The notes under the pieces: model-generated
Told to the model about the DNA's origin: nothing
What the model saw: only the letters and a program-made list of their open reading frames with translations
Database searches by the model: none
Position numbers and translations under genes: made by a program
Shown here: positions 1-57,945 of the stretch, piece by piece
Numbering within the stretch: position 1 is the first letter of the stretch
Layout: each line of letters begins with the position of its first letter
Assembly (NCBI GenBank): GCA_024401745.1
Contig: JAKSKK010000012.1
Coordinates: 1 to 57,945 of the forward strand
Length of the DNA stretch: 57,945 nt
DNA from: Bacteroidales bacterium
Lineage (GTDB): Bacteria; Bacteroidota; Bacteroidia; Bacteroidales; UBA932
Direction: 5' to 3'

Positions 1-182
1 CCCAATATCGCCGAAATAACTCCATTGAACAGAAGTGATGCAATACACAACCCAAATCCGACAATGGCGAACAGCCACCAGCATCCTTTTCCTAAATAAT
101 ATTCAGCCTTGATTACAATAGGATGGAATAATCCTATTATCAAGAATGCAGATGCACCAAGTATGATTCCTGACCAGTCCAT
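1..182 (-). CDS. DUF4491 family small membrane protein (C-terminus cut by window edge)
   Basis: The visible 60 codons read from ATG 180-182 toward the window start and encode two hydrophobic stretches separated by a short polar stretch that includes GLFHPIVIKAEYY and then GKGCWWLF. This pattern resembles the small, two-to-three-helix DUF4491 family common in Bacteroidetes, whose function is unknown. The frame is open upstream of the ATG but holds no other ATG, so I take 182 as the start. The C-terminal part lies outside the window. It is divergent from the lipoprotein operon starting at 541. Confidence 0.6.
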   Translation of the reverse strand, partial: MDWSGIILGASAFLIIGLFHPIVIKAEYYLGKGCWWLFAIVGFGLCIASLLFNGVISAIL

Positions 183-540
183 AATTGCAGTTATGGGCGC
201 GAAGTTAGCAATTTTGCTTGGTGCACCAAAATCATCATCAAGCGAAAGAGGCTGAATTACACCAATAACGCAATCTTGCAAGTTTTGACAATGCCTGCGG
301 TGCTTTTTTCTTGAGGAGACGAGAGCTTGCCTTCTCTCGACTTCCTGCAGTTTTGGGCTAGGTCTGATTGCATGCCATTTTTGATGAAATCTGGCGAGAA
401 AAGGCCCTTTTCCCGGCATGTCAGGGTATTTATGCCCGGCCTCCCATCCGCCTCCACCAACATCTCTTTTGCAGTTGAACCTAATATTGACTACATTTGT
501 GGAATTATGCACCAAAACTTTGATAATTAGTATGTATATT
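183..540. other. Intergenic region between divergent genes
   Basis: This 358-bp stretch lies between the divergent DUF4491 gene and the small-peptide gene. Apart from the promoter at 468-499 I see only weak palindromes: CGAGAG/CTCTCG at 320-339 and a GAAAAGG/CCTTTTC palindrome near 392-408. Short open frames on both strands have no recognisable product, signal peptide or promoter and look fortuitous. Confidence 0.5.
468..499 (+). promoter_or_regulatory. Bacteroidetes-type promoter (TTTG-N20-TACATTTG)
   Basis: TTTG at 468-471 is followed after exactly 20 nt by TACATTTG at 492-499. This matches the -33/-7 consensus of the Bacteroidetes housekeeping sigma factor (TTTG, then TAnnTTTG). Transcription would begin around 503-506 and read the small peptide at 541 and the two lipoprotein genes behind it. 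Confidence 0.65.
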
Positions 541-657
541 ATGGCAAAAGAACAGAATTATATCTCACCATCCCTGGAGATTATCGAGTTCGTTCCAAAG
601 GAAATGATCGCCTCTTCCCCCTATACTGAAACCGATAACGAAGAGAATTTGTTCTAA
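541..657 (+). CDS. Small 38-residue peptide ahead of a lipoprotein operon
   Basis: A 38-codon frame starts at ATG 541 (an in-frame ATG at 532 is an alternative) and stops 9 nt before the lipoprotein gene at 667. The peptide begins MAKEQNYISPSLEIIEF, continues with a short acidic tail and ends NEENLF. It has no signal peptide. Peptides of the form Y-I-x-P-x-x-E-hydrophobic-hydrophobic-E are a recurrent unannotated type in Bacteroidales, often in front of surface lipoprotein or fimbrillin genes. That recollection, and the canonical promoter directly upstream, are the grounds for calling it real. Its function is unknown. Confidence 0.55.
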   Translation: MAKEQNYISPSLEIIEFVPKEMIASSPYTETDNEENLF

Positions 658-666
658 TCAGCAGTT

Positions 667-2922
667 ATGAAGTCTATGAATAGAATATTATCAGTCATTC
701 TGGCCGCAGTGACCGTGCTGATGGCCGTTTCATGCAAAGAAGAACTCAACGACAATGGCCCTGTCCGCTTCGGAAACGGCAGGATCCAGCTCACCGTCGA
801 CGGTATCATGGGAGAGTACGGAGACGTTCCCGGAATCGACACCAAGGCCAGCCTTGTGACCAACGTACGCGTGGCCTGGCAGAATGGAGACGAGGTCTAC
901 GTCTATGACGGGCAGACATGTCTCGGCATTCTTGAGGCAGGCATCAAGGACGGAGACGACAGGATAGCCGTCCTGCGCGGCAGCATCGATGAACCTGCCA
1001 GCGGCACATCAGTCTTGACCCTCGTCTGCTGCTCCGGCGTATCGGCAGAGCCAGAGGTCAAGGAAGGAAAGATCGGCTTCGACCTGACCGAACAGAACGG
1101 CAAGGACATCCCGTTCGTCGTATATGCGACGATACCGTACGAAGGGATCGACATCAGCGGGACCGCAGTTCCGTTCAAGTTCGCCACCTCAGTGATGAAG
1201 GTCAATGTCACAGGGCTGAAAGCAGGCAGCATGGTGCAGAATGCGACTGTAAGCGACATCAACACCAGATGCGTGCTCACGCTCTCGTCCAGCGCCGCCC
1301 CTGCCGTATCAGGCGACGCCGAGGGAACCATCACCCGCTCCGGTAACGAAGCATTCAGCCTCTCCGGCGACGGCCGCGGCACGTTCCAGCTTGCGACGGT
1401 CGTCTCACCAGCATCCACCAGCAGGATGCTGGGCATCACCGATTCATCGTCGCACCTCTTCAGCACGAAATTCACCGCTTCGGCGCTTGCTGCCGGGAAG
1501 TCATACAACAGCGTATTCGCCCTCGTGCAGGTGCCCAATTGTGTTGACCTTGGGCTGCCCAGCGGGATCAAGTGGGCGGATATGAACCTCGGCGGACAGG
1601 ACTTCGGCAATGGGGACCTCTACGCCTGGGGCGAGACCAAACCGCGCGCATCGTTCAACTGGGACAATTACAGTTTCTGCGATCCGACCACCGGCCTCAT
1701 GACCAAATATACGCAGACGGACTGCAACCTGGTGCTGGATGCCGAGGATGATGCGGCCACCGTAGAACTTGGGCCGGACTGGAGGACTCCGACCTTCATA
1801 GAATGGGATGAGTTGCAGAGTAATTGTAAAATCTCCGTCGAGACAGTGGATGGCGTGAAGGTATTAAGGTTCACCAGCAAGGTCAGCGGCTATGAAGACT
1901 CATCCATCACTTTGGCCGTAGACGGCCTGTATTGGACATCATTAAAGATGCCTGCTTCCTCCGAGGAGGAAAGCAGACAAGCCATGGCGATGGAACCGCT
2001 TACAGACATAGGATCAATGCTCTCCATGGTATACTCAGACCGTTGCGAAGGCCACTTCATACGCCCGATCTGCTCGAAACATGTGGAAGCGACTTCGATT
2101 TCGCTCCAGGATTTCACCGTCGGCATAGGTGAGGATGATGCTATTGCTGTTCCTGTGACCCTTTTCCCTGAAAACTGCACGGAGCTGGGCATGATATTCG
2201 AAATCAGCGATCCTTCAATAGCCAGTGTAAGCAGTTTTGGCATGATCACAGGACTTAAAGAGGGACTGGCTACCCTCACCGTAACCTGGGCCGACAATCC
2301 CGCCATCACTGCAAGCTGCGCCGTCTTGGTGACTGCCGCAGCAGCCAGTTTAGTGGACCTTGGCCTGAAGAGCGGGACAAAATGGGCCTCACACGACCTT
2401 CAGGCATCATCCACGTTCGAAGCAGGACCGTGTTTCGCATGGGGTGAAACCCAGAGCAAGGAAACATTCGAACTTGGCAATTACAAATGGTATGATTCGG
2501 TTAACGAAGAATATACCAAATACAACAGAGCTGACGGGCTGACGGCACTTGAGGCCACCGACGATGCGGCGACCGCCATGCTCGGCTCCGGCTGGTCCAT
2601 ACCTACGGAGGCGGACTGGGATGAGCTTTTTAATGATTGTGAATGGTCATGGATAAACACCTTCAAATTGCTTAGGGCGACGGGCCCGAACGGAAACTCT
2701 ATCATGTTCAAGTGCCCGAACGATCCGGAATATCCGGGAACGTGGTACCATGCTACATATTGGACGTCCGAACTTGCCTCCGCCGCCTATTATACAGGAG
2801 CTGTCCAGACGGTCTATCTGTCGCGGGACAGCGACGATGAGCAGGAGGACAAAATCTCCCATGACTTCACAACCCAAAGCTGCTATGACGGCTACCCCGT
2901 CAGGCCGGTGTTCAAACAGTAG
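667..2922 (+). CDS. Lipoprotein with two FISUMP domains and a BIG2 domain
   Basis: The 751-residue protein has a lipoprotein signal peptide (LMAVSC, Cys23). Residues about 25-290 look like a fimbrillin-type beta-rich region. A first FISUMP-like domain at about 292-470 opens with VDLGLPSGIKWADMN and contains LYAWGET. A BIG2-type Ig domain follows at about 472-560 and a second FISUMP domain at about 565-751 (VDLGLKSGTKWAS, FAWGET). FISUMP domains are found in secreted and surface proteins of Bacteroidetes and Fibrobacteres and are thought to mediate binding. The start at 667 is preferred, with ATG 676 as an alternative. It follows the small peptide gene by 9 nt, so the two are probably cotranscribed. 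Confidence 0.75.
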   Translation: MKSMNRILSVILAAVTVLMAVSCKEELNDNGPVRFGNGRIQLTVDGIMGEYGDVPGIDTKASLVTNVRVAWQNGDEVYVYDGQTCLGILEAGIKDGDDRIAVLRGSIDEPASGTSVLTLVCCSGVSAEPEVKEGKIGFDLTEQNGKDIPFVVYATIPYEGIDISGTAVPFKFATSVMKVNVTGLKAGSMVQNATVSDINTRCVLTLSSSAAPAVSGDAEGTITRSGNEAFSLSGDGRGTFQLATVVSPASTSRMLGITDSSSHLFSTKFTASALAAGKSYNSVFALVQVPNCVDLGLPSGIKWADMNLGGQDFGNGDLYAWGETKPRASFNWDNYSFCDPTTGLMTKYTQTDCNLVLDAEDDAATVELGPDWRTPTFIEWDELQSNCKISVETVDGVKVLRFTSKVSGYEDSSITLAVDGLYWTSLKMPASSEEESRQAMAMEPLTDIGSMLSMVYSDRCEGHFIRPICSKHVEATSISLQDFTVGIGEDDAIAVPVTLFPENCTELGMIFEISDPSIASVSSFGMITGLKEGLATLTVTWADNPAITASCAVLVTAAAASLVDLGLKSGTKWASHDLQASSTFEAGPCFAWGETQSKETFELGNYKWYDSVNEEYTKYNRADGLTALEATDDAATAMLGSGWSIPTEADWDELFNDCEWSWINTFKLLRATGPNGNSIMFKCPNDPEYPGTWYHATYWTSELASAAYYTGAVQTVYLSRDSDDEQEDKISHDFTTQSCYDGYPVRPVFKQ

Positions 2923-2933
2923 GGAAAATAAAC

Positions 2934-2941
2934 TATATTTG
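2934..2941 (+). promoter_or_regulatory. Possible -7 box (TATATTTG) just before a start codon
   Basis: TATATTTG matches TAnnTTTG and ends 8 nt before ATG 2950. No clear TTTG lies 19-21 nt upstream. If active, transcription would start almost at the start codon. Confidence 0.35.
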
Positions 2942-2949
2942 TCAGGAAT

Positions 2950-3495
2950 ATGAAGAAGAAGATCTATCTTTTGGCGACATTATTTACCTGCATGCTCCTT
3001 GTGGGGAGCTGTGGCAACGATCCTGGGCCGGACCCGGGCATCAGTGTCAAGCAGGTAGACATGACTGTCTCCGTTCCTATACACCCATCCAGTCTGGAAT
3101 ATTTTGATTACGTGTTCCAATATTCCGACAACACGGGCAATATGACTACCGATATCATCCAGACTGACGAGAGCAGTCCTTGCTACATCAGGACTTTCAG
3201 CTATACGAGAATTCCCGTATCCTGCATGGCGACTGTAGAGATGGTTCCCAAGGAAGGCTGCACCTCCGTAGGAGCGTTTCTCTTCTACATCCCCAAGCCA
3301 TACATCTACCCGAATGTCTACGAATCGGCGGCGCCGATCGGAAGCGGAACGCCCGACCAGGACATGGATGGGACGGGGCTCATCCCGATAGACCCGATGA
3401 CCGTCGAGGAATTCCAGGCCCTATATGGCACCAGCTTCACGACGGCCTGCACGGTGAAGAGCGGCACCGACGGCTACGACATCAACGTCAATTGA
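2950..3495 (+). CDS. Hypothetical lipoprotein, 181 residues
   Basis: The protein has a standard lipoprotein signal peptide (MLLVGSC, Cys21) followed by a beta-rich domain of about 155 residues with no motif I recognise. The central part begins VDMTVSVPIHPSSLEYFDYV, and the C-terminus has a short acidic, Asp/Gly-rich stretch. It starts 27 nt after the FISUMP lipoprotein and reads in the same direction, so it may share that transcript in addition to its own possible -7 box. A surface or periplasmic accessory role alongside the FISUMP protein is a guess from position only. Confidence 0.65.
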   Translation: MKKKIYLLATLFTCMLLVGSCGNDPGPDPGISVKQVDMTVSVPIHPSSLEYFDYVFQYSDNTGNMTTDIIQTDESSPCYIRTFSYTRIPVSCMATVEMVPKEGCTSVGAFLFYIPKPYIYPNVYESAAPIGSGTPDQDMDGTGLIPIDPMTVEEFQALYGTSFTTACTVKSGTDGYDINVN

Positions 3496-3500
3496 TCAAT

Positions 3501-3653
3501 GCGGCTCCGGTGAACAAAAACACGTCATTTGTTCACCAGAAGGCCTAAAACACGGCCCTGATGAACAAAATCAGCATATTTGTTCACGCTCGGGGAAATA
3601 ACTCGCTCCGGATGAACAAATCCGTCTTTTTTGTTCACAGCGAGACCGGAAAG
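3501..3653. repeat. Three 51-nt units, each with TGAACAAA-N9-TTTGTTCA palindrome
   Basis: Perfect 8-bp inverted arms TGAACAAA and TTTGTTCA enclose a 9-nt loop at 3511-3535, 3562-3586 and 3613-3637. The arm starts are exactly 51 nt apart. Arms are invariant; the loops (AACACGTCA, ATCAGCATA, TCCGTCTTT) and most flanking bases differ. The third unit has an extra outer stem CTCGCT/AGCGAG (3603-3608 with 3639-3644). A further hairpin, CTGCC/GGCAG with inner AGCG/CGCT, follows at 3654-3687. The block lies between the ends of two convergent transcription units. It could act as RNA hairpins, as paired operator sites, or be an interspersed repeat family. Confidence 0.8.
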
Positions 3654-3693
3654 CTGCCCGTAGCGAGGCAACAGCCCGCTGCGGCAGGCAAGA

Positions 3694-3723
3694 AAAAGGC
3701 CCGGACGGATGCCCGGGCCTTTT
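3694..3723. terminator. Bidirectional intrinsic terminator
   Basis: GGCCCGG (3698-3704) pairs with CCGGGCC (3713-3719) across an 8-nt loop, flanked by AAAA on the left and TTTT on the right, so both strands show a GC stem followed by T residues. It sits between the plus-strand lipoprotein operon and the end of the minus-strand SusCD operon and can serve both. Confidence 0.8.
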
Positions 3724-3751
3724 CGCTATGCATTACAGTTGCTCCGATGGT

Positions 3752-4894
3752 TTACAGTTCCAGCGCAGTCGAAGGGTGCTTGCCGTCGCCGTACCACATG
3801 TTCGTGACGGTGACAGGGATCTCGCTGTCCTTGGTCGTGAACATTATCGAAGTGAAGCCCTTGAGGGTTATGTCAGTAGAGAACCCCGGGAAGGTGATGA
3901 CGTAGGGGAATGACGAGTTGTTCGTCACCTGCACACGCTTGTTGCCCTTAGAATCGGCGCTCACTACCTTGCAGCTCACTGCTGCCTTGAAGAAAGCCTT
4001 GAGCAGCTCCTCGCTGCCGGCAATGTCGCCGTATGCGTATGCGAGGGTGCGCTGGTTCTCCATAGCCTCACGTATAGCCTCCAGAGAGTTGTCCTTCGCG
4101 AGGATGAGGGTCATGTCGCGGAACATCCCATAGTTGCCGTACCTTTCCTGGCTGGTGATGTGAAGGTCGCTGCCGCAGGAGACGTACAGACCCAGATTGG
4201 TGGCCTTCTCTATGATCTCAGGATAGAACTCGTACGAGTTGAATACCTCCACGCCGCTGATAAGCCCTTCAGCCAGAGCGGCTTCGGCCGTCGAGGTGAA
4301 CTCGTTGTCGGGTCTTGCCCAGCCGGGATGGTTGATCTGGATGATGGCGTTCTGCTTCTTCGCATTGCGTATGGACTGCAGAGCATCTTCATCGTGGATG
4401 AGATTGTTGTCGGTGGTGAAGAGGGCGTTGAAGTGGCCGACCTCCATGGGGCTGCGGGTGATCTCGATTCCCGGGATCAGGGTGATGCCGAGGCTGTTCG
4501 CCGTGCCCCTGGCGCCATTGACCGAGTAGTTCATGTCAGTCTTGTAGCGGTCGTCGTCCTTTACCTTGATGTTGTCGGCAAGGTAAGTCTCGAAGGCGCC
4601 CACGTTGGGCCTGACCTCGATGTGGTCCGTTATCGCAATGGCGTCCAGACCATTCTGCCATGCCTCGGTGACGCGGGCAGACGACGTCAGATTGCCGTCG
4701 GAATAGATGGTGTGGACATGCAGGTCTGCCTTGATGACGTTATAGCCATTTACCTGAGGCAGAACGATTTCCGTGCGTGTGGAGATGACCGGATAGGTGA
4801 GCATGGACGGGTTCTTCCTGTCCTGCTGGCGCTGCTGTGCCTGTACGCTGATACAGATGGAGCAAAGCAGCATGATGATAAGTGTCTTTTTCAT
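3752..4894 (-). CDS. Secreted PHP-domain metal-dependent phosphoesterase
   Basis: The 380-residue protein has a Sec signal peptide cleaved near SVQA/QQ (residues 19-20). The PHP signature follows: DLHVHTIYSDG (His59 and His61 as likely metal ligands), then AITDHIEV near residue 92 and a late CGSDLH. PHP proteins hydrolyse phosphate mono- or diesters with two or three metals. This one is exported, unlike HisK-type PHP enzymes, and is the last gene of the SusCD operon, 9 nt after the GDPD gene. I infer a periplasmic phosphoesterase that handles products of the upstream enzymes; the exact substrate is not evident. Confidence 0.8.
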   Translation of the reverse strand: MKKTLIIMLLCSICISVQAQQRQQDRKNPSMLTYPVISTRTEIVLPQVNGYNVIKADLHVHTIYSDGNLTSSARVTEAWQNGLDAIAITDHIEVRPNVGAFETYLADNIKVKDDDRYKTDMNYSVNGARGTANSLGITLIPGIEITRSPMEVGHFNALFTTDNNLIHDEDALQSIRNAKKQNAIIQINHPGWARPDNEFTSTAEAALAEGLISGVEVFNSYEFYPEIIEKATNLGLYVSCGSDLHITSQERYGNYGMFRDMTLILAKDNSLEAIREAMENQRTLAYAYGDIAGSEELLKAFFKAAVSCKVVSADSKGNKRVQVTNNSSFPYVITFPGFSTDITLKGFTSIMFTTKDSEIPVTVTNMWYGDGKHPSTALEL

Positions 4895-4903
4895 TTTGCA
4901 AGA

Positions 4904-6076
4904 TTATCTTTTTCCCTGCTTCTTCAGGATTGAAACCATTTCCTGAGGGCAGTCGGTGTGAACCATCTGGCACTCAGGGTAGAGGTCGAACAGGCTGGAG
5001 AGCTGGCTCTCGTCTATGCTGTATTCAGGGATGTAGTCGTGGTTGACGTGAAGCAGGTTCACTGAGCAGAGCACGCCCTCGTCGTAAGCGTTCAGGCACC
5101 TGATCACACACTCCGAGCTGTGGCTCTGGCCTGAGTTCCAGCCCACCTGGAGGAAGTACTGCTTCGTGCCGTCGAGGAGAGAAGACCAGTCCTCGCTCTT
5201 CACGTATGCATTCGCCTCGGCATTGGTCTTGAACACATCCTTCACGAAGCTTGCATCCTTGCAGTACATGAATACCTGCTGTACCATTCCCAGATCCTCC
5301 ACGACCTTGAGCACTTCCTTGGTCGATGCCGTCCTGGGCGAGTAGTCGAGGTTCACATATACCTTGCCTCTTGCCTCCTTGAGGAACTCCTCGAGGGTGG
5401 GCATCACTTCCTGGGTCACGTCTCCGTCCCTGTCGGTGAGGTTGAACTTCTGGATGGCCTGCAGTGTCATGTTGGCGATCTTGCCGGTGCCGGTTGTGTG
5501 GGCGTCGATGCTCGCGTCGTGAGAGATCACGATCTTGCCGTCCTTGGTGCGGTGGGTGTCGGTCTCGATGACGTCGGCCCCCGCCTTGATTGCGGCCCTG
5601 ACTGCCTTGAGGGAGTTCTCGGGAACGTCGCGGTCGGTAGTGTGGGCGCGGTGAGTCATCACCCAGACCTTGCCGGGAGTCTTGTACAGCTCCTTGACCG
5701 CCTCGTCGAGGGCGAGCAGCGATCCGATCTCGATCTCCCATTCTTCCTTGCCACCGCTGAAGTCAGCCTTGACCTTGTACTTGCCTGCGGCGGTGTACTT
5801 GTGGCTGAACTCCGCGTCGCTGCCTGAGTCCTTGCTGCCGTCGCCCCAGTCCACGTTCACCGTGGCCTTGCCGGGATTGTCGGCGTTCACGAAGACGGTC
5901 TCCTTCAGAGAGGCGTACTTCGAAGTTGAGGCTGAGAATGTGAATGTCACATTCTCCTTCTTGGGTTCCTTCTTGCCATCGTCGCCCGTCTTCGGAGCGC
6001 GAGGATACGTTTCAGGCTTGCAGCATACCAAACCGAGCACTGCTGCAAAGAGAATGATGATTTTTCCTGTTTTCAT
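4904..6076 (-). CDS. Lipoprotein with PKD-like and glycerophosphodiester phosphodiesterase domains
   Basis: The signal peptide ends with a lipobox-like LGLVCC (Cys18/19). Residues about 42-125 form a PKD-like beta domain (VNVDWGDGS, FSHKYTAAGKYKV). Residues about 138-390 are a GDPD TIM barrel with THRAHTTDRDVPENSLKA, then GADVIETDTHRTKDGKIVI and SHDASID, which carry the family's conserved His, Glu/Asp and second His. GDPDs cut glycerophosphodiesters to glycerol-3-phosphate and an alcohol. The protein is probably surface or periplasm facing. It lies between the tyrosine-phosphatase-like gene and the PHP gene in the same operon, which suggests sequential removal of phosphodiester groups. Confidence 0.85.
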   Translation of the reverse strand: MKTGKIIILFAAVLGLVCCKPETYPRAPKTGDDGKKEPKKENVTFTFSASTSKYASLKETVFVNADNPGKATVNVDWGDGSKDSGSDAEFSHKYTAAGKYKVKADFSGGKEEWEIEIGSLLALDEAVKELYKTPGKVWVMTHRAHTTDRDVPENSLKAVRAAIKAGADVIETDTHRTKDGKIVISHDASIDAHTTGTGKIANMTLQAIQKFNLTDRDGDVTQEVMPTLEEFLKEARGKVYVNLDYSPRTASTKEVLKVVEDLGMVQQVFMYCKDASFVKDVFKTNAEANAYVKSEDWSSLLDGTKQYFLQVGWNSGQSHSSECVIRCLNAYDEGVLCSVNLLHVNHDYIPEYSIDESQLSSLFDLYPECQMVHTDCPQEMVSILKKQGKR

Positions 6077-6099
6077 GATTGTCTGTCTAAAATATCAGT

Positions 6100-7392
6100 T
6101 CATTCCAGAACGTAGCTGATGAACCAGTCCAGGTCGGCTGTGTTGACTCTGGCGGATGAAGATGTGCCTATGCCCTTGTTCAGGTAGTTATATACCTTCT
6201 GCTGGTATGTGGCACCTGAATAGTGGTCGTCGATAAGGTCATACATGCCTTTCCAGTCATACTTCTCCTTGCCTGTTATGGCTATGGTCCTGGATATGCT
6301 TCTTGAGCGGAATGCATATTCCTTGGGGTCGCCGAAGTCGTAGAAGAACGAGGTCAGTTCAAAGTCTATCGACTTGTCAGTTTCCGTGACTCCCAGAAGA
6401 CTTTCGATCAGGAAAGCCAGGGTGCCGGTACGGTCCGCACCGGTCTTGCAATGGAAATACACCGGCTTGCCGGCCTTCAGCTCATCTATCATCCACTGGA
6501 TAGCCTTGATGTATTCGTCGTTCTCGAGGAGCTGGGCGAAGTAGCTTTCGTTGGCCTTAGGGAAAAGCTTCCAGTCCACGGCGTCGCCCAGGGGAGACTT
6601 GCGGGTGGTGTAGCAGTCGCCTATCTTGCTGGATTCGTTCTGACGCAGGTCGAGGTCGGCCTTGATTCCAAGACCCAGAAATACTTTCTTGTCGTCATTG
6701 CTTATGTCGATTCCCTGCACGTTCAGGCGGGAGCCGCGGAACAGCAGACCGTATCTGACATGCTTGCCGTTCTCGGTGCTCAGGCCTCCGAGGTCGCGCA
6801 CGTTGCCCACGCTTTCAGCATCGATCATGCGCCTGCGCCCACTTGCGCGTATGAATGCCTTGCGTATGTCGGTGCCGTATTCGTCGGTGTACTGGGCGCT
6901 GACGGTGCAATGATAGCTGTGCCCGGGAATCATGTTGGTCACCGTGTATGACAGTGTCCTGGATGTCGTTGTGGCAGTCTGGACGGGATTGGACATGTCC
7001 TCGTTTTCGGATATCACGATCCTGTAGGATGATGCTCCCAGCACCGATTCCCACTTGATCTCGTATCCGGCAGGGCAGTCGCCCCTGTAGCCGTTGTTCC
7101 TCGGGGTCCTGTAGTAATCCTCGATGTATGTGGCGCTGAAGTCCGTAGTCCTGTACGGATGTGCGTACACGTAGTCCATGTATTCCATCGCCGCCGCGTT
7201 CTCTACGTTGAAGTCGATGGTATCGATCCTGACGGTAGCAGGCGCAGGCTCCTCGGGCGTGGGGTCCTGCCCGGGCTCCTCCTGCTGTTCGGGATCCGGG
7301 GTCGGTTTGTCCGGGAGCGGAGCCGCAGGTTCACATGCGGCAACCGCCGCAATTATCATAAATGCGGCGATTGCTGGTAAAGATATTCTCAT
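6100..7392 (-). CDS. Lipoprotein tyrosine-type phosphatase with Fn3-like domain
   Basis: Cys20 (VAAC) is the predicted lipidation site, followed by a Pro/Glu-rich linker and an Fn3-like beta domain at about 105-180. The phosphatase domain at about 190-430 has NVRDLGGL near residue 197 and the CX5R loop HCKTGADRTGT, with Cys315 as nucleophile and Arg321. This matches the atypical tyrosine/dual-specificity phosphatase family Y_phosphatase3. Members dephosphorylate phosphotyrosine, phosphoinositides or other phosphomonoesters. An exported version inside a polysaccharide-type operon points to a non-protein phosphate substrate, but that is inference. Only 1 nt separates it from the esterase gene upstream. 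Confidence 0.85.
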   Translation of the reverse strand: MRISLPAIAAFMIIAAVAACEPAAPLPDKPTPDPEQQEEPGQDPTPEEPAPATVRIDTIDFNVENAAAMEYMDYVYAHPYRTTDFSATYIEDYYRTPRNNGYRGDCPAGYEIKWESVLGASSYRIVISENEDMSNPVQTATTTSRTLSYTVTNMIPGHSYHCTVSAQYTDEYGTDIRKAFIRASGRRRMIDAESVGNVRDLGGLSTENGKHVRYGLLFRGSRLNVQGIDISNDDKKVFLGLGIKADLDLRQNESSKIGDCYTTRKSPLGDAVDWKLFPKANESYFAQLLENDEYIKAIQWMIDELKAGKPVYFHCKTGADRTGTLAFLIESLLGVTETDKSIDFELTSFFYDFGDPKEYAFRSRSISRTIAITGKEKYDWKGMYDLIDDHYSGATYQQKVYNYLNKGIGTSSSARVNTADLDWFISYVLE

Positions 7393-7393
7393 C

Positions 7394-9004
7394 CTACTTG
7401 GTGCTTACGACAATTTCTGCAGGGAAGCAGTAGCTGGGGTCGTTGCGCTCAGAGAGTGACTGCTTGAGGACCTCGACCTTGCGCTCTACCTTGCCCTTGA
7501 AGAGCAGCTTGCTGCCGGCCTTCACGGTAACCTCCTTGTCGAGGTCGACCATCTGGTCGTTCAGGTAGATGGTGAATGTGTCGTAGTCGCACTTGCTGAT
7601 CTCGATGGTGTTTCCGTTGATTTCAGCGGTGAGCTGCTTGCCGAGGTAAGCCTTTCTCTCGGTGCTTGAGCCGGGAGCGTCGTCGTCAGACCTTCCGCTG
7701 ATGTGCTTGTCGGCAACCTTGAGCCAGTAGAAGAAGGCCTCGGGCATCTTCTTCTCCTCGTTCTCCTGGCGCCAGACTATCTTCTTGGGATAAGGATTGC
7801 GGGTATATGCGGCCATCCAGGGGAAGGCGGCGGCATCCTCGAGGTCCATCCAGTGGGGCTTGCCGGCGAGGACGTGGCACTCGTGGATGTATCCTTCGGG
7901 ATCAGCTTTCTGGAGCTCGTCGATCTTGGCGCTGGTTGCGGGAACGAGGGTGTTGCGGTCGTAGTCGGTGTCGTTTCCGCCTACCCACATCATGAACGGG
8001 AGGTTCCTCAGGTTCTCGAACCTGGTGCTGCCGGGGTGGCCTGCCATCATCGATGCGGCAGCCCAGTGGTCGGCAAGACGCGGAGCCATTCTCCATACGC
8101 CGTCACCGCCTGCAGAGTAGCCCATGAGATACACCTTGTCGGGGTTGACGCCATGCAGGACGACCATGGTCTCGATGATCTGGCGGAAGAGCCCGTCATT
8201 GCCCCTGAAGTACCAGAGGTCGTATGTGTCCTTGTATGCGCGGGGTGAGACGTAGATGCCTTCAGCCGGCTGTGCAGGGTTGGCGTTGCGGTACATGTAC
8301 TGCTGGTTCCACCACTGGCCCTCGTTAACCTTGCCCGTTGCGTCGGTTCCGCCGCCGTGGAGGGAGATCCACAGGCTGTGGCCGCCCTCGGGCTCGGTGC
8401 CGTAGGTGTCGACGAAATATTTCATCATGTGGTTGTCCTCGTCAGTGACGTAGAAGTATTCCCTTGTCTTTCCCTTGAGGGAGCTTTCGCTTGTGTCGTC
8501 GCCTGACGCAGTGCCTTTCTGCTTGGCGACCACGGCCTGGAGCCTGGCAGTCTCCTTGGCCTTCCAGTCGGCAATCACCTCAAGGCGTGCCTGCTCGGCC
8601 TCTTCCTTGCTCATGGTAGTGGGCTCGTCCGGTTCGTCCGGTGTGTCGGGCTCATCAGGCTCATCGGGCTCGACAGGAGTGCTGGGATCCACGACGGTCA
8701 CGCTGCATGAACCGGTCTTTGCTGGGCTTCCGCAGGATGCCACGATGTTAGTGGTACCGGCGGCCACGGCAGTCACGGTGCCATCGGCGGTCACGCTTGC
8801 AACTGAGGCGTTCTCGCTTTTCCAGGAGATGTTCTGGTCGGTGGCGTTGCCGGGAACAGGAAGGGCGATGAGCTTTGTGGTCTCTCCTACATTGAGGTAG
8901 ACGTCTGACGGACTTACTCTTACGCTCTCGACTGCAATCTCGTTTGTCTTGCATCCGAACAGGGCTGCCAGGACAATGAGTGAACTGATGATATATCTTT
9001 TCAT
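7394..9004 (-). CDS. Lipoprotein esterase/depolymerase-like alpha/beta hydrolase with BIG2 domain
   Basis: The 536-residue protein has lipidated Cys18, a BIG2 Ig-like domain at about 24-107 and an acidic Pro linker of repeated PDEPDE units (111-128). The catalytic region at about 180-450 has SLHGGG for an oxyanion hole, the nucleophile elbow GYSAGG (295-300, Ser297) and a late GKPHWMD that can supply the His. It resembles PHB-depolymerase or feruloyl-esterase-like secreted hydrolases. In this operon it could remove acyl esters (such as D-alanyl or acetyl groups) from the imported polymer; the substrate is inferred, not shown. Confidence 0.8.
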   Translation of the reverse strand: MKRYIISSLIVLAALFGCKTNEIAVESVRVSPSDVYLNVGETTKLIALPVPGNATDQNISWKSENASVASVTADGTVTAVAAGTTNIVASCGSPAKTGSCSVTVVDPSTPVEPDEPDEPDTPDEPDEPTTMSKEEAEQARLEVIADWKAKETARLQAVVAKQKGTASGDDTSESSLKGKTREYFYVTDEDNHMMKYFVDTYGTEPEGGHSLWISLHGGGTDATGKVNEGQWWNQQYMYRNANPAQPAEGIYVSPRAYKDTYDLWYFRGNDGLFRQIIETMVVLHGVNPDKVYLMGYSAGGDGVWRMAPRLADHWAAASMMAGHPGSTRFENLRNLPFMMWVGGNDTDYDRNTLVPATSAKIDELQKADPEGYIHECHVLAGKPHWMDLEDAAAFPWMAAYTRNPYPKKIVWRQENEEKKMPEAFFYWLKVADKHISGRSDDDAPGSSTERKAYLGKQLTAEINGNTIEISKCDYDTFTIYLNDQMVDLDKEVTVKAGSKLLFKGKVERKVEVLKQSLSERNDPSYCFPAEIVVSTK

Positions 9005-9016
9005 GTATGTGGAATG

Positions 9017-11527
9017 TTACTTGATGTAGAAGAATGTCTGTACTGTGCGCTCACCGGCGTGGTCCTTCTTGCCGTTGTCGCAGGGATAGTTGACCACGTG
9101 GGTGCTGGGGTCGCCGTAGCCTTTCACGCAGAGGGTGGTGGAACCGCCACCGTCAAGGTTCATGGCGTACTTGGGGTCGAAGTACTTGATGAGGAACCTG
9201 GTGAGCTCCTTTGCGGTGAATCCCTTACAGTTGGTGAGGCGGCCGTCCACTGTGAACATGATGAGGCGGTTGTCGCCGGTGATGCCTATGGCCGTGCGGG
9301 GGTGACGCACTCCCTGATGGTACCAGGGATGCTCGGTGTCGCTGGCGTAGGTCTGCGGGTTCACGCCTGCTGGAACATAAGTGCTTCCGAGGTCGGTGTA
9401 GCCGTCGATGAGCAGGGGAGAGCCTGAGATGATGTTGGGCATGTTCTTGAGCGTGGTGGTGTAGAAGCTGCGCTGCTCGGTGACCATTGCGCCGTACTCC
9501 GACTGGCCGTCGCCGTCCTGGCTGAAGGTTGCGGGAGCGATGAACACGCGGCCCTCGGGGCTGGTGCAGATGCCGGCGTCGTTTCTCCAGTTCATGACTC
9601 CCGTCTCAGCATTCTTGTCCTGGGTGATGTTCTTGTGTACCTTTCCGTCCACCTTGATGAATATCTGTGATGCGCCAAAGCCGGCGTTCATGCTGACGTA
9701 GGCTTCGTATTTGCTCATGATGTGGGAAGCGATGTCCTTGTTGGAGTCGTAGACATACTTCAGCTGGTAGCCCTTGTTGAGGTCAACCTCGACAACGTGT
9801 ACTGACTGGTATGCGCTGCTGACTTCATCGTATCCTTCGAAGCTCCAGAAGGTGATGCCTTCCTTGACGGTGTACTTCTCCCATCCTTTCACTCCTTCGG
9901 GGGTGACAGGCTTGTGGTTCTCGATGTCGTCTCCGGGGATCACATAGTCGGACGGGTCGTCGCTTCCGCCGCCACCTGTCTCGGTCCACGTGATGCTGCT
10001 TCCGATAAGTTCAGGTATGCTCTTGCTGAAGTCCCATCTTGCTGCATCCCAGCCCAGGTCCTTGGCCAGCTGTGAAGCGGTCTTGCCTGTGGGAGCAACC
10101 TTGCCGTGGTAGGGGGCTATGTATTTGCTTGAGCCGTCATAGTCCACACCCTCAGTGAGCGGAGAGGCCTCCGATGCGTCGGCCTGGTCGCAGAGGGTGA
10201 TGAAGTTCAGGGGGTATTTGTTCCTGTCGGTCTGGTCGGGGTTGATGCTGAACGAGAAGTCGTGCTTCCTGTAGCATCCGGCCAGGGTATTCTTCGGTGA
10301 GGTGAAGCCGACCACGGCGCCGCTGCTGTACTGGTCGGCGCGCTCCTGGATGGCTACCACCTTTGAGTTCCAGGCAAGGCAGTTCCTGATGACGTCGCCC
10401 GGAGTCTTGATGCCGCTGCTGTTCTCGTTGGCATGGCCGACGATTCCTGCTGCAGCGAAATTGGTTCTGACTGCGCAGAGGCTGATGCAGTTCTCAACAA
10501 CCGCCTTGGTGCCTCTGATGCATCCCACGATGCCTGCTGAGCGCTGGGATGACTCGGGGCACTCTATCTCGCCCTCGGTGTAGCAGTCTCTGATGATGTT
10601 GGTGCCGCTGTCAGTGTAGCCGACGATTCCGCCGACCTGGCCTCCGATCGATTTCACGTTAGCCCTGGCTGAGCAGCGGTTGATTTCTGTGTTGCATATA
10701 CGGCCGAACATTCCGCCTACGCCGTCGACGCTGCCGGTGGTGGCTGCGACGGAGCCGGATACATGCACGTTGGTGACCTTGGCGCTGTGCTCGAAGGTGT
10801 CGCTGGTGCCGGCGTAGCCTCCGACGATGCCGCAGGCGGAGTCGCCCTCGATGTGGGCGTCGGCGATCTTCAGGTCATACACCTCTCCGAACAGGACGCC
10901 GAAGAGCGATGCGTATGTCTTGAATGTGCACCTGAGGTTGGAAATGGTCTTTCCGTTACCGTTGAAGCTGATCTTGCGGGCGAAGGGAGTCTTGTTGTTG
11001 ATGGGTTCCCAGACCACATCCTTCATGTCGATGTCTGCCATCAGCTTGAAGTAGGTGGGCTCTGATCCGTCAGACTTCACCTCCTTGCACTTCTCCTTGA
11101 TCTTCAGCATATCTTCCTTGGTGGAAATCAGGTAGGGCTCGCTCTGTGTGCCCTTGCCCTTGCCGTCGTCAACGGGCTCTACGACTGCAGCGCCCTGTGA
11201 GACTGCGACGCTCTTGGTCTGGTCGCCTGCCTTGAAGGTGACGGTGGCTGTCCTCTTGTCGCCGGTGTTCTTTGCGGCGGTGGCCATTGTGGACATCACG
11301 TCGCTGCCGCCGGAAGCGGGTGAGAGCGTGAGCCAGTCAGCTGAAGACGTTGCGGTCCACTGCGTGTTGGAGGTGACTCCGATCTTCTGGGGGCCGCCAT
11401 CCTTGCCGAAGTACAGTTCCGTCGTTGAGACTGAGAGCTTTGCGGGCTCCTGTTCGGGTTTGCAGGAAACGGTGAGCAGGAGAGCTCCTGCCAGGACTGC
11501 CAATATGCCTAAAAATCTATTCCTCAT
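9017..11527 (-). CDS. Lipoprotein: BACON, GLUG module and C-terminal phosphodiester glycosidase (NAGPA) domain
   Basis: Cys22 (LLTVSC) is the lipidation site. A BACON domain (about 30-115, with WTATSSADWLTLSP) is followed by a GLUG-repeat module (about 125-505), whose end reads AKDLGWDAARWDFSKSIPEL like the modules in the two preceding genes. Residues about 545-836 form a NAGPA/DUF2233 domain with SPLLIDG, RHPRTAIGI and NLDGGGST (Asp792). This family includes the human uncovering enzyme that removes GlcNAc from a GlcNAc-1-phospho-mannose diester. I infer surface cleavage of a sugar-1-phosphodiester. It is the first enzyme after the SusCD/binding-protein block and follows the 11550-11580 hairpin. 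Confidence 0.85.
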   Translation of the reverse strand: MRNRFLGILAVLAGALLLTVSCKPEQEPAKLSVSTTELYFGKDGGPQKIGVTSNTQWTATSSADWLTLSPASGGSDVMSTMATAAKNTGDKRTATVTFKAGDQTKSVAVSQGAAVVEPVDDGKGKGTQSEPYLISTKEDMLKIKEKCKEVKSDGSEPTYFKLMADIDMKDVVWEPINNKTPFARKISFNGNGKTISNLRCTFKTYASLFGVLFGEVYDLKIADAHIEGDSACGIVGGYAGTSDTFEHSAKVTNVHVSGSVAATTGSVDGVGGMFGRICNTEINRCSARANVKSIGGQVGGIVGYTDSGTNIIRDCYTEGEIECPESSQRSAGIVGCIRGTKAVVENCISLCAVRTNFAAAGIVGHANENSSGIKTPGDVIRNCLAWNSKVVAIQERADQYSSGAVVGFTSPKNTLAGCYRKHDFSFSINPDQTDRNKYPLNFITLCDQADASEASPLTEGVDYDGSSKYIAPYHGKVAPTGKTASQLAKDLGWDAARWDFSKSIPELIGSSITWTETGGGGSDDPSDYVIPGDDIENHKPVTPEGVKGWEKYTVKEGITFWSFEGYDEVSSAYQSVHVVEVDLNKGYQLKYVYDSNKDIASHIMSKYEAYVSMNAGFGASQIFIKVDGKVHKNITQDKNAETGVMNWRNDAGICTSPEGRVFIAPATFSQDGDGQSEYGAMVTEQRSFYTTTLKNMPNIISGSPLLIDGYTDLGSTYVPAGVNPQTYASDTEHPWYHQGVRHPRTAIGITGDNRLIMFTVDGRLTNCKGFTAKELTRFLIKYFDPKYAMNLDGGGSTTLCVKGYGDPSTHVVNYPCDNGKKDHAGERTVQTFFYIK

Positions 11528-11549
11528 CGGTAGTTGAATTGAAATAAAA

Positions 11550-11580
11550 TATAGAGGCCGCCTGGCCGGCGGCCTCTATA
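11550..11580 (-). promoter_or_regulatory. Strong intercistronic hairpin inside the SusCD operon
   Basis: TATAGAGGCCGCC (11550-11562) pairs perfectly over 13 bp with 11568-11580 across a 5-nt loop. On the minus strand the stem is followed by a T-rich stretch (TTTTATTT). It sits in the 65-nt gap between the second binding-protein gene and the first enzyme gene. It may be a partial terminator or an RNA-stabilising processing site that lets surface proteins be made in excess over the enzymes. Confidence 0.75.
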
Positions 11581-11592
11581 GAATGAGTGATA

Positions 11593-13263
11593 TTACTTGA
11601 GTGCGGGTACAGCACCTGAGAGATCCCAGATGGTCTCGTCCCACTTGAGCCTCTTGGCAACTGCTGATGCGGTCTCGCCTTCAGCTGCAGCCTTGCCGTG
11701 GTAAGACTCAGTGTAGACGTTCTTATGATCGCAATTGATGCCATCGGTAAGAGGGCTTGTTGCGCTTGAGTTCTCCTGATCGCATACAGTCCACCAGTTG
11801 ATGGGGTACTTTTCATTGTCGGTCTGCTCGAGGTTCTGAACGTACTCCATGTCGGGCCTGCGGATGCAGTCGATGTAGTTGCCGTCGATGGAAGCGAAGC
11901 CGATGACTGCGCCTGGGCTGTAGTTATTCTTTCCGATCTTACGTGCGTATACCTTGGGGTTCCAAGCGATGCAGCACTTCACGGTATTGTCGTGTCCGAG
12001 ACATGCGGCTTCGCCGCTTGAGTCGAAGTGAGCCATACCCACGATACCTGCGGTACCGGTACCTGAGATGACCTCAGCGGTACTGATACAGTACTCTACG
12101 AACTGATGCTGGCCGTTGATACCGCCGGCGATTCCGCCGTAGCGCTGATGACCTGCATTGATGCCGCCGTCCTCGATGACCTGACCTGTGGTGATGCAGT
12201 TGTCAACCTTGGCTCCGTCATAAGCGTCGCCCTTGTTGAAGTAACCTACAATACCGCCGACATAGTTGCCGGTACCTGAAACTACACCGTCATAAGAGCA
12301 ACGGGTGATCTGGCCTACGTTCATCTGACCTACGAAGCCACCTACACCGTTCTTCTTGCCGAGTACGTTGCAGTTGACGCAGCGTACGTTGCTGATGGTA
12401 GCTGCAGCGCCTGAGGCTCCGCATGCTGCACCGAGAACGCCGCCGTTGTCATCAGAAACGATGTTGGCATCCTTGAATGTAACGTCATATACGTTTCCGA
12501 ATACGACACCGAAGAAAGAAGCCTTTGCACCAGTGCTTGAGAGGTTGCTGATGGTTTTTCCGTTACCGTTGAAGTCAATCTTCTTGGGACCTTCAGCATT
12601 GACCGGCTTCCAGTCTACGCCTGCGAGGTCGATGTCGTTCCAGAGCTTGACATAAGTAGGCTCTGCATCGGCTGCTGTAACGGGAAGTACGAGAGTAGCG
12701 AGGCTCTGGAGATCCTCAGCGGTTCTCATGAGGTAAGGCTTCTCCTTGGTACCAGAACCTGCGCCAGCCCTTGCGGTCTTGACGGTGAGGAACTTCACGT
12801 TGTCGTCAGCGATGTGTGCATCTGCTGAACCACTGATGTTGGTGATGACGATGGGGAGTACGTACCAGGTCTCTTCCTGAAGGATGTTGGCATCGTGTGT
12901 GATGACGATGTTGGCCTTGCCGGAGATTCTGTACATCGCGCGGATGTCAGCTGTCTCAGGCTCGAAGCGGTAGATGCTTGCAGGGAGGAGGAGAGCCTGC
13001 TCGGCCTCGTCCTTTGAAGCGTTGTACTGTGCAACGAGTGACTCGTCGACTCCGAATGTGACGGTCAGGGGAACGTCACATCCGGCATCGGTGGTCTTTG
13101 CATAGACGCTGAAGGTCTGTGAGGTCTCTTCTGCGAAACCGAGGATCTCAGAGTTGTCTGCAAAGGTCTTGTAGTATGAAGTAAGGTCTTCCGTGACTTC
13201 CTTCTGGCAGGAAATCATGGCGACTGCTGCAAAGGCAGCTACTATAAATGAAATACGTTTCAT
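11593..13263 (-). CDS. DUF1735/GLUG surface glycan-binding lipoprotein
   Basis: The start at 13263 gives a typical signal peptide ending MISC; an upstream in-frame ATG at 13275 adds four residues. Residues about 20-175 are a DUF1735 (BT_3987-type) domain with VYAKTTDAGCDVPLTVTFG and WYVLPIVIT. From about 180 to the end lies a GLUG-repeat module starting GSGTKEKPYLM and ending KWDETIWDLSGAVPALK. DUF1735 lipoproteins encoded after SusD generally bind the target glycan at the cell surface. I infer the same here. It is 12-24 nt downstream of its larger paralogue and is followed by a strong hairpin. Confidence 0.8.
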   Translation of the reverse strand: MKRISFIVAAFAAVAMISCQKEVTEDLTSYYKTFADNSEILGFAEETSQTFSVYAKTTDAGCDVPLTVTFGVDESLVAQYNASKDEAEQALLLPASIYRFEPETADIRAMYRISGKANIVITHDANILQEETWYVLPIVITNISGSADAHIADDNVKFLTVKTARAGAGSGTKEKPYLMRTAEDLQSLATLVLPVTAADAEPTYVKLWNDIDLAGVDWKPVNAEGPKKIDFNGNGKTISNLSSTGAKASFFGVVFGNVYDVTFKDANIVSDDNGGVLGAACGASGAAATISNVRCVNCNVLGKKNGVGGFVGQMNVGQITRCSYDGVVSGTGNYVGGIVGYFNKGDAYDGAKVDNCITTGQVIEDGGINAGHQRYGGIAGGINGQHQFVEYCISTAEVISGTGTAGIVGMAHFDSSGEAACLGHDNTVKCCIAWNPKVYARKIGKNNYSPGAVIGFASIDGNYIDCIRRPDMEYVQNLEQTDNEKYPINWWTVCDQENSSATSPLTDGINCDHKNVYTESYHGKAAAEGETASAVAKRLKWDETIWDLSGAVPALK

Positions 13264-13287
13264 AATCTTGTTCATTGTAAATCAGGA

Positions 13288-16179
13288 TTACTTGAGCCAC
13301 TTAAGAGCAGGAACTGAGCCGGAGAGATCCCAGATGGTCTCATCCCACTTGAGGTCCTTTGCAACTGCTGAAGCGCTTGCGTCAGCTGCTGCAGCCTTTC
13401 CGTTGTATGAAGCTACTGCTGCTGCAGCACCGGCTGTGGTGTTGGGGCTGTCGGTGAATCCGAGGGCTGCCTTTCTGTAGCAGTTCTCGAACTGGCCTGC
13501 ACCGCCAAGACCGATGATTGCACCGGAACCATACTTGGTACCTGCTGCGTTGATTGCATCGTTCCATGCGATACATCCTTTGACAAGGCTGGTCTTGTCC
13601 AGGATGTTGGTCCTGTCGGAACCACCGTCTGAGTTGTGGTTGAGCTCAGCTACGATACCGCCTGCCATGTCTGAGCAGGTGATGGTTGCGAGGCTGATGC
13701 AGTTCACGATCTGGTTCTGCTCGTTCTGTGCGCATCCGAGGATGCCGCCTACCATGAATCCAGTGGGATCTGCCATTGTGAGGGTACCCTTTGAGATACA
13801 GTCAGTGATGATGAGACCCTTCTTTCCGAAGGAACCGACGATACCGCCTACGTAGGTTGAGTTTGCAGGCTTGGCTTCGATGATGACGTCAGTTGAGCAC
13901 TCATGGATCTCGCCGAAGCACTGCTGGCCTACGAGGCCGCCGAGGCTGAGGTCGGTGGTTGAAGAGGTCTCACAGATGACTGTACCCTTGACTGAGCAGC
14001 GGTAGATGTAAGTGTAGATGTTGTCGCCTGTGGAAGCCTGACCTACGAGGATGCCGGCCTTCTTTGCGGTCGTGGTGACAGTAGCGCCCTCGATCTTGAG
14101 GTCGTGGATGTCACCCACAAGTCCCTTGATGAGACCTACCTGCTCTCCGCCTGAAACGGTGAAGTTCCTGATGGTCTTGCCTGCGCCGTCGAGGTCGATC
14201 TTCTTGCCCTTGGTCTTCTCCATACCGAGGTCGATAGGAGTCCATGCCATGCCGCCGAGGTCGATGTCGTTGCCGAGCTTGAAGTATGTGTATTCTGCAG
14301 CAAGATATGCATCGCGGTTGGAGAATTCCACCTTTACGGCCTTGTCGGCGATTGCCATGAGGTCAGAAACGTTGTAGATCATGTAAGGATCGGTCTTGGT
14401 ACCGAAGCCTGCGGGCTTGTCGGGCTCATCCTCGGAAGGAACGCTCTTGACGTTCTTGAGTGCGGGAACGTTGCCTGAGAGATCCCAAACGTTCTCGTCC
14501 CAGCCGATGCGCTTGGCAACCTGTGAAGCGGTCTCGCTTGCATCTGCAGCCTTTCCGTGATACATTGAAGACCAGAGGTCCTTGTAGTTGCAGTCAATGC
14601 CCTTGAGAGGATTGCCGGGGCCTGCGTCTTCCTGATCGAAAGGCTTGAAGTGAGCTGCTGACTCGGGATCGTCAGGACAGGTGACAAGGAAGTTGATGCC
14701 AGCCTTTCTCCAGCAGTTCTGAAGAGTGTTCTCAGGGCATCCCCATCCCATGATACAGCCACCGCCCATAGCGTAGTCATCTCTGCTGAGTTTCTGTGAT
14801 TCGGTACGGCTGTTGTCCATTGTGATGGACTCGTTCCAGGCGATACATCCGATTACATAGTTGTCAACGAGGTCTGCGGCCTTCTGGGCCCAGCTGTTGT
14901 TGTTCATGTGTCCGACGATACCGGCTGCAACGGCGTTGCTATGAACGCTTGCAAGGCTGATACAGTTCTCGATCTTGTAGCCAGGTGTCTCGAATGCACC
15001 TGCGATACCTGCGACGTTACGGTTGTAAGTCTTGGCTGCGATGTCGCCTGGGCTTGTGTATTCACCCCTGGTGATACAGTCGTGGATATAGCCGGCCTTC
15101 TTGTTACCGCAGCCGACGATACCACCTACATAGTACCTGCCGGTACCGATCTGGGTGATCTTCGCGTCGACGTCGCACTCATAGATCTCGCCACCGCACA
15201 TGCAGCCGGCTACACCACCGATGGTGTTGTTGTCGACGGTGAGGGTACCGGTGATCTTACATCCGTGTACGATACCGGTGATGACGTCGCCTGTTCCGCA
15301 GAAACCGCAGAGGAGACCTGACTTGTCCTTGCTAGTGGTAATCGAAGCGTCGATGAGGTTGAGGTTGTATACCTCGCCGCAGAGAACACCGAACATTCCA
15401 CCGTACTTGCTGCCCTCGTAAGTGAGGTTGCTGATGGTCTTGTAGTTGCCATCGAAGTCGATCTTCTCGTCGTAAGGGCTGTTGAGGTTGATAGGTGTCC
15501 AGTCCTTGCCGGCCATGTCGATGTCGTTCATCAGCCTGAAGTAGGTAGGAGCGGCAGCTGCATAAGCGTCAGCGGTCTTGACTGCATCCTCGCCGATCTT
15601 GTTGATCATCTCCTCCATACCCATGAGGCCTTCAGCATCATAGATATAGTAAGGATCAGACTTGGTACCGGAACCGATGGGCTGGTCAGGAACACCAGGA
15701 ACAGCATAGAACTTGACATAGATGGGAGTAGGATCGGCGGTAGCGTTGGCTGAACCGGAGACCTCACCTACCACGAGGGGAAGGATATAGGTCTTTCCAC
15801 CCTCGAGTGCGGGGCTGTAGGTGACCTTGATCTTACCTGTGCGTGAATCCTTGTTGTATCTGTCAATGACGACGTCATTCACAGTGAAAGAGTAGCAGTC
15901 GGAAGGAAGTACATCGGTATCCTCGCTGATGAACTGGCTGCCTGCGTCAGGATCGGCTGCGAAAGTGGCTGTGAGCTGCTCGCGTACGCCAGGGTCAGTT
16001 GTAGTAGCATAGAGGCTGATGTTTGCACTCCTACCCGGCATCATCTCACCGAGGTCGATCTCGGATCTTGCCGCGATCTTATAGGCAGCGGGGCCTCCTT
16101 CGGGGAGTTCTTCGTTTTTCTGGCAACCAACAGCCATCAGGGCGAGAGCTGCCGCGAGAACTATAGAGAGTTTCTTCAT
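13288..16179 (-). CDS. Large DUF1735 surface lipoprotein with two GLUG modules
   Basis: The start at 16179 gives a signal peptide ending LALMAVGC; ATG 16203 is an alternative with eight extra residues. A DUF1735 domain (about residues 25-165) is followed by a GLUG module from GSGTKSDPYYIYDAEGL to VWDLSGNVPALK (about 170-580) and a second one from GFGTKTDPYMIY to IWDLSGSVPALKWLK (about 595-963). GLUG modules are expected to form extended beta-helical stalks or binding surfaces. The gene follows susD directly and takes the SusE/SusF position, so I infer glycan capture at the surface. Confidence 0.8.
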   Translation of the reverse strand: MKKLSIVLAAALALMAVGCQKNEELPEGGPAAYKIAARSEIDLGEMMPGRSANISLYATTTDPGVREQLTATFAADPDAGSQFISEDTDVLPSDCYSFTVNDVVIDRYNKDSRTGKIKVTYSPALEGGKTYILPLVVGEVSGSANATADPTPIYVKFYAVPGVPDQPIGSGTKSDPYYIYDAEGLMGMEEMINKIGEDAVKTADAYAAAAPTYFRLMNDIDMAGKDWTPINLNSPYDEKIDFDGNYKTISNLTYEGSKYGGMFGVLCGEVYNLNLIDASITTSKDKSGLLCGFCGTGDVITGIVHGCKITGTLTVDNNTIGGVAGCMCGGEIYECDVDAKITQIGTGRYYVGGIVGCGNKKAGYIHDCITRGEYTSPGDIAAKTYNRNVAGIAGAFETPGYKIENCISLASVHSNAVAAGIVGHMNNNSWAQKAADLVDNYVIGCIAWNESITMDNSRTESQKLSRDDYAMGGGCIMGWGCPENTLQNCWRKAGINFLVTCPDDPESAAHFKPFDQEDAGPGNPLKGIDCNYKDLWSSMYHGKAADASETASQVAKRIGWDENVWDLSGNVPALKNVKSVPSEDEPDKPAGFGTKTDPYMIYNVSDLMAIADKAVKVEFSNRDAYLAAEYTYFKLGNDIDLGGMAWTPIDLGMEKTKGKKIDLDGAGKTIRNFTVSGGEQVGLIKGLVGDIHDLKIEGATVTTTAKKAGILVGQASTGDNIYTYIYRCSVKGTVICETSSTTDLSLGGLVGQQCFGEIHECSTDVIIEAKPANSTYVGGIVGSFGKKGLIITDCISKGTLTMADPTGFMVGGILGCAQNEQNQIVNCISLATITCSDMAGGIVAELNHNSDGGSDRTNILDKTSLVKGCIAWNDAINAAGTKYGSGAIIGLGGAGQFENCYRKAALGFTDSPNTTAGAAAAVASYNGKAAAADASASAVAKDLKWDETIWDLSGSVPALKWLK

Positions 16180-16209
16180 AACCTTATTGATATTATCGTG
16201 CATAAATCA

Positions 16210-18003
16210 TTAATTGGTACCCTTGCCATCATCCCAGCCGGGGTTCTGTACAAGGTTGCTGCCATTAAGACGGAGCTCCTGGAGAGGGAGGGGATAGAGG
16301 TAGTCCCTGTTCTCGTCCCATACTGCAGGGTCGCTGTTCTTGAACTTCTCGATCATACCTGACTCGCCGTCGCTGAGGAAGATCTCCTCGTCGATCTTGA
16401 GGACTACAGGTGCTGAGGTAGAAGGCTTGTCGGTGGTGTAGAGGCATACGTCCACTGAGCCGTTCTGGTCGAGGTCATACTCGCCGGGGCCGGGGAAGTA
16501 CATGCCGTAGAGGGGAGCACAGAGTGCCTGACCCTCCTTCCAACGCATGAGGTCGAAGTATCTGAAACCTTCCTGGTTGAGCTCGCAAAGGCGCTCGCGG
16601 CGGATCTCGAGGATCACGGGGTCGGTGACGTGGGTGTAGCCGCCCCACTTGGGATCGGTAAGGAAAGGATCGGCGGTGACGTCAAGGGTGAGCTTGCCTG
16701 CATCGGCGATGCCTGCTCTCTTACGGAGTGCGTTGATGGTGATGTCGAGGTCGTCCTGGGTGATGGTGCCGAGCTCGGCCTTTGCCTCAGCGTAGTTGAG
16801 GAGGATCTCACCTGCACGGAAGAGGATGAGGTCGACGTCTGACTGACCGTGAACATCCTTGTCCTCTGTCATGAGGAACTTGGTAGGCTGGTAGCCTGAT
16901 ACACAGTTGTTGAGGTCGGGCGCAATCTGCTTCTCGTTGCCGATACGGTGGTAACCAGGATAGCGGATGCTCTGAGCAAGACGAGGATCGCGGTCCTTCA
17001 GCTCATCGGCGAACTGCATCTTCTCCCAGTCAGCCTTGTCGGTAAAGCGTGAACCGTCCTTCATGAGGTAAGAGGCGACAGCCTTGCGGTTCATGCCGGT
17101 AGCACCCTCACCAGAGGTGAGCAGACAAGCGTGAAGTCTGTGCATTGTTCCGTATGTCGAGCTGTAGTTGCGTGCAAGGATGACCTCAGTGGTAGTGTTG
17201 CTTCCACCGTAGTTGTTTGCGGTGAAGAGGTCGAAGTAGTCATGATCGGGTGCACCGGTGGTGTAGAGTGAGTAGCCGCTCTCCTTCATGAAGAGTGCAG
17301 ATGCGTCTGCACAGAGGCCCAGGAGCCTTGTTGCATTGGCCTGATCGATGCCATGGTACTTCTCGAAGGTTCCTTCGAACAGACATACGCGTGACTTGAG
17401 TGCCAGTGCTGTCCATGAAGTGATGGTGTAGACTGACTTGGTCTTTGAAAGCTGCTCGATTGCGCAGTCGAGGTCGGCAATCACGTTGTCGATGACGAGC
17501 TTTCTGTCATCCTGAGTCTTGTAGAGAGACTCGTCGTCTGAACCGAGAGGTGCGTCGTACCAGGGAACATTGCCGAAGCGTCTTACCTTCTCGAAGTAGA
17601 AGTATGCCCTGAAGAAGCGTGCAAGGCCTTCATACTGGGCGGCAACTGCTTTGTCTTCGCAAAGATAGAGGTCTGCAAGCAGGGTGTTGATGTCACGAAG
17701 AGTGCCCCAGCTGCTCCACTCACCTGTTCCGTTAGGTGCGGGGATGCGGTTGCCTGTGATGGCGTCGAGCCTCTTGTTCTTGAAGTAGTTGTCGGCGGCA
17801 TCGAGGCAGCAAAGGGCTGCGTTCTCATAGCTGCTGGCGCTGGGAAGGATGGTATAGAAAGTATTGCTGAATGCGCTGAGACCGCTTGTTGACGAGAAGA
17901 GAGTCGTTTCGGACAGTTTGTCAAGAGGATACTTCTCCAGACTTTCAGTGCAGGAAACGGCGAACATAGCAGTGAGCGCGATGAATAAAAATATCTTTTT
18001 CAT
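16210..18003 (-). CDS. SusD/RagB family nutrient-binding outer membrane lipoprotein
   Basis: The 597-residue lipoprotein (MFAVSC, Cys18) has hallmark SusD features: ARFFRAYFYFEKVRRFGNVPW in the TPR region, LILFRAGEILLNYAEAKAEL, INALRKRAGI, ILEIRRERLCELNQEGFRYF and DLMRWKEG, with a C-terminal PLPLQELRLN. SusD proteins form the lid of the SusC transporter and bind the polymer. It lies 11 nt after susC and is cotranscribed with it. Confidence 0.95.
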   Translation of the reverse strand: MKKIFLFIALTAMFAVSCTESLEKYPLDKLSETTLFSSTSGLSAFSNTFYTILPSASSYENAALCCLDAADNYFKNKRLDAITGNRIPAPNGTGEWSSWGTLRDINTLLADLYLCEDKAVAAQYEGLARFFRAYFYFEKVRRFGNVPWYDAPLGSDDESLYKTQDDRKLVIDNVIADLDCAIEQLSKTKSVYTITSWTALALKSRVCLFEGTFEKYHGIDQANATRLLGLCADASALFMKESGYSLYTTGAPDHDYFDLFTANNYGGSNTTTEVILARNYSSTYGTMHRLHACLLTSGEGATGMNRKAVASYLMKDGSRFTDKADWEKMQFADELKDRDPRLAQSIRYPGYHRIGNEKQIAPDLNNCVSGYQPTKFLMTEDKDVHGQSDVDLILFRAGEILLNYAEAKAELGTITQDDLDITINALRKRAGIADAGKLTLDVTADPFLTDPKWGGYTHVTDPVILEIRRERLCELNQEGFRYFDLMRWKEGQALCAPLYGMYFPGPGEYDLDQNGSVDVCLYTTDKPSTSAPVVLKIDEEIFLSDGESGMIEKFKNSDPAVWDENRDYLYPLPLQELRLNGSNLVQNPGWDDGKGTN

Positions 18004-18014
18004 GATGCGATCTT

Positions 18015-21000
18015 TTAGAATGTCAAGTCAATACCGAACATGAATGTCTTCTGGAAGCGATAGTTCGCAAGGTTGCTCTGTGCTGCACAGAGTTCGGGAT
18101 CGATGTACTTGCTGAAGTGCAGGTTGTTGGCGATGAATCCGAGGTTCTCTCCGGTGAAGTATACCCTGAGGTTGCTGATCTTTGCCTTGTCAAGAAGCTT
18201 CTTGGGAAGGGTGTAACCAAGGGTGAGGTTCTTCAGACGGCAGTAGCCGATGTCCTGGAGATACTGGGTGTTGTAGATTGAGAGTGCTCGTGTACCGAGA
18301 GCGATGTATCCACGAGGACGGGGGAGGTAAGCGTCGGGGTTCTCCTCGCTCCAGCATTCGTCGAGGAAGCCGGGAACAAGCAGAGTTGAATAAGGACGGC
18401 AGAAAGGTCCCCAGAAGAGCTCGGCTTCGCTGCCGGGATACCAGTCACGGTGACCTACGCCCTGGAGGAACATTGAGAAGTCGATTCCGCAATAGTCGAA
18501 TCCGAGGGTGATACCATACTGGTGGCGGGGCTGTGAGTTACCGATGATGCGCTTGTCACCAGGGTTGTCCGCTGTGCCTGCACCGTTGTCGATCTTGCCG
18601 TTTCCGTCAAGGTCGATGTACTTCATGTCACCTGCGAGCCATCCCTGTGAAGGAGCTGAGAAGATACGGTCACCGACTACGGTGAGGTCGACTGCCTCCT
18701 GATATGCCCTAGCCTCTTCGTCGGTCTTGAAGAATCCGTCGACTGTGTATCCCCAGATCTCGCCGAGGGTCATGCCCGGGTAGTAGTCGTTGAGGTTGTG
18801 GTCAGGGTTGGCGTACTTGGTGATCTTGCTGAGGAAGTCGTTGTAAACCAACGTTACATTGTAGTGGAAAGGATGATTTCCGAGGTTGAACTGATCTCTC
18901 CATGAGAGAGAGAGCTCAATACCCTTGGTCCTCATGTCGGCAGCATTGGTCTCAGGCTCTGATGCACCATAGACTGCAGGGAGGCTTGCGCTCTGGGTAA
19001 GCATGCCCCTGGTGTCACGGATGTAGGCTTCACCGGTGAAGTTCAAACGGTTGTTGAACATTCCGAGGTCGATACCGAGGTTGTGCTGAACTGAGGTCTC
19101 CCATGTGAGGTTGCCGGCAACGGGGTCACCCAGTGATGCGCTTGAGGGCTTGTCTCCTCCGAAGAGGTAGCTCTGCTTGCCCATGCTGACTTTACGGATG
19201 TAGTCATAGTAACCTACCTGCTGGTTTCCGAGCTGACCGTAAGAGTAGCGGATCTTTGCAAGGTTGACGGTGTGCTTGATGGGTGCGAAGAAGTTCTCCT
19301 CAGAGATCTTCCAACCGATTGAACCTGAAGGGAAGAAGCCCCAGCGGTCTGCAGCGGGGAAGCGTGAGGTACCGTCGTAACGGCCGCTGAGCTCGAGGAG
19401 GTACTTGCCCTTGTAGTCGTAGTTGATACGTCCGAAGTAACCTGCGAGTGCATATTCGTTCTGACCGCCGCCTACGTCGGTGCGCCTTGTGTTCTCGGCA
19501 CCCTTTGCAGCGAGCTCGGGATCCTCACCGATGAGGTTGAGGTCGTCGAGTTCCTCAGACATGAGGCTCCATCCGTATGCCGTTACGCTCTGGATGTGCT
19601 GGGTCTCGTAGTTGAAACCGGCCATGACCTTGAGGTTGTGTGCGTCAGCGAAGGTGTCCTGGTATGTTGCATAGATGTTCGCTGCGTGGTACTTCTGCTC
19701 TCCCAGTGACTCGGTGAGCTTGTTGTCGTACTTGTCAAGGGGAGTCATGACGCCAGGTGCGCCTGAATACTCGACCTCGACTGTGCGGTTCGTGTTGTGC
19801 TTGTTGTACTGGCTGTAAGTGTAGTTAGCCTTGATCTCCAACTGCTTGATGGGATGGATGGTCATCTCGAAGGTGTTGGTGAACTGAGATCCCTTGTCCT
19901 TGTTCCTGAAGTTGGGGTTGTTCATGTACAGCGATGCACCGTCGGCAACGGTGTAGTTGTTGTACTTGGTGAGGTAGACGGGGGTGCCGTCAGGGTTCTC
20001 GGTAGGATAGCTGGCAAGAGCGTGCAGACGGATGTTGTAGAATGAGTTGTTGACGCCGCTGATACCGGGATAAGCGTAGTTGCTTGAGAAGAATGAGGTG
20101 TTGTTGCTTACGTTCAGCCACTCGGTCACGTCGACGGAGATCTTGCTGCGGAGGTTGTACTTTCTGTACTTGTCGGCATCTCCTGCGAGCATACCCTCAG
20201 TCTCGTTGTAGTTTCCTGAGAGGAAGTACTTCACGTTCTTGTTGCCGCCGCTGAGTGTGAGAGCATGGTTCTGCATGGGGTTGACATCGTCATACATCCA
20301 ATGGTACCAGTCTGAGTTAGCGTAGTAGTTGTATACGTCCTGGCCACCTTCGTTGGTGACGACAACCCAGGGACGCTCAGGATTCTCGACCTTGTCGTGA
20401 CGGCGGGCCCAGAGTTCTTCCATGTCGGCATCGCTGTACTTTGCGTATGCGGTACCGTCGTATGCGTTCCAGAAAAGGTTGTTGACGTAGACGTTCCAGT
20501 AACCTGAAGTCTCATAGTCTGTGCTGGTGGTAGGAGTCGCGAAACCGAAGCGGCCGCTGTAGCTGAGGACGGGCTTGCCGTCGTCGCTGCCGGTCTTGGT
20601 TGTGACGAGGATCACACCTGCGGAAGCACGTGCACCGTAAATGGCTGCTGCTGATGCATCCTTGATGACAGAGATGGAAGCAACGTCGTTGGGGTTGAGT
20701 CTGTTGAGGTCACCCTCCACGCCGTCGATGAGGACGAGGGGATCACCACCGTTGATTGAGTTCACACCACGGATGTTGATGCTTGCTGATTCGCCGGGGC
20801 GACCTGATGATGAGGTGATGGTAAGTCCGGGGACAACACCCTGGAGCATGTGGCCCACGTCGATGGCGGAGCGGTTGGAAAGCTCATCCGAGTCCACGAC
20901 TGTGAGGGCACCGGTAAGGTTGCTCTTCTTCTGAGAACCGTAACCTACGACAACCGTTGCGTCGAGGGTCTCAGCATCATCCTCAAGAGTGATGGTGATG

Positions 21001-21275
21001 TTGTCCTCTCCGGTGAGGGCTACAGTCTGTGTGAGATAACCGAGGCAGGAAACTTCAATGGCTGAAGTTCCGGCCGGGATTGAGATGGAGAAGTTACCGT
21101 CTGCGTCGGCAACAGCTCCTTGAGTGGTGCCCTGAGGTATCACTACGGCGCCCGGGATTCCATATCCCATGTTGTCCTTTACGATACCATGAAGCACTCC
21201 GCCATTGCTCTGGGCGAACAGTGACTGTCCGAACAGAAGCAGTGACAAGATAACTGCAAATGTCAGTTTCTTCAT
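18015..21275 (-). CDS. SusC/RagA family TonB-dependent outer membrane transporter
   Basis: The 1086-residue protein has a signal peptide ending LFAQS, a carboxypeptidase-regulatory-like domain (about 24-110; HGIVKDNMGYGIPGAVV), a plug domain (about 115-235; VVVGYGSQKKSNLTGA, SINIRGVNSINGGDPLVLID) and a beta-barrel ending in FMFGIDLTF. SusC-type receptors import oligosaccharides across the outer membrane using TonB energy. It is the first gene of the nine-gene operon, 227 bp downstream of the DUF6377 gene and separated from it by a terminator. Confidence 0.95.
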   Translation of the reverse strand: MKKLTFAVILSLLLFGQSLFAQSNGGVLHGIVKDNMGYGIPGAVVIPQGTTQGAVADADGNFSISIPAGTSAIEVSCLGYLTQTVALTGEDNITITLEDDAETLDATVVVGYGSQKKSNLTGALTVVDSDELSNRSAIDVGHMLQGVVPGLTITSSSGRPGESASINIRGVNSINGGDPLVLIDGVEGDLNRLNPNDVASISVIKDASAAAIYGARASAGVILVTTKTGSDDGKPVLSYSGRFGFATPTTSTDYETSGYWNVYVNNLFWNAYDGTAYAKYSDADMEELWARRHDKVENPERPWVVVTNEGGQDVYNYYANSDWYHWMYDDVNPMQNHALTLSGGNKNVKYFLSGNYNETEGMLAGDADKYRKYNLRSKISVDVTEWLNVSNNTSFFSSNYAYPGISGVNNSFYNIRLHALASYPTENPDGTPVYLTKYNNYTVADGASLYMNNPNFRNKDKGSQFTNTFEMTIHPIKQLEIKANYTYSQYNKHNTNRTVEVEYSGAPGVMTPLDKYDNKLTESLGEQKYHAANIYATYQDTFADAHNLKVMAGFNYETQHIQSVTAYGWSLMSEELDDLNLIGEDPELAAKGAENTRRTDVGGGQNEYALAGYFGRINYDYKGKYLLELSGRYDGTSRFPAADRWGFFPSGSIGWKISEENFFAPIKHTVNLAKIRYSYGQLGNQQVGYYDYIRKVSMGKQSYLFGGDKPSSASLGDPVAGNLTWETSVQHNLGIDLGMFNNRLNFTGEAYIRDTRGMLTQSASLPAVYGASEPETNAADMRTKGIELSLSWRDQFNLGNHPFHYNVTLVYNDFLSKITKYANPDHNLNDYYPGMTLGEIWGYTVDGFFKTDEEARAYQEAVDLTVVGDRIFSAPSQGWLAGDMKYIDLDGNGKIDNGAGTADNPGDKRIIGNSQPRHQYGITLGFDYCGIDFSMFLQGVGHRDWYPGSEAELFWGPFCRPYSTLLVPGFLDECWSEENPDAYLPRPRGYIALGTRALSIYNTQYLQDIGYCRLKNLTLGYTLPKKLLDKAKISNLRVYFTGENLGFIANNLHFSKYIDPELCAAQSNLANYRFQKTFMFGIDLTF

Positions 21276-21356
21276 TTTGATAAGGGTTAGATGGATTAAA
21301 TAAAATTGAAAATATATTGGTTTTTGTATGTGGCTGTGGTGCTATATATCTGCATG

Positions 21357-21364
21357 CAAAATTA
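21357..21364 (-). promoter_or_regulatory. Possible -7 box for the SusCD operon
   Basis: CAAAATTA on the plus strand reads TAATTTTG on the minus strand, matching TAnnTTTG. It lies about 80 nt upstream of the susC start and downstream of the terminator at 21416-21444. No good -33 TTTG was found, so activation by a regulator is plausible. Confidence 0.4.
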
Positions 21365-21415
21365 CGCATAAATATGTCTGCGTACGCGTGGGTGAAGGGC
21401 TCCGGACACGCCGAA

Positions 21416-21444
21416 AAAGCCATATCAAGATTCGATATGGCTTT
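21416..21444 (-). terminator. Intrinsic terminator after the DUF6377 regulator gene
   Basis: AAAGCCATATC (21416-21426) pairs with GATATGGCTTT (21434-21444) over 11 bp across a 7-nt loop. On the minus strand the stem is followed by TTTTTCGG. It ends the amidohydrolase-regulator transcript and isolates it from the SusCD operon. Confidence 0.8.
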
Positions 21445-21502
21445 AAAATTTTGTATATTGTTTATTATCAGCTCTTTGGCGTTCGGGCCTATAATGTTCT
21501 TA

Positions 21503-23035
21503 TCAAGATACCCGGCATACCTCCGATTCGAATTCGTCCTTGTCGGTGATGGCATTCGCCTTCATTTTCGACCTATAGGTGTACACTGATGCCGGTGCGC
21601 AGTTGAGGAAAATTGCTATCTCCTTGCTCTCCTTTATTCCAAGCTTGATTGCCGCCAGGACCCTCAGCGGGAGGTTCAGTGCGTGCTCGTTCTCGAAGCG
21701 TGCCTCGGGCTTCAGCAGCTCGTTCACCCCGCGTACGAAGTTGGGGTAGATCTTCAGGAAGGTCTCGTCGAACTCCTTGTAGAAGTCGGAGTACTGCGAC
21801 TCCGATTCCGACGGACCCCTCAGCTGTGCTATCACGGCGTCCTTTCCCGCCTCTTTCAGGAGCACCCTGAGCTTGTGCCTGTACTGCTCCACCGAGCCCA
21901 GATAGTTCAGCGAGAGCTTCATGTACTTGTGTATGTATTCCTCCTTCTCCTTGTCGGAGAGCGTGAGGGCCTTGTTCATCTCCTCGATCGAGGCGTTCGC
22001 CTGCGCCAGCATCCTGCGCTGCTTCATGTTCCTGTTCAGCAGCGCCAGCACGAGCGTGAGGATGAGAAGCAGCAGCACCGATGCGCATGCCAGGCCCCAG
22101 ATACTCCGCTTCTCGGCGCTTCCTACGGCGGAGATTATGGCTTTCTCGTACTTTACCGCAGTCTGTATGCGCACCCAGTGCTTGCTCTCCATGGCGTCCT
22201 TCATGAACACGTCCACCATGTCGGATGCGCTCTTGTAGCGACCTCGGTCGAGTTCGGCCATGGCGAGGTCCTGCATTGCGGAGTATGACTTCACCGGTAC
22301 GTGCAGGTCGTGTATCGCCGACTGTGCCAGCCAGTATTCGTATTTCTCCTTGCTGCCGAGGGCGTTGTAAGCGTGTGCAACGAGGTATGCAGTCTTGCTC
22401 TGCATGTGTGTAGTGGTGCTGGCCTCGTAGGCTTTCTTGAAGTGTTCCAGGGCGTATGTCGGCTCCTGCTCGAAGCCGTATATGGTGCCTATGAACATTT
22501 CCTTCACGTCAGTCAGGATAGCCGGGTCCAGGCATGCCTTCGACATGAACATGCAGAGGTCGTCGTCGGCACGCTGCAGGAAGAGGAAGGAGCTGGCCAG
22601 ATAGGCATAGCTGTCATTCCGGTACCTGGGATCCACGCCGGAAGGGTCGAACGGACCGAATATCTTCATGAACCTGGCCCTGTCGCCGTCTATGGCATAT
22701 TGCCAGGCCTGGACAACGTCCTTGGGGAAGCCGGTGTCGGGCATGTCGAGCAGCAGTGCCACGCATGCCTTTGCGGAGTCGGTGTTGAACCTCTCGTACT
22801 CCTTGAACAGCTCGAATGCCGCGTCGGCCTTCACGCTGTCTTCCTCCGCGCTCTCGATCTGACGCTTCAGGGCGCTTACCCTGATGTGGAATTCGTCGAT
22901 GTAGAAGTTGCTGAGGCTCAGCGTGGTATGCAGTTCAGCCATCTTGTTGTCGAGCTCGCTCTTCGAGCACGACAGCATCGTGGCAGTACATGCGAGCACT
23001 GCCGCCACTGCGATGGCTGACCTTCTGAGATTCAT
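21503..23035 (-). CDS. DUF6377-type membrane-bound transcriptional regulator
   Basis: The 510-residue protein has an N-terminal signal or anchor sequence (with a lipobox-like TMLSC), a long helical TPR-like region (about 30-300), one transmembrane helix (about 310-335; ASVLLLLILTLVLALL), a coiled coil, and a C-terminal helix-turn-helix (about 440-500; KLGIKESKEIAIFLNCAPAS, then VYTYRSKMK) of LuxR-like type. DUF6377 proteins are encoded next to SusCD loci in Bacteroidetes and are thought to sense a periplasmic signal and act on the adjacent operon. Its ATG overlaps the amidohydrolase stop as TAATG, so translation is coupled. Confidence 0.8.
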   Translation of the reverse strand: MNLRRSAIAVAAVLACTATMLSCSKSELDNKMAELHTTLSLSNFYIDEFHIRVSALKRQIESAEEDSVKADAAFELFKEYERFNTDSAKACVALLLDMPDTGFPKDVVQAWQYAIDGDRARFMKIFGPFDPSGVDPRYRNDSYAYLASSFLFLQRADDDLCMFMSKACLDPAILTDVKEMFIGTIYGFEQEPTYALEHFKKAYEASTTTHMQSKTAYLVAHAYNALGSKEKYEYWLAQSAIHDLHVPVKSYSAMQDLAMAELDRGRYKSASDMVDVFMKDAMESKHWVRIQTAVKYEKAIISAVGSAEKRSIWGLACASVLLLLILTLVLALLNRNMKQRRMLAQANASIEEMNKALTLSDKEKEEYIHKYMKLSLNYLGSVEQYRHKLRVLLKEAGKDAVIAQLRGPSESESQYSDFYKEFDETFLKIYPNFVRGVNELLKPEARFENEHALNLPLRVLAAIKLGIKESKEIAIFLNCAPASVYTYRSKMKANAITDKDEFESEVCRVS

Positions 23036-24762
23036 TATTCTGCGCTGTAGACTACCTGTCCGTCAACGATCGTGGCAACAAGCTCAGCATTGGCAACCTC
23101 CTCGATGGGGTCCTTGAGGAAGTCCTTGGTGTAGATGCTGGCGTTGGCGACCTTGCCCACCTCGAGTGAGCCAAGGTGGTCTTCCTCATGCCACTGGTAG
23201 GCCACGTTGGTGGTCAGTGACTTCAGGACGTCCATCCTGCTGATGCACTCCGCCGCGTTCCTTTGGCTTGCCTTGGGATCCTCGGGCTTTGCCCTCATGA
23301 CGCCCATGTAGATGCATCTGGGGATGCTTACCACGGTGCTCACAGGGTAGTCGGTGTGCGATACGTTCACTGCGCCGGCCTTGACGAACGATGCTATGGG
23401 ATATGCGGCTTCGGCCCGCTCCTCACCCACGTAGGCGATCTCCTGCTTGAGCACGCTGGGGCTCTTGGGAGTCCAGAGGGGGGCGGTGCCTGCCACGATG
23501 TTGTACTCTGCGAACTTCTGAATCTGATCGGGCCTGACTATCTGCAGGTGCACGAGGATGTTGCGCATGTCGAAGTTGCCTGTTGTGGTCTCTGCCTCGG
23601 CGATGGCACCGAGCATGAAGTCGACAGCACCGTCGCCGATTGTGTGGGCGTGAACGCTCAGGCCTGCGTCGCCGGCGGCCTTGATGAGGCGGACGGCCAC
23701 GTCATGGTCGGCGTAGCGCTGAAGTCCGCAGTATCCGGGCATGTCGTTGTAACCGCCGGTCAGCCAGCCGGTATGGGCCTCTACAACGCCGTCGATGAAT
23801 ATCTTCATGCCTATGACCTTGTAGTACTCGCTGTTCAGCTTGCTGTCCTCCACGGCCTTGGCCACTTCCTCCTCGGGGGTGGTGTTGTCATCGGCCACGA
23901 GCCTGTATGCGAAGGTGCGGAGCTTGAGCTTGCCTTCATTCGCGAGGGCCACGTAGGCCTCCTTGCTCATGGGGCTGGCGAGCTCCACTCCGGCTTCGGC
24001 TGCAGCCGTGTAGCCGTGTGCGAATGCGAAGTCCTGCCATGCGAGCAGATACTCCTTCCAGTCGTCGATGGTGTGATTTCCCATGGTGGCGATTGCGATG
24101 GCCTCGCTCTCGGTGAGCAGTCCGGTAGGCTCGCCGTTCTCGTCAACGTGCACGAGCGCGGGTCCTTTCTCCTTTGCGTAGGCGGCATCGATTCCGCGGA
24201 GCTTCAGCATCGCGCTGTTCACCCACATCGAGTGGCCGTCAACGGAGCTGAGGGCCATGGGCTTGTCGGGGCAGATGGCATCTAGGGGCTCCTTGGTGGG
24301 ATTCTCTATCGTCCAGGGTTCCCAGCCGCCGCCTGAGTAGATGTCCTTGTCGGAATGATCCTGCATCCACTGCTGCATGGTTGCCACGCAGTCCTCGATT
24401 CCGCCGCTGAGCTTGGCCTGGCCTGCCATTCTGAGGCCGGCAGCGTGCCCGTGCGCGTGAGGCTCGAGGAATCCGGGATAGATGGAGTTGGTGCCGTAGT
24501 CGAGAACCACGGTGTTCTCGTCGCAGAGGGCCTTTGCGACCTCTGCTGTTCCCACGTACTGGATGAGGCCGTTCTTCACTGTCATGGCCTCGGCAGTGGG
24601 CTTGAACTCGTTCATTGTGATTATGTTGCCGAGGATGAGCTGGTCAGCTTTTCCGGCAAGAGAAGTGGCGCTGTCGCTCTCGTTCTGCGCGCACTTGTTC
24701 CCAGCCCCTGCGCAGCCTGCAAGGACGGCAAGGGAGAGTAATGCAATGATCTGTGTCTTCAT
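23035..24762 (-). CDS. Amidohydrolase family 3 lipoprotein
   Basis: ATG 24762 (27 codons inside the longest frame) gives a lipoprotein signal peptide ending LAVLAGC (Cys17). The 575-residue product has the amidohydrolase-3 layout: ADQLILGNIITMN, YPGFLEPHAHGHAAG with metal ligands His102 and His104, a middle GLSVHAHTIGDGAVD, and a late HTDYPVS. YtcJ-type members hydrolyse amide, carbamate or cyclic amide bonds; the substrate cannot be read from sequence. It is the first gene of a two-gene unit with the DUF6377 regulator. Whether it belongs functionally to the SusCD locus is open. Confidence 0.8.
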   Translation of the reverse strand: MKTQIIALLSLAVLAGCAGAGNKCAQNESDSATSLAGKADQLILGNIITMNEFKPTAEAMTVKNGLIQYVGTAEVAKALCDENTVVLDYGTNSIYPGFLEPHAHGHAAGLRMAGQAKLSGGIEDCVATMQQWMQDHSDKDIYSGGGWEPWTIENPTKEPLDAICPDKPMALSSVDGHSMWVNSAMLKLRGIDAAYAKEKGPALVHVDENGEPTGLLTESEAIAIATMGNHTIDDWKEYLLAWQDFAFAHGYTAAAEAGVELASPMSKEAYVALANEGKLKLRTFAYRLVADDNTTPEEEVAKAVEDSKLNSEYYKVIGMKIFIDGVVEAHTGWLTGGYNDMPGYCGLQRYADHDVAVRLIKAAGDAGLSVHAHTIGDGAVDFMLGAIAEAETTTGNFDMRNILVHLQIVRPDQIQKFAEYNIVAGTAPLWTPKSPSVLKQEIAYVGEERAEAAYPIASFVKAGAVNVSHTDYPVSTVVSIPRCIYMGVMRAKPEDPKASQRNAAECISRMDVLKSLTTNVAYQWHEEDHLGSLEVGKVANASIYTKDFLKDPIEEVANAELVATIVDGQVVYSAE

Positions 24763-24789
24763 ATTCTGCCTTGACTGATGTTTCTGTTT

Positions 24790-24818
24790 TTGTGGTATTG
24801 CAAAAATAGATATATTTG
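24790..24818 (+). promoter_or_regulatory. Divergent promoter region (plus-strand TATATTTG; minus-strand TATTTTTG)
   Basis: On the plus strand TTG (24790-24792) and TATATTTG (24811-24818) are 18 nt apart and lie upstream of ATG 24837. On the minus strand CAAAAATA (24801-24808) reads TATTTTTG and could drive the amidohydrolase gene starting at 24762. The two -7 boxes are nearly back to back. Confidence 0.45.
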
Positions 24819-24836
24819 TAAAGAATTGGAAGTTAT

Positions 24837-25697
24837 ATGTCAAAAAGAAAGAACATCATATGGATAGTGGTGTCCGTCGTGGTGGTGGCACTTGCCTTCG
24901 TGATTTCACGGATCTTCCTGTATGCGGCGTATCCGCGTCTGGGTGGATATCTCATTCCCGGCGTGGTCATCGGCCTTCTGGCCTGGAAGGCCTTCTCCCG
25001 CACTGATGCCGACGAAGTCCGCGACCTCAGGATGACGGTCCGGGACCTCGACCGCCAGCTTGCCGAGAAGAATTCCACCCGCATCAACGTCACAGGCATA
25101 AATCCTATCCTGCACATAGCCACAATGAACGTCGACACCTCCTTCGTGCGCCCATACGTGCGCGAGAAGGACAACCTCACCTTCAACGGCGCACTTCGTG
25201 CCGACGTGGCGGTGGAGTACGGCATCAAGCTCGAGGAGGTGAAGTTCCGCTTCGACCCCGAGACGAACAGCCTCATGCTGGCCAATTTCCATCCCGGCAT
25301 AATCTCCTATTCGCGCAAGCAGCTGAGGTGGGAGTTCGCCAAGGCCTACAAGTCACGCGAGGTGCTCGGGCACGCGCTTCCCGACGTCTCTGACAGCGAG
25401 ACCGCGAAGTTCACCCAGCAGATGAGCGAGGACCTGCGCGCCGAGCTGGAGGCCGAGATCGACGGCCGCAGCATAAAGGAGTTCGAGTGGCTTGCCCCCG
25501 TTGTCACTGAGCAGGTTACGGATGTTCTGAGGGCCATGATAGGAAATAGCTCGGTCAACATCTGCATTGCCGAGGGGCCGGGAGACGAGACATTCCTGCC
25601 TCTAAAGGATTTCCGCAAGCAGAGCGTGGAAGTTGGGGAAGTGAACCCCCGAATTGCGCTCGATGATAAGGGTCATGAGGCCGGCAAAAGGCTTTAG
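24837..25697 (+). CDS. Membrane-anchored DUF4230-like protein
   Basis: The 286-residue protein has two N-terminal hydrophobic helices (IIWIVVSVVVVALAFVI and a second at about 37-52) and a soluble domain with INPILHIATMNVDTSFVRPY and LRADVAVEYGIKLEEVKF. The arrangement is like DUF4230 proteins, which are membrane-tethered and uncharacterised. I am not sure of the family. Its last 96 nt overlap the 3' end of the convergent kinase-like gene at 25602-26435, which is unusual in this otherwise cleanly spaced region. Confidence 0.6.
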   Translation: MSKRKNIIWIVVSVVVVALAFVISRIFLYAAYPRLGGYLIPGVVIGLLAWKAFSRTDADEVRDLRMTVRDLDRQLAEKNSTRINVTGINPILHIATMNVDTSFVRPYVREKDNLTFNGALRADVAVEYGIKLEEVKFRFDPETNSLMLANFHPGIISYSRKQLRWEFAKAYKSREVLGHALPDVSDSETAKFTQQMSEDLRAELEAEIDGRSIKEFEWLAPVVTEQVTDVLRAMIGNSSVNICIAEGPGDETFLPLKDFRKQSVEVGEVNPRIALDDKGHEAGKRL

Positions 25698-26435
25698 CTT
25701 CCTGTCCATTTCATCCGGGTCGGCATCCTCGCCCCAGTATTCCTTCACGAAATAGTGCCAGAACCTGTCTGCCGTGTCGGGTCCCATGTGGAACGCCTCG
25801 CGCAGAAAGTCCTCGCCGTCGTAGTGGCAGGTCAGCAGGACCATTCCCAGGTCGAACAGGGGAGAGCCGCAGGCGAAGTCGCCAAGGTCGATGAAGTACT
25901 CCCCGCCGTCGCCGAAGATGGCGTTGCCGAACGAGAGATCGCCGTGTATGGCCGTGTCGGCGTCGGGGACGCTCATGATGAATTCCGCAACCTTCGCCTT
26001 TTCTGCCTCAGTGAAGAAAGGGTTGTTCCTGAGCATCTCGAGGTCGGCCTCCTTGATGTCTCTGAACTCGCCCTTGGGCAGGTGCGTGGAGTGCAGCCTG
26101 AGGCACATCCGCGCGAATCTTCTTGCATAGTCCTCCACGTTGGCGGGGTCGTCGCCCACGGCACGCGCGAAGGATTTCTTGTTTGTGATGCGCCTGAACC
26201 TTATGCCGAAGCGGCCTGCACCGTCGGTCACCAGTTCGCCAGGTTCGGGCGTAGCTATTCCGGCAGCCCAGACCTTGTGGGCCGCTTCCAGTTCAGCGGT
26301 AACTATCTGGTAAGGCGCCGATTCGTTGTACAGCTTGAGCATCACGGACTTGTCGGTCCTGTGATTGTAGCTGGCCCCGTTCGCGCCCTCACCTGAGTAC
26401 TCGTATTCCTGAAGGTCTATCAGGACGGGCTCCAT
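25602..26435 (-). CDS. Kinase-fold phosphotransferase (TIGR02172/APH-like)
   Basis: The 277-residue protein has a P-loop-like YSGEGANGASYNH at about 12-24, a lysine in SVMLKLYN, the catalytic loop HGDLSFGN (164-171, Asp166 and Asn171) and the metal-binding IDLGD (182-186). This is the aminoglycoside/choline kinase fold. It resembles the TIGR02172 family, whose substrates are not known. It is the last gene of the partner-switching operon, 6 nt after the STAS gene, which suggests a regulatory phosphotransferase rather than drug resistance. Its 3' end overlaps the convergent gene by 96 nt. Confidence 0.7.
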   Translation of the reverse strand: MEPVLIDLQEYEYSGEGANGASYNHRTDKSVMLKLYNESAPYQIVTAELEAAHKVWAAGIATPEPGELVTDGAGRFGIRFRRITNKKSFARAVGDDPANVEDYARRFARMCLRLHSTHLPKGEFRDIKEADLEMLRNNPFFTEAEKAKVAEFIMSVPDADTAIHGDLSFGNAIFGDGGEYFIDLGDFACGSPLFDLGMVLLTCHYDGEDFLREAFHMGPDTADRFWHYFVKEYWGEDADPDEMDRKLKPFAGLMTLIIERNSGVHFPNFHALLAEIL

Positions 26436-26441
26436 CCAGGA

Positions 26442-26744
26442 CTAGATTATCTTGATGATTGAAGAGAAGCCTGTGATGTCGAAGACTTCCTTCACGGGAG
26501 CCTGCATGTTTGTGAGCACGAGGCTGCCCTTGTTGGCGGTGACTGCCTTCTGGAGCATGAGGAAGATACGCAGTCCCTGGCTTGAGGTGTAGTCGAGCTG
26601 TGAGCAGTCGATCTCAACGGCGCCGGCGTCGGGAGCCATGAGGGGAGCGATGGCCTCGTTGAATTTTTCGGCTGTGGTCGTGTCGATTCTGCCGATTACG
26701 CTTACGAGGGTCTTTACTTCAGTCTTGTTGATTGATACTTCCAT
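26442..26744 (-). CDS. STAS-domain anti-sigma factor antagonist (RsbV/SpoIIAA-like)
   Basis: The 100-residue protein is a single STAS domain: LVSVIGRIDTTTAEKFNEAI, then VEIDCSQLDYTSSQGLRIFL, with Ser54/Ser55 where SpoIIAA-type antagonists are phosphorylated. In partner switching the unphosphorylated form binds the anti-sigma kinase. The kinase gene (28636-29028) and the phosphatase gene (26747-28639) lie directly upstream, 2 nt separating this gene from the phosphatase. Confidence 0.85.
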   Translation of the reverse strand: MEVSINKTEVKTLVSVIGRIDTTTAEKFNEAIAPLMAPDAGAVEIDCSQLDYTSSQGLRIFLMLQKAVTANKGSLVLTNMQAPVKEVFDITGFSSIIKII

Positions 26745-26746
26745 GG

Positions 26747-28639
26747 TTATCTGTTTATTTTGATTGTCATTATTGTAATATCGTCATTCTGGACGTTTCC
26801 TTTCGTGAATGCCTGTACCTGGCTGATTATGTGCCTGCATGTCTGCTCGGCGCTCATGTCCTTGGCCTGCAGCGTGCACTGCTTCAGGGCTTCCTCGCCG
26901 AACTGAGCCTTGTCGGCCCTCTCTGCCTCGGTTATGCCGTCGGTGTAGAGCGTGATGCTTGATCCAGGCCCGAGCTGTATCTCCTGCTGCTGGTATGTGA
27001 ATTCCCTGAAGAGGCCGAGGGCCAGGTTGGGCTTGACCTTCAGGTATTCTCCGTTCACCAGCACGGGGTTATGACCTGCGTTGCAGTACTTCAGGAGACC
27101 GGTCTTGAGGTCGAGCATTCCGGCGAACAGAGTCACGAACATCTCTGAGTCGTTGTTTGCGCTCAGCGCCTTGTTCATGCCGGTGACTATGTCCTGAGGG
27201 TCTTTCTCATAGTGAGCCGAGAAGCGGAACGAGCACTTCGCCGTGGCCATGACCATGGCTGCGGGAATACCCTTGCCCGACACGTCGCCTATCACAAAGT
27301 AGAGTATGTCGTTGCGCACGAAGAAGTCGTACAGGTCGCCGCCGACTTCCTTTGCAGGCTTCAGCATGGCGTAGAGGTCGAACTCCTCGTTGTTGGGGAA
27401 TTCCTTGGGCAGCATCGCCATCTGGATGTTGCTGGCGATGGTCAGCTCGCTCTCGAAGCGCTCATTGGCAGCGGTGGTGGTCTTCAGGTCGTCGATGTAT
27501 TCCTGCAGCGACCCCTGCATCGTCTCGAACGAGTCGCGCAGCTGGCGGACCTCGTCCTCGGTGTCGATGTCGGGCAGGGCCATGTTGAAGTTACCCTTGG
27601 CGATTCCCTGGGCGGCCTCGCTGAACTGCGACAGGGGCTTGGTGAGCTTCCTGATGGCGAGCAAGCTGGTCAGGAACAGTATCAGCAGGCCAAGGAAGCC
27701 TATGAGGCTCAATATGTTACGCATAGTCGAGCTGCGCTCCAGCACATCCTTGTAGTCGGTGGCTATGGTGGCGAGCCAACCGTTGTTGAGAGGACCGAAG
27801 ACTGCCATGCAGAGGTGGCCTTCGGCGGCGTACTGCATGTGGCCCTTCTGGCCGCTCATGATGGTGTTCACCAGGTTGTCGAGGTTGTAGTTCTTCTGCT
27901 GGCTGGTCGAATCCAGGGTGGCGAATATCGACGTTCCGAACTTCTTGACGTTGGTGCTTGACTTGAGGTATACGCCTGCGGGGCTCATGAGCGACACCAC
28001 AGAATGCTCGTAAGGCTTTACGCTTTCCAGCACGTCCTCGATGAACTTGAGGGTGATGTCGGCAGTCAGCACTGCATACAGGGCCCCCTCGTCGTCGAAG
28101 ATAGGGTAGCTGTAGGTGCACATGAGGTATCCGCCGCCGCCTTCGTCGATGTATGGCTCGCTCCAGTGGGGCTTGCCTGTCTCGGCGGGTACGCTGTACC
28201 ATTCCATCCCGAAGTAGTCGTAGCTCTCGTTGCCCAACTGCTTGCTCTCGACTTCGCCGGTCTGCTCCTCTATGAAGGAGTATGGCGAGAACCAGTGCCG
28301 GTTCCTCCGGTAGTCGGGGCAGAATGCGATGGCGCTGCCGACTATGTCGTCGTTCTCCGACACTATCTTGCGGGTGATATGGTAGAGATAATCTTCCTTG
28401 TCCTTGTTCTCGGCAACGAGCCATGACGAAGCCTCCACGGCGAATTCCACGGTCTGGAGGGTCTTCTCGACGTCCTTGATGGTGGCGTCAAGCAGGTTCT
28501 CCAGCGACTTTGTGGCCTCGTCCGAAATGAGGATGTGAGACGATATGGCAGCCGCTCCGATGGTAAGGATGAATACCACCGAAGTCAGAGCCAGGATGTT
28601 CAGGCTCAGTCTTGTCGAGAATGACCTTGCCGGACTCAT
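26747..28639 (-). CDS. Membrane SpoIIE/RsbU-type PP2C phosphatase with dCache sensor and HAMP
   Basis: The 630-residue protein has TM1 at about 10-35, an extracytoplasmic double-Cache-like sensor (about 40-300; WSEPYIDEGGGGYLMCTYSY is typical), TM2 at about 303-325, a HAMP linker (RKLTKPLSQFSEAAQGIAKG) and a C-terminal SpoIIE phosphatase (about 420-628; MAMLPKEFPNNEEFDLYA, VGGDLYDFF, DVSGKGIPAAM, LYTDGITEA). It should dephosphorylate the STAS antagonist in response to an external ligand. Its start overlaps the stop of the anti-sigma kinase by 4 nt (ATGA). Confidence 0.9.
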   Translation of the reverse strand: MSPARSFSTRLSLNILALTSVVFILTIGAAAISSHILISDEATKSLENLLDATIKDVEKTLQTVEFAVEASSWLVAENKDKEDYLYHITRKIVSENDDIVGSAIAFCPDYRRNRHWFSPYSFIEEQTGEVESKQLGNESYDYFGMEWYSVPAETGKPHWSEPYIDEGGGGYLMCTYSYPIFDDEGALYAVLTADITLKFIEDVLESVKPYEHSVVSLMSPAGVYLKSSTNVKKFGTSIFATLDSTSQQKNYNLDNLVNTIMSGQKGHMQYAAEGHLCMAVFGPLNNGWLATIATDYKDVLERSSTMRNILSLIGFLGLLILFLTSLLAIRKLTKPLSQFSEAAQGIAKGNFNMALPDIDTEDEVRQLRDSFETMQGSLQEYIDDLKTTTAANERFESELTIASNIQMAMLPKEFPNNEEFDLYAMLKPAKEVGGDLYDFFVRNDILYFVIGDVSGKGIPAAMVMATAKCSFRFSAHYEKDPQDIVTGMNKALSANNDSEMFVTLFAGMLDLKTGLLKYCNAGHNPVLVNGEYLKVKPNLALGLFREFTYQQQEIQLGPGSSITLYTDGITEAERADKAQFGEEALKQCTLQAKDMSAEQTCRHIISQVQAFTKGNVQNDDITIMTIKINR

Positions 28640-29028
28640 GCGGTCTTAAGCTTCATGGTGAGGATGTTGCTGCCGCCCTCGTGACGGTACTCGATGCTGT
28701 CCATCATCTGCTTGCAGATGAAGATTCCGAGGCCGCCAATCTCACGGTCGTTGAGGCTGGTGGTCACATCGGGATCGTCCTTTGCAAGCGGATCGAACGG
28801 GGTGCCGCCGTCCTTGAAGCAGATTGTGAGGTAGTCGTTGTTCTCTTCGGCCTGGATGGAAACCCAGGTTGTGCCTGAATAACTGAGAATGTTCTCTTCG
28901 ACTTCCTCTACGCAAAGTCGGACTTTGAACTGCAGGCTGGGTGAGATGGACAGAACTTCCTCGCTGTTCATCACCGCTTCGATTATTTCAGCATTCTTGC
29001 CTGAAACCGGATCAAACTTTCTATACAT
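28636..29028 (-). CDS. RsbW-like anti-sigma factor serine kinase
   Basis: The 130-residue protein has the compact HATPase fold of the RsbW/SpoIIAB group: KVRLCVEEVEENILSYSG (N-box-like), TICFKDGGTPFDP (G1-like) and REIGGLGIFICKQMMDSIEY (G2-like). It likely phosphorylates the STAS protein and binds a sigma factor or another partner. No sigma factor gene is in the window. It is the first gene of the operon and is divergent from aspartate ammonia-lyase. Confidence 0.85.
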   Translation of the reverse strand: MYRKFDPVSGKNAEIIEAVMNSEEVLSISPSLQFKVRLCVEEVEENILSYSGTTWVSIQAEENNDYLTICFKDGGTPFDPLAKDDPDVTTSLNDREIGGLGIFICKQMMDSIEYRHEGGSNILTMKLKTA

Positions 29029-29051
29029 GTCTTGAGAATTGTTTCAACGAA

Positions 29052-29080
29052 CAAAGTTAGTGAATTTTTGGCTATATTTG
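29052..29080. promoter_or_regulatory. Divergent -7 boxes for the partner-switch operon and aspA
   Basis: CAAAGTTA (29052-29059) reads TAACTTTG on the minus strand, 23 nt upstream of the kinase start. TATATTTG (29073-29080) faces the plus strand, 30 nt upstream of aspA. Both match TAnnTTTG; neither has a clear TTTG at the expected distance. Confidence 0.45.
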
Positions 29081-29110
29081 CACTTCAGAATAAAATATGC
29101 ATTATTTGAC

Positions 29111-30529
29111 ATGACTAAATTCAGAACTGGTAGCGACCTTATCGGAGAAAAGCAGATCCCTGCGGACGCATTGTACGATGTGCAGACACTCAGGTGCCTC
29201 GAGAATTTCAACATCAGCCATTTCCATCTTAACGAGTATCCCAACTATCTGAAGGGACTCGCCATCACCAAGATGGGCGCGGCCGAGGCCAACCACGAGC
29301 TTGGGCTCATCACCGACGAGGTGTACTCAGCCATCATGCAGGCCTGCAAGGAGATACTTGCCGGTGAGCACGCCGAGGCATTCCCCATCGACATGATCCA
29401 GGGCGGTGCCGGCACATCCACCAACATGAATGCCAACGAGGTCATAGCCAACCGTGCTCTCCAGATCATGGGCTACGAGCTCGGCGACTTCAAGCACTGC
29501 TGGCCCAACGATGACGTGAACTGCAGCCAGTCAACCAACGACGCATATCCCACCGCAGCCCATCTCGGACTGTACTTCACACATATCGAGCTCAAGAAGC
29601 ACCTCGAGGCGCTCATCGCTTCACTCAGGGCCAAGAGCGTGGAATTCAAGGACATACTCAAGATGGGACGCACCCAGCTCGAGGACGCCGTGCCCATGGC
29701 GCTCGGCCAGTCATTCGGAGGCTTCGCTTCAATTCTCGAGGACGAGATCAAGCACCTCGACGAGGCTGCTGCCGACTTCCTCGTAGTCAACATGGGTGCC
29801 ACCGCCATCGGCACCGGCATCTGCTCTGAGCCCGGCTATGCCGAGAAGTGCACCGCCGCCCTCGCACAGATCACAGGCTGGCCCGTGACCCTTGCACAGG
29901 ACCTCGTGGGAGCCACTTCCGACACCTCATCCCTTGTAGGCTACAGCGCAGCTCTCAAGCGCCTCGCCGTCAAGGCTTCCAAGATAAGCAACGACCTCCG
30001 TCTGCTGGCATCCGGCCCCCGCTGCGGCCTTGGCGAGATCAATCTCCCCGAGAAGCAGCCCGGTTCATCAATCATGCCAGGCAAGGTCAATCCCGTCATT
30101 CCTGAGGTCATGACCCAGATCTGCTACAAGGTCATGGGCAACGACGTATGCGTCACCATGAGCGGCGAGGCAGCCCAGATGGAGCTCAACGCAATGGAGC
30201 CCGTCATGATCCAGTGCTGCTTCGAGAGCGCCGAGATCCTGATGAACGGTTTCGACACCCTGCGCGTTAACTGCATCGACGGCATCACCGCCAACGCCGA
30301 CCGCTGCGAGGCCTACATCAAGAACAGCATTGGCATAGTCACAGCGCTCAACCCCATCATAGGCTACAAGCACTCTACCAAGATCGCCAAGAAGGCCAAG
30401 GAGACAGGAAAGGGCGTATACGAACTCGTTCTCGAGGAGGGTATACTCTCAAAGGAGGAACTCGATGAGATCCTCCGTCCTGAGAATATGATAAAGCCTG
30501 TAAAACTTAACATTAAGCCTCGCAAGTAA
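29111..30529 (+). CDS. aspA: Aspartate ammonia-lyase
   Basis: ATG 29111 was chosen because the longer frame begins before the likely transcription start. The 472-residue product has the fumarase/aspartase superfamily landmarks: GGAGTSTNMNANEVIANRAL, MGRTQLEDAVPM, and the signature GSSIMPGKVNPVIPEV. The V-I-P-E continuation fits aspartase rather than class II fumarase. It deaminates aspartate to fumarate in the cytoplasm, feeding fumarate respiration typical of Bacteroidales. Its stop codon lies in a palindrome shared with the convergent hydrolase gene. Confidence 0.92.
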   Translation: MTKFRTGSDLIGEKQIPADALYDVQTLRCLENFNISHFHLNEYPNYLKGLAITKMGAAEANHELGLITDEVYSAIMQACKEILAGEHAEAFPIDMIQGGAGTSTNMNANEVIANRALQIMGYELGDFKHCWPNDDVNCSQSTNDAYPTAAHLGLYFTHIELKKHLEALIASLRAKSVEFKDILKMGRTQLEDAVPMALGQSFGGFASILEDEIKHLDEAAADFLVVNMGATAIGTGICSEPGYAEKCTAALAQITGWPVTLAQDLVGATSDTSSLVGYSAALKRLAVKASKISNDLRLLASGPRCGLGEINLPEKQPGSSIMPGKVNPVIPEVMTQICYKVMGNDVCVTMSGEAAQMELNAMEPVMIQCCFESAEILMNGFDTLRVNCIDGITANADRCEAYIKNSIGIVTALNPIIGYKHSTKIAKKAKETGKGVYELVLEEGILSKEELDEILRPENMIKPVKLNIKPRK

Positions 30530-30551
30530 CGGTTAGTAACCGTGCCTTGCG
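30521..30551. terminator. Palindrome spanning the stop codons of two convergent genes
   Basis: CGCAAG (30521-30526) pairs with CTTGCG (30546-30551), and inside it ACGGTT (30529-30534) pairs with AACCGT (30538-30543) across a 3-nt loop, with a TA/GC mismatch between the stems. It covers the aspA stop codon (30527-30529) and the hydrolase stop codon (30533-30535). No T-tract follows on either side, so termination is likely but not certain. Confidence 0.5.
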
Positions 30552-31285
30552 AAGAAGTCGAGCATACAGCGGCCCCATCGAGGATTTCTCTTGATGTAGC
30601 TGCTGTGTGTCGCTTTCTGGAATATCACCAGCTCTGAATCCGGTATCGAATCTGCTATCAGCTTGGTATGCTCAACGCTGATGAGGTCCTTGCTGCCGGC
30701 GGTGATGAGTGAAGGGCATGCGATGGCACCGAGGTCCTTGGGGTCTATCTGAGGCTCGTCGAGCATCATCAGTGCCAGGGGAGTGCCGTTCTCGAGTATC
30801 CATTTCTTGAATTCCTCGAACCCGTCGCCACAGTCGGGGTAGAGGTTTGCGCCTGCCGCCATGATGAGGCCGCAGGTGCCGGGGTGTGCCATCTCGAGCA
30901 GAAGCGCGTTGATTCCACCGTCGCTCCATCCGCCAACGGCGGGCTTGCCGAGCTTCAGCGCCTGGATGAACTGGTAGCAGTCTTCGGCCATGTCGGCGTA
31001 GTGGTACTCCTCCAGCGGCGCGTTGGCGCCCTGCCCTCTGGAATCCGGGCAGTATACCCTGTAGCCCGCCTTGGCGAGCTGCAGGGACTGTGTCTTTATG
31101 CTTTCGTGCGATCCTCCGTTGCCGTGCATGAGCACCACGGGCTTTCCGTTCTCGGGGCCACGTACGGAGTACAGCAGAGTCTGGCCGTTCACCTCGATGG
31201 TGCTGAGTGTCTCCGGAACGTTCCGGCAGCTGACCAGCAGCGGGATGAAGTAGAACGCGGTAGTGAACTTGCGGAAGAAATTCAT
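30533..31285 (-). CDS. Alpha/beta hydrolase, probable lipoprotein
   Basis: The 250-residue protein has an N-terminal signal sequence with a lipobox-like LLVSC (Cys20). The alpha/beta hydrolase core shows LMHGNGGS (oxyanion hole), CPDSRGQGAN, the nucleophile elbow GGWSDGG, the acid in AGSKDLIS and the His in ATHSSY. It is a generic serine hydrolase of unknown substrate. It starts 2 nt after the M13 peptidase stop, so the two are one operon. Confidence 0.8.
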   Translation of the reverse strand: MNFFRKFTTAFYFIPLLVSCRNVPETLSTIEVNGQTLLYSVRGPENGKPVVLMHGNGGSHESIKTQSLQLAKAGYRVYCPDSRGQGANAPLEEYHYADMAEDCYQFIQALKLGKPAVGGWSDGGINALLLEMAHPGTCGLIMAAGANLYPDCGDGFEEFKKWILENGTPLALMMLDEPQIDPKDLGAIACPSLITAGSKDLISVEHTKLIADSIPDSELVIFQKATHSSYIKRNPRWGRCMLDFFARHGY

Positions 31286-31287
31286 GA

Positions 31288-33315
31288 TTACCAGATGATT
31301 ACGCGGTCTTCCTCAGGCCTGAACATGGCGTCGCCTTCCTTGATGTCGAATGCCTTGAAGAAGTCGTCGATGTTCCTGAGCGATACGTTCACGCGGTGCT
31401 CGCCCTGTGAGTGCACGTCGGTGAGCACGCGGCGCTGCATCTCCTCCTTGGTGATGTTCTGTGCCCATACGGTAGCGTAGCCGAGGTAGAAGCGCTGCTC
31501 TGCGGTGAAGCCGTCGATGGGCTCGGGATGATTCTCGCCGAATGAGTTCTGCATTGCGGTGAAGGCGATGCGGAGTCCGCCCTGGTCAGCGATGTTCTCG
31601 CCCAGGGTTGCGCTGCCGTTGGCGTATACGCCGGGCAGGACCTCTACCTGATTGAACTGCTCAACGAGCTTGGCGGTCTTCTCCTCGAATGCCTTTGCGT
31701 CTTCCTCGGTCCACCAGTTGTTCATGTTTCCGTCCTTGTCGAAGAGGCGGCCTTGGTCGTCGAATCCGTGGGTCATCTCGTGGCTGATCACTACGCCGAT
31801 GGCACCGTAGTTGACTGCATCGTCAGCATTAGTGTTGAAGAAGGGCGGCTGGAGAATGCCTGCGGGGAAGCAGATCTCGTTGGTGGTGGGGTTGTAGTAT
31901 GCGTTCACGGTCTGGGGGCTCATGAGCCACTCCTCGCGGTCGACGGGCTGGCCGAGCTTGGAGAGGTTGTCCTGGGTGTACCAGCGTGCGGCTGCGAGGA
32001 GGTTGTCGTAGTAGCTCTTCGCAGGGTCGATCTGAAGTGATGAGTAGTCCTTCCACTTGTCAGGGAAGCCGATCTTGATGGTGAAGTTGGCGAGCTTCTC
32101 CTGGGCCTTCGCCTTGGTTGCGTCGCTCATCCAGTCAAGCTCTGCGATGTGCTCTGAGAGCGATGCCTGGATGTTCTTCACGATCTGCAGCATGCGGTCC
32201 TTGTCTTCCTGGGGGAAGTACTTGGCCACGTACATCTGGCCGACGGCCTCGCCGAGCAGTCCGTTGGGCACTGCCATGGCTCTCTTCCAGCGGGGCTTGG
32301 GCTCCTGCACACCTGCCATCTGGCGTGAGAAGAAGTCGAAGCTGGCTGCGTAGAACTCGTCGCTGACGGCGCTGCAGGCGTCCCTGAGGACCCTTGCCTG
32401 CAGGTAGTGCCTGAGGACCTTGACGTCAACGCTGGTAACATAGCTGTCGATGGCCTGGAAGTATGAGGGCTGCTCGACCACGAGCTTCTCCTGTGCGGGG
32501 ATGCCGAGGGTCTGGCAGTAGCTGTCGAGGTGAAGGTTGGGATATGCCGCGAAGAGCTGCTCGCTGCTCATGGGGTTGTATGAAGCCATGATGTCGCGCT
32601 GCTGTACCATTGACCAGTAGGGGACTGCGATGGCCATCTCCACGTCGAATGCGTCCTTTGCGAGCTCGGCTGCGTTCTCGAGTCCGGCGAGTGTGGCGAT
32701 TTTCTCGAGGAAGGCCTTGTAGCCGTCGCGGAGTGCCTGATGCTCAGGGAGGAGGTAGTAGTCGCGGTTGCCCATTGCGAGGCCGCTCTCAGACATGTAG
32801 AATATCTGCATGTTGCTGTCCATGAGGTCGGTGCTCACGCCACCGCCGTAGATGCTGCCCACACCGTTCCTGTCGCACTCTGCGCTTGCGATGGCGAAGG
32901 TCTCGAGGTCGGTCACGGCCTCAAGCGCCTGCACGTAAGGCAGCACGGGGGCGATGCCCTGCTCGTTGAGCTTGAGGGAGTCGAGGCCCATGTTGTAGAG
33001 GTCGGCGATCTTCTGCTCCACGCTGCCGGGCTCTGCCTTTGACTTGGCGAGGCCCTGGAAGAGCTCGTTGAGGCGTATCTGGTTGTTCTCAGCGAGAACG
33101 TCGAATGCACCGTATCTTGAGAACTCGGGCTTCAGGGGGTTCTTCTGCCTCCAGCCCATGGTTGCATATCCGTAGAAGTCGTCGCCCGGATTGATGCTTG
33201 TGTCAAGGTTTGTAAGGTCGATGGCGGGGACTTTCTCCTGCTCGGTCCTGCAGGAAGTGGCTGCTCCGAATGCCACGAGGGATAAGATAATACCCATTGA
33301 TGCTAACTTTTTCAT
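31288..33315 (-). CDS. M13 (neprilysin/PepO) family metallopeptidase
   Basis: ATG 33315 gives a 675-residue protein with a signal peptide (MKKLASMGIILSLVAFG, then a lipobox-like ATSC). The peptidase has NAYYNPTTNEICFPAGILQP, the zinc motif HEMTH (512-516) in ISHEMTHGFDDQG, and GENIADQGG carrying the third zinc ligand. M13 enzymes cleave small peptides at hydrophobic residues; Bacteroidetes versions are periplasmic or surface anchored. Weak -7-like TATCTTTA on the minus strand (33337-33344) lies upstream. Confidence 0.93.
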   Translation of the reverse strand: MKKLASMGIILSLVAFGAATSCRTEQEKVPAIDLTNLDTSINPGDDFYGYATMGWRQKNPLKPEFSRYGAFDVLAENNQIRLNELFQGLAKSKAEPGSVEQKIADLYNMGLDSLKLNEQGIAPVLPYVQALEAVTDLETFAIASAECDRNGVGSIYGGGVSTDLMDSNMQIFYMSESGLAMGNRDYYLLPEHQALRDGYKAFLEKIATLAGLENAAELAKDAFDVEMAIAVPYWSMVQQRDIMASYNPMSSEQLFAAYPNLHLDSYCQTLGIPAQEKLVVEQPSYFQAIDSYVTSVDVKVLRHYLQARVLRDACSAVSDEFYAASFDFFSRQMAGVQEPKPRWKRAMAVPNGLLGEAVGQMYVAKYFPQEDKDRMLQIVKNIQASLSEHIAELDWMSDATKAKAQEKLANFTIKIGFPDKWKDYSSLQIDPAKSYYDNLLAAARWYTQDNLSKLGQPVDREEWLMSPQTVNAYYNPTTNEICFPAGILQPPFFNTNADDAVNYGAIGVVISHEMTHGFDDQGRLFDKDGNMNNWWTEEDAKAFEEKTAKLVEQFNQVEVLPGVYANGSATLGENIADQGGLRIAFTAMQNSFGENHPEPIDGFTAEQRFYLGYATVWAQNITKEEMQRRVLTDVHSQGEHRVNVSLRNIDDFFKAFDIKEGDAMFRPEEDRVIIW

Positions 33316-33356
33316 TGCCGATCGTTTAAAATCGCGTAAAGATAAGCAATTCTGCG

Positions 33357-33364
33357 TAAATTTG
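33357..33364 (+). promoter_or_regulatory. -7 box (TAAATTTG) 6 nt before the DUF418 gene
   Basis: TAAATTTG matches TAnnTTTG and ends 6 nt before ATG 33371. No TTTG is seen at the -33 distance. Position implies a leaderless or near-leaderless transcript. Confidence 0.45.
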
Positions 33365-33370
33365 TGCGTT

Positions 33371-34531
33371 ATGGCAATCGAACAAAGCAACCATAGGGTC
33401 AACGTCGTGGACGTGCTGCGCGGATTCGCGGTATGCGGCATCATCATCATCCATTTTCTCGAGCATCTGAACTTCTATCTGTTCCCTGAGCAGAGCAGGC
33501 TCGACACTGCAGTGTGGGACACCGTGTTCTTCCTCGGCTCCAACAAGATGTACGCGATATTCGCGCTCCTGTTCGGCTTCAGCTGCTACATCCAGCACCA
33601 CAACAGGGAGAAGAAGGGGCTCGACTTCCGGCCCCGCTTCGCGTGGAGGATGCTGCTGCTCTTCCTCTGGGGCATGCTCGACCTCGCCTTCTTCAACGGC
33701 GACATACTCTGCACCTACGCCGTGCTTGGTCTCTTCCTCATCCCGCTCGTGAAGGCGCCCGACAAGGTGCTGTTCTGGGTGGCGTTCTTCCTTTTCCTGC
33801 AGCCGGTGGAACTTGGGTACATCGTGGCCGGGCTTGTGAACCCGTCGATCGGCCCCATGAACCTCGGCTATGGCCACATGTGGGACATCATGACGCGGAC
33901 CTGCGCCGAAGGGTCGTTCCTTGACGTAGCGTCTGCAGGAGTGCGCATGGGACTGCCCCTGAACTTCGGCTGGGCTCTTGAGAACGGACGCCTCACGCAG
34001 ACCCTGTTCCTCTTCGTGCTGGGCATGCTGGTGGGACGCAGGAGGCTCTTCATCGACGAAGGCAACCATCTCGATTTCTGGAAGAAGGTGCTGGTGACTT
34101 CGTTCTGCTCGTTCGGAGTGCTCCAGGTTGCCTATATGTTTGTGCCTCAGGCAGTTTCCAATGCCGCAGTCTCCAATTCGCTCGACATCCTGCTCAAGGC
34201 CTGGCGCAACTTCGCGATGATGAGCTTCTATGTGTCGGGGATAGTGCTGCTGTACTACAGGACCCGCGCCGCCGTAGCGCTCGGCAGGCTCGCCTGCATA
34301 GGCAAGATGAGTCTGACCTGCTACCTGCTGCAGTCCATCATCGGAGGCATGCTGTTCTACGGATGGGGATTCGGCTTCTACACATGGAGCCGCCACGCAA
34401 TCAGCTTCTGCCTTGCGCTGGTATTCCTTGTGCTGCTGTATTTCTTCTGCAGATGGTGGACATCACATCACCGCCGTGGCCCGCTCGAGGAGATCTGGAG
34501 CCGCGCCACCTTCATCGGGAGCCGTCAGTAG
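33371..34531 (+). CDS. DUF418 family polytopic membrane protein
   Basis: ATG 33371 is used because the longer frame would run back through the divergent M13 gene and its promoter. The 386-residue protein has about eight to ten hydrophobic segments, the N-terminal RVNVVDVLRGFAVCGIII typical of DUF418/acyltransferase-like membrane proteins, and a C-terminal GKMSLTCYLLQSIIGGMLFY with FCRWW. These proteins resemble membrane O-acyltransferases, but their reaction is not established. It stands alone, divergent from the M13 operon. Confidence 0.82.
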   Translation: MAIEQSNHRVNVVDVLRGFAVCGIIIIHFLEHLNFYLFPEQSRLDTAVWDTVFFLGSNKMYAIFALLFGFSCYIQHHNREKKGLDFRPRFAWRMLLLFLWGMLDLAFFNGDILCTYAVLGLFLIPLVKAPDKVLFWVAFFLFLQPVELGYIVAGLVNPSIGPMNLGYGHMWDIMTRTCAEGSFLDVASAGVRMGLPLNFGWALENGRLTQTLFLFVLGMLVGRRRLFIDEGNHLDFWKKVLVTSFCSFGVLQVAYMFVPQAVSNAAVSNSLDILLKAWRNFAMMSFYVSGIVLLYYRTRAAVALGRLACIGKMSLTCYLLQSIIGGMLFYGWGFGFYTWSRHAISFCLALVFLVLLYFFCRWWTSHHRRGPLEEIWSRATFIGSRQ

Positions 34532-34539
34532 GCCTGTTT

Positions 34540-35103
34540 CTACTTGAAGTAGGTGAGGAAAAGCTGGTCGAGGTCCGCCCAGCTCACATGGTCCATGGTG
34601 AGGTAGAACTTGGGAAATGAGAGGTTGATCTGCAGGGTGCCGTCCTCCAGGACCTTCTTGCCGGCATCCGCTTCCAGGAACTTCATCTCGTCCTTTTCCT
34701 GCAGGCCTTCGCGCAGGGCAGGGTAGTAGATCTGCCCGATTTCGCGCTTGAGCTTTCTGGGCATGAGCCTGTAGAGATTGCCCACCCGGTTGAGGGTCAT
34801 CTGCGTGTCGTACTTGGAGTTACACTTGTGGATGAAGTACATCATGGCCTTGGGCGACACTCCCTCGGTCACCTTGCCATGTCTTGATCTGGCCATACTT
34901 CTGGCCGCCGCGGCAGCCCTGTCGTCCTGCTCCTGCTGCAATGCCGCCGCATCCCGTTCCTGCGGGATTTCGCCGGCCGGTTTCTCCACCTGCCCGGCTG
35001 CACTGCCTGCCTGGCCACCTGCGTTTCCGCCGGCCGTCTGCGCGAATGCTCCCGTCGACAGCAGCGCTGCCAGCACGATCGCTGATATGACTTTGACTCT
35101 CAT
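34540..35103 (-). CDS. Hypothetical secreted protein, 187 residues
   Basis: ATG 35103 gives a Sec signal peptide ending STGAFAQ. The mature N-terminus is low-complexity (Gly/Ala/Gln-rich, then Glu/Arg/Ala), followed by a folded region from about residue 90 with MMYFIHKCNSKYDTQMTLNR, a basic LMPRKLKREIG, and a C-terminus DHVSWADLDQLFLTYFK. I do not recognise a family. It is divergent from the DUF2490 gene, with its own -7 box only 6 nt upstream. Confidence 0.65.
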   Translation of the reverse strand: MRVKVISAIVLAALLSTGAFAQTAGGNAGGQAGSAAGQVEKPAGEIPQERDAAALQQEQDDRAAAAARSMARSRHGKVTEGVSPKAMMYFIHKCNSKYDTQMTLNRVGNLYRLMPRKLKREIGQIYYPALREGLQEKDEMKFLEADAGKKVLEDGTLQINLSFPKFYLTMDHVSWADLDQLFLTYFK

Positions 35104-35109
35104 CGACTG

Positions 35110-35117
35110 CAAATATA
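35110..35117 (-). promoter_or_regulatory. -7 box (TATATTTG on minus strand) 6 nt before a start codon
   Basis: CAAATATA on the plus strand reads TATATTTG on the minus strand and ends 6 nt upstream of ATG 35103. CAAA at 35132-35135 is only 14 nt away, too close for a standard -33. Confidence 0.45.
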
Positions 35118-35160
35118 GCCAAACTCTTCAACAAACCCCGTGCCCCGACGCTTTACCGGA

Positions 35161-35192
35161 TTTGCCTAATCGCGGGCAAATTGGTAAATTTG
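35161..35192 (+). promoter_or_regulatory. Canonical promoter TTTG-N20-TAAATTTG, 4 nt before ATG
   Basis: TTTG (35161-35164) and TAAATTTG (35185-35192) are separated by exactly 20 nt, a full match to the Bacteroidetes consensus. The -7 box ends 4 nt before ATG 35197, so transcription should begin at or next to the start codon. Confidence 0.7.
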
Positions 35193-35196
35193 CGGC

Positions 35197-35835
35197 ATGA
35201 AACGAACCGCAATTCTGCTTGCCACATCGATATTGTCCCTCTTGATGCTCAACAGCCGCCCTGCCGCAGCCCAGGAACTTGACAATACCTTCGGTGGCTG
35301 GGAGTTCTTCGAGATCAATCATGGATTCAGGAATTCCAACTGGTTTGCAACCTTCTATTTCGAGCACGACAACTATCAGTACAGACGCCTGGAGTGCTGG
35401 TACACCCGCACCACCGTCGGCTACAAGATCAACAAGTGGCTGAAGGCCGATGTGTGCTACGACTTCCTGTACGAGCCCGCCGCAATCACCCACAAGGCCC
35501 TCTTCGACCTTACCGGAACCCTCAGGGAGGGCAATCTGTCGGTGCAGATACGTGAACGCTACACGCATTCATGGACGCCCGATCTCGGAGAGCAGGGCGA
35601 TGTGCTCCGCTCCCGCCTGAAGGTGCAGTATGCCATCCCCGAAACCAGATTCAAGCCCTACCTTGCAATGGAGGTCTTCACCTGGGGCGACACATGGAAG
35701 AAGACCCGCCATTACGTGGCTACCACCTACGACTTCGACGAGCACTTCCAGATAGAGGGCTACTATCTCTACTACACCTTTGCAGGCTTGCCTGCAGAAC
35801 ACGTTCTGGGCATAGGTCTGAATATGGATTTTTAG
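35197..35835 (+). CDS. DUF2490 family outer membrane beta-barrel protein
   Basis: The 212-residue protein has a signal peptide ending RPAAAQ. The mature part is built of alternating aromatic beta-strands (WEFFEINHGFRNSNWFATFY, RRLECWYTRTTVGYKIN, YLAMEVFTWGDTWKKTRHYV) and ends in LGIGLNMDF with a terminal Phe, as outer-membrane barrels do. This matches the DUF2490 family, of unknown function. It precedes the cytochrome fusion gene, which has its own promoter 24 nt after this stop. Confidence 0.75.
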   Translation: MKRTAILLATSILSLLMLNSRPAAAQELDNTFGGWEFFEINHGFRNSNWFATFYFEHDNYQYRRLECWYTRTTVGYKINKWLKADVCYDFLYEPAAITHKALFDLTGTLREGNLSVQIRERYTHSWTPDLGEQGDVLRSRLKVQYAIPETRFKPYLAMEVFTWGDTWKKTRHYVATTYDFDEHFQIEGYYLYYTFAGLPAEHVLGIGLNMDF

Positions 35836-35866
35836 TTGCCGGAATGCTGGATTTTTACTATTTTTG
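35836..35866 (+). promoter_or_regulatory. Promoter TTG-N20-TATTTTTG, 6 nt before ATG
   Basis: TTG (35836-35838) and TATTTTTG (35859-35866) are 20 nt apart, and the -7 box ends 6 nt before ATG 35873. It can drive the cytochrome/oxidoreductase/Tat gene run as a leaderless message. Confidence 0.6.
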
Positions 35867-35872
35867 TAGCTA

Positions 35873-37414
35873 ATGACCACAAAAACGAAACTGACTATAG
35901 GAGTGCTTGCAGGACTGTGCGCCGGCCTGGCGATAATGGCCGCCGTCAACAGCCTGTTCATCAGCACTTCAACGAACGACAGCTGCATGTCCTGCCACGT
36001 CCACGAGGACGCCGACAACAGCTACGCCAAAGGCCATCATTTCCTTAACGACAGCGGCACTAAGACCGACTGCGCCGCCTGCCATCTCCCTCCCGAGGAC
36101 CATCAGATAAAGCACGCCCTGGTAAAGACCAAGGTGGGCGTGAAGGACCTCTTCTCCTACGTCTTCAAGAAGAAGGAGAATCTCGACTGGGAGCACCGCG
36201 GCGAGCTCGAGTATGCCCGCGGCATAGTCTACAACGAATCCTGCAGGGAGTGCCACGTGAACCTCTACCCTCAGGGCATCTCCGACGACGGCATATCGGC
36301 CCACCTCTACTACGAAGCCAACGAGGCCCAGGTCAAGGACCTCCACTGCATAAACTGCCACCTGGACGCAGGCCACTACAACCCCAACTACTCGCATGCG
36401 AAGATGGCCGGCGTGCCCTATAGGAAGGGTAGCCGCCACAAGGATGCTGCGGCCCATCTATACCAGGCTCCCGCGACTGTCGAGGCTTTCGAGAACTTCA
36501 CCGAGACCATCCCAGGCACCGACGCCAGCATAAGGATGGTTGCGATCCCCGCCGGCTCCTTCATGATGGGTTCTCCTAAGAACGAGCAGCTCCGCGCCGG
36601 CGACGAAGGCCCTCAGCACAAGGTCAACATCTCCCGCTTCTTCATGAGCGAGGTGGAGGTGACATGGGACCAGTACTGGGCATTCTACGGCGAGACCATG
36701 TCGGAGGGTCACACCCCGCCCGAGAAGGTCTACGCCAACAACTCACGCCCCGACCTCGACGCTGTCTCAGGCCCCACGGCGCCCTTCGGCAACCCTGACC
36801 AGGGCTGGGGAATGGACGAGGACCGTCCCGCCCTCACCATGACGCACTACGCAGCCGAGACCTTCTGCCTCTGGCTCTCGCTCAAGACAGGCAGGAAGTA
36901 CCGCCTCCCGACCGAGGCCGAGTGGGAGTACGCGGCACGTGCCGGCAGCCAGGACGCCTATCCCTTCGAGGGCAAGCCCAAGCAGTACACTTCCGAAGGC
37001 CTTGCAAAGAAGATCTTCGGCACCGATACCACAGTCATCAAGCGCTACGCCGTTTACAAAGAGACCAGCAAGGGCCGCACTCAGTCGCCCAACACAGTGA
37101 AAGCCAACGCTTTCGGCCTGAAGAACATGGCCGGCAACGTGCTCGAGTACTGCTCTGACTGGTACGCTCCCGACTATTACACCGAGGCCGAGGTGACCGA
37201 CCCCAAGGGCCCCGAGACCGGCACCGAGCATGTGGTGCGCGGCGGCCTGTATGCCGACGACGCTGCCTTGCTCCGCAGTGCGTCCCGCGGCAGCACCCAC
37301 CACGACGCATGGCTCAGCACCGACCCCCAGAACCCCAAGAGCATCTGGTGGTATTCCGACATAAAGGGCATAGGCTTCCGAGTCGTGTGCGAAGTACCTG
37401 AATCGATCAAATAA
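35873..37414 (+). CDS. Tetrahaem NapC/NirT-type cytochrome fused to an FGE-like (SUMF1) domain
   Basis: The 513-residue protein has one N-terminal transmembrane helix (about 8-30), then four CxxCH haem sites: CMSCH (38-42), CAACH (67-71), CRECH (124-128) and CINCH (159-163), as in NrfH/NapC quinol dehydrogenases. From about residue 220 it continues as a SUMF1 fold: VAIPAGSFMMGSP, MSEVEVTWDQYWAFY, YRLPTEAEWEYAARAG, NMAGNVLEYCSDW, IGFRVVCE. The two active-site cysteines of true formylglycine-generating enzyme are absent around VVRGGLYADDAALLRSAS, so sulfatase maturation is unlikely. I infer a quinol-linked electron carrier with a periplasmic substrate- or partner-binding module. Confidence 0.85.
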   Translation: MTTKTKLTIGVLAGLCAGLAIMAAVNSLFISTSTNDSCMSCHVHEDADNSYAKGHHFLNDSGTKTDCAACHLPPEDHQIKHALVKTKVGVKDLFSYVFKKKENLDWEHRGELEYARGIVYNESCRECHVNLYPQGISDDGISAHLYYEANEAQVKDLHCINCHLDAGHYNPNYSHAKMAGVPYRKGSRHKDAAAHLYQAPATVEAFENFTETIPGTDASIRMVAIPAGSFMMGSPKNEQLRAGDEGPQHKVNISRFFMSEVEVTWDQYWAFYGETMSEGHTPPEKVYANNSRPDLDAVSGPTAPFGNPDQGWGMDEDRPALTMTHYAAETFCLWLSLKTGRKYRLPTEAEWEYAARAGSQDAYPFEGKPKQYTSEGLAKKIFGTDTTVIKRYAVYKETSKGRTQSPNTVKANAFGLKNMAGNVLEYCSDWYAPDYYTEAEVTDPKGPETGTEHVVRGGLYADDAALLRSASRGSTHHDAWLSTDPQNPKSIWWYSDIKGIGFRVVCEVPESIK

Positions 37415-37424
37415 CCACAATATT

Positions 37425-38765
37425 ATGAAAACAAAGAACATCAACCGCAGAGAGTTCCTTACCAGCACTGCAAAGATCGGTGCTGCAGGAATGGTTGCAC
37501 CCGCTCTCCTCACCTCATGCGCAGGCAGCAAGAAGAACACTCCCTATCGCGCAGAAGGAACTTACTATGTACCTGAACTTCCCGACAAGGCAATCGACGG
37601 CCGTGAGCTGAAGGTCGGCCTCGTTGGCTGTGGCGGCCGTGGATCCGGCGCCATCCAGAACCTTCTTCACGCAGCTGACGGCATCACCGTCCTCGCTCTT
37701 GGCGACGTATTCGAGGACAGGCTCAACGGCGCACGCGAGATGCTTGCCAACGACTACGACCAGAAGGTTGCCGACGAGAACTGCTTCATCGGTTTCGACG
37801 CATATCAGAAGGTCATCGACTCAGGTGTCGACATGGTGATCCTCGCAACACCTCCCGCATTCCGTCCCGACCAGTTCAAGTACGCAGTCGAGAAGGGCGT
37901 TCACGCTTTCCTCGAGAAGCCTATCGCAGTTGATGCAAAGGGATACCGCACATGTATGGCAGCAGCCAAGATGGCTCAGGCAAAGGGTCTGTCAGTCATC
38001 ACCGGTACACAGCGTCACCACCAGCGCCCCTACGTTGAGGCATTCAAGCTCATCCAGCAGGGCATGATCGGTGAGATTACCGGTGGTAATGTATATTGGA
38101 ACCAGGGTCAGCTCTGGTACCGCGAGCGTGAGAAGGGTTGGAGCGACATGGAATGGATGATCCGTGACTGGGTAAACTGGACATGGCTCTCAGGTGACCA
38201 TATCGTCGAGCAGCACGTACACAACATCGACGTATTCATGTGGATGACCGGCCTTACCCCCATTTCAGCTACCGGAATCGGTGCAAGGCATCGCCGCGTG
38301 ACCGGAGACCAGTACGACCAGTTCAGCGTCGACTTCGACTTCGGCAAGGGCATCCATCTGCACAGCATGTGCCGCCAGATCAACGGCACCAGCACCAACG
38401 TATCCGAGAGAATCAACGGTACAAAGGGCTACTGGAACAGCGATGACGAGACCATCCGCGACCTTCAGGACAACATCCTCTGGGAGTACAAGGAAGACCC
38501 TGCATTCCAGCAGAACGACGCCTACACCCTCGAGCACGTCGACTGGGTCAATCATATCCGCAAGGGCACCGCACACGAGGAGGCAACAGGCACCGCACAG
38601 TCATCTCTCGCTGGTGTAATGGGCCGCGAGGCTGCATACACAGGCCAGACCATCGAGTGGGAGCAGATCAGCGCATCTGACCTCGACCTCATGCCCGAGA
38701 AGCTCGAGATCGGTCCTATGGACATGAGCAATTACAAGGTTCACGTACCCGGAGGCGACGAGTAG
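37425..38765 (+). CDS. Tat-exported Gfo/Idh/MocA family oxidoreductase
   Basis: The N-terminus INRREFLTSTAKIGAAGM followed by APALLTSC is a twin-arginine signal with a lipobox. The Rossmann motif VGLVGCGGRGSG (about 65-76) and the catalytic FLEKPIAVD identify the Gfo/Idh/MocA family, which oxidises or reduces sugars with tightly bound NAD(P). Tat export fits a protein folded around its cofactor. It starts 10 nt after the cytochrome fusion and is followed 1 nt later by a Tat-exported epimerase. I infer periplasmic oxidation of a sugar or glycoside with electrons passed to the cytochrome. Confidence 0.88.
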   Translation: MKTKNINRREFLTSTAKIGAAGMVAPALLTSCAGSKKNTPYRAEGTYYVPELPDKAIDGRELKVGLVGCGGRGSGAIQNLLHAADGITVLALGDVFEDRLNGAREMLANDYDQKVADENCFIGFDAYQKVIDSGVDMVILATPPAFRPDQFKYAVEKGVHAFLEKPIAVDAKGYRTCMAAAKMAQAKGLSVITGTQRHHQRPYVEAFKLIQQGMIGEITGGNVYWNQGQLWYREREKGWSDMEWMIRDWVNWTWLSGDHIVEQHVHNIDVFMWMTGLTPISATGIGARHRRVTGDQYDQFSVDFDFGKGIHLHSMCRQINGTSTNVSERINGTKGYWNSDDETIRDLQDNILWEYKEDPAFQQNDAYTLEHVDWVNHIRKGTAHEEATGTAQSSLAGVMGREAAYTGQTIEWEQISASDLDLMPEKLEIGPMDMSNYKVHVPGGDE

Positions 38766-38766
38766 T

Positions 38767-39678
38767 ATGGAGCGCAGAGATTTCTTCAAGACTTCGCTTA
38801 CTGCAGCAGCTGCAGTATCAGCGCTTTCAGTCCCCACTCTCCTCACCGGCTGCACTCCCAAGCCTGAGGTGAAGGCGAACGACACCAAGCTCCACCTGTC
38901 CTTCCAGAGCGGAACCACAGGCAAGGAGACATACGCCGAGAAGTTCGACATGATGGAAGAGCTCGGCATTGAGGGCTTCGAGCCCGGCGGAATGGAGCTC
39001 GTGGAGAATGCCAACGAGATAGCACAGGCTCTCAAGGGCCGCAATATCAAGGTCAGCGCCCTCTGCGCAGGCTTCGACGGCTTCATCCTCTCGAAGGATG
39101 CAGCCATCAAGGCTTCATTCGACAGCACCATGCGCGAGATCATCGACGCAGGCGGCCAGTTCGGCTCTACCGGCGTGATCATGGTTCCCGCATTCAACGG
39201 GCAGGCAGAGACCGCAATGCCCCATACCCAGGAGACCCGCGACTACCTCTGCGAGGAACTCCGCAAGCTCGGTGAGTACGCTCTCTCAAAGGGCACTACC
39301 GTCATCCTCGAGCCCCTCAACCGCGACGAGGCATTCTACCTCCGCCTCGTTTCCGACGCTGCTGCAATCTGCCGCGACGTGAACTGCGAGGGCGTGAAGT
39401 GCATGGGCGACTTCTGGCACATGAAGGAAGAGACTTCCGACTATGCTGCCTTCATCGCAGCAGGCAAGTACCTGCAGCACGTTCACATGGCCAGCCGTGG
39501 TCACAGGCGCATGCCCGGTGAGGACGGCGAGCTCGACAACTACGTCGACGGATTCCGCGCTCTCAAGGAGATGGGATACGACAAGTACGTAAGCTTCGAG
39601 TGCGGATGTGACGGCGACCGTGCCGTTGCTGTTCCCGCAGCTGTGGCCCTGCTTCGCGAGCAATGGGCAAAGGCATAA
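38767..39678 (+). CDS. Tat-exported sugar phosphate isomerase/epimerase-like TIM barrel
   Basis: MERRDFFKTSLTAAAA followed by LLTGC is a twin-arginine lipoprotein signal. The 303-residue protein then shows the AP-endonuclease-2 type TIM barrel: ELGIEGFEPGGMEL, VILEPLNRDEAFY, CMGDFWHMKEE, LQHVHMASRGHRRMPGE and VSFECG, with Glu, Asp and His residues that usually bind a metal. These proteins act as sugar isomerases, epimerases or 3-keto-sugar lyases. It follows the oxidoreductase by 1 nt and its end overlaps the CcsA-type gene by 16 nt, indicating one operon. Confidence 0.85.
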   Translation: MERRDFFKTSLTAAAAVSALSVPTLLTGCTPKPEVKANDTKLHLSFQSGTTGKETYAEKFDMMEELGIEGFEPGGMELVENANEIAQALKGRNIKVSALCAGFDGFILSKDAAIKASFDSTMREIIDAGGQFGSTGVIMVPAFNGQAETAMPHTQETRDYLCEELRKLGEYALSKGTTVILEPLNRDEAFYLRLVSDAAAICRDVNCEGVKCMGDFWHMKEETSDYAAFIAAGKYLQHVHMASRGHRRMPGEDGELDNYVDGFRALKEMGYDKYVSFECGCDGDRAVAVPAAVALLREQWAKA

Positions 39679-40637
39679 GGATATTGATGCATGTGGCCGC
39701 CGTTCTCGTCGTGTTCGGCGGCCTTTACAGCATATTTGCAAAGCAGAAGGTCGTGGTGATGGCCGGCTATGATGAGCCCGCCATGCTCCGCGGCTTTCCT
39801 TATGCACTCACTCTCAAGGATTTCCGCATAGCGCGCTACGAGTCCGGCAGTCCGCTGGACTATACTTCGGTCCTGGAGGCGAAGAGCCTCGACGGCCAGG
39901 TGGTGGAAGCCACCGTCAGCGTCAATGCTCCCGCAAGGCTGGGGCGCTGGCGCATCTATCAGCAGGGTTATGACGTCGCGGCAGGGGAGCAGACCAGCTA
40001 TTCCGTGCTGCAGTGCGTCAAGGACCCTCTCTATCCTCTCATCGCCATCGGCCTCTGGCTGCTGATAGTCTCGGCCGCCCTGTACGCCCTTTTCACCCTG
40101 CTTCACGTGAGCGCGAAAGGCTGGATATGGGCAGCGACTGCCGTGGTCTTCGCCCTGTTCGTGTACAGCACGATGAAGAGCGTCGGGATTGGCAGCAGGG
40201 ACCTCGTGCCCGTGCTCCGCAGCGGATGGTTCATCCCGCACATAGTGTCCTACATGTTCGCTTACGCCATGCTGGCGGTCACCACTGTGCTTGTGGCTGT
40301 GCTCGCTGTGCGTTCGCGCCGCCACGAGGTCAGCCGCGGCGCCTGGCTGCTCGGCCGCAGGTTCTGCAGCGTGGGCTGGGCCTTCCTCACCATAGGCATG
40401 TGCATGGGCGCCCTCTGGGCAAAGCAGAGCTGGGGCGACTGGTGGACCTTCGACCCCAAGGAGATCTGGGCGCTCCTTACCTGGATTGCCTTCGGTGCCT
40501 ATTTCCACCTGGAGCCCAGGATGACCAGGGGATGGAAAACTGCGGTAATCATTGCAGCTTTCCTGCTGCTGAACATGTGCTGGTGGGGAGTGAATCTTCT
40601 TCCGTCGGCAGGCAGCCTCCACACCTATGCAATGTGA
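39663..40637 (+). CDS. CcsA/ResC-type cytochrome c assembly protein with short ResB-like N-terminus
   Basis: The 324-residue protein starts with one TM helix and a periplasmic ResB-like segment (about 30-120; KDFRIARYESGSPLDYTS, GRWRIYQQGYD). It continues with several TM helices and the haem-handling WWD motif WGDWWTFDPKEIW (257-269), with flanking histidines such as IPHIVSY (His193). CcsA proteins deliver haem to apocytochromes c at the outer face of the inner membrane. Placed here it probably attaches haem to the tetrahaem protein encoded upstream. Its ATG lies inside the preceding gene (16-nt overlap). Confidence 0.85.
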   Translation: MGKGIRILMHVAAVLVVFGGLYSIFAKQKVVVMAGYDEPAMLRGFPYALTLKDFRIARYESGSPLDYTSVLEAKSLDGQVVEATVSVNAPARLGRWRIYQQGYDVAAGEQTSYSVLQCVKDPLYPLIAIGLWLLIVSAALYALFTLLHVSAKGWIWAATAVVFALFVYSTMKSVGIGSRDLVPVLRSGWFIPHIVSYMFAYAMLAVTTVLVAVLAVRSRRHEVSRGAWLLGRRFCSVGWAFLTIGMCMGALWAKQSWGDWWTFDPKEIWALLTWIAFGAYFHLEPRMTRGWKTAVIIAAFLLLNMCWWGVNLLPSAGSLHTYAM

Positions 40638-40648
40638 GGAAAAAACAT

Positions 40649-40656
40649 TATATTTG
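40649..40656 (+). promoter_or_regulatory. Possible -7 box (TATATTTG) before tatA
   Basis: TATATTTG ends 24 nt before ATG 40681. No TTTG is found at -33, as that position falls in the coding end of the ccsA-like gene. It may give tatAC independent expression in addition to read-through. Confidence 0.4.
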
Positions 40657-40680
40657 TAAACTTTGATAAACCTATTGGAT

Positions 40681-40899
40681 ATGCATAACATTTTATTCCT
40701 TCAGAATCTTGGCGCAGGTGAGATCGTCATCATCGCTCTTGTTATCCTTCTTCTTTTCGGTGGTAAGAAAATTCCCGAGCTCATGAAGGGCCTTGGAAAG
40801 GGTGTGAAGAGCTTCAAGGACGGCATGGCTGACGTCGAGAAGGAGATAGGAAACCTCGACGAGGAAGTCAAGAAGCCCTCTGAGCCCAAGAAAGACTAA
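40681..40899 (+). CDS. tatA: Twin-arginine translocase subunit TatA/E
   Basis: ATG 40681 is preferred over an upstream TTG. The 72-residue protein has a short N-terminus, one TM helix ([20 protein letters not shown]) with the conserved hinge [16 protein letters not shown], an amphipathic helix, and a charged Lys/Glu tail. TatA oligomers form the export pore. No separate TatB is seen, which is usual in Bacteroidetes. It directly follows genes for two Tat substrates and precedes tatC by 8 nt. Confidence 0.95.
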
Positions 40900-40907
40900 G
40901 ACATATA

Positions 40908-41735
40908 ATGGCTGAGGAAGAGGATCAGGAGCTCGAGACTGGCGAGGCCATGACGTTTTGGGACCATCTGGAAGTTCTCAGGTGGTCGATTTTCCGTATA
41001 GCTATCGCTCTGTTCATCGCCATCGTGGCTTGCTTCATTGCAATGCCACACATATTCGACAGCTTCATCCTGGGCCCCACTGACGGCAATTTCTTCCTCT
41101 ACAGGCTGCTGTCGTTCGGCGGAGACGGCCCCAAGGGAGGGCTCATGCCCGACTTCTCCTCCGACTTTCACGTAGACATCATCAACATCAATGTGGCCAG
41201 CCAGTTTCTGACCCACATCAGCACCTCGTTCTGGCTCTCGCTGGTGATCGTCTTCCCCTACATGATATATGAGATCTGGAAGTTTCTCAAGCCTGCCCTC
41301 TACGAGAACGAGGAGAAGAGCGTGAAGCTCGCATTCGCGTGCGGCACCGTCCTCTTCTTCATCGGCTGCGCCATCGGCTACTGCGTGATCTTCCCCGTGA
41401 CCTTCAGGTTCCTGACAGGCTATACCGTGGGCAACAGCATCACAAACCAGATCTCGCTGAACTCCTACATGTCGAACTTCCTCACGCTCGTGTTCATAAT
41501 GGGCGTGGTGTTCGAGATCCCCATGCTCGCCTGGGTGCTCTCACGCATGGGCCTGCTGTACAAGGATACGCTCAAGGGCATACGCAGATACGCTGTGGTG
41601 GTCCTGCTGGTCCTTGCCGCCCTCATAACCCCCTCCGGCGACCCCTTCACCCTCTCGCTGGTATTCCTGCCCCTCTACCTCCTCTATGAGCTGTCGATAG
41701 TGGTCGTCAGGAAGCGCCCGTTGGAAGAGGAATAG
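40908..41735 (+). CDS. tatC: Twin-arginine translocase subunit TatC
   Basis: The 275-residue polytopic protein has TatC landmarks: MTFWDHLEVLRWSIFRIAIA at the N-terminus, a periplasmic segment, VIVFPYMIYEIWKFLKPALY, ENEEKSVKLAF, and VFEIPMLAWVLSRMGLL, followed by ITPSGDPFT. TatC recognises the twin-arginine motif. It completes a minimal TatAC pair beside two genes whose products carry twin-arginine signals. Confidence 0.96.
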   Translation: MAEEEDQELETGEAMTFWDHLEVLRWSIFRIAIALFIAIVACFIAMPHIFDSFILGPTDGNFFLYRLLSFGGDGPKGGLMPDFSSDFHVDIININVASQFLTHISTSFWLSLVIVFPYMIYEIWKFLKPALYENEEKSVKLAFACGTVLFFIGCAIGYCVIFPVTFRFLTGYTVGNSITNQISLNSYMSNFLTLVFIMGVVFEIPMLAWVLSRMGLLYKDTLKGIRRYAVVVLLVLAALITPSGDPFTLSLVFLPLYLLYELSIVVVRKRPLEEE

Positions 41736-41763
41736 GATTTCTTTTTCTGAGGGAACGCAAGCG

Positions 41764-42249
41764 TCAGAAACGCGCAAATACGTTTACCAGCCATGAGCCG
41801 GCAGTGACCTTCTCTTCGCAGGAGATGGTGTTCTGGTCGATTACCCTGAATGGGTAGTTGTTTCCGAGCATGTAGTTCTGGTCATCTTGACCGAGATGGC
41901 GGTTGTTCTCCCACTCTTCTTCAGTAAATATGGTGATGCTTCCAGGATACTTCTCCCAATGGAAGGTGTCTATGATCTTCTCGTCGCCATTGTCCAGGAA
42001 CATCAGTGTGCGACCTTTGCCGTTTTCCATGAACTCCATCACGCTGGTAGGCTCTATGGGATGGCTTTCCATAACACCTGCAGTCCAGTACTGCACCTCC
42101 ACCAGGCCCCAGCGTCCAATAAGAGAAACTTTGTTGCCGTCGTAGTCCCGATACAGCTTTAGAGCTTCCTTGTCGCAGGATGCCAGACTGAATATCGTCA
42201 TGGCAAAGGCCATGGCCGTGGCCACGAAAGAATATTTCGGTGATCTCAT
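41764..42249 (-). CDS. Hypothetical lipoprotein, 161 residues
   Basis: ATG 42249 gives a signal peptide ending FSLASC; the longer frame opens with TTG at 42270. The mature protein is beta-rich (GRWGLVEVQYWTAGVM, VMEFMENGKGRTLMFL, DTFHWEKYPGSITIF) and looks lipocalin-like, but no family is certain. It is convergent with tatC. The transposase-associated repeat begins 30 nt upstream of its start codon, so the element lies in its promoter region. Confidence 0.65.
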   Translation of the reverse strand: MRSPKYSFVATAMAFAMTIFSLASCDKEALKLYRDYDGNKVSLIGRWGLVEVQYWTAGVMESHPIEPTSVMEFMENGKGRTLMFLDNGDEKIIDTFHWEKYPGSITIFTEEEWENNRHLGQDDQNYMLGNNYPFRVIDQNTISCEEKVTAGSWLVNVFARF

Positions 42250-42278
42250 AACTCCAGAGTTTCCACTCAAGTCTCAAA

Positions 42279-42317
42279 TATTATACCAACGACAGACGAG
42301 GTCATGAGCGTCCTCGT
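42279..42317 (+). repeat. Left palindromic repeat of the transposase element
   Basis: This copy begins TATTATACCAACGACAG and ends with the hairpin ACGAGG/CCTCGT around a 10-nt loop. It matches the right copy over about 33 nt with few differences. Confidence 0.65.
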
Positions 42318-42618
42318 AATTGCCTGATTGTTGCCCATGTGTGGCCTTTTGTCCATAGAAGTCGTATTCTTATGGAGAAATGGCCATAATTCCTTCAAAA
42401 GGGCACGATAATTACGAATTCATGGACAAAGTCTCAAGACAGAGCACATAAATGGCCTGTTCGTGGACGGGCGTTCCAATGTCAAATAGCGATATGGAAA
42501 AGATACGGCAGATTGTTTCGTTTGGAGACAATTTGTGTTATCTTTGTTAGGGATGTTGCTGCTTGATCCTTGCATGAAGCAAGCCTCTGCCGGCCAGTCA
42601 GGCTCCTAACTAAACACT
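42318..42618. other. Non-coding left part of the transposase element
   Basis: This 301-nt stretch holds no convincing gene. It carries subterminal TCCATAGAAG (42352-42361), a small palindrome TTATGG/CCATAA, a -7-like TATCTTTG (42539-42546) and, in the probable 5' leader of the transposase gene, a hairpin CTTGC/GCAAG at about 42571-42585. It is more AT-rich than neighbouring genes. Confidence 0.5.
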
Positions 42619-43524
42619 ATGGAAAAGGTCAAATTCTATTACAGAGAGCAGGAATGCTCTGATGTCTTCAATCGGCTCGGGAAAGTATTCAATGCCAATA
42701 CGCCTGAAAACCACCCTGCCATTTTCAATACCAGTGAGGATTACATGGCTGCCATGTCAATCCTGGCAGCCAGTGCGAGAATGTACTCTCAAATAAGGAT
42801 TTTCGCATTCCAGTTGATGAGCAATCATATTCATCTGGTCGTTGCCGGAGACGAACGGTCTATAATGGATTTCTTCGCTTATTTCACGTTGCGGCTGGAA
42901 AAGTATTTCGAGGGAAAAGTCGACTTGAGCGCATTCAATTTGAAACTCTTCCCCGTTGAGACTCTGTCCTATTTAAGAAATGCAATTGTCTATGTGAACA
43001 GGAACGGCTTCGTTGTCAATGATGATGTGACTCCGTTCTCCTATCCGTGGGGGACGAGCCAGTATTTCTTCCAGCCTGTTGCCGTCAGATATGCGCGGGC
43101 ATGTGGAAAATCCATGACGGTAGCCTGGTGGCGGCGACTGATGCACACAAGAGATGTGGATTCCTATAGGACCATGAAACTTGTTGATGGGTATGTCTCG
43201 CCTCTTGCTTTCTGTGACGTCAAGGCTGCCGAGTCGGTGTTCAGGGATGCCAGACAGTATTTCTATCTGATTTCAAGAAAGGTTGAGGCTTATTCGGAAG
43301 TTGCAAGGACGCTGGGGGAGTCCGTTTTCTATAGCGATAATGATCTGTATATCTCAGCGAAGAAAGTGGCAATGGAACAATTTGGCTCGAATGACATTGC
43401 AACCCTCCCGGCAAGCCAGAAGATTGACTTGGCAAAACATCTTCATTTCAACTACAATGCTGGTGAGAAACAGCTCCAACGCCTTCTGAAGATAGATTCC
43501 GAGATATTGAAAGCAATCCTCTGA
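42619..43524 (+). CDS. Y1 (HUH) transposase, IS200-like/REP-associated
   Basis: The 301-residue protein has the HUH motif in LMSNHIHLVV (His70, His72) and a downstream catalytic Tyr in NAIVYVNRNG (Tyr125). This order is that of the IS200/IS605 Y1 transposase and REP-associated tyrosine transposase (RAYT) families. The C-terminal half (about 150-301) has a helical region ending LHFNYNAGEKQLQRLLK that could bind DNA. The gene has no TnpB partner and is flanked by related palindromes at both ends, which favours RAYT over an autonomous IS605. Codon use appears more AT-rich than its neighbours. Confidence 0.8.
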   Translation: MEKVKFYYREQECSDVFNRLGKVFNANTPENHPAIFNTSEDYMAAMSILAASARMYSQIRIFAFQLMSNHIHLVVAGDERSIMDFFAYFTLRLEKYFEGKVDLSAFNLKLFPVETLSYLRNAIVYVNRNGFVVNDDVTPFSYPWGTSQYFFQPVAVRYARACGKSMTVAWWRRLMHTRDVDSYRTMKLVDGYVSPLAFCDVKAAESVFRDARQYFYLISRKVEAYSEVARTLGESVFYSDNDLYISAKKVAMEQFGSNDIATLPASQKIDLAKHLHFNYNAGEKQLQRLLKIDSEILKAIL

Positions 43525-43755
43525 CAGCCCTTCGTCCATAAATCTGTTACAAATGTGCCCGCCAAATACCTTTTCTCCATAATGTCCTTAATATTGTGGA
43601 GAATCATTGATATATTGATGAAAAAGGCAGATAATTAACGCTTCTATGGAGGAATCGCTCATTTTGTCCACGATTTAGCCGGATTTCTGCTCTGCGATGA
43701 CAAAGTTATGCTCGCTTTTCCATTACCGCGGCCAGCCTCTTTAAGGCCACCACGG
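43525..43755. other. Non-coding right part of the transposase element
   Basis: No gene is apparent. It holds a palindrome TTCTCCA/TGGAGAA spanning about 43571-43603, the inverted CTTCTATGGA (43641-43650), and leads into the right palindromic repeat at 43756. With that repeat and the following spacer it forms a 329-bp gene-free stretch up to 43853. Confidence 0.5.
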
Positions 43756-43807
43756 TATTATACCAACGGCAGACGAGACCATGAGGCGTACGTCTGCCGG
43801 TATGGTA
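43756..43807 (+). repeat. Right palindromic repeat of the transposase element
   Basis: This copy begins TATTATACCAACGGCAG and contains a perfect 9-bp stem CGGCAGACG/CGTCTGCCG (43767-43775 and 43791-43799), with outer TACC/GGTA. It is in the same orientation as the left copy. Confidence 0.7.
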
Positions 43808-43853
43808 AAGGATAATGAAAGCAGGCCGACTATTGCTGGCCGGTCGACGAGGA

Positions 43854-44366
43854 TTAGCGGCTGAGCGTCACTCTATAGTGATCGACTCCAACATAGTTAC
43901 CTTTCTCGTCATGAACGTCATTCTCGCGGGTGAGACAAAGTGTGCTGTTGTCCTGTTTGATGACATTGTATGTCAAGGTCCTTATTGTCATTGAAGCATC
44001 CCCATGATATCCAGTTTCCGGATCATCAAAACTCCATTCAAAATGTCTTTCCGGAATGGTGATACAAGAAGAGGCGCTGTCAAATACATAATCAAATGAT
44101 CCCCGAAATTCGGGAAACCTTGTCAACCCATATTCACTGATGATTGACGGACAGGGTATGATGGATGTCTTGGTGAACTCCATCTGATCTCCTTCATAGA
44201 AAATGACTCCATCTTCTTTGGTGTTGATAGGTCCGCTTGTTCCATCAGTCGTGAATGTCTGGTCGACATTCTCGACCGTGCATACTCCAAGAATGTTCTG
44301 CTCCTGGATCTTGCTGCAGGCAGTAAGCGCTATTGCGAGTACAACGATGGCAATCTTTTTCATCAT
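43854..44366 (-). CDS. Hypothetical lipoprotein, 170 residues
   Basis: The protein has a lipoprotein signal peptide (LAIALTAC, Cys17); ATG 44363 is an alternative start. The mature part is beta-rich with GVIFYEGDQMEFTK, GSFDYVFDSASSCITI, TIRTLTYNVIKQDNSTLCLT and a C-terminal VDHYRVTLSR. The layout recalls small lipocalin-like lipoproteins of Bacteroidetes, but I cannot name a family. It lies just beyond the right end of the transposase element and is transcribed in the same direction as the lipoprotein gene on the element's other side. Confidence 0.65.
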   Translation of the reverse strand: MMKKIAIVVLAIALTACSKIQEQNILGVCTVENVDQTFTTDGTSGPINTKEDGVIFYEGDQMEFTKTSIIPCPSIISEYGLTRFPEFRGSFDYVFDSASSCITIPERHFEWSFDDPETGYHGDASMTIRTLTYNVIKQDNSTLCLTRENDVHDEKGNYVGVDHYRVTLSR

Positions 44367-44409
44367 GAGATATTGTCTGATAAACCAAGTATTGGTGATT
44401 AATATACAA

Positions 44410-44437
44410 AAAGGGAGGCCAGCTATGACCTCCCTTT
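44410..44437 (-). terminator. Intrinsic terminator of the 3-keto-glycoside operon
   Basis: AAAGGGAGG (44410-44418) pairs perfectly with CCTCCCTTT (44429-44437) across a 10-nt loop. On the minus strand the stem runs into TTTTTG. It lies 20 nt after the stop codon of the last operon gene. Confidence 0.85.
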
Positions 44438-44457
44438 CCGGAATATGTGAACCTGTA

Positions 44458-45348
44458 TTACTTCACGAAGGGTGCTGCGATGAGGTACTCAGCTGACTCC
44501 TTGCAGGTGCGGAGGATTCCGCCTTCTTCCTCAGGGTAGCTTGAGCCTTCCATCTCGACTACGATGTCCTGGGTGCCGGAAGTCTCGAAGTTGCCAAAGA
44601 TGGCGTCGAAGCCGACCTTGCCGCTCTGACCAACCTCAGCAACGTCCTTGATGTGCAGACAGGTGAAGCGGCCGGGATACTTCTTGAAATACTCCACGGG
44701 GCTTACGCGTGCGTTGTCTGCCCAGTATACGTCCATCTGGAAGAATACGAGCTCGGGATCGGTGTTCTGAACCATGAAGTCGTAAGCGGGAACGCCCTCT
44801 ACCTCGTTGAACTCATGTGAGTGGTTGTGGTAGCCGAACTGCATTCCGTTCTCCTTCACGAGCTTGCCGATTGCGTTCATGTAGTCGCATACGACCTTGA
44901 GGTCCTTGAGGTTGTCGGGAATGTTGATGCCGGGAGCGACCATGTACTTCATGCCGGCTGCCTTGTGGCAGGCGATAGCCTCTTCCCACCAGGGCATTGC
45001 TGCAGAGAAGTCACCGCTTGCGATCTCCTCGTCCTCGAGGTAGCGAACTACGTGTGAAGAGAGGGTCTTGAGACCAGCTGCCTTGATGGCTGCCTTGAAC
45101 TCCTCGCCTGTAAGGCCGTAGAGCTTGCCTTCGCCATAGCATGCAGCCTCAACTGAGGTGTAGCCATAGTCAGCGATTGCCTTGAGTGTAGCCTCGCTGT
45201 TCTTTGCGAACTTCTCAGGGTTGCCGATGAGGTCTCTTACTGAATAGAGCTCGATGCCGATTTCCTTCTTGGCTGCCTCCTGCTCCTTGGGAGCGGCGCA
45301 TGATGCCAGAGCTACGGCTGCAATTGCGAAAAGTGCTATCTTGCGCAT
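44458..45348 (-). CDS. Lipoprotein sugar isomerase/epimerase-like TIM barrel
   Basis: The 296-residue lipoprotein (VALASC, Cys17) has the AP-endonuclease-2 TIM barrel: IGIELYSVRDL, YGYTSVEAACY, MQFGYHNHSHEFNEVEG, FFQMDVYWADNA, RFTCLHIKD and DIVVEMEGSS, with conserved His, Glu and Asp ligands. Homologues encoded beside DUF1080 and Gfo/Idh/MocA genes take part in the 3-keto-glycoside route as isomerase or lyase/hydratase. The Sec lipoprotein signal places it in the periplasm or on the surface. It is the last gene of a three-gene operon, 2 nt after the DUF1080 gene. Confidence 0.85.
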   Translation of the reverse strand: MRKIALFAIAAVALASCAAPKEQEAAKKEIGIELYSVRDLIGNPEKFAKNSEATLKAIADYGYTSVEAACYGEGKLYGLTGEEFKAAIKAAGLKTLSSHVVRYLEDEEIASGDFSAAMPWWEEAIACHKAAGMKYMVAPGINIPDNLKDLKVVCDYMNAIGKLVKENGMQFGYHNHSHEFNEVEGVPAYDFMVQNTDPELVFFQMDVYWADNARVSPVEYFKKYPGRFTCLHIKDVAEVGQSGKVGFDAIFGNFETSGTQDIVVEMEGSSYPEEEGGILRTCKESAEYLIAAPFVK

Positions 45349-45350
45349 GT

Positions 45351-46202
45351 CTAGAGCTCTTTTACGCGGATGTTACGATACCATACAACGTCGCCGTGAT
45401 CCTGGAATCCGAGGTAACCCTCGTGGTTCTCGCCACCGCAGTTGTTGAGAAGCTCGAATGCGAGAGGCCATGCCTCCTCGCTGAACTTGCTGGCCTGGAG
45501 CATCTCTGTCCAGCGCGGGGTCCACAAGTGATACTCGAGGACGTTCTCGTCGTTCTGGTAGTGAACAACGGTGCCCTGGAATACCATGATCTTGCCCTTG
45601 TTCCACTCACCGTAGGGGTTCTGGTTCTGGGGCTTTGCAGGGATCATGTCATAGAGGGAAGCTGACTTGCGGTTGCCGTCGACACCGAGGAATGAATCGG
45701 GATGATTCTCGTTGTCGAGGATCTGGTACTCGGGGCATGAGATGTAGATAGGCTCATACTGGTCCTCACCCTTGTCGTTCTTTGTGGTGACTTCCTGTGC
45801 AAGGTAGAATACGCCTGAGTTGGCAGCCTTCTCGACCTTCCATTCGAATTCGAAGATGAAGTTCTTGAACTTGTGAGCGAAGATGAGGTCGCCACCGTCG
45901 CCTTCCTGTGCCTCGCCGCCGCCGGTGCCGTTGAATGTGATGCATCCGTCAACGATGGCCCACTTTGAAGGAACGCGGTCCTTGCCATAGCCTCTCCAGC
46001 CATTGAATGTCTCGCCGTCGAAGATCTGGATGAATCCCTCTTCGTCGGTGGTGAAGTCTGCGAGGTCTACCTGAGGAGCCTCGACTACGGTGTAAGCGGG
46101 AACGCCGCCTTCTTCAGCAGCCTTCTTGTTGTTGTTTCCGCCACATGATGCAACTGCGAATACGAGTGCGATAGAAGCAGCGATTACAAGTGCCTTTTTC
46201 AT
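45351..46202 (-). CDS. DUF1080 (3-keto-disaccharide hydrolase) lipoprotein
   Basis: The signal peptide ends FAVASC (Cys20). The 283-residue protein has the concanavalin-like DUF1080 fold with FIQIFDGETFNGWRGYG, KWAIVDGCITF, GDLIFAHKFKNFIFEFEWKV, NSGVFYLAQE and a final GYLGFQDHGDVVWYRNIRVK. The family includes 3-keto-glycoside hydrolases/lyases. It lies between genes for a Gfo/Idh/MocA oxidoreductase and a TIM-barrel isomerase, the expected partners: the oxidoreductase makes the 3-keto sugar, this enzyme breaks the glycosidic bond. Confidence 0.9.
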   Translation of the reverse strand: MKKALVIAASIALVFAVASCGGNNNKKAAEEGGVPAYTVVEAPQVDLADFTTDEEGFIQIFDGETFNGWRGYGKDRVPSKWAIVDGCITFNGTGGGEAQEGDGGDLIFAHKFKNFIFEFEWKVEKAANSGVFYLAQEVTTKNDKGEDQYEPIYISCPEYQILDNENHPDSFLGVDGNRKSASLYDMIPAKPQNQNPYGEWNKGKIMVFQGTVVHYQNDENVLEYHLWTPRWTEMLQASKFSEEAWPLAFELLNNCGGENHEGYLGFQDHGDVVWYRNIRVKEL

Positions 46203-46230
46203 TTTTGATATAAGATTTAGATGTTAGTGA

Positions 46231-47727
46231 CTAGTCCTGGGGCATCTCAGGAAGTGACCAGCCCTTGCGGTAGGTCTTCTTGATGAGGCTCTTTGCGTAT
46301 TCATTTGCATTGACGGGCTCTGTCCAGTCCTTGTTGAAGGTAGGGTGACCGTCGTGAATCTCGAAGCCGTCCTTGATGCATGTCTGGATCGTTGCATCGG
46401 CGGGGATGTTGGTGAACTCCATCTTCTCGCCGTCCCACTCGAGAACCTGGTTGAGGCCCTGGAGACGTACTGCGAGAACGCCCATTGCAACCATCTCGTT
46501 GAAAGGACCTGCCTCGCTGAAGTCTGAAGCGCTCTTTACACGTACTGAAGGATCCTCCTTGCAGGCACGGATCCAGTCCTGCTGGTGAGAGGTCTTGATC
46601 TCGCGGAGAACGTGGGGAACCTCAGGGTTGCGGCCTGAAAGGAGCCAGGGATTAACACCGTAGCAACCGCAGATGAGGGTGTCTTTTGTACCGTGGAAGA
46701 TGACGCATCCACCGGCGTCGTTGAGGTCGATGCCCTCGGGCAGACCCTTGAAGCGCTCGGGCTTGATGCCGCCGTCGTACCAGTATACGTCAACCTCGGG
46801 CATGGCAACCTTAGGCATGTTGTCACGTGCGGGGAAGGTGAACTTCACGGTCTGAGCTGAAGGACAGCAGTCGGTGAGGAGGAGGGTAGAGCTACCCTGG
46901 ACCTTGGTAGGATAACCGAGCTTGAGGCCCTTGAATACAGGGTGGAGGATATGGCAAGCCATGTCGCCGAGAGCGCCGGTACCGAAGTCCCACCAGCCGC
47001 GGAAGTTCCAAGGAGTGTAGATCTTGTTGTAGGGACGCATGGGAGCGGGTCCTACGAAGTTCTCCCAGTCGAGAGTGTCAGGAATGGGATCGGCAACCTC
47101 GGGACGGTTGAGGCCCTGGGGCCAGATAGGACGGTCGGTGAATGCCTCTACCTTGGTGACCTCGCCGATCTCGCCGTTCCAGATCCACTCACAGATCTTC
47201 CTTACGCCCTCGCCTGAAGCGCCCTGGTTACCCATCTGGGTAGCGACGTTGGCCTTCTTTGCGAGCTTGGTGAGCAGACGTGACTCATAGACTGTAAGGG
47301 TGAGGGGCTTCTCGCAGTATACGTGCTTGCCTGCTGCAAGAGCTGCTGCTGCGATGACTGCATGGGTGTGGTCTGCGGTTGCGATGACAACACCGTCAGC
47401 CTGGTCGAGAAGCTCGTCGAACATCACACGGTAGTCCTTGTATCTCTTTGCGTTGGGGTATTTCTCGAAGATATGCATTGCATAGTTCCAGTCAACGTCG
47501 CAGAGGCCGATGAATTCCTCGGTCTCCATCTCGGCGAGGTCAGCGGCGCCACGGCCACCGATACCTACTGCGAGGAGTTTGAGCTTGCGGTTAAGGGGTG
47601 CGGGAGGTACGTCCTTCTTTTTCTTGGGGTTCTTACCCATGAGGGCTGTAGGTGCTACTGCCAGACCGAGAGCTGCTGCAGAACCGGTCTTGAGGAATGA
47701 CCTCCTGGAGATGTCTTTTGATTCCAT
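46231..47727 (-). CDS. Tat-exported Gfo/Idh/MocA family oxidoreductase (3-keto-glycoside operon)
   Basis: ATG 47727 gives an N-terminus MESKDISRRSFLKTGSAAAL, a textbook twin-arginine signal, without a lipobox. The 498-residue protein has the Rossmann motif LAVGIGGRGAADL, the catalytic YCEKPLTLT, and family landmarks FRGWWDFGTGALGDMACHI and WIRACKEDPSVRV. It should oxidise C3 of a glycoside with bound NAD(P). Its Tat signal depends on the TatAC pair, which is encoded 5 kb away. It is the first gene of the operon with DUF1080 and the isomerase. Confidence 0.9.
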   Translation of the reverse strand: MESKDISRRSFLKTGSAAALGLAVAPTALMGKNPKKKKDVPPAPLNRKLKLLAVGIGGRGAADLAEMETEEFIGLCDVDWNYAMHIFEKYPNAKRYKDYRVMFDELLDQADGVVIATADHTHAVIAAAALAAGKHVYCEKPLTLTVYESRLLTKLAKKANVATQMGNQGASGEGVRKICEWIWNGEIGEVTKVEAFTDRPIWPQGLNRPEVADPIPDTLDWENFVGPAPMRPYNKIYTPWNFRGWWDFGTGALGDMACHILHPVFKGLKLGYPTKVQGSSTLLLTDCCPSAQTVKFTFPARDNMPKVAMPEVDVYWYDGGIKPERFKGLPEGIDLNDAGGCVIFHGTKDTLICGCYGVNPWLLSGRNPEVPHVLREIKTSHQQDWIRACKEDPSVRVKSASDFSEAGPFNEMVAMGVLAVRLQGLNQVLEWDGEKMEFTNIPADATIQTCIKDGFEIHDGHPTFNKDWTEPVNANEYAKSLIKKTYRKGWSLPEMPQD

Positions 47728-47773
47728 AAGATATAGTTTTAGATGTGATTTTGCATAAACGTACGAAATTAAC

Positions 47774-47808
47774 AAAAAAACTGCTGACTTTTATTCAAAA
47801 TCAGCAGT
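47774..47808 (-). terminator. Intrinsic terminator of the glycoside hydrolase operon
   Basis: ACTGCTGA-C-TTTT (47780-47792) pairs with AAAATCAGCAGT (47797-47808), leaving one bulged C and a 4-nt loop. On the minus strand it is followed by a run of seven T (47774-47780). It ends the GH operon 25 nt past its last stop codon. Confidence 0.85.
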
Positions 47809-47833
47809 AATTATCAAAAATATATGCAGCTGT

Positions 47834-50077
47834 CTATCTGGCCTTGATCAGGTAGCAGCCGTGAGAAGGCACGGTGAAGACGTCGGCGTTCCTGCCGCTG
47901 AGGTCCTTCTGCCTCCAGAGGTCCCTGAGCGCGGCGCCCTTTGCGATGCCGAGTTCGGCTGCAGGGAGCTTGATCGTGACCTCATCGGCACCTATGTTGA
48001 AGATACCTATGGCCTTGCCGTCCTCCACGTCCTTCATCCATATCTGGATGTCACCTTTCTCCCAGACCTTCTGTGCCTGCTTGCCAAGCACGTCCTGGTT
48101 CACGCCGATGACTTCGGCGTTGCTGAGAAGACCGATGGTGAACTTGTCCATCTGAGCCATGTCGCAGCCGATGAGAAGGGGCGCGGTGAGCAGGCTCCAC
48201 AGGGTTACGTGGGTGTACTGCTCGTCAGGAGTGAGCCGTGACTCGTGCAGACTGCCCCAGCCAACCTTGCCGACTATCATCATGTCGGGGTCGTTCCAGT
48301 GGCCGGGACCGGCGTAAGGATACTGCACGGTCTGGTTGAATCCGATCTGGCACAGGGAGTTCCAGGTGTCGGTGATGTCGCCTGTGGTGCGCCAGCAGTT
48401 GGCGTCAACCTCGGCACCCCATTCCCAGACGTTGTCCATGCCGTACTGGCAGAGGCTGTAGAGAATGTCGCGGTTCTGCTCGCGCAGGATCTTGCCCATG
48501 AGCACGTAGGGGCGCATGTACTCCTCGCGCACGGGATTGCCTATCTTGTCGAATTCCTTGCCGTAGCCGCACCAGTCGTACTTGAGGTAGTCGATACCCC
48601 ATTCAGCGTAGGTTTCGGCGTCCTGTGCCTCATGGCCGAGCGAGCCGAGGTACTTGCCGCAGGTGAGGTCGCCTGGAGATGAGTATATACCCATCTTGAG
48701 ACCGTTGGAGTGCAGCCAGTCGCCGAGAGCCTTGATGTCGGGGAACTTCTCGTTGGTGAGGATGCGGCCGTCCTTCGCGCGCTCGGGAGCCTCCCATGCG
48801 TCATCGATGTTGATGTAGGTCCAGCCGTAGTCGATGAGGCCGCTGTCGATCATGCCCTGGGCAGATTCGCGAACCCTGTCCTGCGATACCTGCAGGCCCC
48901 AGCAGTTCCAACTGTTCCATCCGAGGGGAGGGGTGATGGCCATCTTGTCGCCCACGATGAAGCTGAAGTCCTTGCTGTCGGTGCCCTTGTCGTTGGTGGC
49001 CACGAACTTCACGTCGTACTGGCCAGCGGTGGCTATGGAGCCGCTGATCACGCCCTTCTCTGCATCGAGGGCCAGGCCTTCGGGAAGGCCTTCGACCTCA
49101 TAGCGGATGGGCTTGTCGCCGCTTGCGGGAATCTTGAAGATCACGGGGCTGCCGGGACGCACGCCGTATACCTTCGGACCGTTGATCCTGGGCTCTGCGG
49201 GTGCGGCGGGGGTGAGGATGTACTTGGGCGATACCTTGGTGAGCACCTTGCCGTCGAGGGCTGCGGTGATCACGTGGCGGCCGTTCTCCCTGGTGATGAC
49301 TTCAGTGCTGAAGGACTCTGCGAACCCGATGCTGGCGTCGTCGACGGTCAGCAGGACCTCGGTCTTGCCGCTGTCGGTGTCAAGGTCGGTGAGCACGAGC
49401 TGTCCCTTGCAGGGCTCGACGTTCATGTTCGTGATGGTGACGGTGTTGTTGAGCATGCCGTCCTCGGTCTCGATGCTTCTGATGTCGCCGTAGATGGCGC
49501 TCTCGTTGAAGTGGTTGTTGGTCTCGGGCATCTTGTCGGCAGGATATGAAAGGATGCTCACGGGGCCGTCCCACATGCCGCCTTCCTCGCCGTTGTCCAT
49601 CACCCTGATGGCGATCACGTTCTTTCCGCCCCAGTTCAGGGCAGGGTCGTCTCCGTCGATGTAGTAGTGCCTGTCGACGTCGTAGTAGGTGAGCACGTCA
49701 TTGCTGTTCAGGATGAATCCTGTGTTCATTCCGCCTATGTACTTGCCGTTGACGAAGGTCCAGTCCATGTCGTCGATCTTTGCGAGATTGAGCATGAGCT
49801 TGATGTCCTTGTTCGATCCGGTGAGCTCGGGCAGGTCGAAGGTGAAGCGGTATACTGAGTAACCGTCGTAGCCTTCATAGCCCTGAGCCTCATAGACGTC
49901 CTTGATGTTGATTTCTGCCCACTGCGAGTCGTCGAATGCGGGGGCGAGCCATGCGCTTTCGAAGCCGGTGCTGAACTTTGCGGTGTCGAAGCTTATCTCC
50001 TCCACCACCTGCTGAGCCTTGGGCGCGCATGAAACAAGGGCGGCCAGGGCCGCCCCGATGATGAATAGTCTCTTCAT
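47834..50077 (-). CDS. GH27 alpha-galactosidase-like lipoprotein with N-terminal beta domains
   Basis: The 747-residue lipoprotein (LVSCAPK, Cys17) has an N-terminal jelly-roll domain (about 30-180; SAWLAPAFDDSQWAEINI), a beta-sandwich at about 200-290 and a putative-Ig domain (about 300-375). The GH27 barrel starts at ITPPLGWNSWNCWG (about 381), with the nucleophile Asp501 in YLKYDWCGY and acid/base Asp567 in WRTTGDI. GH27 enzymes release terminal alpha-galactose (or alpha-N-acetylgalactosamine). It is the last gene of the GH operon; its ATG overlaps the GH3 stop as TAATG. Confidence 0.88.
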   Translation of the reverse strand: MKRLFIIGAALAALVSCAPKAQQVVEEISFDTAKFSTGFESAWLAPAFDDSQWAEINIKDVYEAQGYEGYDGYSVYRFTFDLPELTGSNKDIKLMLNLAKIDDMDWTFVNGKYIGGMNTGFILNSNDVLTYYDVDRHYYIDGDDPALNWGGKNVIAIRVMDNGEEGGMWDGPVSILSYPADKMPETNNHFNESAIYGDIRSIETEDGMLNNTVTITNMNVEPCKGQLVLTDLDTDSGKTEVLLTVDDASIGFAESFSTEVITRENGRHVITAALDGKVLTKVSPKYILTPAAPAEPRINGPKVYGVRPGSPVIFKIPASGDKPIRYEVEGLPEGLALDAEKGVISGSIATAGQYDVKFVATNDKGTDSKDFSFIVGDKMAITPPLGWNSWNCWGLQVSQDRVRESAQGMIDSGLIDYGWTYINIDDAWEAPERAKDGRILTNEKFPDIKALGDWLHSNGLKMGIYSSPGDLTCGKYLGSLGHEAQDAETYAEWGIDYLKYDWCGYGKEFDKIGNPVREEYMRPYVLMGKILREQNRDILYSLCQYGMDNVWEWGAEVDANCWRTTGDITDTWNSLCQIGFNQTVQYPYAGPGHWNDPDMMIVGKVGWGSLHESRLTPDEQYTHVTLWSLLTAPLLIGCDMAQMDKFTIGLLSNAEVIGVNQDVLGKQAQKVWEKGDIQIWMKDVEDGKAIGIFNIGADEVTIKLPAAELGIAKGAALRDLWRQKDLSGRNADVFTVPSHGCYLIKAR

Positions 50078-52272
50078 TAGATCTTGATATCGATTGCCTT
50101 AAGGTCTGAATCCTTTGATGACGGACCGTAGAGGATCTGGTAGTGACCCTTCTTGACTGCAAGTTCATCAGCCTCTTCGCTGTAGTACTCGAATGCGCGG
50201 TCGCCGAGCTCGATCTGAACCTTCACGGTCTGGCCTGCGGGGATGTTCACGCGCTTGAAGCCCTTGAGGGTCTTGATGGGAGCCTCGGGATCGTCGAGAG
50301 CCTTGATGTAAACCTCGACGACCTCGTCGCCGTCAACTGAACCGGTGTTGGTGACGGGAACGGTGATCACGTGCTTTGCGCCCTTGACCTTGGCCTGGCC
50401 GTACTCGAAGGTGGTGTAGCTGAGGCCGTAGCCGAATGTGTAGAGAGGCTCGCCCTCGAAGTAGCGGTAGGTCTTGCCCTTCATGCTGTAGTCCTCGAAG
50501 TCGCCGAGCTGGTCGGTAGATGCGTAGAATGTGAGAGGCAGTCTGCCGGCAGGGTTGTACTTGCCGAAGAGCACGTCTGCAACTGCGAGACCTGCTGCCT
50601 GGCCGCCGTACCATGCCTGCACGAGAGCGTCATACTGATCCTCGATGCCGCCGAATGCGATAGCTGAGCCTGAGCAGTTCACAACAACGACGGGCTTGCC
50701 GGTGGCGTGCATTGCCTTCACGAGATCCTGCTGGATTGTAGGAAGTTCGATCTTTGTGCGGTCGCCGCCGAAGAAGCCCTCGTAGGGAACGTTCATCTCC
50801 TCGCCCTCGAGCCTTGCGGTAAGGCCGGTGACTACGATGATGACGTCAGAGTCAGCCACGTCTGCGCTGAGCTGAGCGAGGTCAACATTGCCCTCGGTCT
50901 CCTCGGTCACGTGGTTGCATGCCTTGCAGTAGAATACCTCGGCGTCACCTGCCTGCTGGCGGATTGCGTCGACGATAGAGAGTGTGTGCTCCTCGGTGGG
51001 GTTGCCGCTGTAGTTGCCGAGCTGCATGTAGGTGTCGTCAGCGTTGGGGCCTACGACAGCGATCTTCCTGAGACCGGCCTTGAGAGGAAGCACTGCGCCT
51101 TCGTTCTTGAGGAGTACCATGGTCTCGCATGCTGCCTTGTGGGCGATTTCAGCATTCTTCTCGCTGCTGATGACCTCGGGACCGAAGTCACTCCAGGGAT
51201 TGTCCTCCTTGGGGTCGAAGATACCGAGCTTGAAGAGTTCCCTGAAGGTCCTGCGGAGGGTGCAGTTGATGTCTTCCTCAGTGAGAAGACCGCGCTCCAC
51301 TGCCTCGGGCAGATAATCCTGGAAGTTGCCGCCGCACTCGATGTCGCAGCCGGCCAGGATGGCTGCTGCTGAAGCAGTTGCAGCGTCGGGATGTGTCTCG
51401 TGACGGCCCTTTACGTAGAAGTTGTCGATGGCGCCGCAGTCTGAAACGACTACGCCGTCATAGTTCCACTTGCCGCGGAGGATCTCGCCCAGGAGCCTGT
51501 CGCTGGCGTTGCAGGGAACGCCCTCATAGCGCTGGTAAGCACCCATGATCTGCTGGACGTGACCGTCCTTCACGAGCATGCGGAATGCGGGAAGATAGGT
51601 CTCCCAGAGGTCGCGCTGTGATACTCTGGCGTCGAACTTGTGACGCTTTGACTCAGGGCCGCTGTGCACTGCATAGTGCTTGCCGCAGGCGATGGTCTTG
51701 AAGTACTTGGGATCGTTGCCCTGCATGCCCTTCACGGTAGCAGTGCCCATCACACCTGCAAGGAAGGGATCCTCGCCGCAGGTCTCCTGGCCGCGTCCCC
51801 AGCGGGGGTCACGGAAGATGTTGACGTTGGGGCACCAGAATGAAAGGCCGTGTGACCATGCGTTGCAGTTTGCATGGGTCTTGTTGAATACGGGCTCTGT
51901 CATGTTCCACTTTGCGCGGGCCTCGTCTGAAACGGTGGTGTAGATCTCGATCTGCTGTGCCTCATCGAATGATGCTGCAAGTCCGATTGACTGGGGGAAT
52001 ACGGTCACGCCGTCACCGGTGATGCCGTGGCATGCCTCTGACCACCAGAAGTATGCGGGGATTCCGAGTCTGTCGATGGAGATGGTACCGTCCTGAAGAA
52101 GGCCGGCCTTCTCCTCGAGAGTGAGAAGGGAGATGATGTTCTCCACTCTCTCGTCGATCGAGAGGGCGGGGTTCTGGAAGGGATACTCGTACTCAGCCAC
52201 TGCTGCGGGCTGTTTCGGAGCGCAGGATGCAAGTGCCAGGACTGCAGCTGCAATGATTGTCAGTTTTTTCAT
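50077..52272 (-). CDS. GH3 family beta-glycosidase lipoprotein
   Basis: The 731-residue lipoprotein (LALASC, Cys17) is a full-length GH3: YFWWSEACHGI, the RDPRWGRGQETCGEDP block, GKHYAVHSGPESKRH (substrate-binding Lys-His), the nucleophile Asp278 in GVVVSDCGAID, and a C-terminal fibronectin-like domain (about 590-720). The SDC form of the nucleophile motif is common in beta-xylosidase/alpha-arabinofuranosidase-type GH3s, but beta-glucosidase is also possible. It is translationally coupled to the downstream GH27 gene. Confidence 0.88.
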   Translation of the reverse strand: MKKLTIIAAAVLALASCAPKQPAAVAEYEYPFQNPALSIDERVENIISLLTLEEKAGLLQDGTISIDRLGIPAYFWWSEACHGITGDGVTVFPQSIGLAASFDEAQQIEIYTTVSDEARAKWNMTEPVFNKTHANCNAWSHGLSFWCPNVNIFRDPRWGRGQETCGEDPFLAGVMGTATVKGMQGNDPKYFKTIACGKHYAVHSGPESKRHKFDARVSQRDLWETYLPAFRMLVKDGHVQQIMGAYQRYEGVPCNASDRLLGEILRGKWNYDGVVVSDCGAIDNFYVKGRHETHPDAATASAAAILAGCDIECGGNFQDYLPEAVERGLLTEEDINCTLRRTFRELFKLGIFDPKEDNPWSDFGPEVISSEKNAEIAHKAACETMVLLKNEGAVLPLKAGLRKIAVVGPNADDTYMQLGNYSGNPTEEHTLSIVDAIRQQAGDAEVFYCKACNHVTEETEGNVDLAQLSADVADSDVIIVVTGLTARLEGEEMNVPYEGFFGGDRTKIELPTIQQDLVKAMHATGKPVVVVNCSGSAIAFGGIEDQYDALVQAWYGGQAAGLAVADVLFGKYNPAGRLPLTFYASTDQLGDFEDYSMKGKTYRYFEGEPLYTFGYGLSYTTFEYGQAKVKGAKHVITVPVTNTGSVDGDEVVEVYIKALDDPEAPIKTLKGFKRVNIPAGQTVKVQIELGDRAFEYYSEEADELAVKKGHYQILYGPSSKDSDLKAIDIKI

Positions 52273-52293
52273 AAATATGTGTGTTGTAATTAA

Positions 52294-54240
52294 TTAGTCT
52301 TCAAGCAGGCTGATGTATCCGAGAAGTGCTCCCCAGTGATAGAATTTGTCGGAGTTCTCGACATCGTCGCCCACTCCGGTCACAGAGTTCCAGTTCTCGA
52401 AGATGTATCCGCGCACTGTCCAGTCCTTCATGAGGAGCTTCAGCGACTTTTCTGCCAGATGTTCACGCACCGGTGCGCAGTCGTAGTTCATGAGGCCGAG
52501 GTACACGAGGAAGTTGGTAGGGCCCCATATGCGTCCCCGCCAGTAGGTGTTGTCATTGAACTCCGGCACGTTCCTGGGGGTGCAGGGGATTACCCATTCG
52601 CCCCAGAACTCATCCTCGTTCAGGAGATGTTCGTCTATCATGCGCCTTGCCTGCTCAGGTGTTGCGGCCCCGCACATCATAGGATAGAAGTTGGTGGGAT
52701 CTATGCGTCTTACGAGTTCTCCGGTCTTGAGGTCCTTGCAGTAGAACATGCCGTCCTCCTCGCACCAGAGGCTCTGGATGCCGGCCTTCATTGCCTCGCC
52801 GCGTGTGCGGATCTGCCTTGCTTCAGCCTTGTGGCCGAGCTCGAGGGCTATTTTCTCGAGATATATGCAGTCCATGGCGTACATGGCGCTCAGGCCTACG
52901 TCGTTGTAGCTCACGACATGCTTGTCGAGGAAGTATCCGGCGTTGTCGTAGACCCATGTGTTGTCGAGTCCGCATTCGAGCACGGATACCTCGCGGGCCC
53001 ATGTCTCTTCGGGGTAGTCCTCTCCGTTAGGCGGGGTGGATCCCCAGCACAGCAGCCCTTCGCACTCGCGCTCCTGCATCCACCACTGGTTCCAGCGCAG
53101 AAGGCGCGGGTAGAGGTACTCGAGCAACCACTTGTCGCCGTAGCGCTCGTATATGGTCCATATGGCGCGCGATCCTACAGGAGGCTGGGAGCGGTCGTAG
53201 GATACTGCGTTGTTCGAGCAGATGAAGTTGGGCACGAAGCCGCAGATGTCCACTGCTTTGGTAATCTCTATTGCGTTGCAGATTGCGAGTTCGCGGTTGT
53301 CGACCGAGAGCATCTCGCTGGCGAAGTAGGTGTCCCAGTCGAAGAGGACGTAGCCACCGAGTTTGTCGGACGTCTTGCTCCAGCCAACGTTCCAGTTACG
53401 GCTCACGGGAGTGACCACCACGGCGTCCGCGGGGTCGTAGACGGTGTCCCATGCGAGCACTGACTGCATTGCGTGGTGGATGTCGTACTTGTCGCCCCAC
53501 TTCTTGCGTTCCTGCTGCTGGAAGACATCCTTCCTGCTCTGGAGCAGTGCCTCCGCCTCCTCTACGGTGATGTCCTCTCCCGTGTAGATGAGAACGGGTG
53601 CATCAGCTGAACATGTGTAGTATCCGTCGTCGTTCCGGTGGCCGTCAACAGGGCCCATGGAGATGTTTTCGGCCGTGCGGGTATATCTGCAGTTGCTGCC
53701 TGCGACATGGCCTCTCAGCACGTATGTGTCATGCATCGATATGAGGTCGAACCCGTCGGCCTGGACGTCATACTTGCTCTCGTGACGCAGTACGTCCCAG
53801 ATATAGCCTGGCTCGATGCGTATGCTGCCCTTGTTGCCTTCCTTCGTGGGGGTGATGAGCATCACGAGGCGCTTGCCTTCCGACGTAGCGCGTATCTTCA
53901 GCTCCATTCCGTGCCATGAAGCGTCCGCTTCGCGGTAGGTGCCGTCATAGCTGTGATCGTAGGGATGAACGGTCACGGCGTCCTCGTCGCGGTTGCCAAC
54001 GCGCATCTGGTCGTTCATGTTGCCCTTGGAGTCTATGAGGGCTATCTGTATACCGGTGAGGTCGGGGAGAAAGACCTGGTTGAACACGTTTCTGGTGTCC
54101 CAGCTGTTCCAGCCCTTCATCAGTTCCTTTTTAAGGAGCTTGTATTCCCATTCGGGATAGTCGGCTGCGCTCCGGTCGTTTCCTGCCGTGCATGCCGCAA
54201 ACATTGCAGCAGCTGTCAAAAGTATGAGCAGTCGTTTCAT
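52294..54240 (-). CDS. GH63-like (alpha/alpha)6 glycosidase lipoprotein
   Basis: The 648-residue lipoprotein (MFAACTA, Cys17) has an N-terminal beta domain (about 25-240) and a C-terminal (alpha/alpha)6 barrel with GYVLFDWDTYFASEM, FVPNFICSNNA, SQPPVGSRAIWTIYERYG, LECGLDNTWVYDN and NTYWRGRIWGPTNFLVYLGL. This pattern fits GH63 and its relatives (alpha-glucosidase, mannosylglycerate hydrolase type). The linkage specificity cannot be read. Its ATG overlaps the DUF1573 stop by 4 nt (ATGA). Confidence 0.78.
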   Translation of the reverse strand: MKRLLILLTAAAMFAACTAGNDRSAADYPEWEYKLLKKELMKGWNSWDTRNVFNQVFLPDLTGIQIALIDSKGNMNDQMRVGNRDEDAVTVHPYDHSYDGTYREADASWHGMELKIRATSEGKRLVMLITPTKEGNKGSIRIEPGYIWDVLRHESKYDVQADGFDLISMHDTYVLRGHVAGSNCRYTRTAENISMGPVDGHRNDDGYYTCSADAPVLIYTGEDITVEEAEALLQSRKDVFQQQERKKWGDKYDIHHAMQSVLAWDTVYDPADAVVVTPVSRNWNVGWSKTSDKLGGYVLFDWDTYFASEMLSVDNRELAICNAIEITKAVDICGFVPNFICSNNAVSYDRSQPPVGSRAIWTIYERYGDKWLLEYLYPRLLRWNQWWMQERECEGLLCWGSTPPNGEDYPEETWAREVSVLECGLDNTWVYDNAGYFLDKHVVSYNDVGLSAMYAMDCIYLEKIALELGHKAEARQIRTRGEAMKAGIQSLWCEEDGMFYCKDLKTGELVRRIDPTNFYPMMCGAATPEQARRMIDEHLLNEDEFWGEWVIPCTPRNVPEFNDNTYWRGRIWGPTNFLVYLGLMNYDCAPVREHLAEKSLKLLMKDWTVRGYIFENWNSVTGVGDDVENSDKFYHWGALLGYISLLED

Positions 54241-54605
54241 ATACGGTTGATTTTCAGAGTAATCCTTTCAACTTTCTTCTCGTCGGAGTCGTAGAGTATC
54301 ACGCAATACTCCTTGTCTCCGTAGCCGCCGGCCTTGATGCTGACCTCCAGCTTCACCGTCTCTCCGGCCTTGATGTATATGCGGCCTATATATGCGTTCA
54401 CGCAGCTGCAGCTGGTGGCAAGCCCGCCTATGCGGAAGTCTTCAGTCGAACTGTTGGTTATCTCGAAAGTGTGGAACACGGTGCCGTCGTCGTTGCTGAC
54501 GGTGCCGAAGTCCCACTGGGTGCGGTCGAAGCTGATTCCGTGGTCCTGAGCGCCGGCAAAGGCACTCAGAAGCATCAGTGTCAGTATGACTGCAAGTTTC
54601 TTCAT
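54237..54605 (-). CDS. Secreted DUF1573 protein
   Basis: The 122-residue protein has a Sec signal peptide ending SAFAGA. The mature domain is DUF1573: DFGTVSNDDGTVFHTFEITN, then TSCSCVNAYI and an Ig-like strand pattern ending KVERITLKINRI. DUF1573 proteins are small Ig-fold secreted proteins of unclear role in Bacteroidetes. Remarkably it overlaps both neighbours: its ATG with the GH3 stop (TAATG) and its stop with the GH63-like start (ATGA), so it is firmly built into the GH operon. Confidence 0.85.
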   Translation of the reverse strand: MKKLAVILTLMLLSAFAGAQDHGISFDRTQWDFGTVSNDDGTVFHTFEITNSSTEDFRIGGLATSCSCVNAYIGRIYIKAGETVKLEVSIKAGGYGDKEYCVILYDSDEKKVERITLKINRI

Positions 54606-57067
54606 TACAGTGTTATGCTTGCCTTAAGCGGCAGATTGTCGGACGATCCGCCCACGCTTATCACGAACTCGCCGGGCTCCACTACGAACTCGTGGCTCTT
54701 CACGTCGAAGTAATGGAAGGCCTCGCTGCCCAGCACGATGCTCACGCGCTTGGTCTCACCCTTGCCCAGTTCGACCTTCTCGAAGCCCTTCAGCTCCTTG
54801 GCGGGGCGCAGCACGCTGCAATCGGGGTCGCTGACGTAAACCTGGCAGACTTCCTTGCCGCTCAGCTTGCCGGTGTTGGTGACGTTGAAGCTGACCGTAA
54901 CCTCCTGGCGTCCAGTTACTTCCGCCTTGATGTCGGAGTATTCGAAGCTGGTGTACGAGAGGCCGTATCCGAAGGGATATGCCACCTCGGTGCCAGCCTT
55001 GTCGTAGCCGCGGTAACCCACGAAGATGCCCTCGGTGTAGCGCACCCTCCTGATTCCGTTGTCGTCTTTCTTGCAATAGTATGAGTCGAAGCAGGGGTTG
55101 TCTTCCCAGCGCTTCTCAAGAGTGATGGGAAGTTTGCCGCTGGGGTTGACCTTGCCTGTGAGTATCTCAGCGAGCGCGGTGCCGCCTTCCTGGCCGGGAT
55201 ACCATGCCATCAGGATGGCGTCGGCGTATGGCTCTAGGTCTGCGATGCCAACGTTGCAGCCGCTGTTGATCACCAGGACCACCTTCTTGCCGAGCTTGGA
55301 TGCTTCCCTGAGCAGGAGCTGCTGCTCTGCGGGGAGGCCGAAGGGATGGTCTGAGCCTTCGCAGTCGGTGTTGGAGTTCCAGCCCAGGCAAACCACGATG
55401 TTGTCGGCCTTCCTGAACTGGTCGAGGTACTCGGGGCAGGTGACGCTGGCCTCGTCGAGAGTCTCGACGCTGAAGCTCAGTCCGCCTTCCTCGCCGCCTT
55501 CGTATTCCTCCACTACGATGTCATATTTCTGGCCCTCGACCACGTTGATGTAGGCCACCTGCGAGTGCGCCTCGTGGTCGGTCCATTCGGTGAACATGAG
55601 CTTGCCGTCCACGAAGAGGCGGTAGCCGTCGTCGCCTTTGACCTTGAACATCACCTCGCCGGTCACGGGGGAGGTGAAGGTGCTGCTCACGCGGGTGGTG
55701 AAGTTATCGGCTCCAATGCCCTCGCAAGGCTCTGCTGCCCATGTGTAGGCTATCTCGCTGGCCTTGGTGCGCACGGGAGTGCCTTCGAAGCTCCGGTTGT
55801 TATACCATTCCACGTCAAAGCCCTCGCTGCCGTCGGCACAGCTGAAGCAGCTTGAAGGGAAAGCCTTGCTGCGGGGCTCTACAGTTGCAAGAGTGGCCTT
55901 CTTGCCGAGGGCGGCCTTGATGCCTTCCCATTCGGTCACATAGTGGAAGGGGTAGAGCACTCCGCTGCCGCCGCCCATGGTCCTGACGTCGGCATTGGGG
56001 CCCATGACCACGGTGCGTCCGTTCAGGGGGAGTGCGCCGTTCTCGTTCTTCAGGAGGACTATGCCTTCCCTTGCGATGTCGAGTGCTCTGGCAGCGCTCT
56101 CAGCGTTGTCTTCAGGGATGCTCCTGTCTGCAGCCGTGGAGCTGTCGAGCCAGCCGAAGGCGCATATTGTGGAGACGATATGGGTGACCATCCTGTCGAT
56201 GTCGCCGATGGTGATCACACCGCTTTCAAGTGCGGGCATGAGGTTCTCCTTGGTCAGGGATGCGCCTGAAGGCATCTCGAGGTCCATGCCACCGAGCACC
56301 GGTGCTATGGGGTTGTGCACTGCCCACCAGTCGCTCATGAGTATGCCCTTGAAGTCCCACGCATTGCGGAGCCTGTCGATGTTAAGGTAGCTGTTCTCAG
56401 TGGCCCACACGCCGTTTATGAGGTTGTAGGAGTCCATTACGGAGCCTACCTTGGCCTCGGTCACGGCCTTGCGGAATGCGGGGAAGTATATTTCGTTGAG
56501 AGTGCGCTCGTCGATGTCGGAACTTACGTAGTTGCGGTCCCATTCCTGGTTGTTGCCGGCGAAGTGCTTCACGCAGGCCATCACTCCGTTCTCCTGCACG
56601 CCCTTGATGTACTGCGCAGCCATCTCGGAGGTGAGGAAGGGATCCTCGCCCATGTACTCGAAGCTGCGGCCTGAGAGGGGACTGCGGTAGATGTTCACGC
56701 CGGGGCCGAGTATGATCTGTATGCCGCGGGCCTTGCAGTCGGTGGCGATTCCCTGGCCTTCGGAATATGCCAGAGCCCTGTTCCAGCTTGCTGCAGTGAG
56801 CAGGTTGGTGGGGTAGCAGGTGCTGCCGGCCTCGGTCCTCACGCCCTGAGGACCGTCCGACATCCTGATTTCAGGTATGCCTAGGCGGGGTATGGCGCGT
56901 ATGCTGAACTCGTTGTAGCCGGTTATGTACTCCAGCTTCTCGTCGAGGGTCATGCGGGACACGATGTCCCGCGCCTTTGCGACGTCTCTGTCGGATATTT
57001 CCTGCGCGTGCGCGCACGTAAGTGAAAGCACTGCGGCCAGAGCCGCAAGCACGATGGTTCTTTTCAT
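54605..57067 (-). CDS. GH3 beta-glycosidase with inserted PA14 domain
   Basis: The 820-residue secreted protein (signal peptide ending TCAHAQ) has an N-terminal GH3 barrel with RMSDGPQGVR, GPGVNIYRSPLSGRSFEYMG, CVKHFAGNNQEWDRN, nucleophile Asp246 in GILMSDWWAVHNP, and the second GH3 domain starting near 340. A PA14 insert at about 400-540 (FTSPVTGEVMFKVKGDDGYR, LFVDGKLMF) is typical of PA14-type beta-glucosidases. A C-terminal Fn3-like domain closes the protein. It starts 3 nt after the GH71/99-like gene. Confidence 0.9.
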   Translation of the reverse strand: MKRTIVLAALAAVLSLTCAHAQEISDRDVAKARDIVSRMTLDEKLEYITGYNEFSIRAIPRLGIPEIRMSDGPQGVRTEAGSTCYPTNLLTAASWNRALAYSEGQGIATDCKARGIQIILGPGVNIYRSPLSGRSFEYMGEDPFLTSEMAAQYIKGVQENGVMACVKHFAGNNQEWDRNYVSSDIDERTLNEIYFPAFRKAVTEAKVGSVMDSYNLINGVWATENSYLNIDRLRNAWDFKGILMSDWWAVHNPIAPVLGGMDLEMPSGASLTKENLMPALESGVITIGDIDRMVTHIVSTICAFGWLDSSTAADRSIPEDNAESAARALDIAREGIVLLKNENGALPLNGRTVVMGPNADVRTMGGGSGVLYPFHYVTEWEGIKAALGKKATLATVEPRSKAFPSSCFSCADGSEGFDVEWYNNRSFEGTPVRTKASEIAYTWAAEPCEGIGADNFTTRVSSTFTSPVTGEVMFKVKGDDGYRLFVDGKLMFTEWTDHEAHSQVAYINVVEGQKYDIVVEEYEGGEEGGLSFSVETLDEASVTCPEYLDQFRKADNIVVCLGWNSNTDCEGSDHPFGLPAEQQLLLREASKLGKKVVLVINSGCNVGIADLEPYADAILMAWYPGQEGGTALAEILTGKVNPSGKLPITLEKRWEDNPCFDSYYCKKDDNGIRRVRYTEGIFVGYRGYDKAGTEVAYPFGYGLSYTSFEYSDIKAEVTGRQEVTVSFNVTNTGKLSGKEVCQVYVSDPDCSVLRPAKELKGFEKVELGKGETKRVSIVLGSEAFHYFDVKSHEFVVEPGEFVISVGGSSDNLPLKASITL

Positions 57068-57070
57068 TGC

Positions 57071-57945
57071 TTATTTCTTGAGTCTTCTGGCGGTGTCGCC
57101 TGAAATCTGGAGATAGCGGTCAAGGGGAACACCTTCCTCATGCGCTACAACGTTGGCGCCGGGTGCGGGGACGGGCACCTCGCGGGCTGTCTTGAAGATG
57201 CATGTGCCTTCGTTGACCTCGTCGAACATCGAGAAGTAGATGCTCTCGCATCCTGCCTCGATGCATGCGTCGATCTGCCTCTGGATGAACTCTCCGCCCT
57301 TGCGGGGAACCTGGTCGTCCGAAGTATCCTCCTTGAGGTTGTTCCAGCTGAAGCCGGGCCATACGTCGCCGAAGAAGCCTATTCCATGCTCCTTGCACCA
57401 TGCCACGTCGCCGGGGATGACCTCCTTGAACTCGTCGAAGTCCTCGTTCGTGAACCTTCCAACGTACCAGGGGAGGATGATGTCGGACTTGAGTATGTAT
57501 TCGTGGAGCCTTTCGTCCTTGAGGGTGTCGCTGCCGAGCTCGCGCCAGTAGGTGGGCACGCCTATCATCACGCTGTAGCCGCGCTCCTTGAGGCCGTCTA
57601 TGATCTTTCCGGCCTCGTCCATGTAGTACTCCGGCCTGTCGGGGAATCCTATGCCCCAGACCACTACGAGGGGCTTGCCGTCATGCCAGAGGTATGAGGG
57701 CCTTGCCTCGTGGTCGAAGAGGTCGTAGCGCCCGTTCAGGAAGTCGATGTCGTTCAGAAGTATGTCAGCCATGGTGCCCTGCTGGCCGCCGCTGAGGTCG
57801 TACATGATGCAGACAGCCCTGTCGTAGCGCTCGGCGCAGGACATTGCGTTGTCCATGACCTTGAGGTAATGCCCGTCCGGTATGTTCGGGATGAACCTCT
57901 GCATGAACACGCCGTCCAGCCCGTACTCCTTCATCCAGCGGAAGT
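57071..57945 (-). CDS. GH71/99-like glycosidase (N-terminus cut by window edge)
   Basis: The frame runs off the window at 57945, so the N-terminal part is missing. The visible 290 residues begin RWMKEYGLDGVFMQRF and contain DLSGGQQGTMADI, PLVVVWGIGFPDR, VMIGVPTYWRELG and FSMFDEVNEGT. This is the TIM-barrel pattern of Bacteroidetes GH71/GH99-like proteins, related to endo-alpha-mannosidases/mannanases. The substrate is unproven. It is the most upstream gene of the GH operon seen here. Confidence 0.78.
   Translation of the reverse strand, partial: FRWMKEYGLDGVFMQRFIPNIPDGHYLKVMDNAMSCAERYDRAVCIMYDLSGGQQGTMADILLNDIDFLNGRYDLFDHEARPSYLWHDGKPLVVVWGIGFPDRPEYYMDEAGKIIDGLKERGYSVMIGVPTYWRELGSDTLKDERLHEYILKSDIILPWYVGRFTNEDFDEFKEVIPGDVAWCKEHGIGFFGDVWPGFSWNNLKEDTSDDQVPRKGGEFIQRQIDACIEAGCESIYFSMFDEVNEGTCIFKTAREVPVPAPGANVVAHEEGVPLDRYLQISGDTARRLKK

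Follow-up and report, generated by a model that had tools for sequence, protein, structure and literature searches.

What a tetrahaem cytochrome, two exported enzymes, a haem-attachment factor and Tat export genes do side by side is the question raised by a six-gene run in the 57,945-nt gut Bacteroidales contig that we analysed, referred to here in its entirety as the window. ORFs together with Pfam and NCBIfam matches gave, all on the plus strand, a tetrahaem-cytochrome/FGE-like fusion of 513 aa (35873..37414), the Gfo/Idh/MocA oxidoreductase GFO1 (37425..38765; Pfam GFO_IDH_MocA), the xylose-isomerase-like TIM barrel TIM1 (38767..39678; Pfam AP_endonuc_2), ccsBA (39663..40637; Pfam ResB and Cytochrom_C_asm), tatA (40681..40899; Pfam TatA_B_E) and tatC (40908..41735; Pfam TatC). 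The junctions read from the sequence are 10 nt, 1 nt, a 16-nt overlap, 43 nt and 8 nt, with the 43 nt counted from the ATG of tatA, for which a TTG start at 40663 is also possible. The genes and gaps described in the initial annotation are therefore all present. Our analysis suggests, with about an even chance of being right, that the run is an accessory redox-and-export/biogenesis block of the periplasmic 3-keto-glycoside pathway, a reading based on genomic evidence.

The first gene encodes two domains. Residues about 4-172 form a membrane-anchored cytochrome, and its Cytochrom_NNT match of 77 bits (cut-off 24.1) and four CxxCH motifs (residues 38, 67, 124 and 159) place it in the NapC/NirT family, in support of the assignment made initially. 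Four such motifs are also found in 75/76 full-length named fusions and three in the remaining one. The best solved match of this domain is the NrfH structure 2j7a, which was reached by a profile search; phmmer with the cytochrome domain alone returned no match. The fusion resembles NrfH in its single N-terminal anchor, its four haems and its Cytochrom_NNT domain, but differs in having CxxCHxH at haem 1 (54/54 in alignment columns) where 2j7a has CxxCHxM, in carrying a C-terminal FGE-like domain, and in that NrfA, the usual NrfH partner, was not found in the window's 72%-complete genome. As the TIGR03153 (NrfH) score of 50.7 bits also lies below the cut-off of 134.2, we ruled out an NrfH assignment. 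A nitrite-reductase partner was rejected as well, because NrfA over its cut-off is rare among fusion carriers (2/13, versus 8/48 non-carriers) and none was found in the window's genome.

The second domain (residues 221-476; FGE-sulfatase, 145.7 bits) is FGE-like (SUMF1/DUF323) and present in 54/54 aligned family members. The FGE catalytic Cys pair, which we take to sit after the RGGS motif, as visible in 6s07, is missing from the fusion according to the alignment to 6s07 and the column counts, and formylglycine-generating activity was rejected for this reason. The domain matches PvdO and FGE structures, and the PvdO model (cut-off 500) scores 112.6 bits. Its constant presence and its likeness to PvdO would fit a role for this domain, rather than GFO1, as the partner of the haems, by redox chemistry or by binding (e.g., as a PvdO-like dehydrogenase or in carbohydrate/protein docking); the missing Cys pair and the apparent lack of a conserved alternative active site assignable from sequence make this very unlikely.

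GFO1 contains the Rossmann glycine motif GxGGRGxG and the EKP lysine of the Gfo/Idh/MocA family. Its N-terminus (NRREFL...LLTSC) and that of TIM1 (ERRDFF...LLTGC) each combine an RRxF signal with a lipobox-like Cys, supporting the earlier prediction of Tat-type signals on both soluble enzymes and suggesting lipoproteins. The RR pattern is missing from GFO1 in 26/75 and from TIM1 in 23/70 relatives, with RK in many; loss of Tat is not supported as the explanation, since 23/26 genomes with an RK GFO1 have a TatC match. The best NCBIfam model for TIM1 is IolO, at 75 bits (cut-off 300), so the label "epimerase" given initially holds only at the level of the fold. The best solved matches to GFO1 are inositol dehydrogenases, and AAOR, DgpA and glucuronide-3-dehydrogenase are also among them. 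Membership of the BT_2158 and BT_2159 families was rejected: GFO1 gave no match at E 0.001 to NF058561 (BT_2158 glycoside 3-dehydrogenase, cut-off 750) and 18.5 bits against NF058563 (BT_2159 disaccharide 3-dehydrogenase, cut-off 650).

On the opposite strand, 2.7 kb from the run, the window holds a 3-keto-glycoside gene set. It comprises the TIM barrel TIM2 (44458..45348; Pfam and conserved gene order), which we take to hold the position of BT2156, a BT2157-type protein of the 3-keto-disaccharide hydrolase family (45351..46202; PF06439 hydrolase/lyase, former DUF1080; 155 bits), and a BT_2158-family dehydrogenase (46231..47775), whose NCBIfam name is glycoside 3-dehydrogenase and which scores 828.7 bits against NF058561 and carries the Tat signal SRRSFL. 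The first reading of the window had left this set unconnected to the run. The three genes match the 3-keto-glycoside pathway genes of Bacteroides thetaiotaomicron, presumably numbered BT2156-BT2160. According to the excerpted text of PMC13273386, the route proceeds in four steps, namely oxidation, elimination, hydration and finally reduction of the 3-keto sugar, and the portion of PMC11501099 available to us reports unimpaired growth on raffinose-family sugars upon deletion of BT2157 or BT2158. To this gene set the window adds the tetrahaem-FGE fusion, a second Gfo enzyme, CcsBA and TatAC, none of which appears in the available parts of the published pathway account.

The fusion was found in 19 families of the order, accompanied by its Gfo partner, and this recurrence indicates that the pairing is not due to chance. 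GFO1 is present in 50/52 fusion loci and lies directly downstream in 46; a TIM-barrel gene is also frequent there. By contrast, ccsBA follows fusion-GFO1-TIM1 in 34/66 close loci versus 2/52 in a wider, overlapping set, and tat genes lie near the fusion in 5/80 named loci and 0/52 in the wider set. The conserved unit is the pair of fusion and GFO1, not the six-gene run, which we rejected as a single unit. The run had been proposed as a self-contained module, to be refuted if tatAC and ccsA lay elsewhere in most pair-bearing genomes; this is largely the case, and of the six-gene order only the near-constant pair is retained across loci.

The constancy of this pair bears on one alternative, that GFO1 is redox-neutral with a bound cofactor, oxidizing one sugar and reducing another with no outside acceptor, while the cytochrome serves some other periplasmic partner. 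Zymomonas GFOR and Caulobacter AAOR are likewise exported Gfo/Idh/MocA enzymes; in the available part of PMC4628093, GFOR is described as keeping its cofactor bound and cycling in a redox-neutral way, and the same is assumed of AAOR. The presence of AAOR, DgpA and glucuronide-3-dehydrogenase among the solved matches, and the closing reduction in the four-step route as excerpted (PMC13273386), favor this alternative. GFO1, however, is predicted to be a lipoprotein and its gene goes with that of a cytochrome, and a partnership in 50/52 loci is hard to explain without cooperation, so we consider the alternative rather unlikely. Since bound-cofactor Gfo enzymes can be redox-neutral and the route ends in a reduction, net respiration is not required, and the 3-keto-glycoside pathway itself may be redox-neutral.

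The link between the pair and the pathway is seen in co-occurrence. Among 295 genomes of the order, 38 carry the fusion, 76 a BT_2158-family protein over the cut-off and 37 both (Fisher p about 1e-24, uncorrected for phylogeny or genome size), and among 61 relatives BT_2158 occurs in 12/13 fusion carriers versus 15/61 overall (p 3e-9). In the other direction, BT_2158 occurs without the fusion in 39/76 genomes of the order and in 21/23 carriers of a phylum-wide sample, and the pathway can thus do without the cytochrome. The two are physically linked in the window and in G003; the fusion lies near BT2158 in 1/52 loci (L092) and 4/80 named loci, and apart from it in most. All of these genes are united in a ten-gene operon in two genomes (L157 and L160), the first nine genes recur in L135, and related runs are found in L195 and L172. 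The initial association of haem-attachment and Tat genes with this chemistry thus holds in some relatives, as in the ten-gene operon, but not as a general rule.

The haem-attachment gene, initially called CcsA-type, appears to encode a system II (Ccs) cytochrome c assembly factor, a compact ResB-CcsA fusion of 324 aa; L160 has a pair of genes instead (401 and 261 aa), and split ccsB and ccsA occur in many relatives with ccs genes at the fusion locus. The CcsA domain is near complete (10-207/212) whereas the ResB match covers just 155-269 of 486 positions, and ResB matches in relatives are likewise partial. It is the sole Cytochrom_C_asm match in the window's 72%-complete genome.

The tatA and tatC genes are repeatedly built into the glycoside 3-dehydrogenase operon, which names a likely export route. 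In the window, TatA and TatC are accompanied by twin-Arg signals on the cargo, and RA variants of the BT2158 signal occur in relatives. The window tatC, the single copy found in the 72%-complete genome, falls in a group of TatC sequences to which 3-keto-glycoside operons contribute many members. Of the tatC regions read, 14/20 named and 5/37 other distinct ones have tat genes within or next to BT2158-DUF1080-TIM2, and tatC lies within 10 kb of BT_2158 in 5/15 genomes over the cut-off in the set of 61 relatives, the window's genome counted. The dehydrogenase operon adjoins the only tatC found in four genomes (G029, G012, G002 and G054), and in 2/4 fusion-negative BT2158 regions tat genes are missing from the surrounding 11 kb or so. 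Many genus members also carry tatAC in an unrelated setting (valS, thioesterase, tatA, tatC, ABC-F), as would be expected if tatAC and ccsBA were ordinary neighbors unconnected to the sugar enzymes. We regard this as highly improbable given the linkage counts above, the ten-gene operon and the fact that pathway-linked sequences occupy distant branches of the TatC tree.

The accessory-block reading builds on the observed gene content, gene order and co-occurrence, from which we infer export, haem attachment and electron exchange. TatAC would export the folded, NAD-loaded dehydrogenases (BT2158-type and GFO1) as well as TIM1, and CcsBA would ligate haem to the cytochrome. With GFO1 as its fixed partner, the cytochrome may then connect (keto-)sugar chemistry in the periplasm to the quinone pool by electron exchange, removing electrons when glycosides are oxidized faster than the 3-keto sugar is reduced, or returning them. 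Least certain are whether electrons would pass directly between bound NAD(H) and haem, as this scheme supposes, and which way they would flow. The run encodes no flavin or other one-/two-electron relay. A simple pattern search found no flavinylation target motif in L110, L407 and L409; ApbE is encoded in two fusion-negative operons.

A quinone link is suggested by the recurrence of cydAB or CydA near the fusion or BT2158. cydAB lies near the fusion in three families, and in a fourth family three genomes encode a CydA homologue divergently from BT2158, two of them with a DoxX homologue adjoining DUF1080; no cydA was found in the window's 72%-complete genome. Such neighbors point to a quinone pool that is reduced and then oxidized. 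By convention, NapC/NirT cytochromes pass electrons from menaquinol to a periplasmic acceptor, which would make GFO1 or another enzyme a keto-sugar reductase. Consistent with this direction, the excerpted text of PMC9600427 reports that ImoA, a proposed quinone reductase, oxidized quinol pools in vivo. We find the direction doubtful in view of the cydAB/CydA neighbors in four families and the replacement of CxxCHxM in NrfH by CxxCHxH (54/54), owing to which the convention may not transfer. Also improbable is the full proposal, in which electrons would pass directly between a Tat-exported, pyridine-nucleotide-loaded Gfo/Idh/MocA dehydrogenase and a tetrahaem/FGE-like cytochrome linked to quinones, coupling 3-keto-glycoside cleavage to respiration, with the Tat and haem-attachment genes part of one operon, as they are in full in L157 and L160.

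Other systems share parts of this arrangement. LacABC is a flavoprotein/cytochrome dehydrogenase. In the available portion of PMC9007349, the Caulobacter enzyme is a membrane-bound periplasmic lactose 3-dehydrogenase acting with a DUF1080 protein, and so resembles the window in oxidizing glycosides at C3 in the periplasm ahead of a DUF1080 protein; its dehydrogenase is different, and Gfo/Idh/MocA enzymes fill its place in the window. Tat genes likewise lie by their cargo in the tatCd-phoD and efeB/ywbN-linked tatCy operons of Bacillus subtilis (PMC3827258, as excerpted), whereas the Bacteroidales cargo is a sugar dehydrogenase operon. In the open-licence literature, we found no published account of the fusion or of Tat genes in a 3-keto-glycoside operon.

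The breakage of glycosides by gut bacteria through a periplasmic 3-keto route was described only recently, and the available parts of the pathway literature offer no explanation of how the right redox state of bound NAD(H) is maintained outside the cytoplasm. The cytochrome-Gfo pair, nearly confined in the order to genomes with a BT_2158 dehydrogenase, is a concrete candidate for this redox link, and tatA and tatC in the dehydrogenase operon offer a natural example in which a Tat system moves together with a single set of cargo.

The six plus-strand genes at 35873-41735 had been described in the initial annotation, and ORF reading together with Pfam and NCBIfam searches bore out their ORFs, strands, gaps and families. 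The first protein joins a NapC/NirT-type tetrahaem cytochrome to an FGE-like domain (the fusion). The Gfo/Idh/MocA enzyme (GFO1) and TIM barrel (TIM1) that come next each carry a Tat-type lipoprotein signal, and are followed by a compact ResB-CcsA fusion (CcsBA), tatA and tatC. The genome is 71.6% complete; this tatC is the sole copy detected in it, and the CcsA-type gene is its single Cytochrom_C_asm match. CcsBA (39663-40637) starts with a 16-nt overlap with TIM1, as does the separate ccsB of a related locus (L160). Its end resembles ccsA and it has about half the joint length of ccsB and ccsA, the counterpart in G029 and L087 being 464 aa long; the short form is either a natural compaction or a deletion.

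The initial annotation had missed three minus-strand genes at 44458-47775, encoding a TIM barrel (TIM2), a PF06439 (DUF1080) 3-keto-disaccharide hydrolase (155 bits against a cut-off of 26.8) and a protein with the Tat signal SRRSFL that scored 828.7 bits against the curated cut-off of 750 for BT_2158_fam, the NCBIfam glycoside 3-dehydrogenase family. These are the gene set of a 3-keto-glycoside route, and glycosidase-type genes continue beyond them up to 57067. We take these three neighbours to correspond to BT2156, BT2157 and BT2158. The TonB-dependent receptor locus at 3752-21275 (minus strand), with GDPD, phosphodiester glycosidase, tyrosine-phosphatase-like and PHP-domain genes, may have phosphodiester-linked glycans as its substrate. 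BT2157 is described as a single-domain DUF1080 protein that hydrolyses 3-ketotrehalose (PMC9007349), and Bacteroides thetaiotaomicron BT2157 and BT2158 mutants are reported to grow normally on raffinose-family sugars (PMC11501099).

Nine histidines are invariant in 54 fusion sequences, four in CxxCH motifs and five elsewhere, which is enough for bis-His haem ligation. Haem 1 has CxxCHxH in this family, in contrast to CxxCHxM in NrfH (2j7a), and the catalytic cysteines of FGE are replaced in the FGE-like domain. NrfA was considered as the usual companion of the cytochrome and rejected on its occurrence in genomes.

Full-length fusions were found in 13 of 61 relatives, and two sets of regions (12 and 40) gave 52 fusion loci from many families. 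GFO1 clusters with the fusion in 50 of the 52 (it is truncated by a contig end in L090 and absent from L319), and it is directly downstream on the same strand in 46 of the 52. A TIM1-type gene is present in 16 loci and a different TIM-barrel cluster in 11; ccsB/ccsA haem-attachment genes occur in two (L087, L089), a close BT2158 homologue in one (L092) and tat genes in none of the 52. An overlapping set (L127, for example, is the contig of L087) comprised the best 80 of at least 548 confirmed fusion matches, nearly all from MAGs and titled as Alistipes, Cryptobacteroides, Rikenellaceae and other Bacteroidia-group organisms. Among these best matches, GFO1 follows in 72/75 and TIM1 in 68/72, and haem-attachment genes follow in 34 of the 66 with sufficient downstream sequence. 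In distant families (L299, L317, L325, L329, L296), a ThuA-type cluster (PF06283) and extra Gfo genes are repeatedly found next to the fusion, which again points to keto-sugar metabolism.

Within the order, 38 of 295 genomes, spread over 19 families, carry the fusion and 76 have BT_2158_fam over cut-off; 37 have both, G577 being the one fusion carrier that has no BT_2158_fam match over cut-off. Among 392 genomes drawn phylum-wide, the fusion (E below 1e-30) was found in three and BT_2158_fam in 23, with two shared. The pathway thus exists without the cytochrome, while within the order the cytochrome hardly occurs without the pathway dehydrogenase; Fisher values for this pairing ignore shared ancestry and genome size.

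Physical linkage was read directly in related loci. L157 (2997-13441) and L160 (5471-16280) have ten genes on one strand in the order cytochrome-FGE, GFO1, TIM1, ccsB, ccsA, tatA, BT2158, DUF1080, TIM2 and tatC, and L135 has the first nine before a nearby contig end. Intergenic gaps in these runs are mostly below 100 nt; tatA is preceded by 192-207 nt and, in L160, tatC by 445 nt. The fusion and pathway sets converge in G003, as in the window. We read 58 tatC regions, one of them a repeat. BT2158, DUF1080 or TIM2 lies beside the tat genes in 14 of 20 named regions, which were hand-picked from fusion carriers, so that this rate is not a survey. Four others have an unrelated tat locus (valS, thioesterase, tatA, tatC, ABC-F), L389 breaks off at a contig end shortly before tatC, and the 5.4-kb contig of L393 has no pathway gene. 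On the latter (G725), the place upstream of tatC that TIM2 has in its kin is taken by two opposite ORFs of 193 and 414 aa (3-3085), presumably integrase-like. Excluding the window, five of 37 other distinct regions are linked (G029, G012, G002, G054 and G021, the last by TIM2 only). A less biased figure for tatC-BT_2158 linkage is 5/15: among the 61 genomes, 15 have BT_2158 over cut-off, and in five of these, the window's included, tatC is within 10 kb of it. In G012, the BT2158 gene beside tatAC (L100, 12035-13516) is split into two ORFs by an in-frame TAG in the MAG, and a different contig carries a second, stop-free copy.

A quick TatC tree with 91 rows placed the window TatC in a 27-row group (support 98) with 14 linked and five unlinked rows; a separate 33-row group (99) includes 16 unlinked rows but not a single linked one. 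The linkage label requires five changes on the tree against a mean of 16.4 when shuffled, and both kinds of TatC occur in G021, one copy of each (L111, L352). The linked TatC of G054 falls in the sister group beside four unlinked rows, and five linked rows make up a distant group of Alistipes type, whose branch is long and of unsure position, so that more than one origin of the linkage is probable. The BT2158 signal is SRADFL, with the second Arg lost, in five Alistipes-type genomes (L394, L396, L397, L399, L400) and SRR in the other complete N-termini from tatC regions; in kin of these loci, GFO1 has SRKDFL and TIM1 RKEFL. The TatC in these BT2158-type operons is very divergent (ORFs of 300-409 aa, 32-33% identity to the window's), and the combined sequence features suggest that the signal motif of this Tat system is relaxed.

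We also examined the redox genes around the fusion and BT2158. cydAB lies near the fusion in f1 or named kin (L087/L127, L121, L130, L132, L139), f22 (L096, L301, L327) and f140 (L296, L306), as identified by Pfam for L087 and L096 and by BLAST for the remainder; cydA was not detected in the window's genome at 71.6% completeness. In three f27 genomes (L274, L283, L227), a CydA homologue found by BLAST is divergent beside BT2158, and in two of these a DoxX homologue (Pfam for L274) adjoins DUF1080. Five fusion-negative BT2158 regions were read. G054 and G549 have DoxX, Gfo, BT2158, DUF1080, TIM2, ApbE, tatA and tatC, and G457 has BT2158, DUF1080, TIM2, tatA and tatC; the stretches read of G564 (DoxX, Gfo, BT2158, DUF1080) and G484 (BT2159-type gene, BT2158, DUF1080, TIM2) contain no tat genes. 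Membrane redox genes of several kinds therefore recur around the BT2158-type dehydrogenase, which supports a general quinone link more than the fusion cytochrome in particular. DoxX at the head and ApbE ahead of tatA-tatC in the fusion-negative operons L110 (2408-10682) and L407 (2366-10387) are a possible flavin- or quinone-linked alternative; a simple pattern search of the DoxX/ApbE operons gave no ApbE target motif.

From what is known of the families, CcsBA would serve the attachment of c-type haem and Tat the export of folded, cofactor-bound cargo. Gene order, co-occurrence, domain content and signals are observed directly, and in the scheme proposed from them GFO1 and BT2158 would hold NAD(H), the cytochrome would interact with GFO1 and electrons would arrive at quinone. 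Hydride-to-haem transfer is the weak step of this scheme, because bound NADH releases two electrons at once and the six-gene run encodes no flavin relay. GFOR, an exported Gfo enzyme, is able to run redox-neutral (PMC4628093), and the last step of the four-step pathway is a reduction (PMC13273386). Together with the weak step, these points lead us to prefer a balancing or reset function of the cytochrome to one in the main respiratory flow. Overall, we consider the chances evenly balanced that the run is a redox-and-biogenesis accessory of the periplasmic 3-keto-glycoside pathway.
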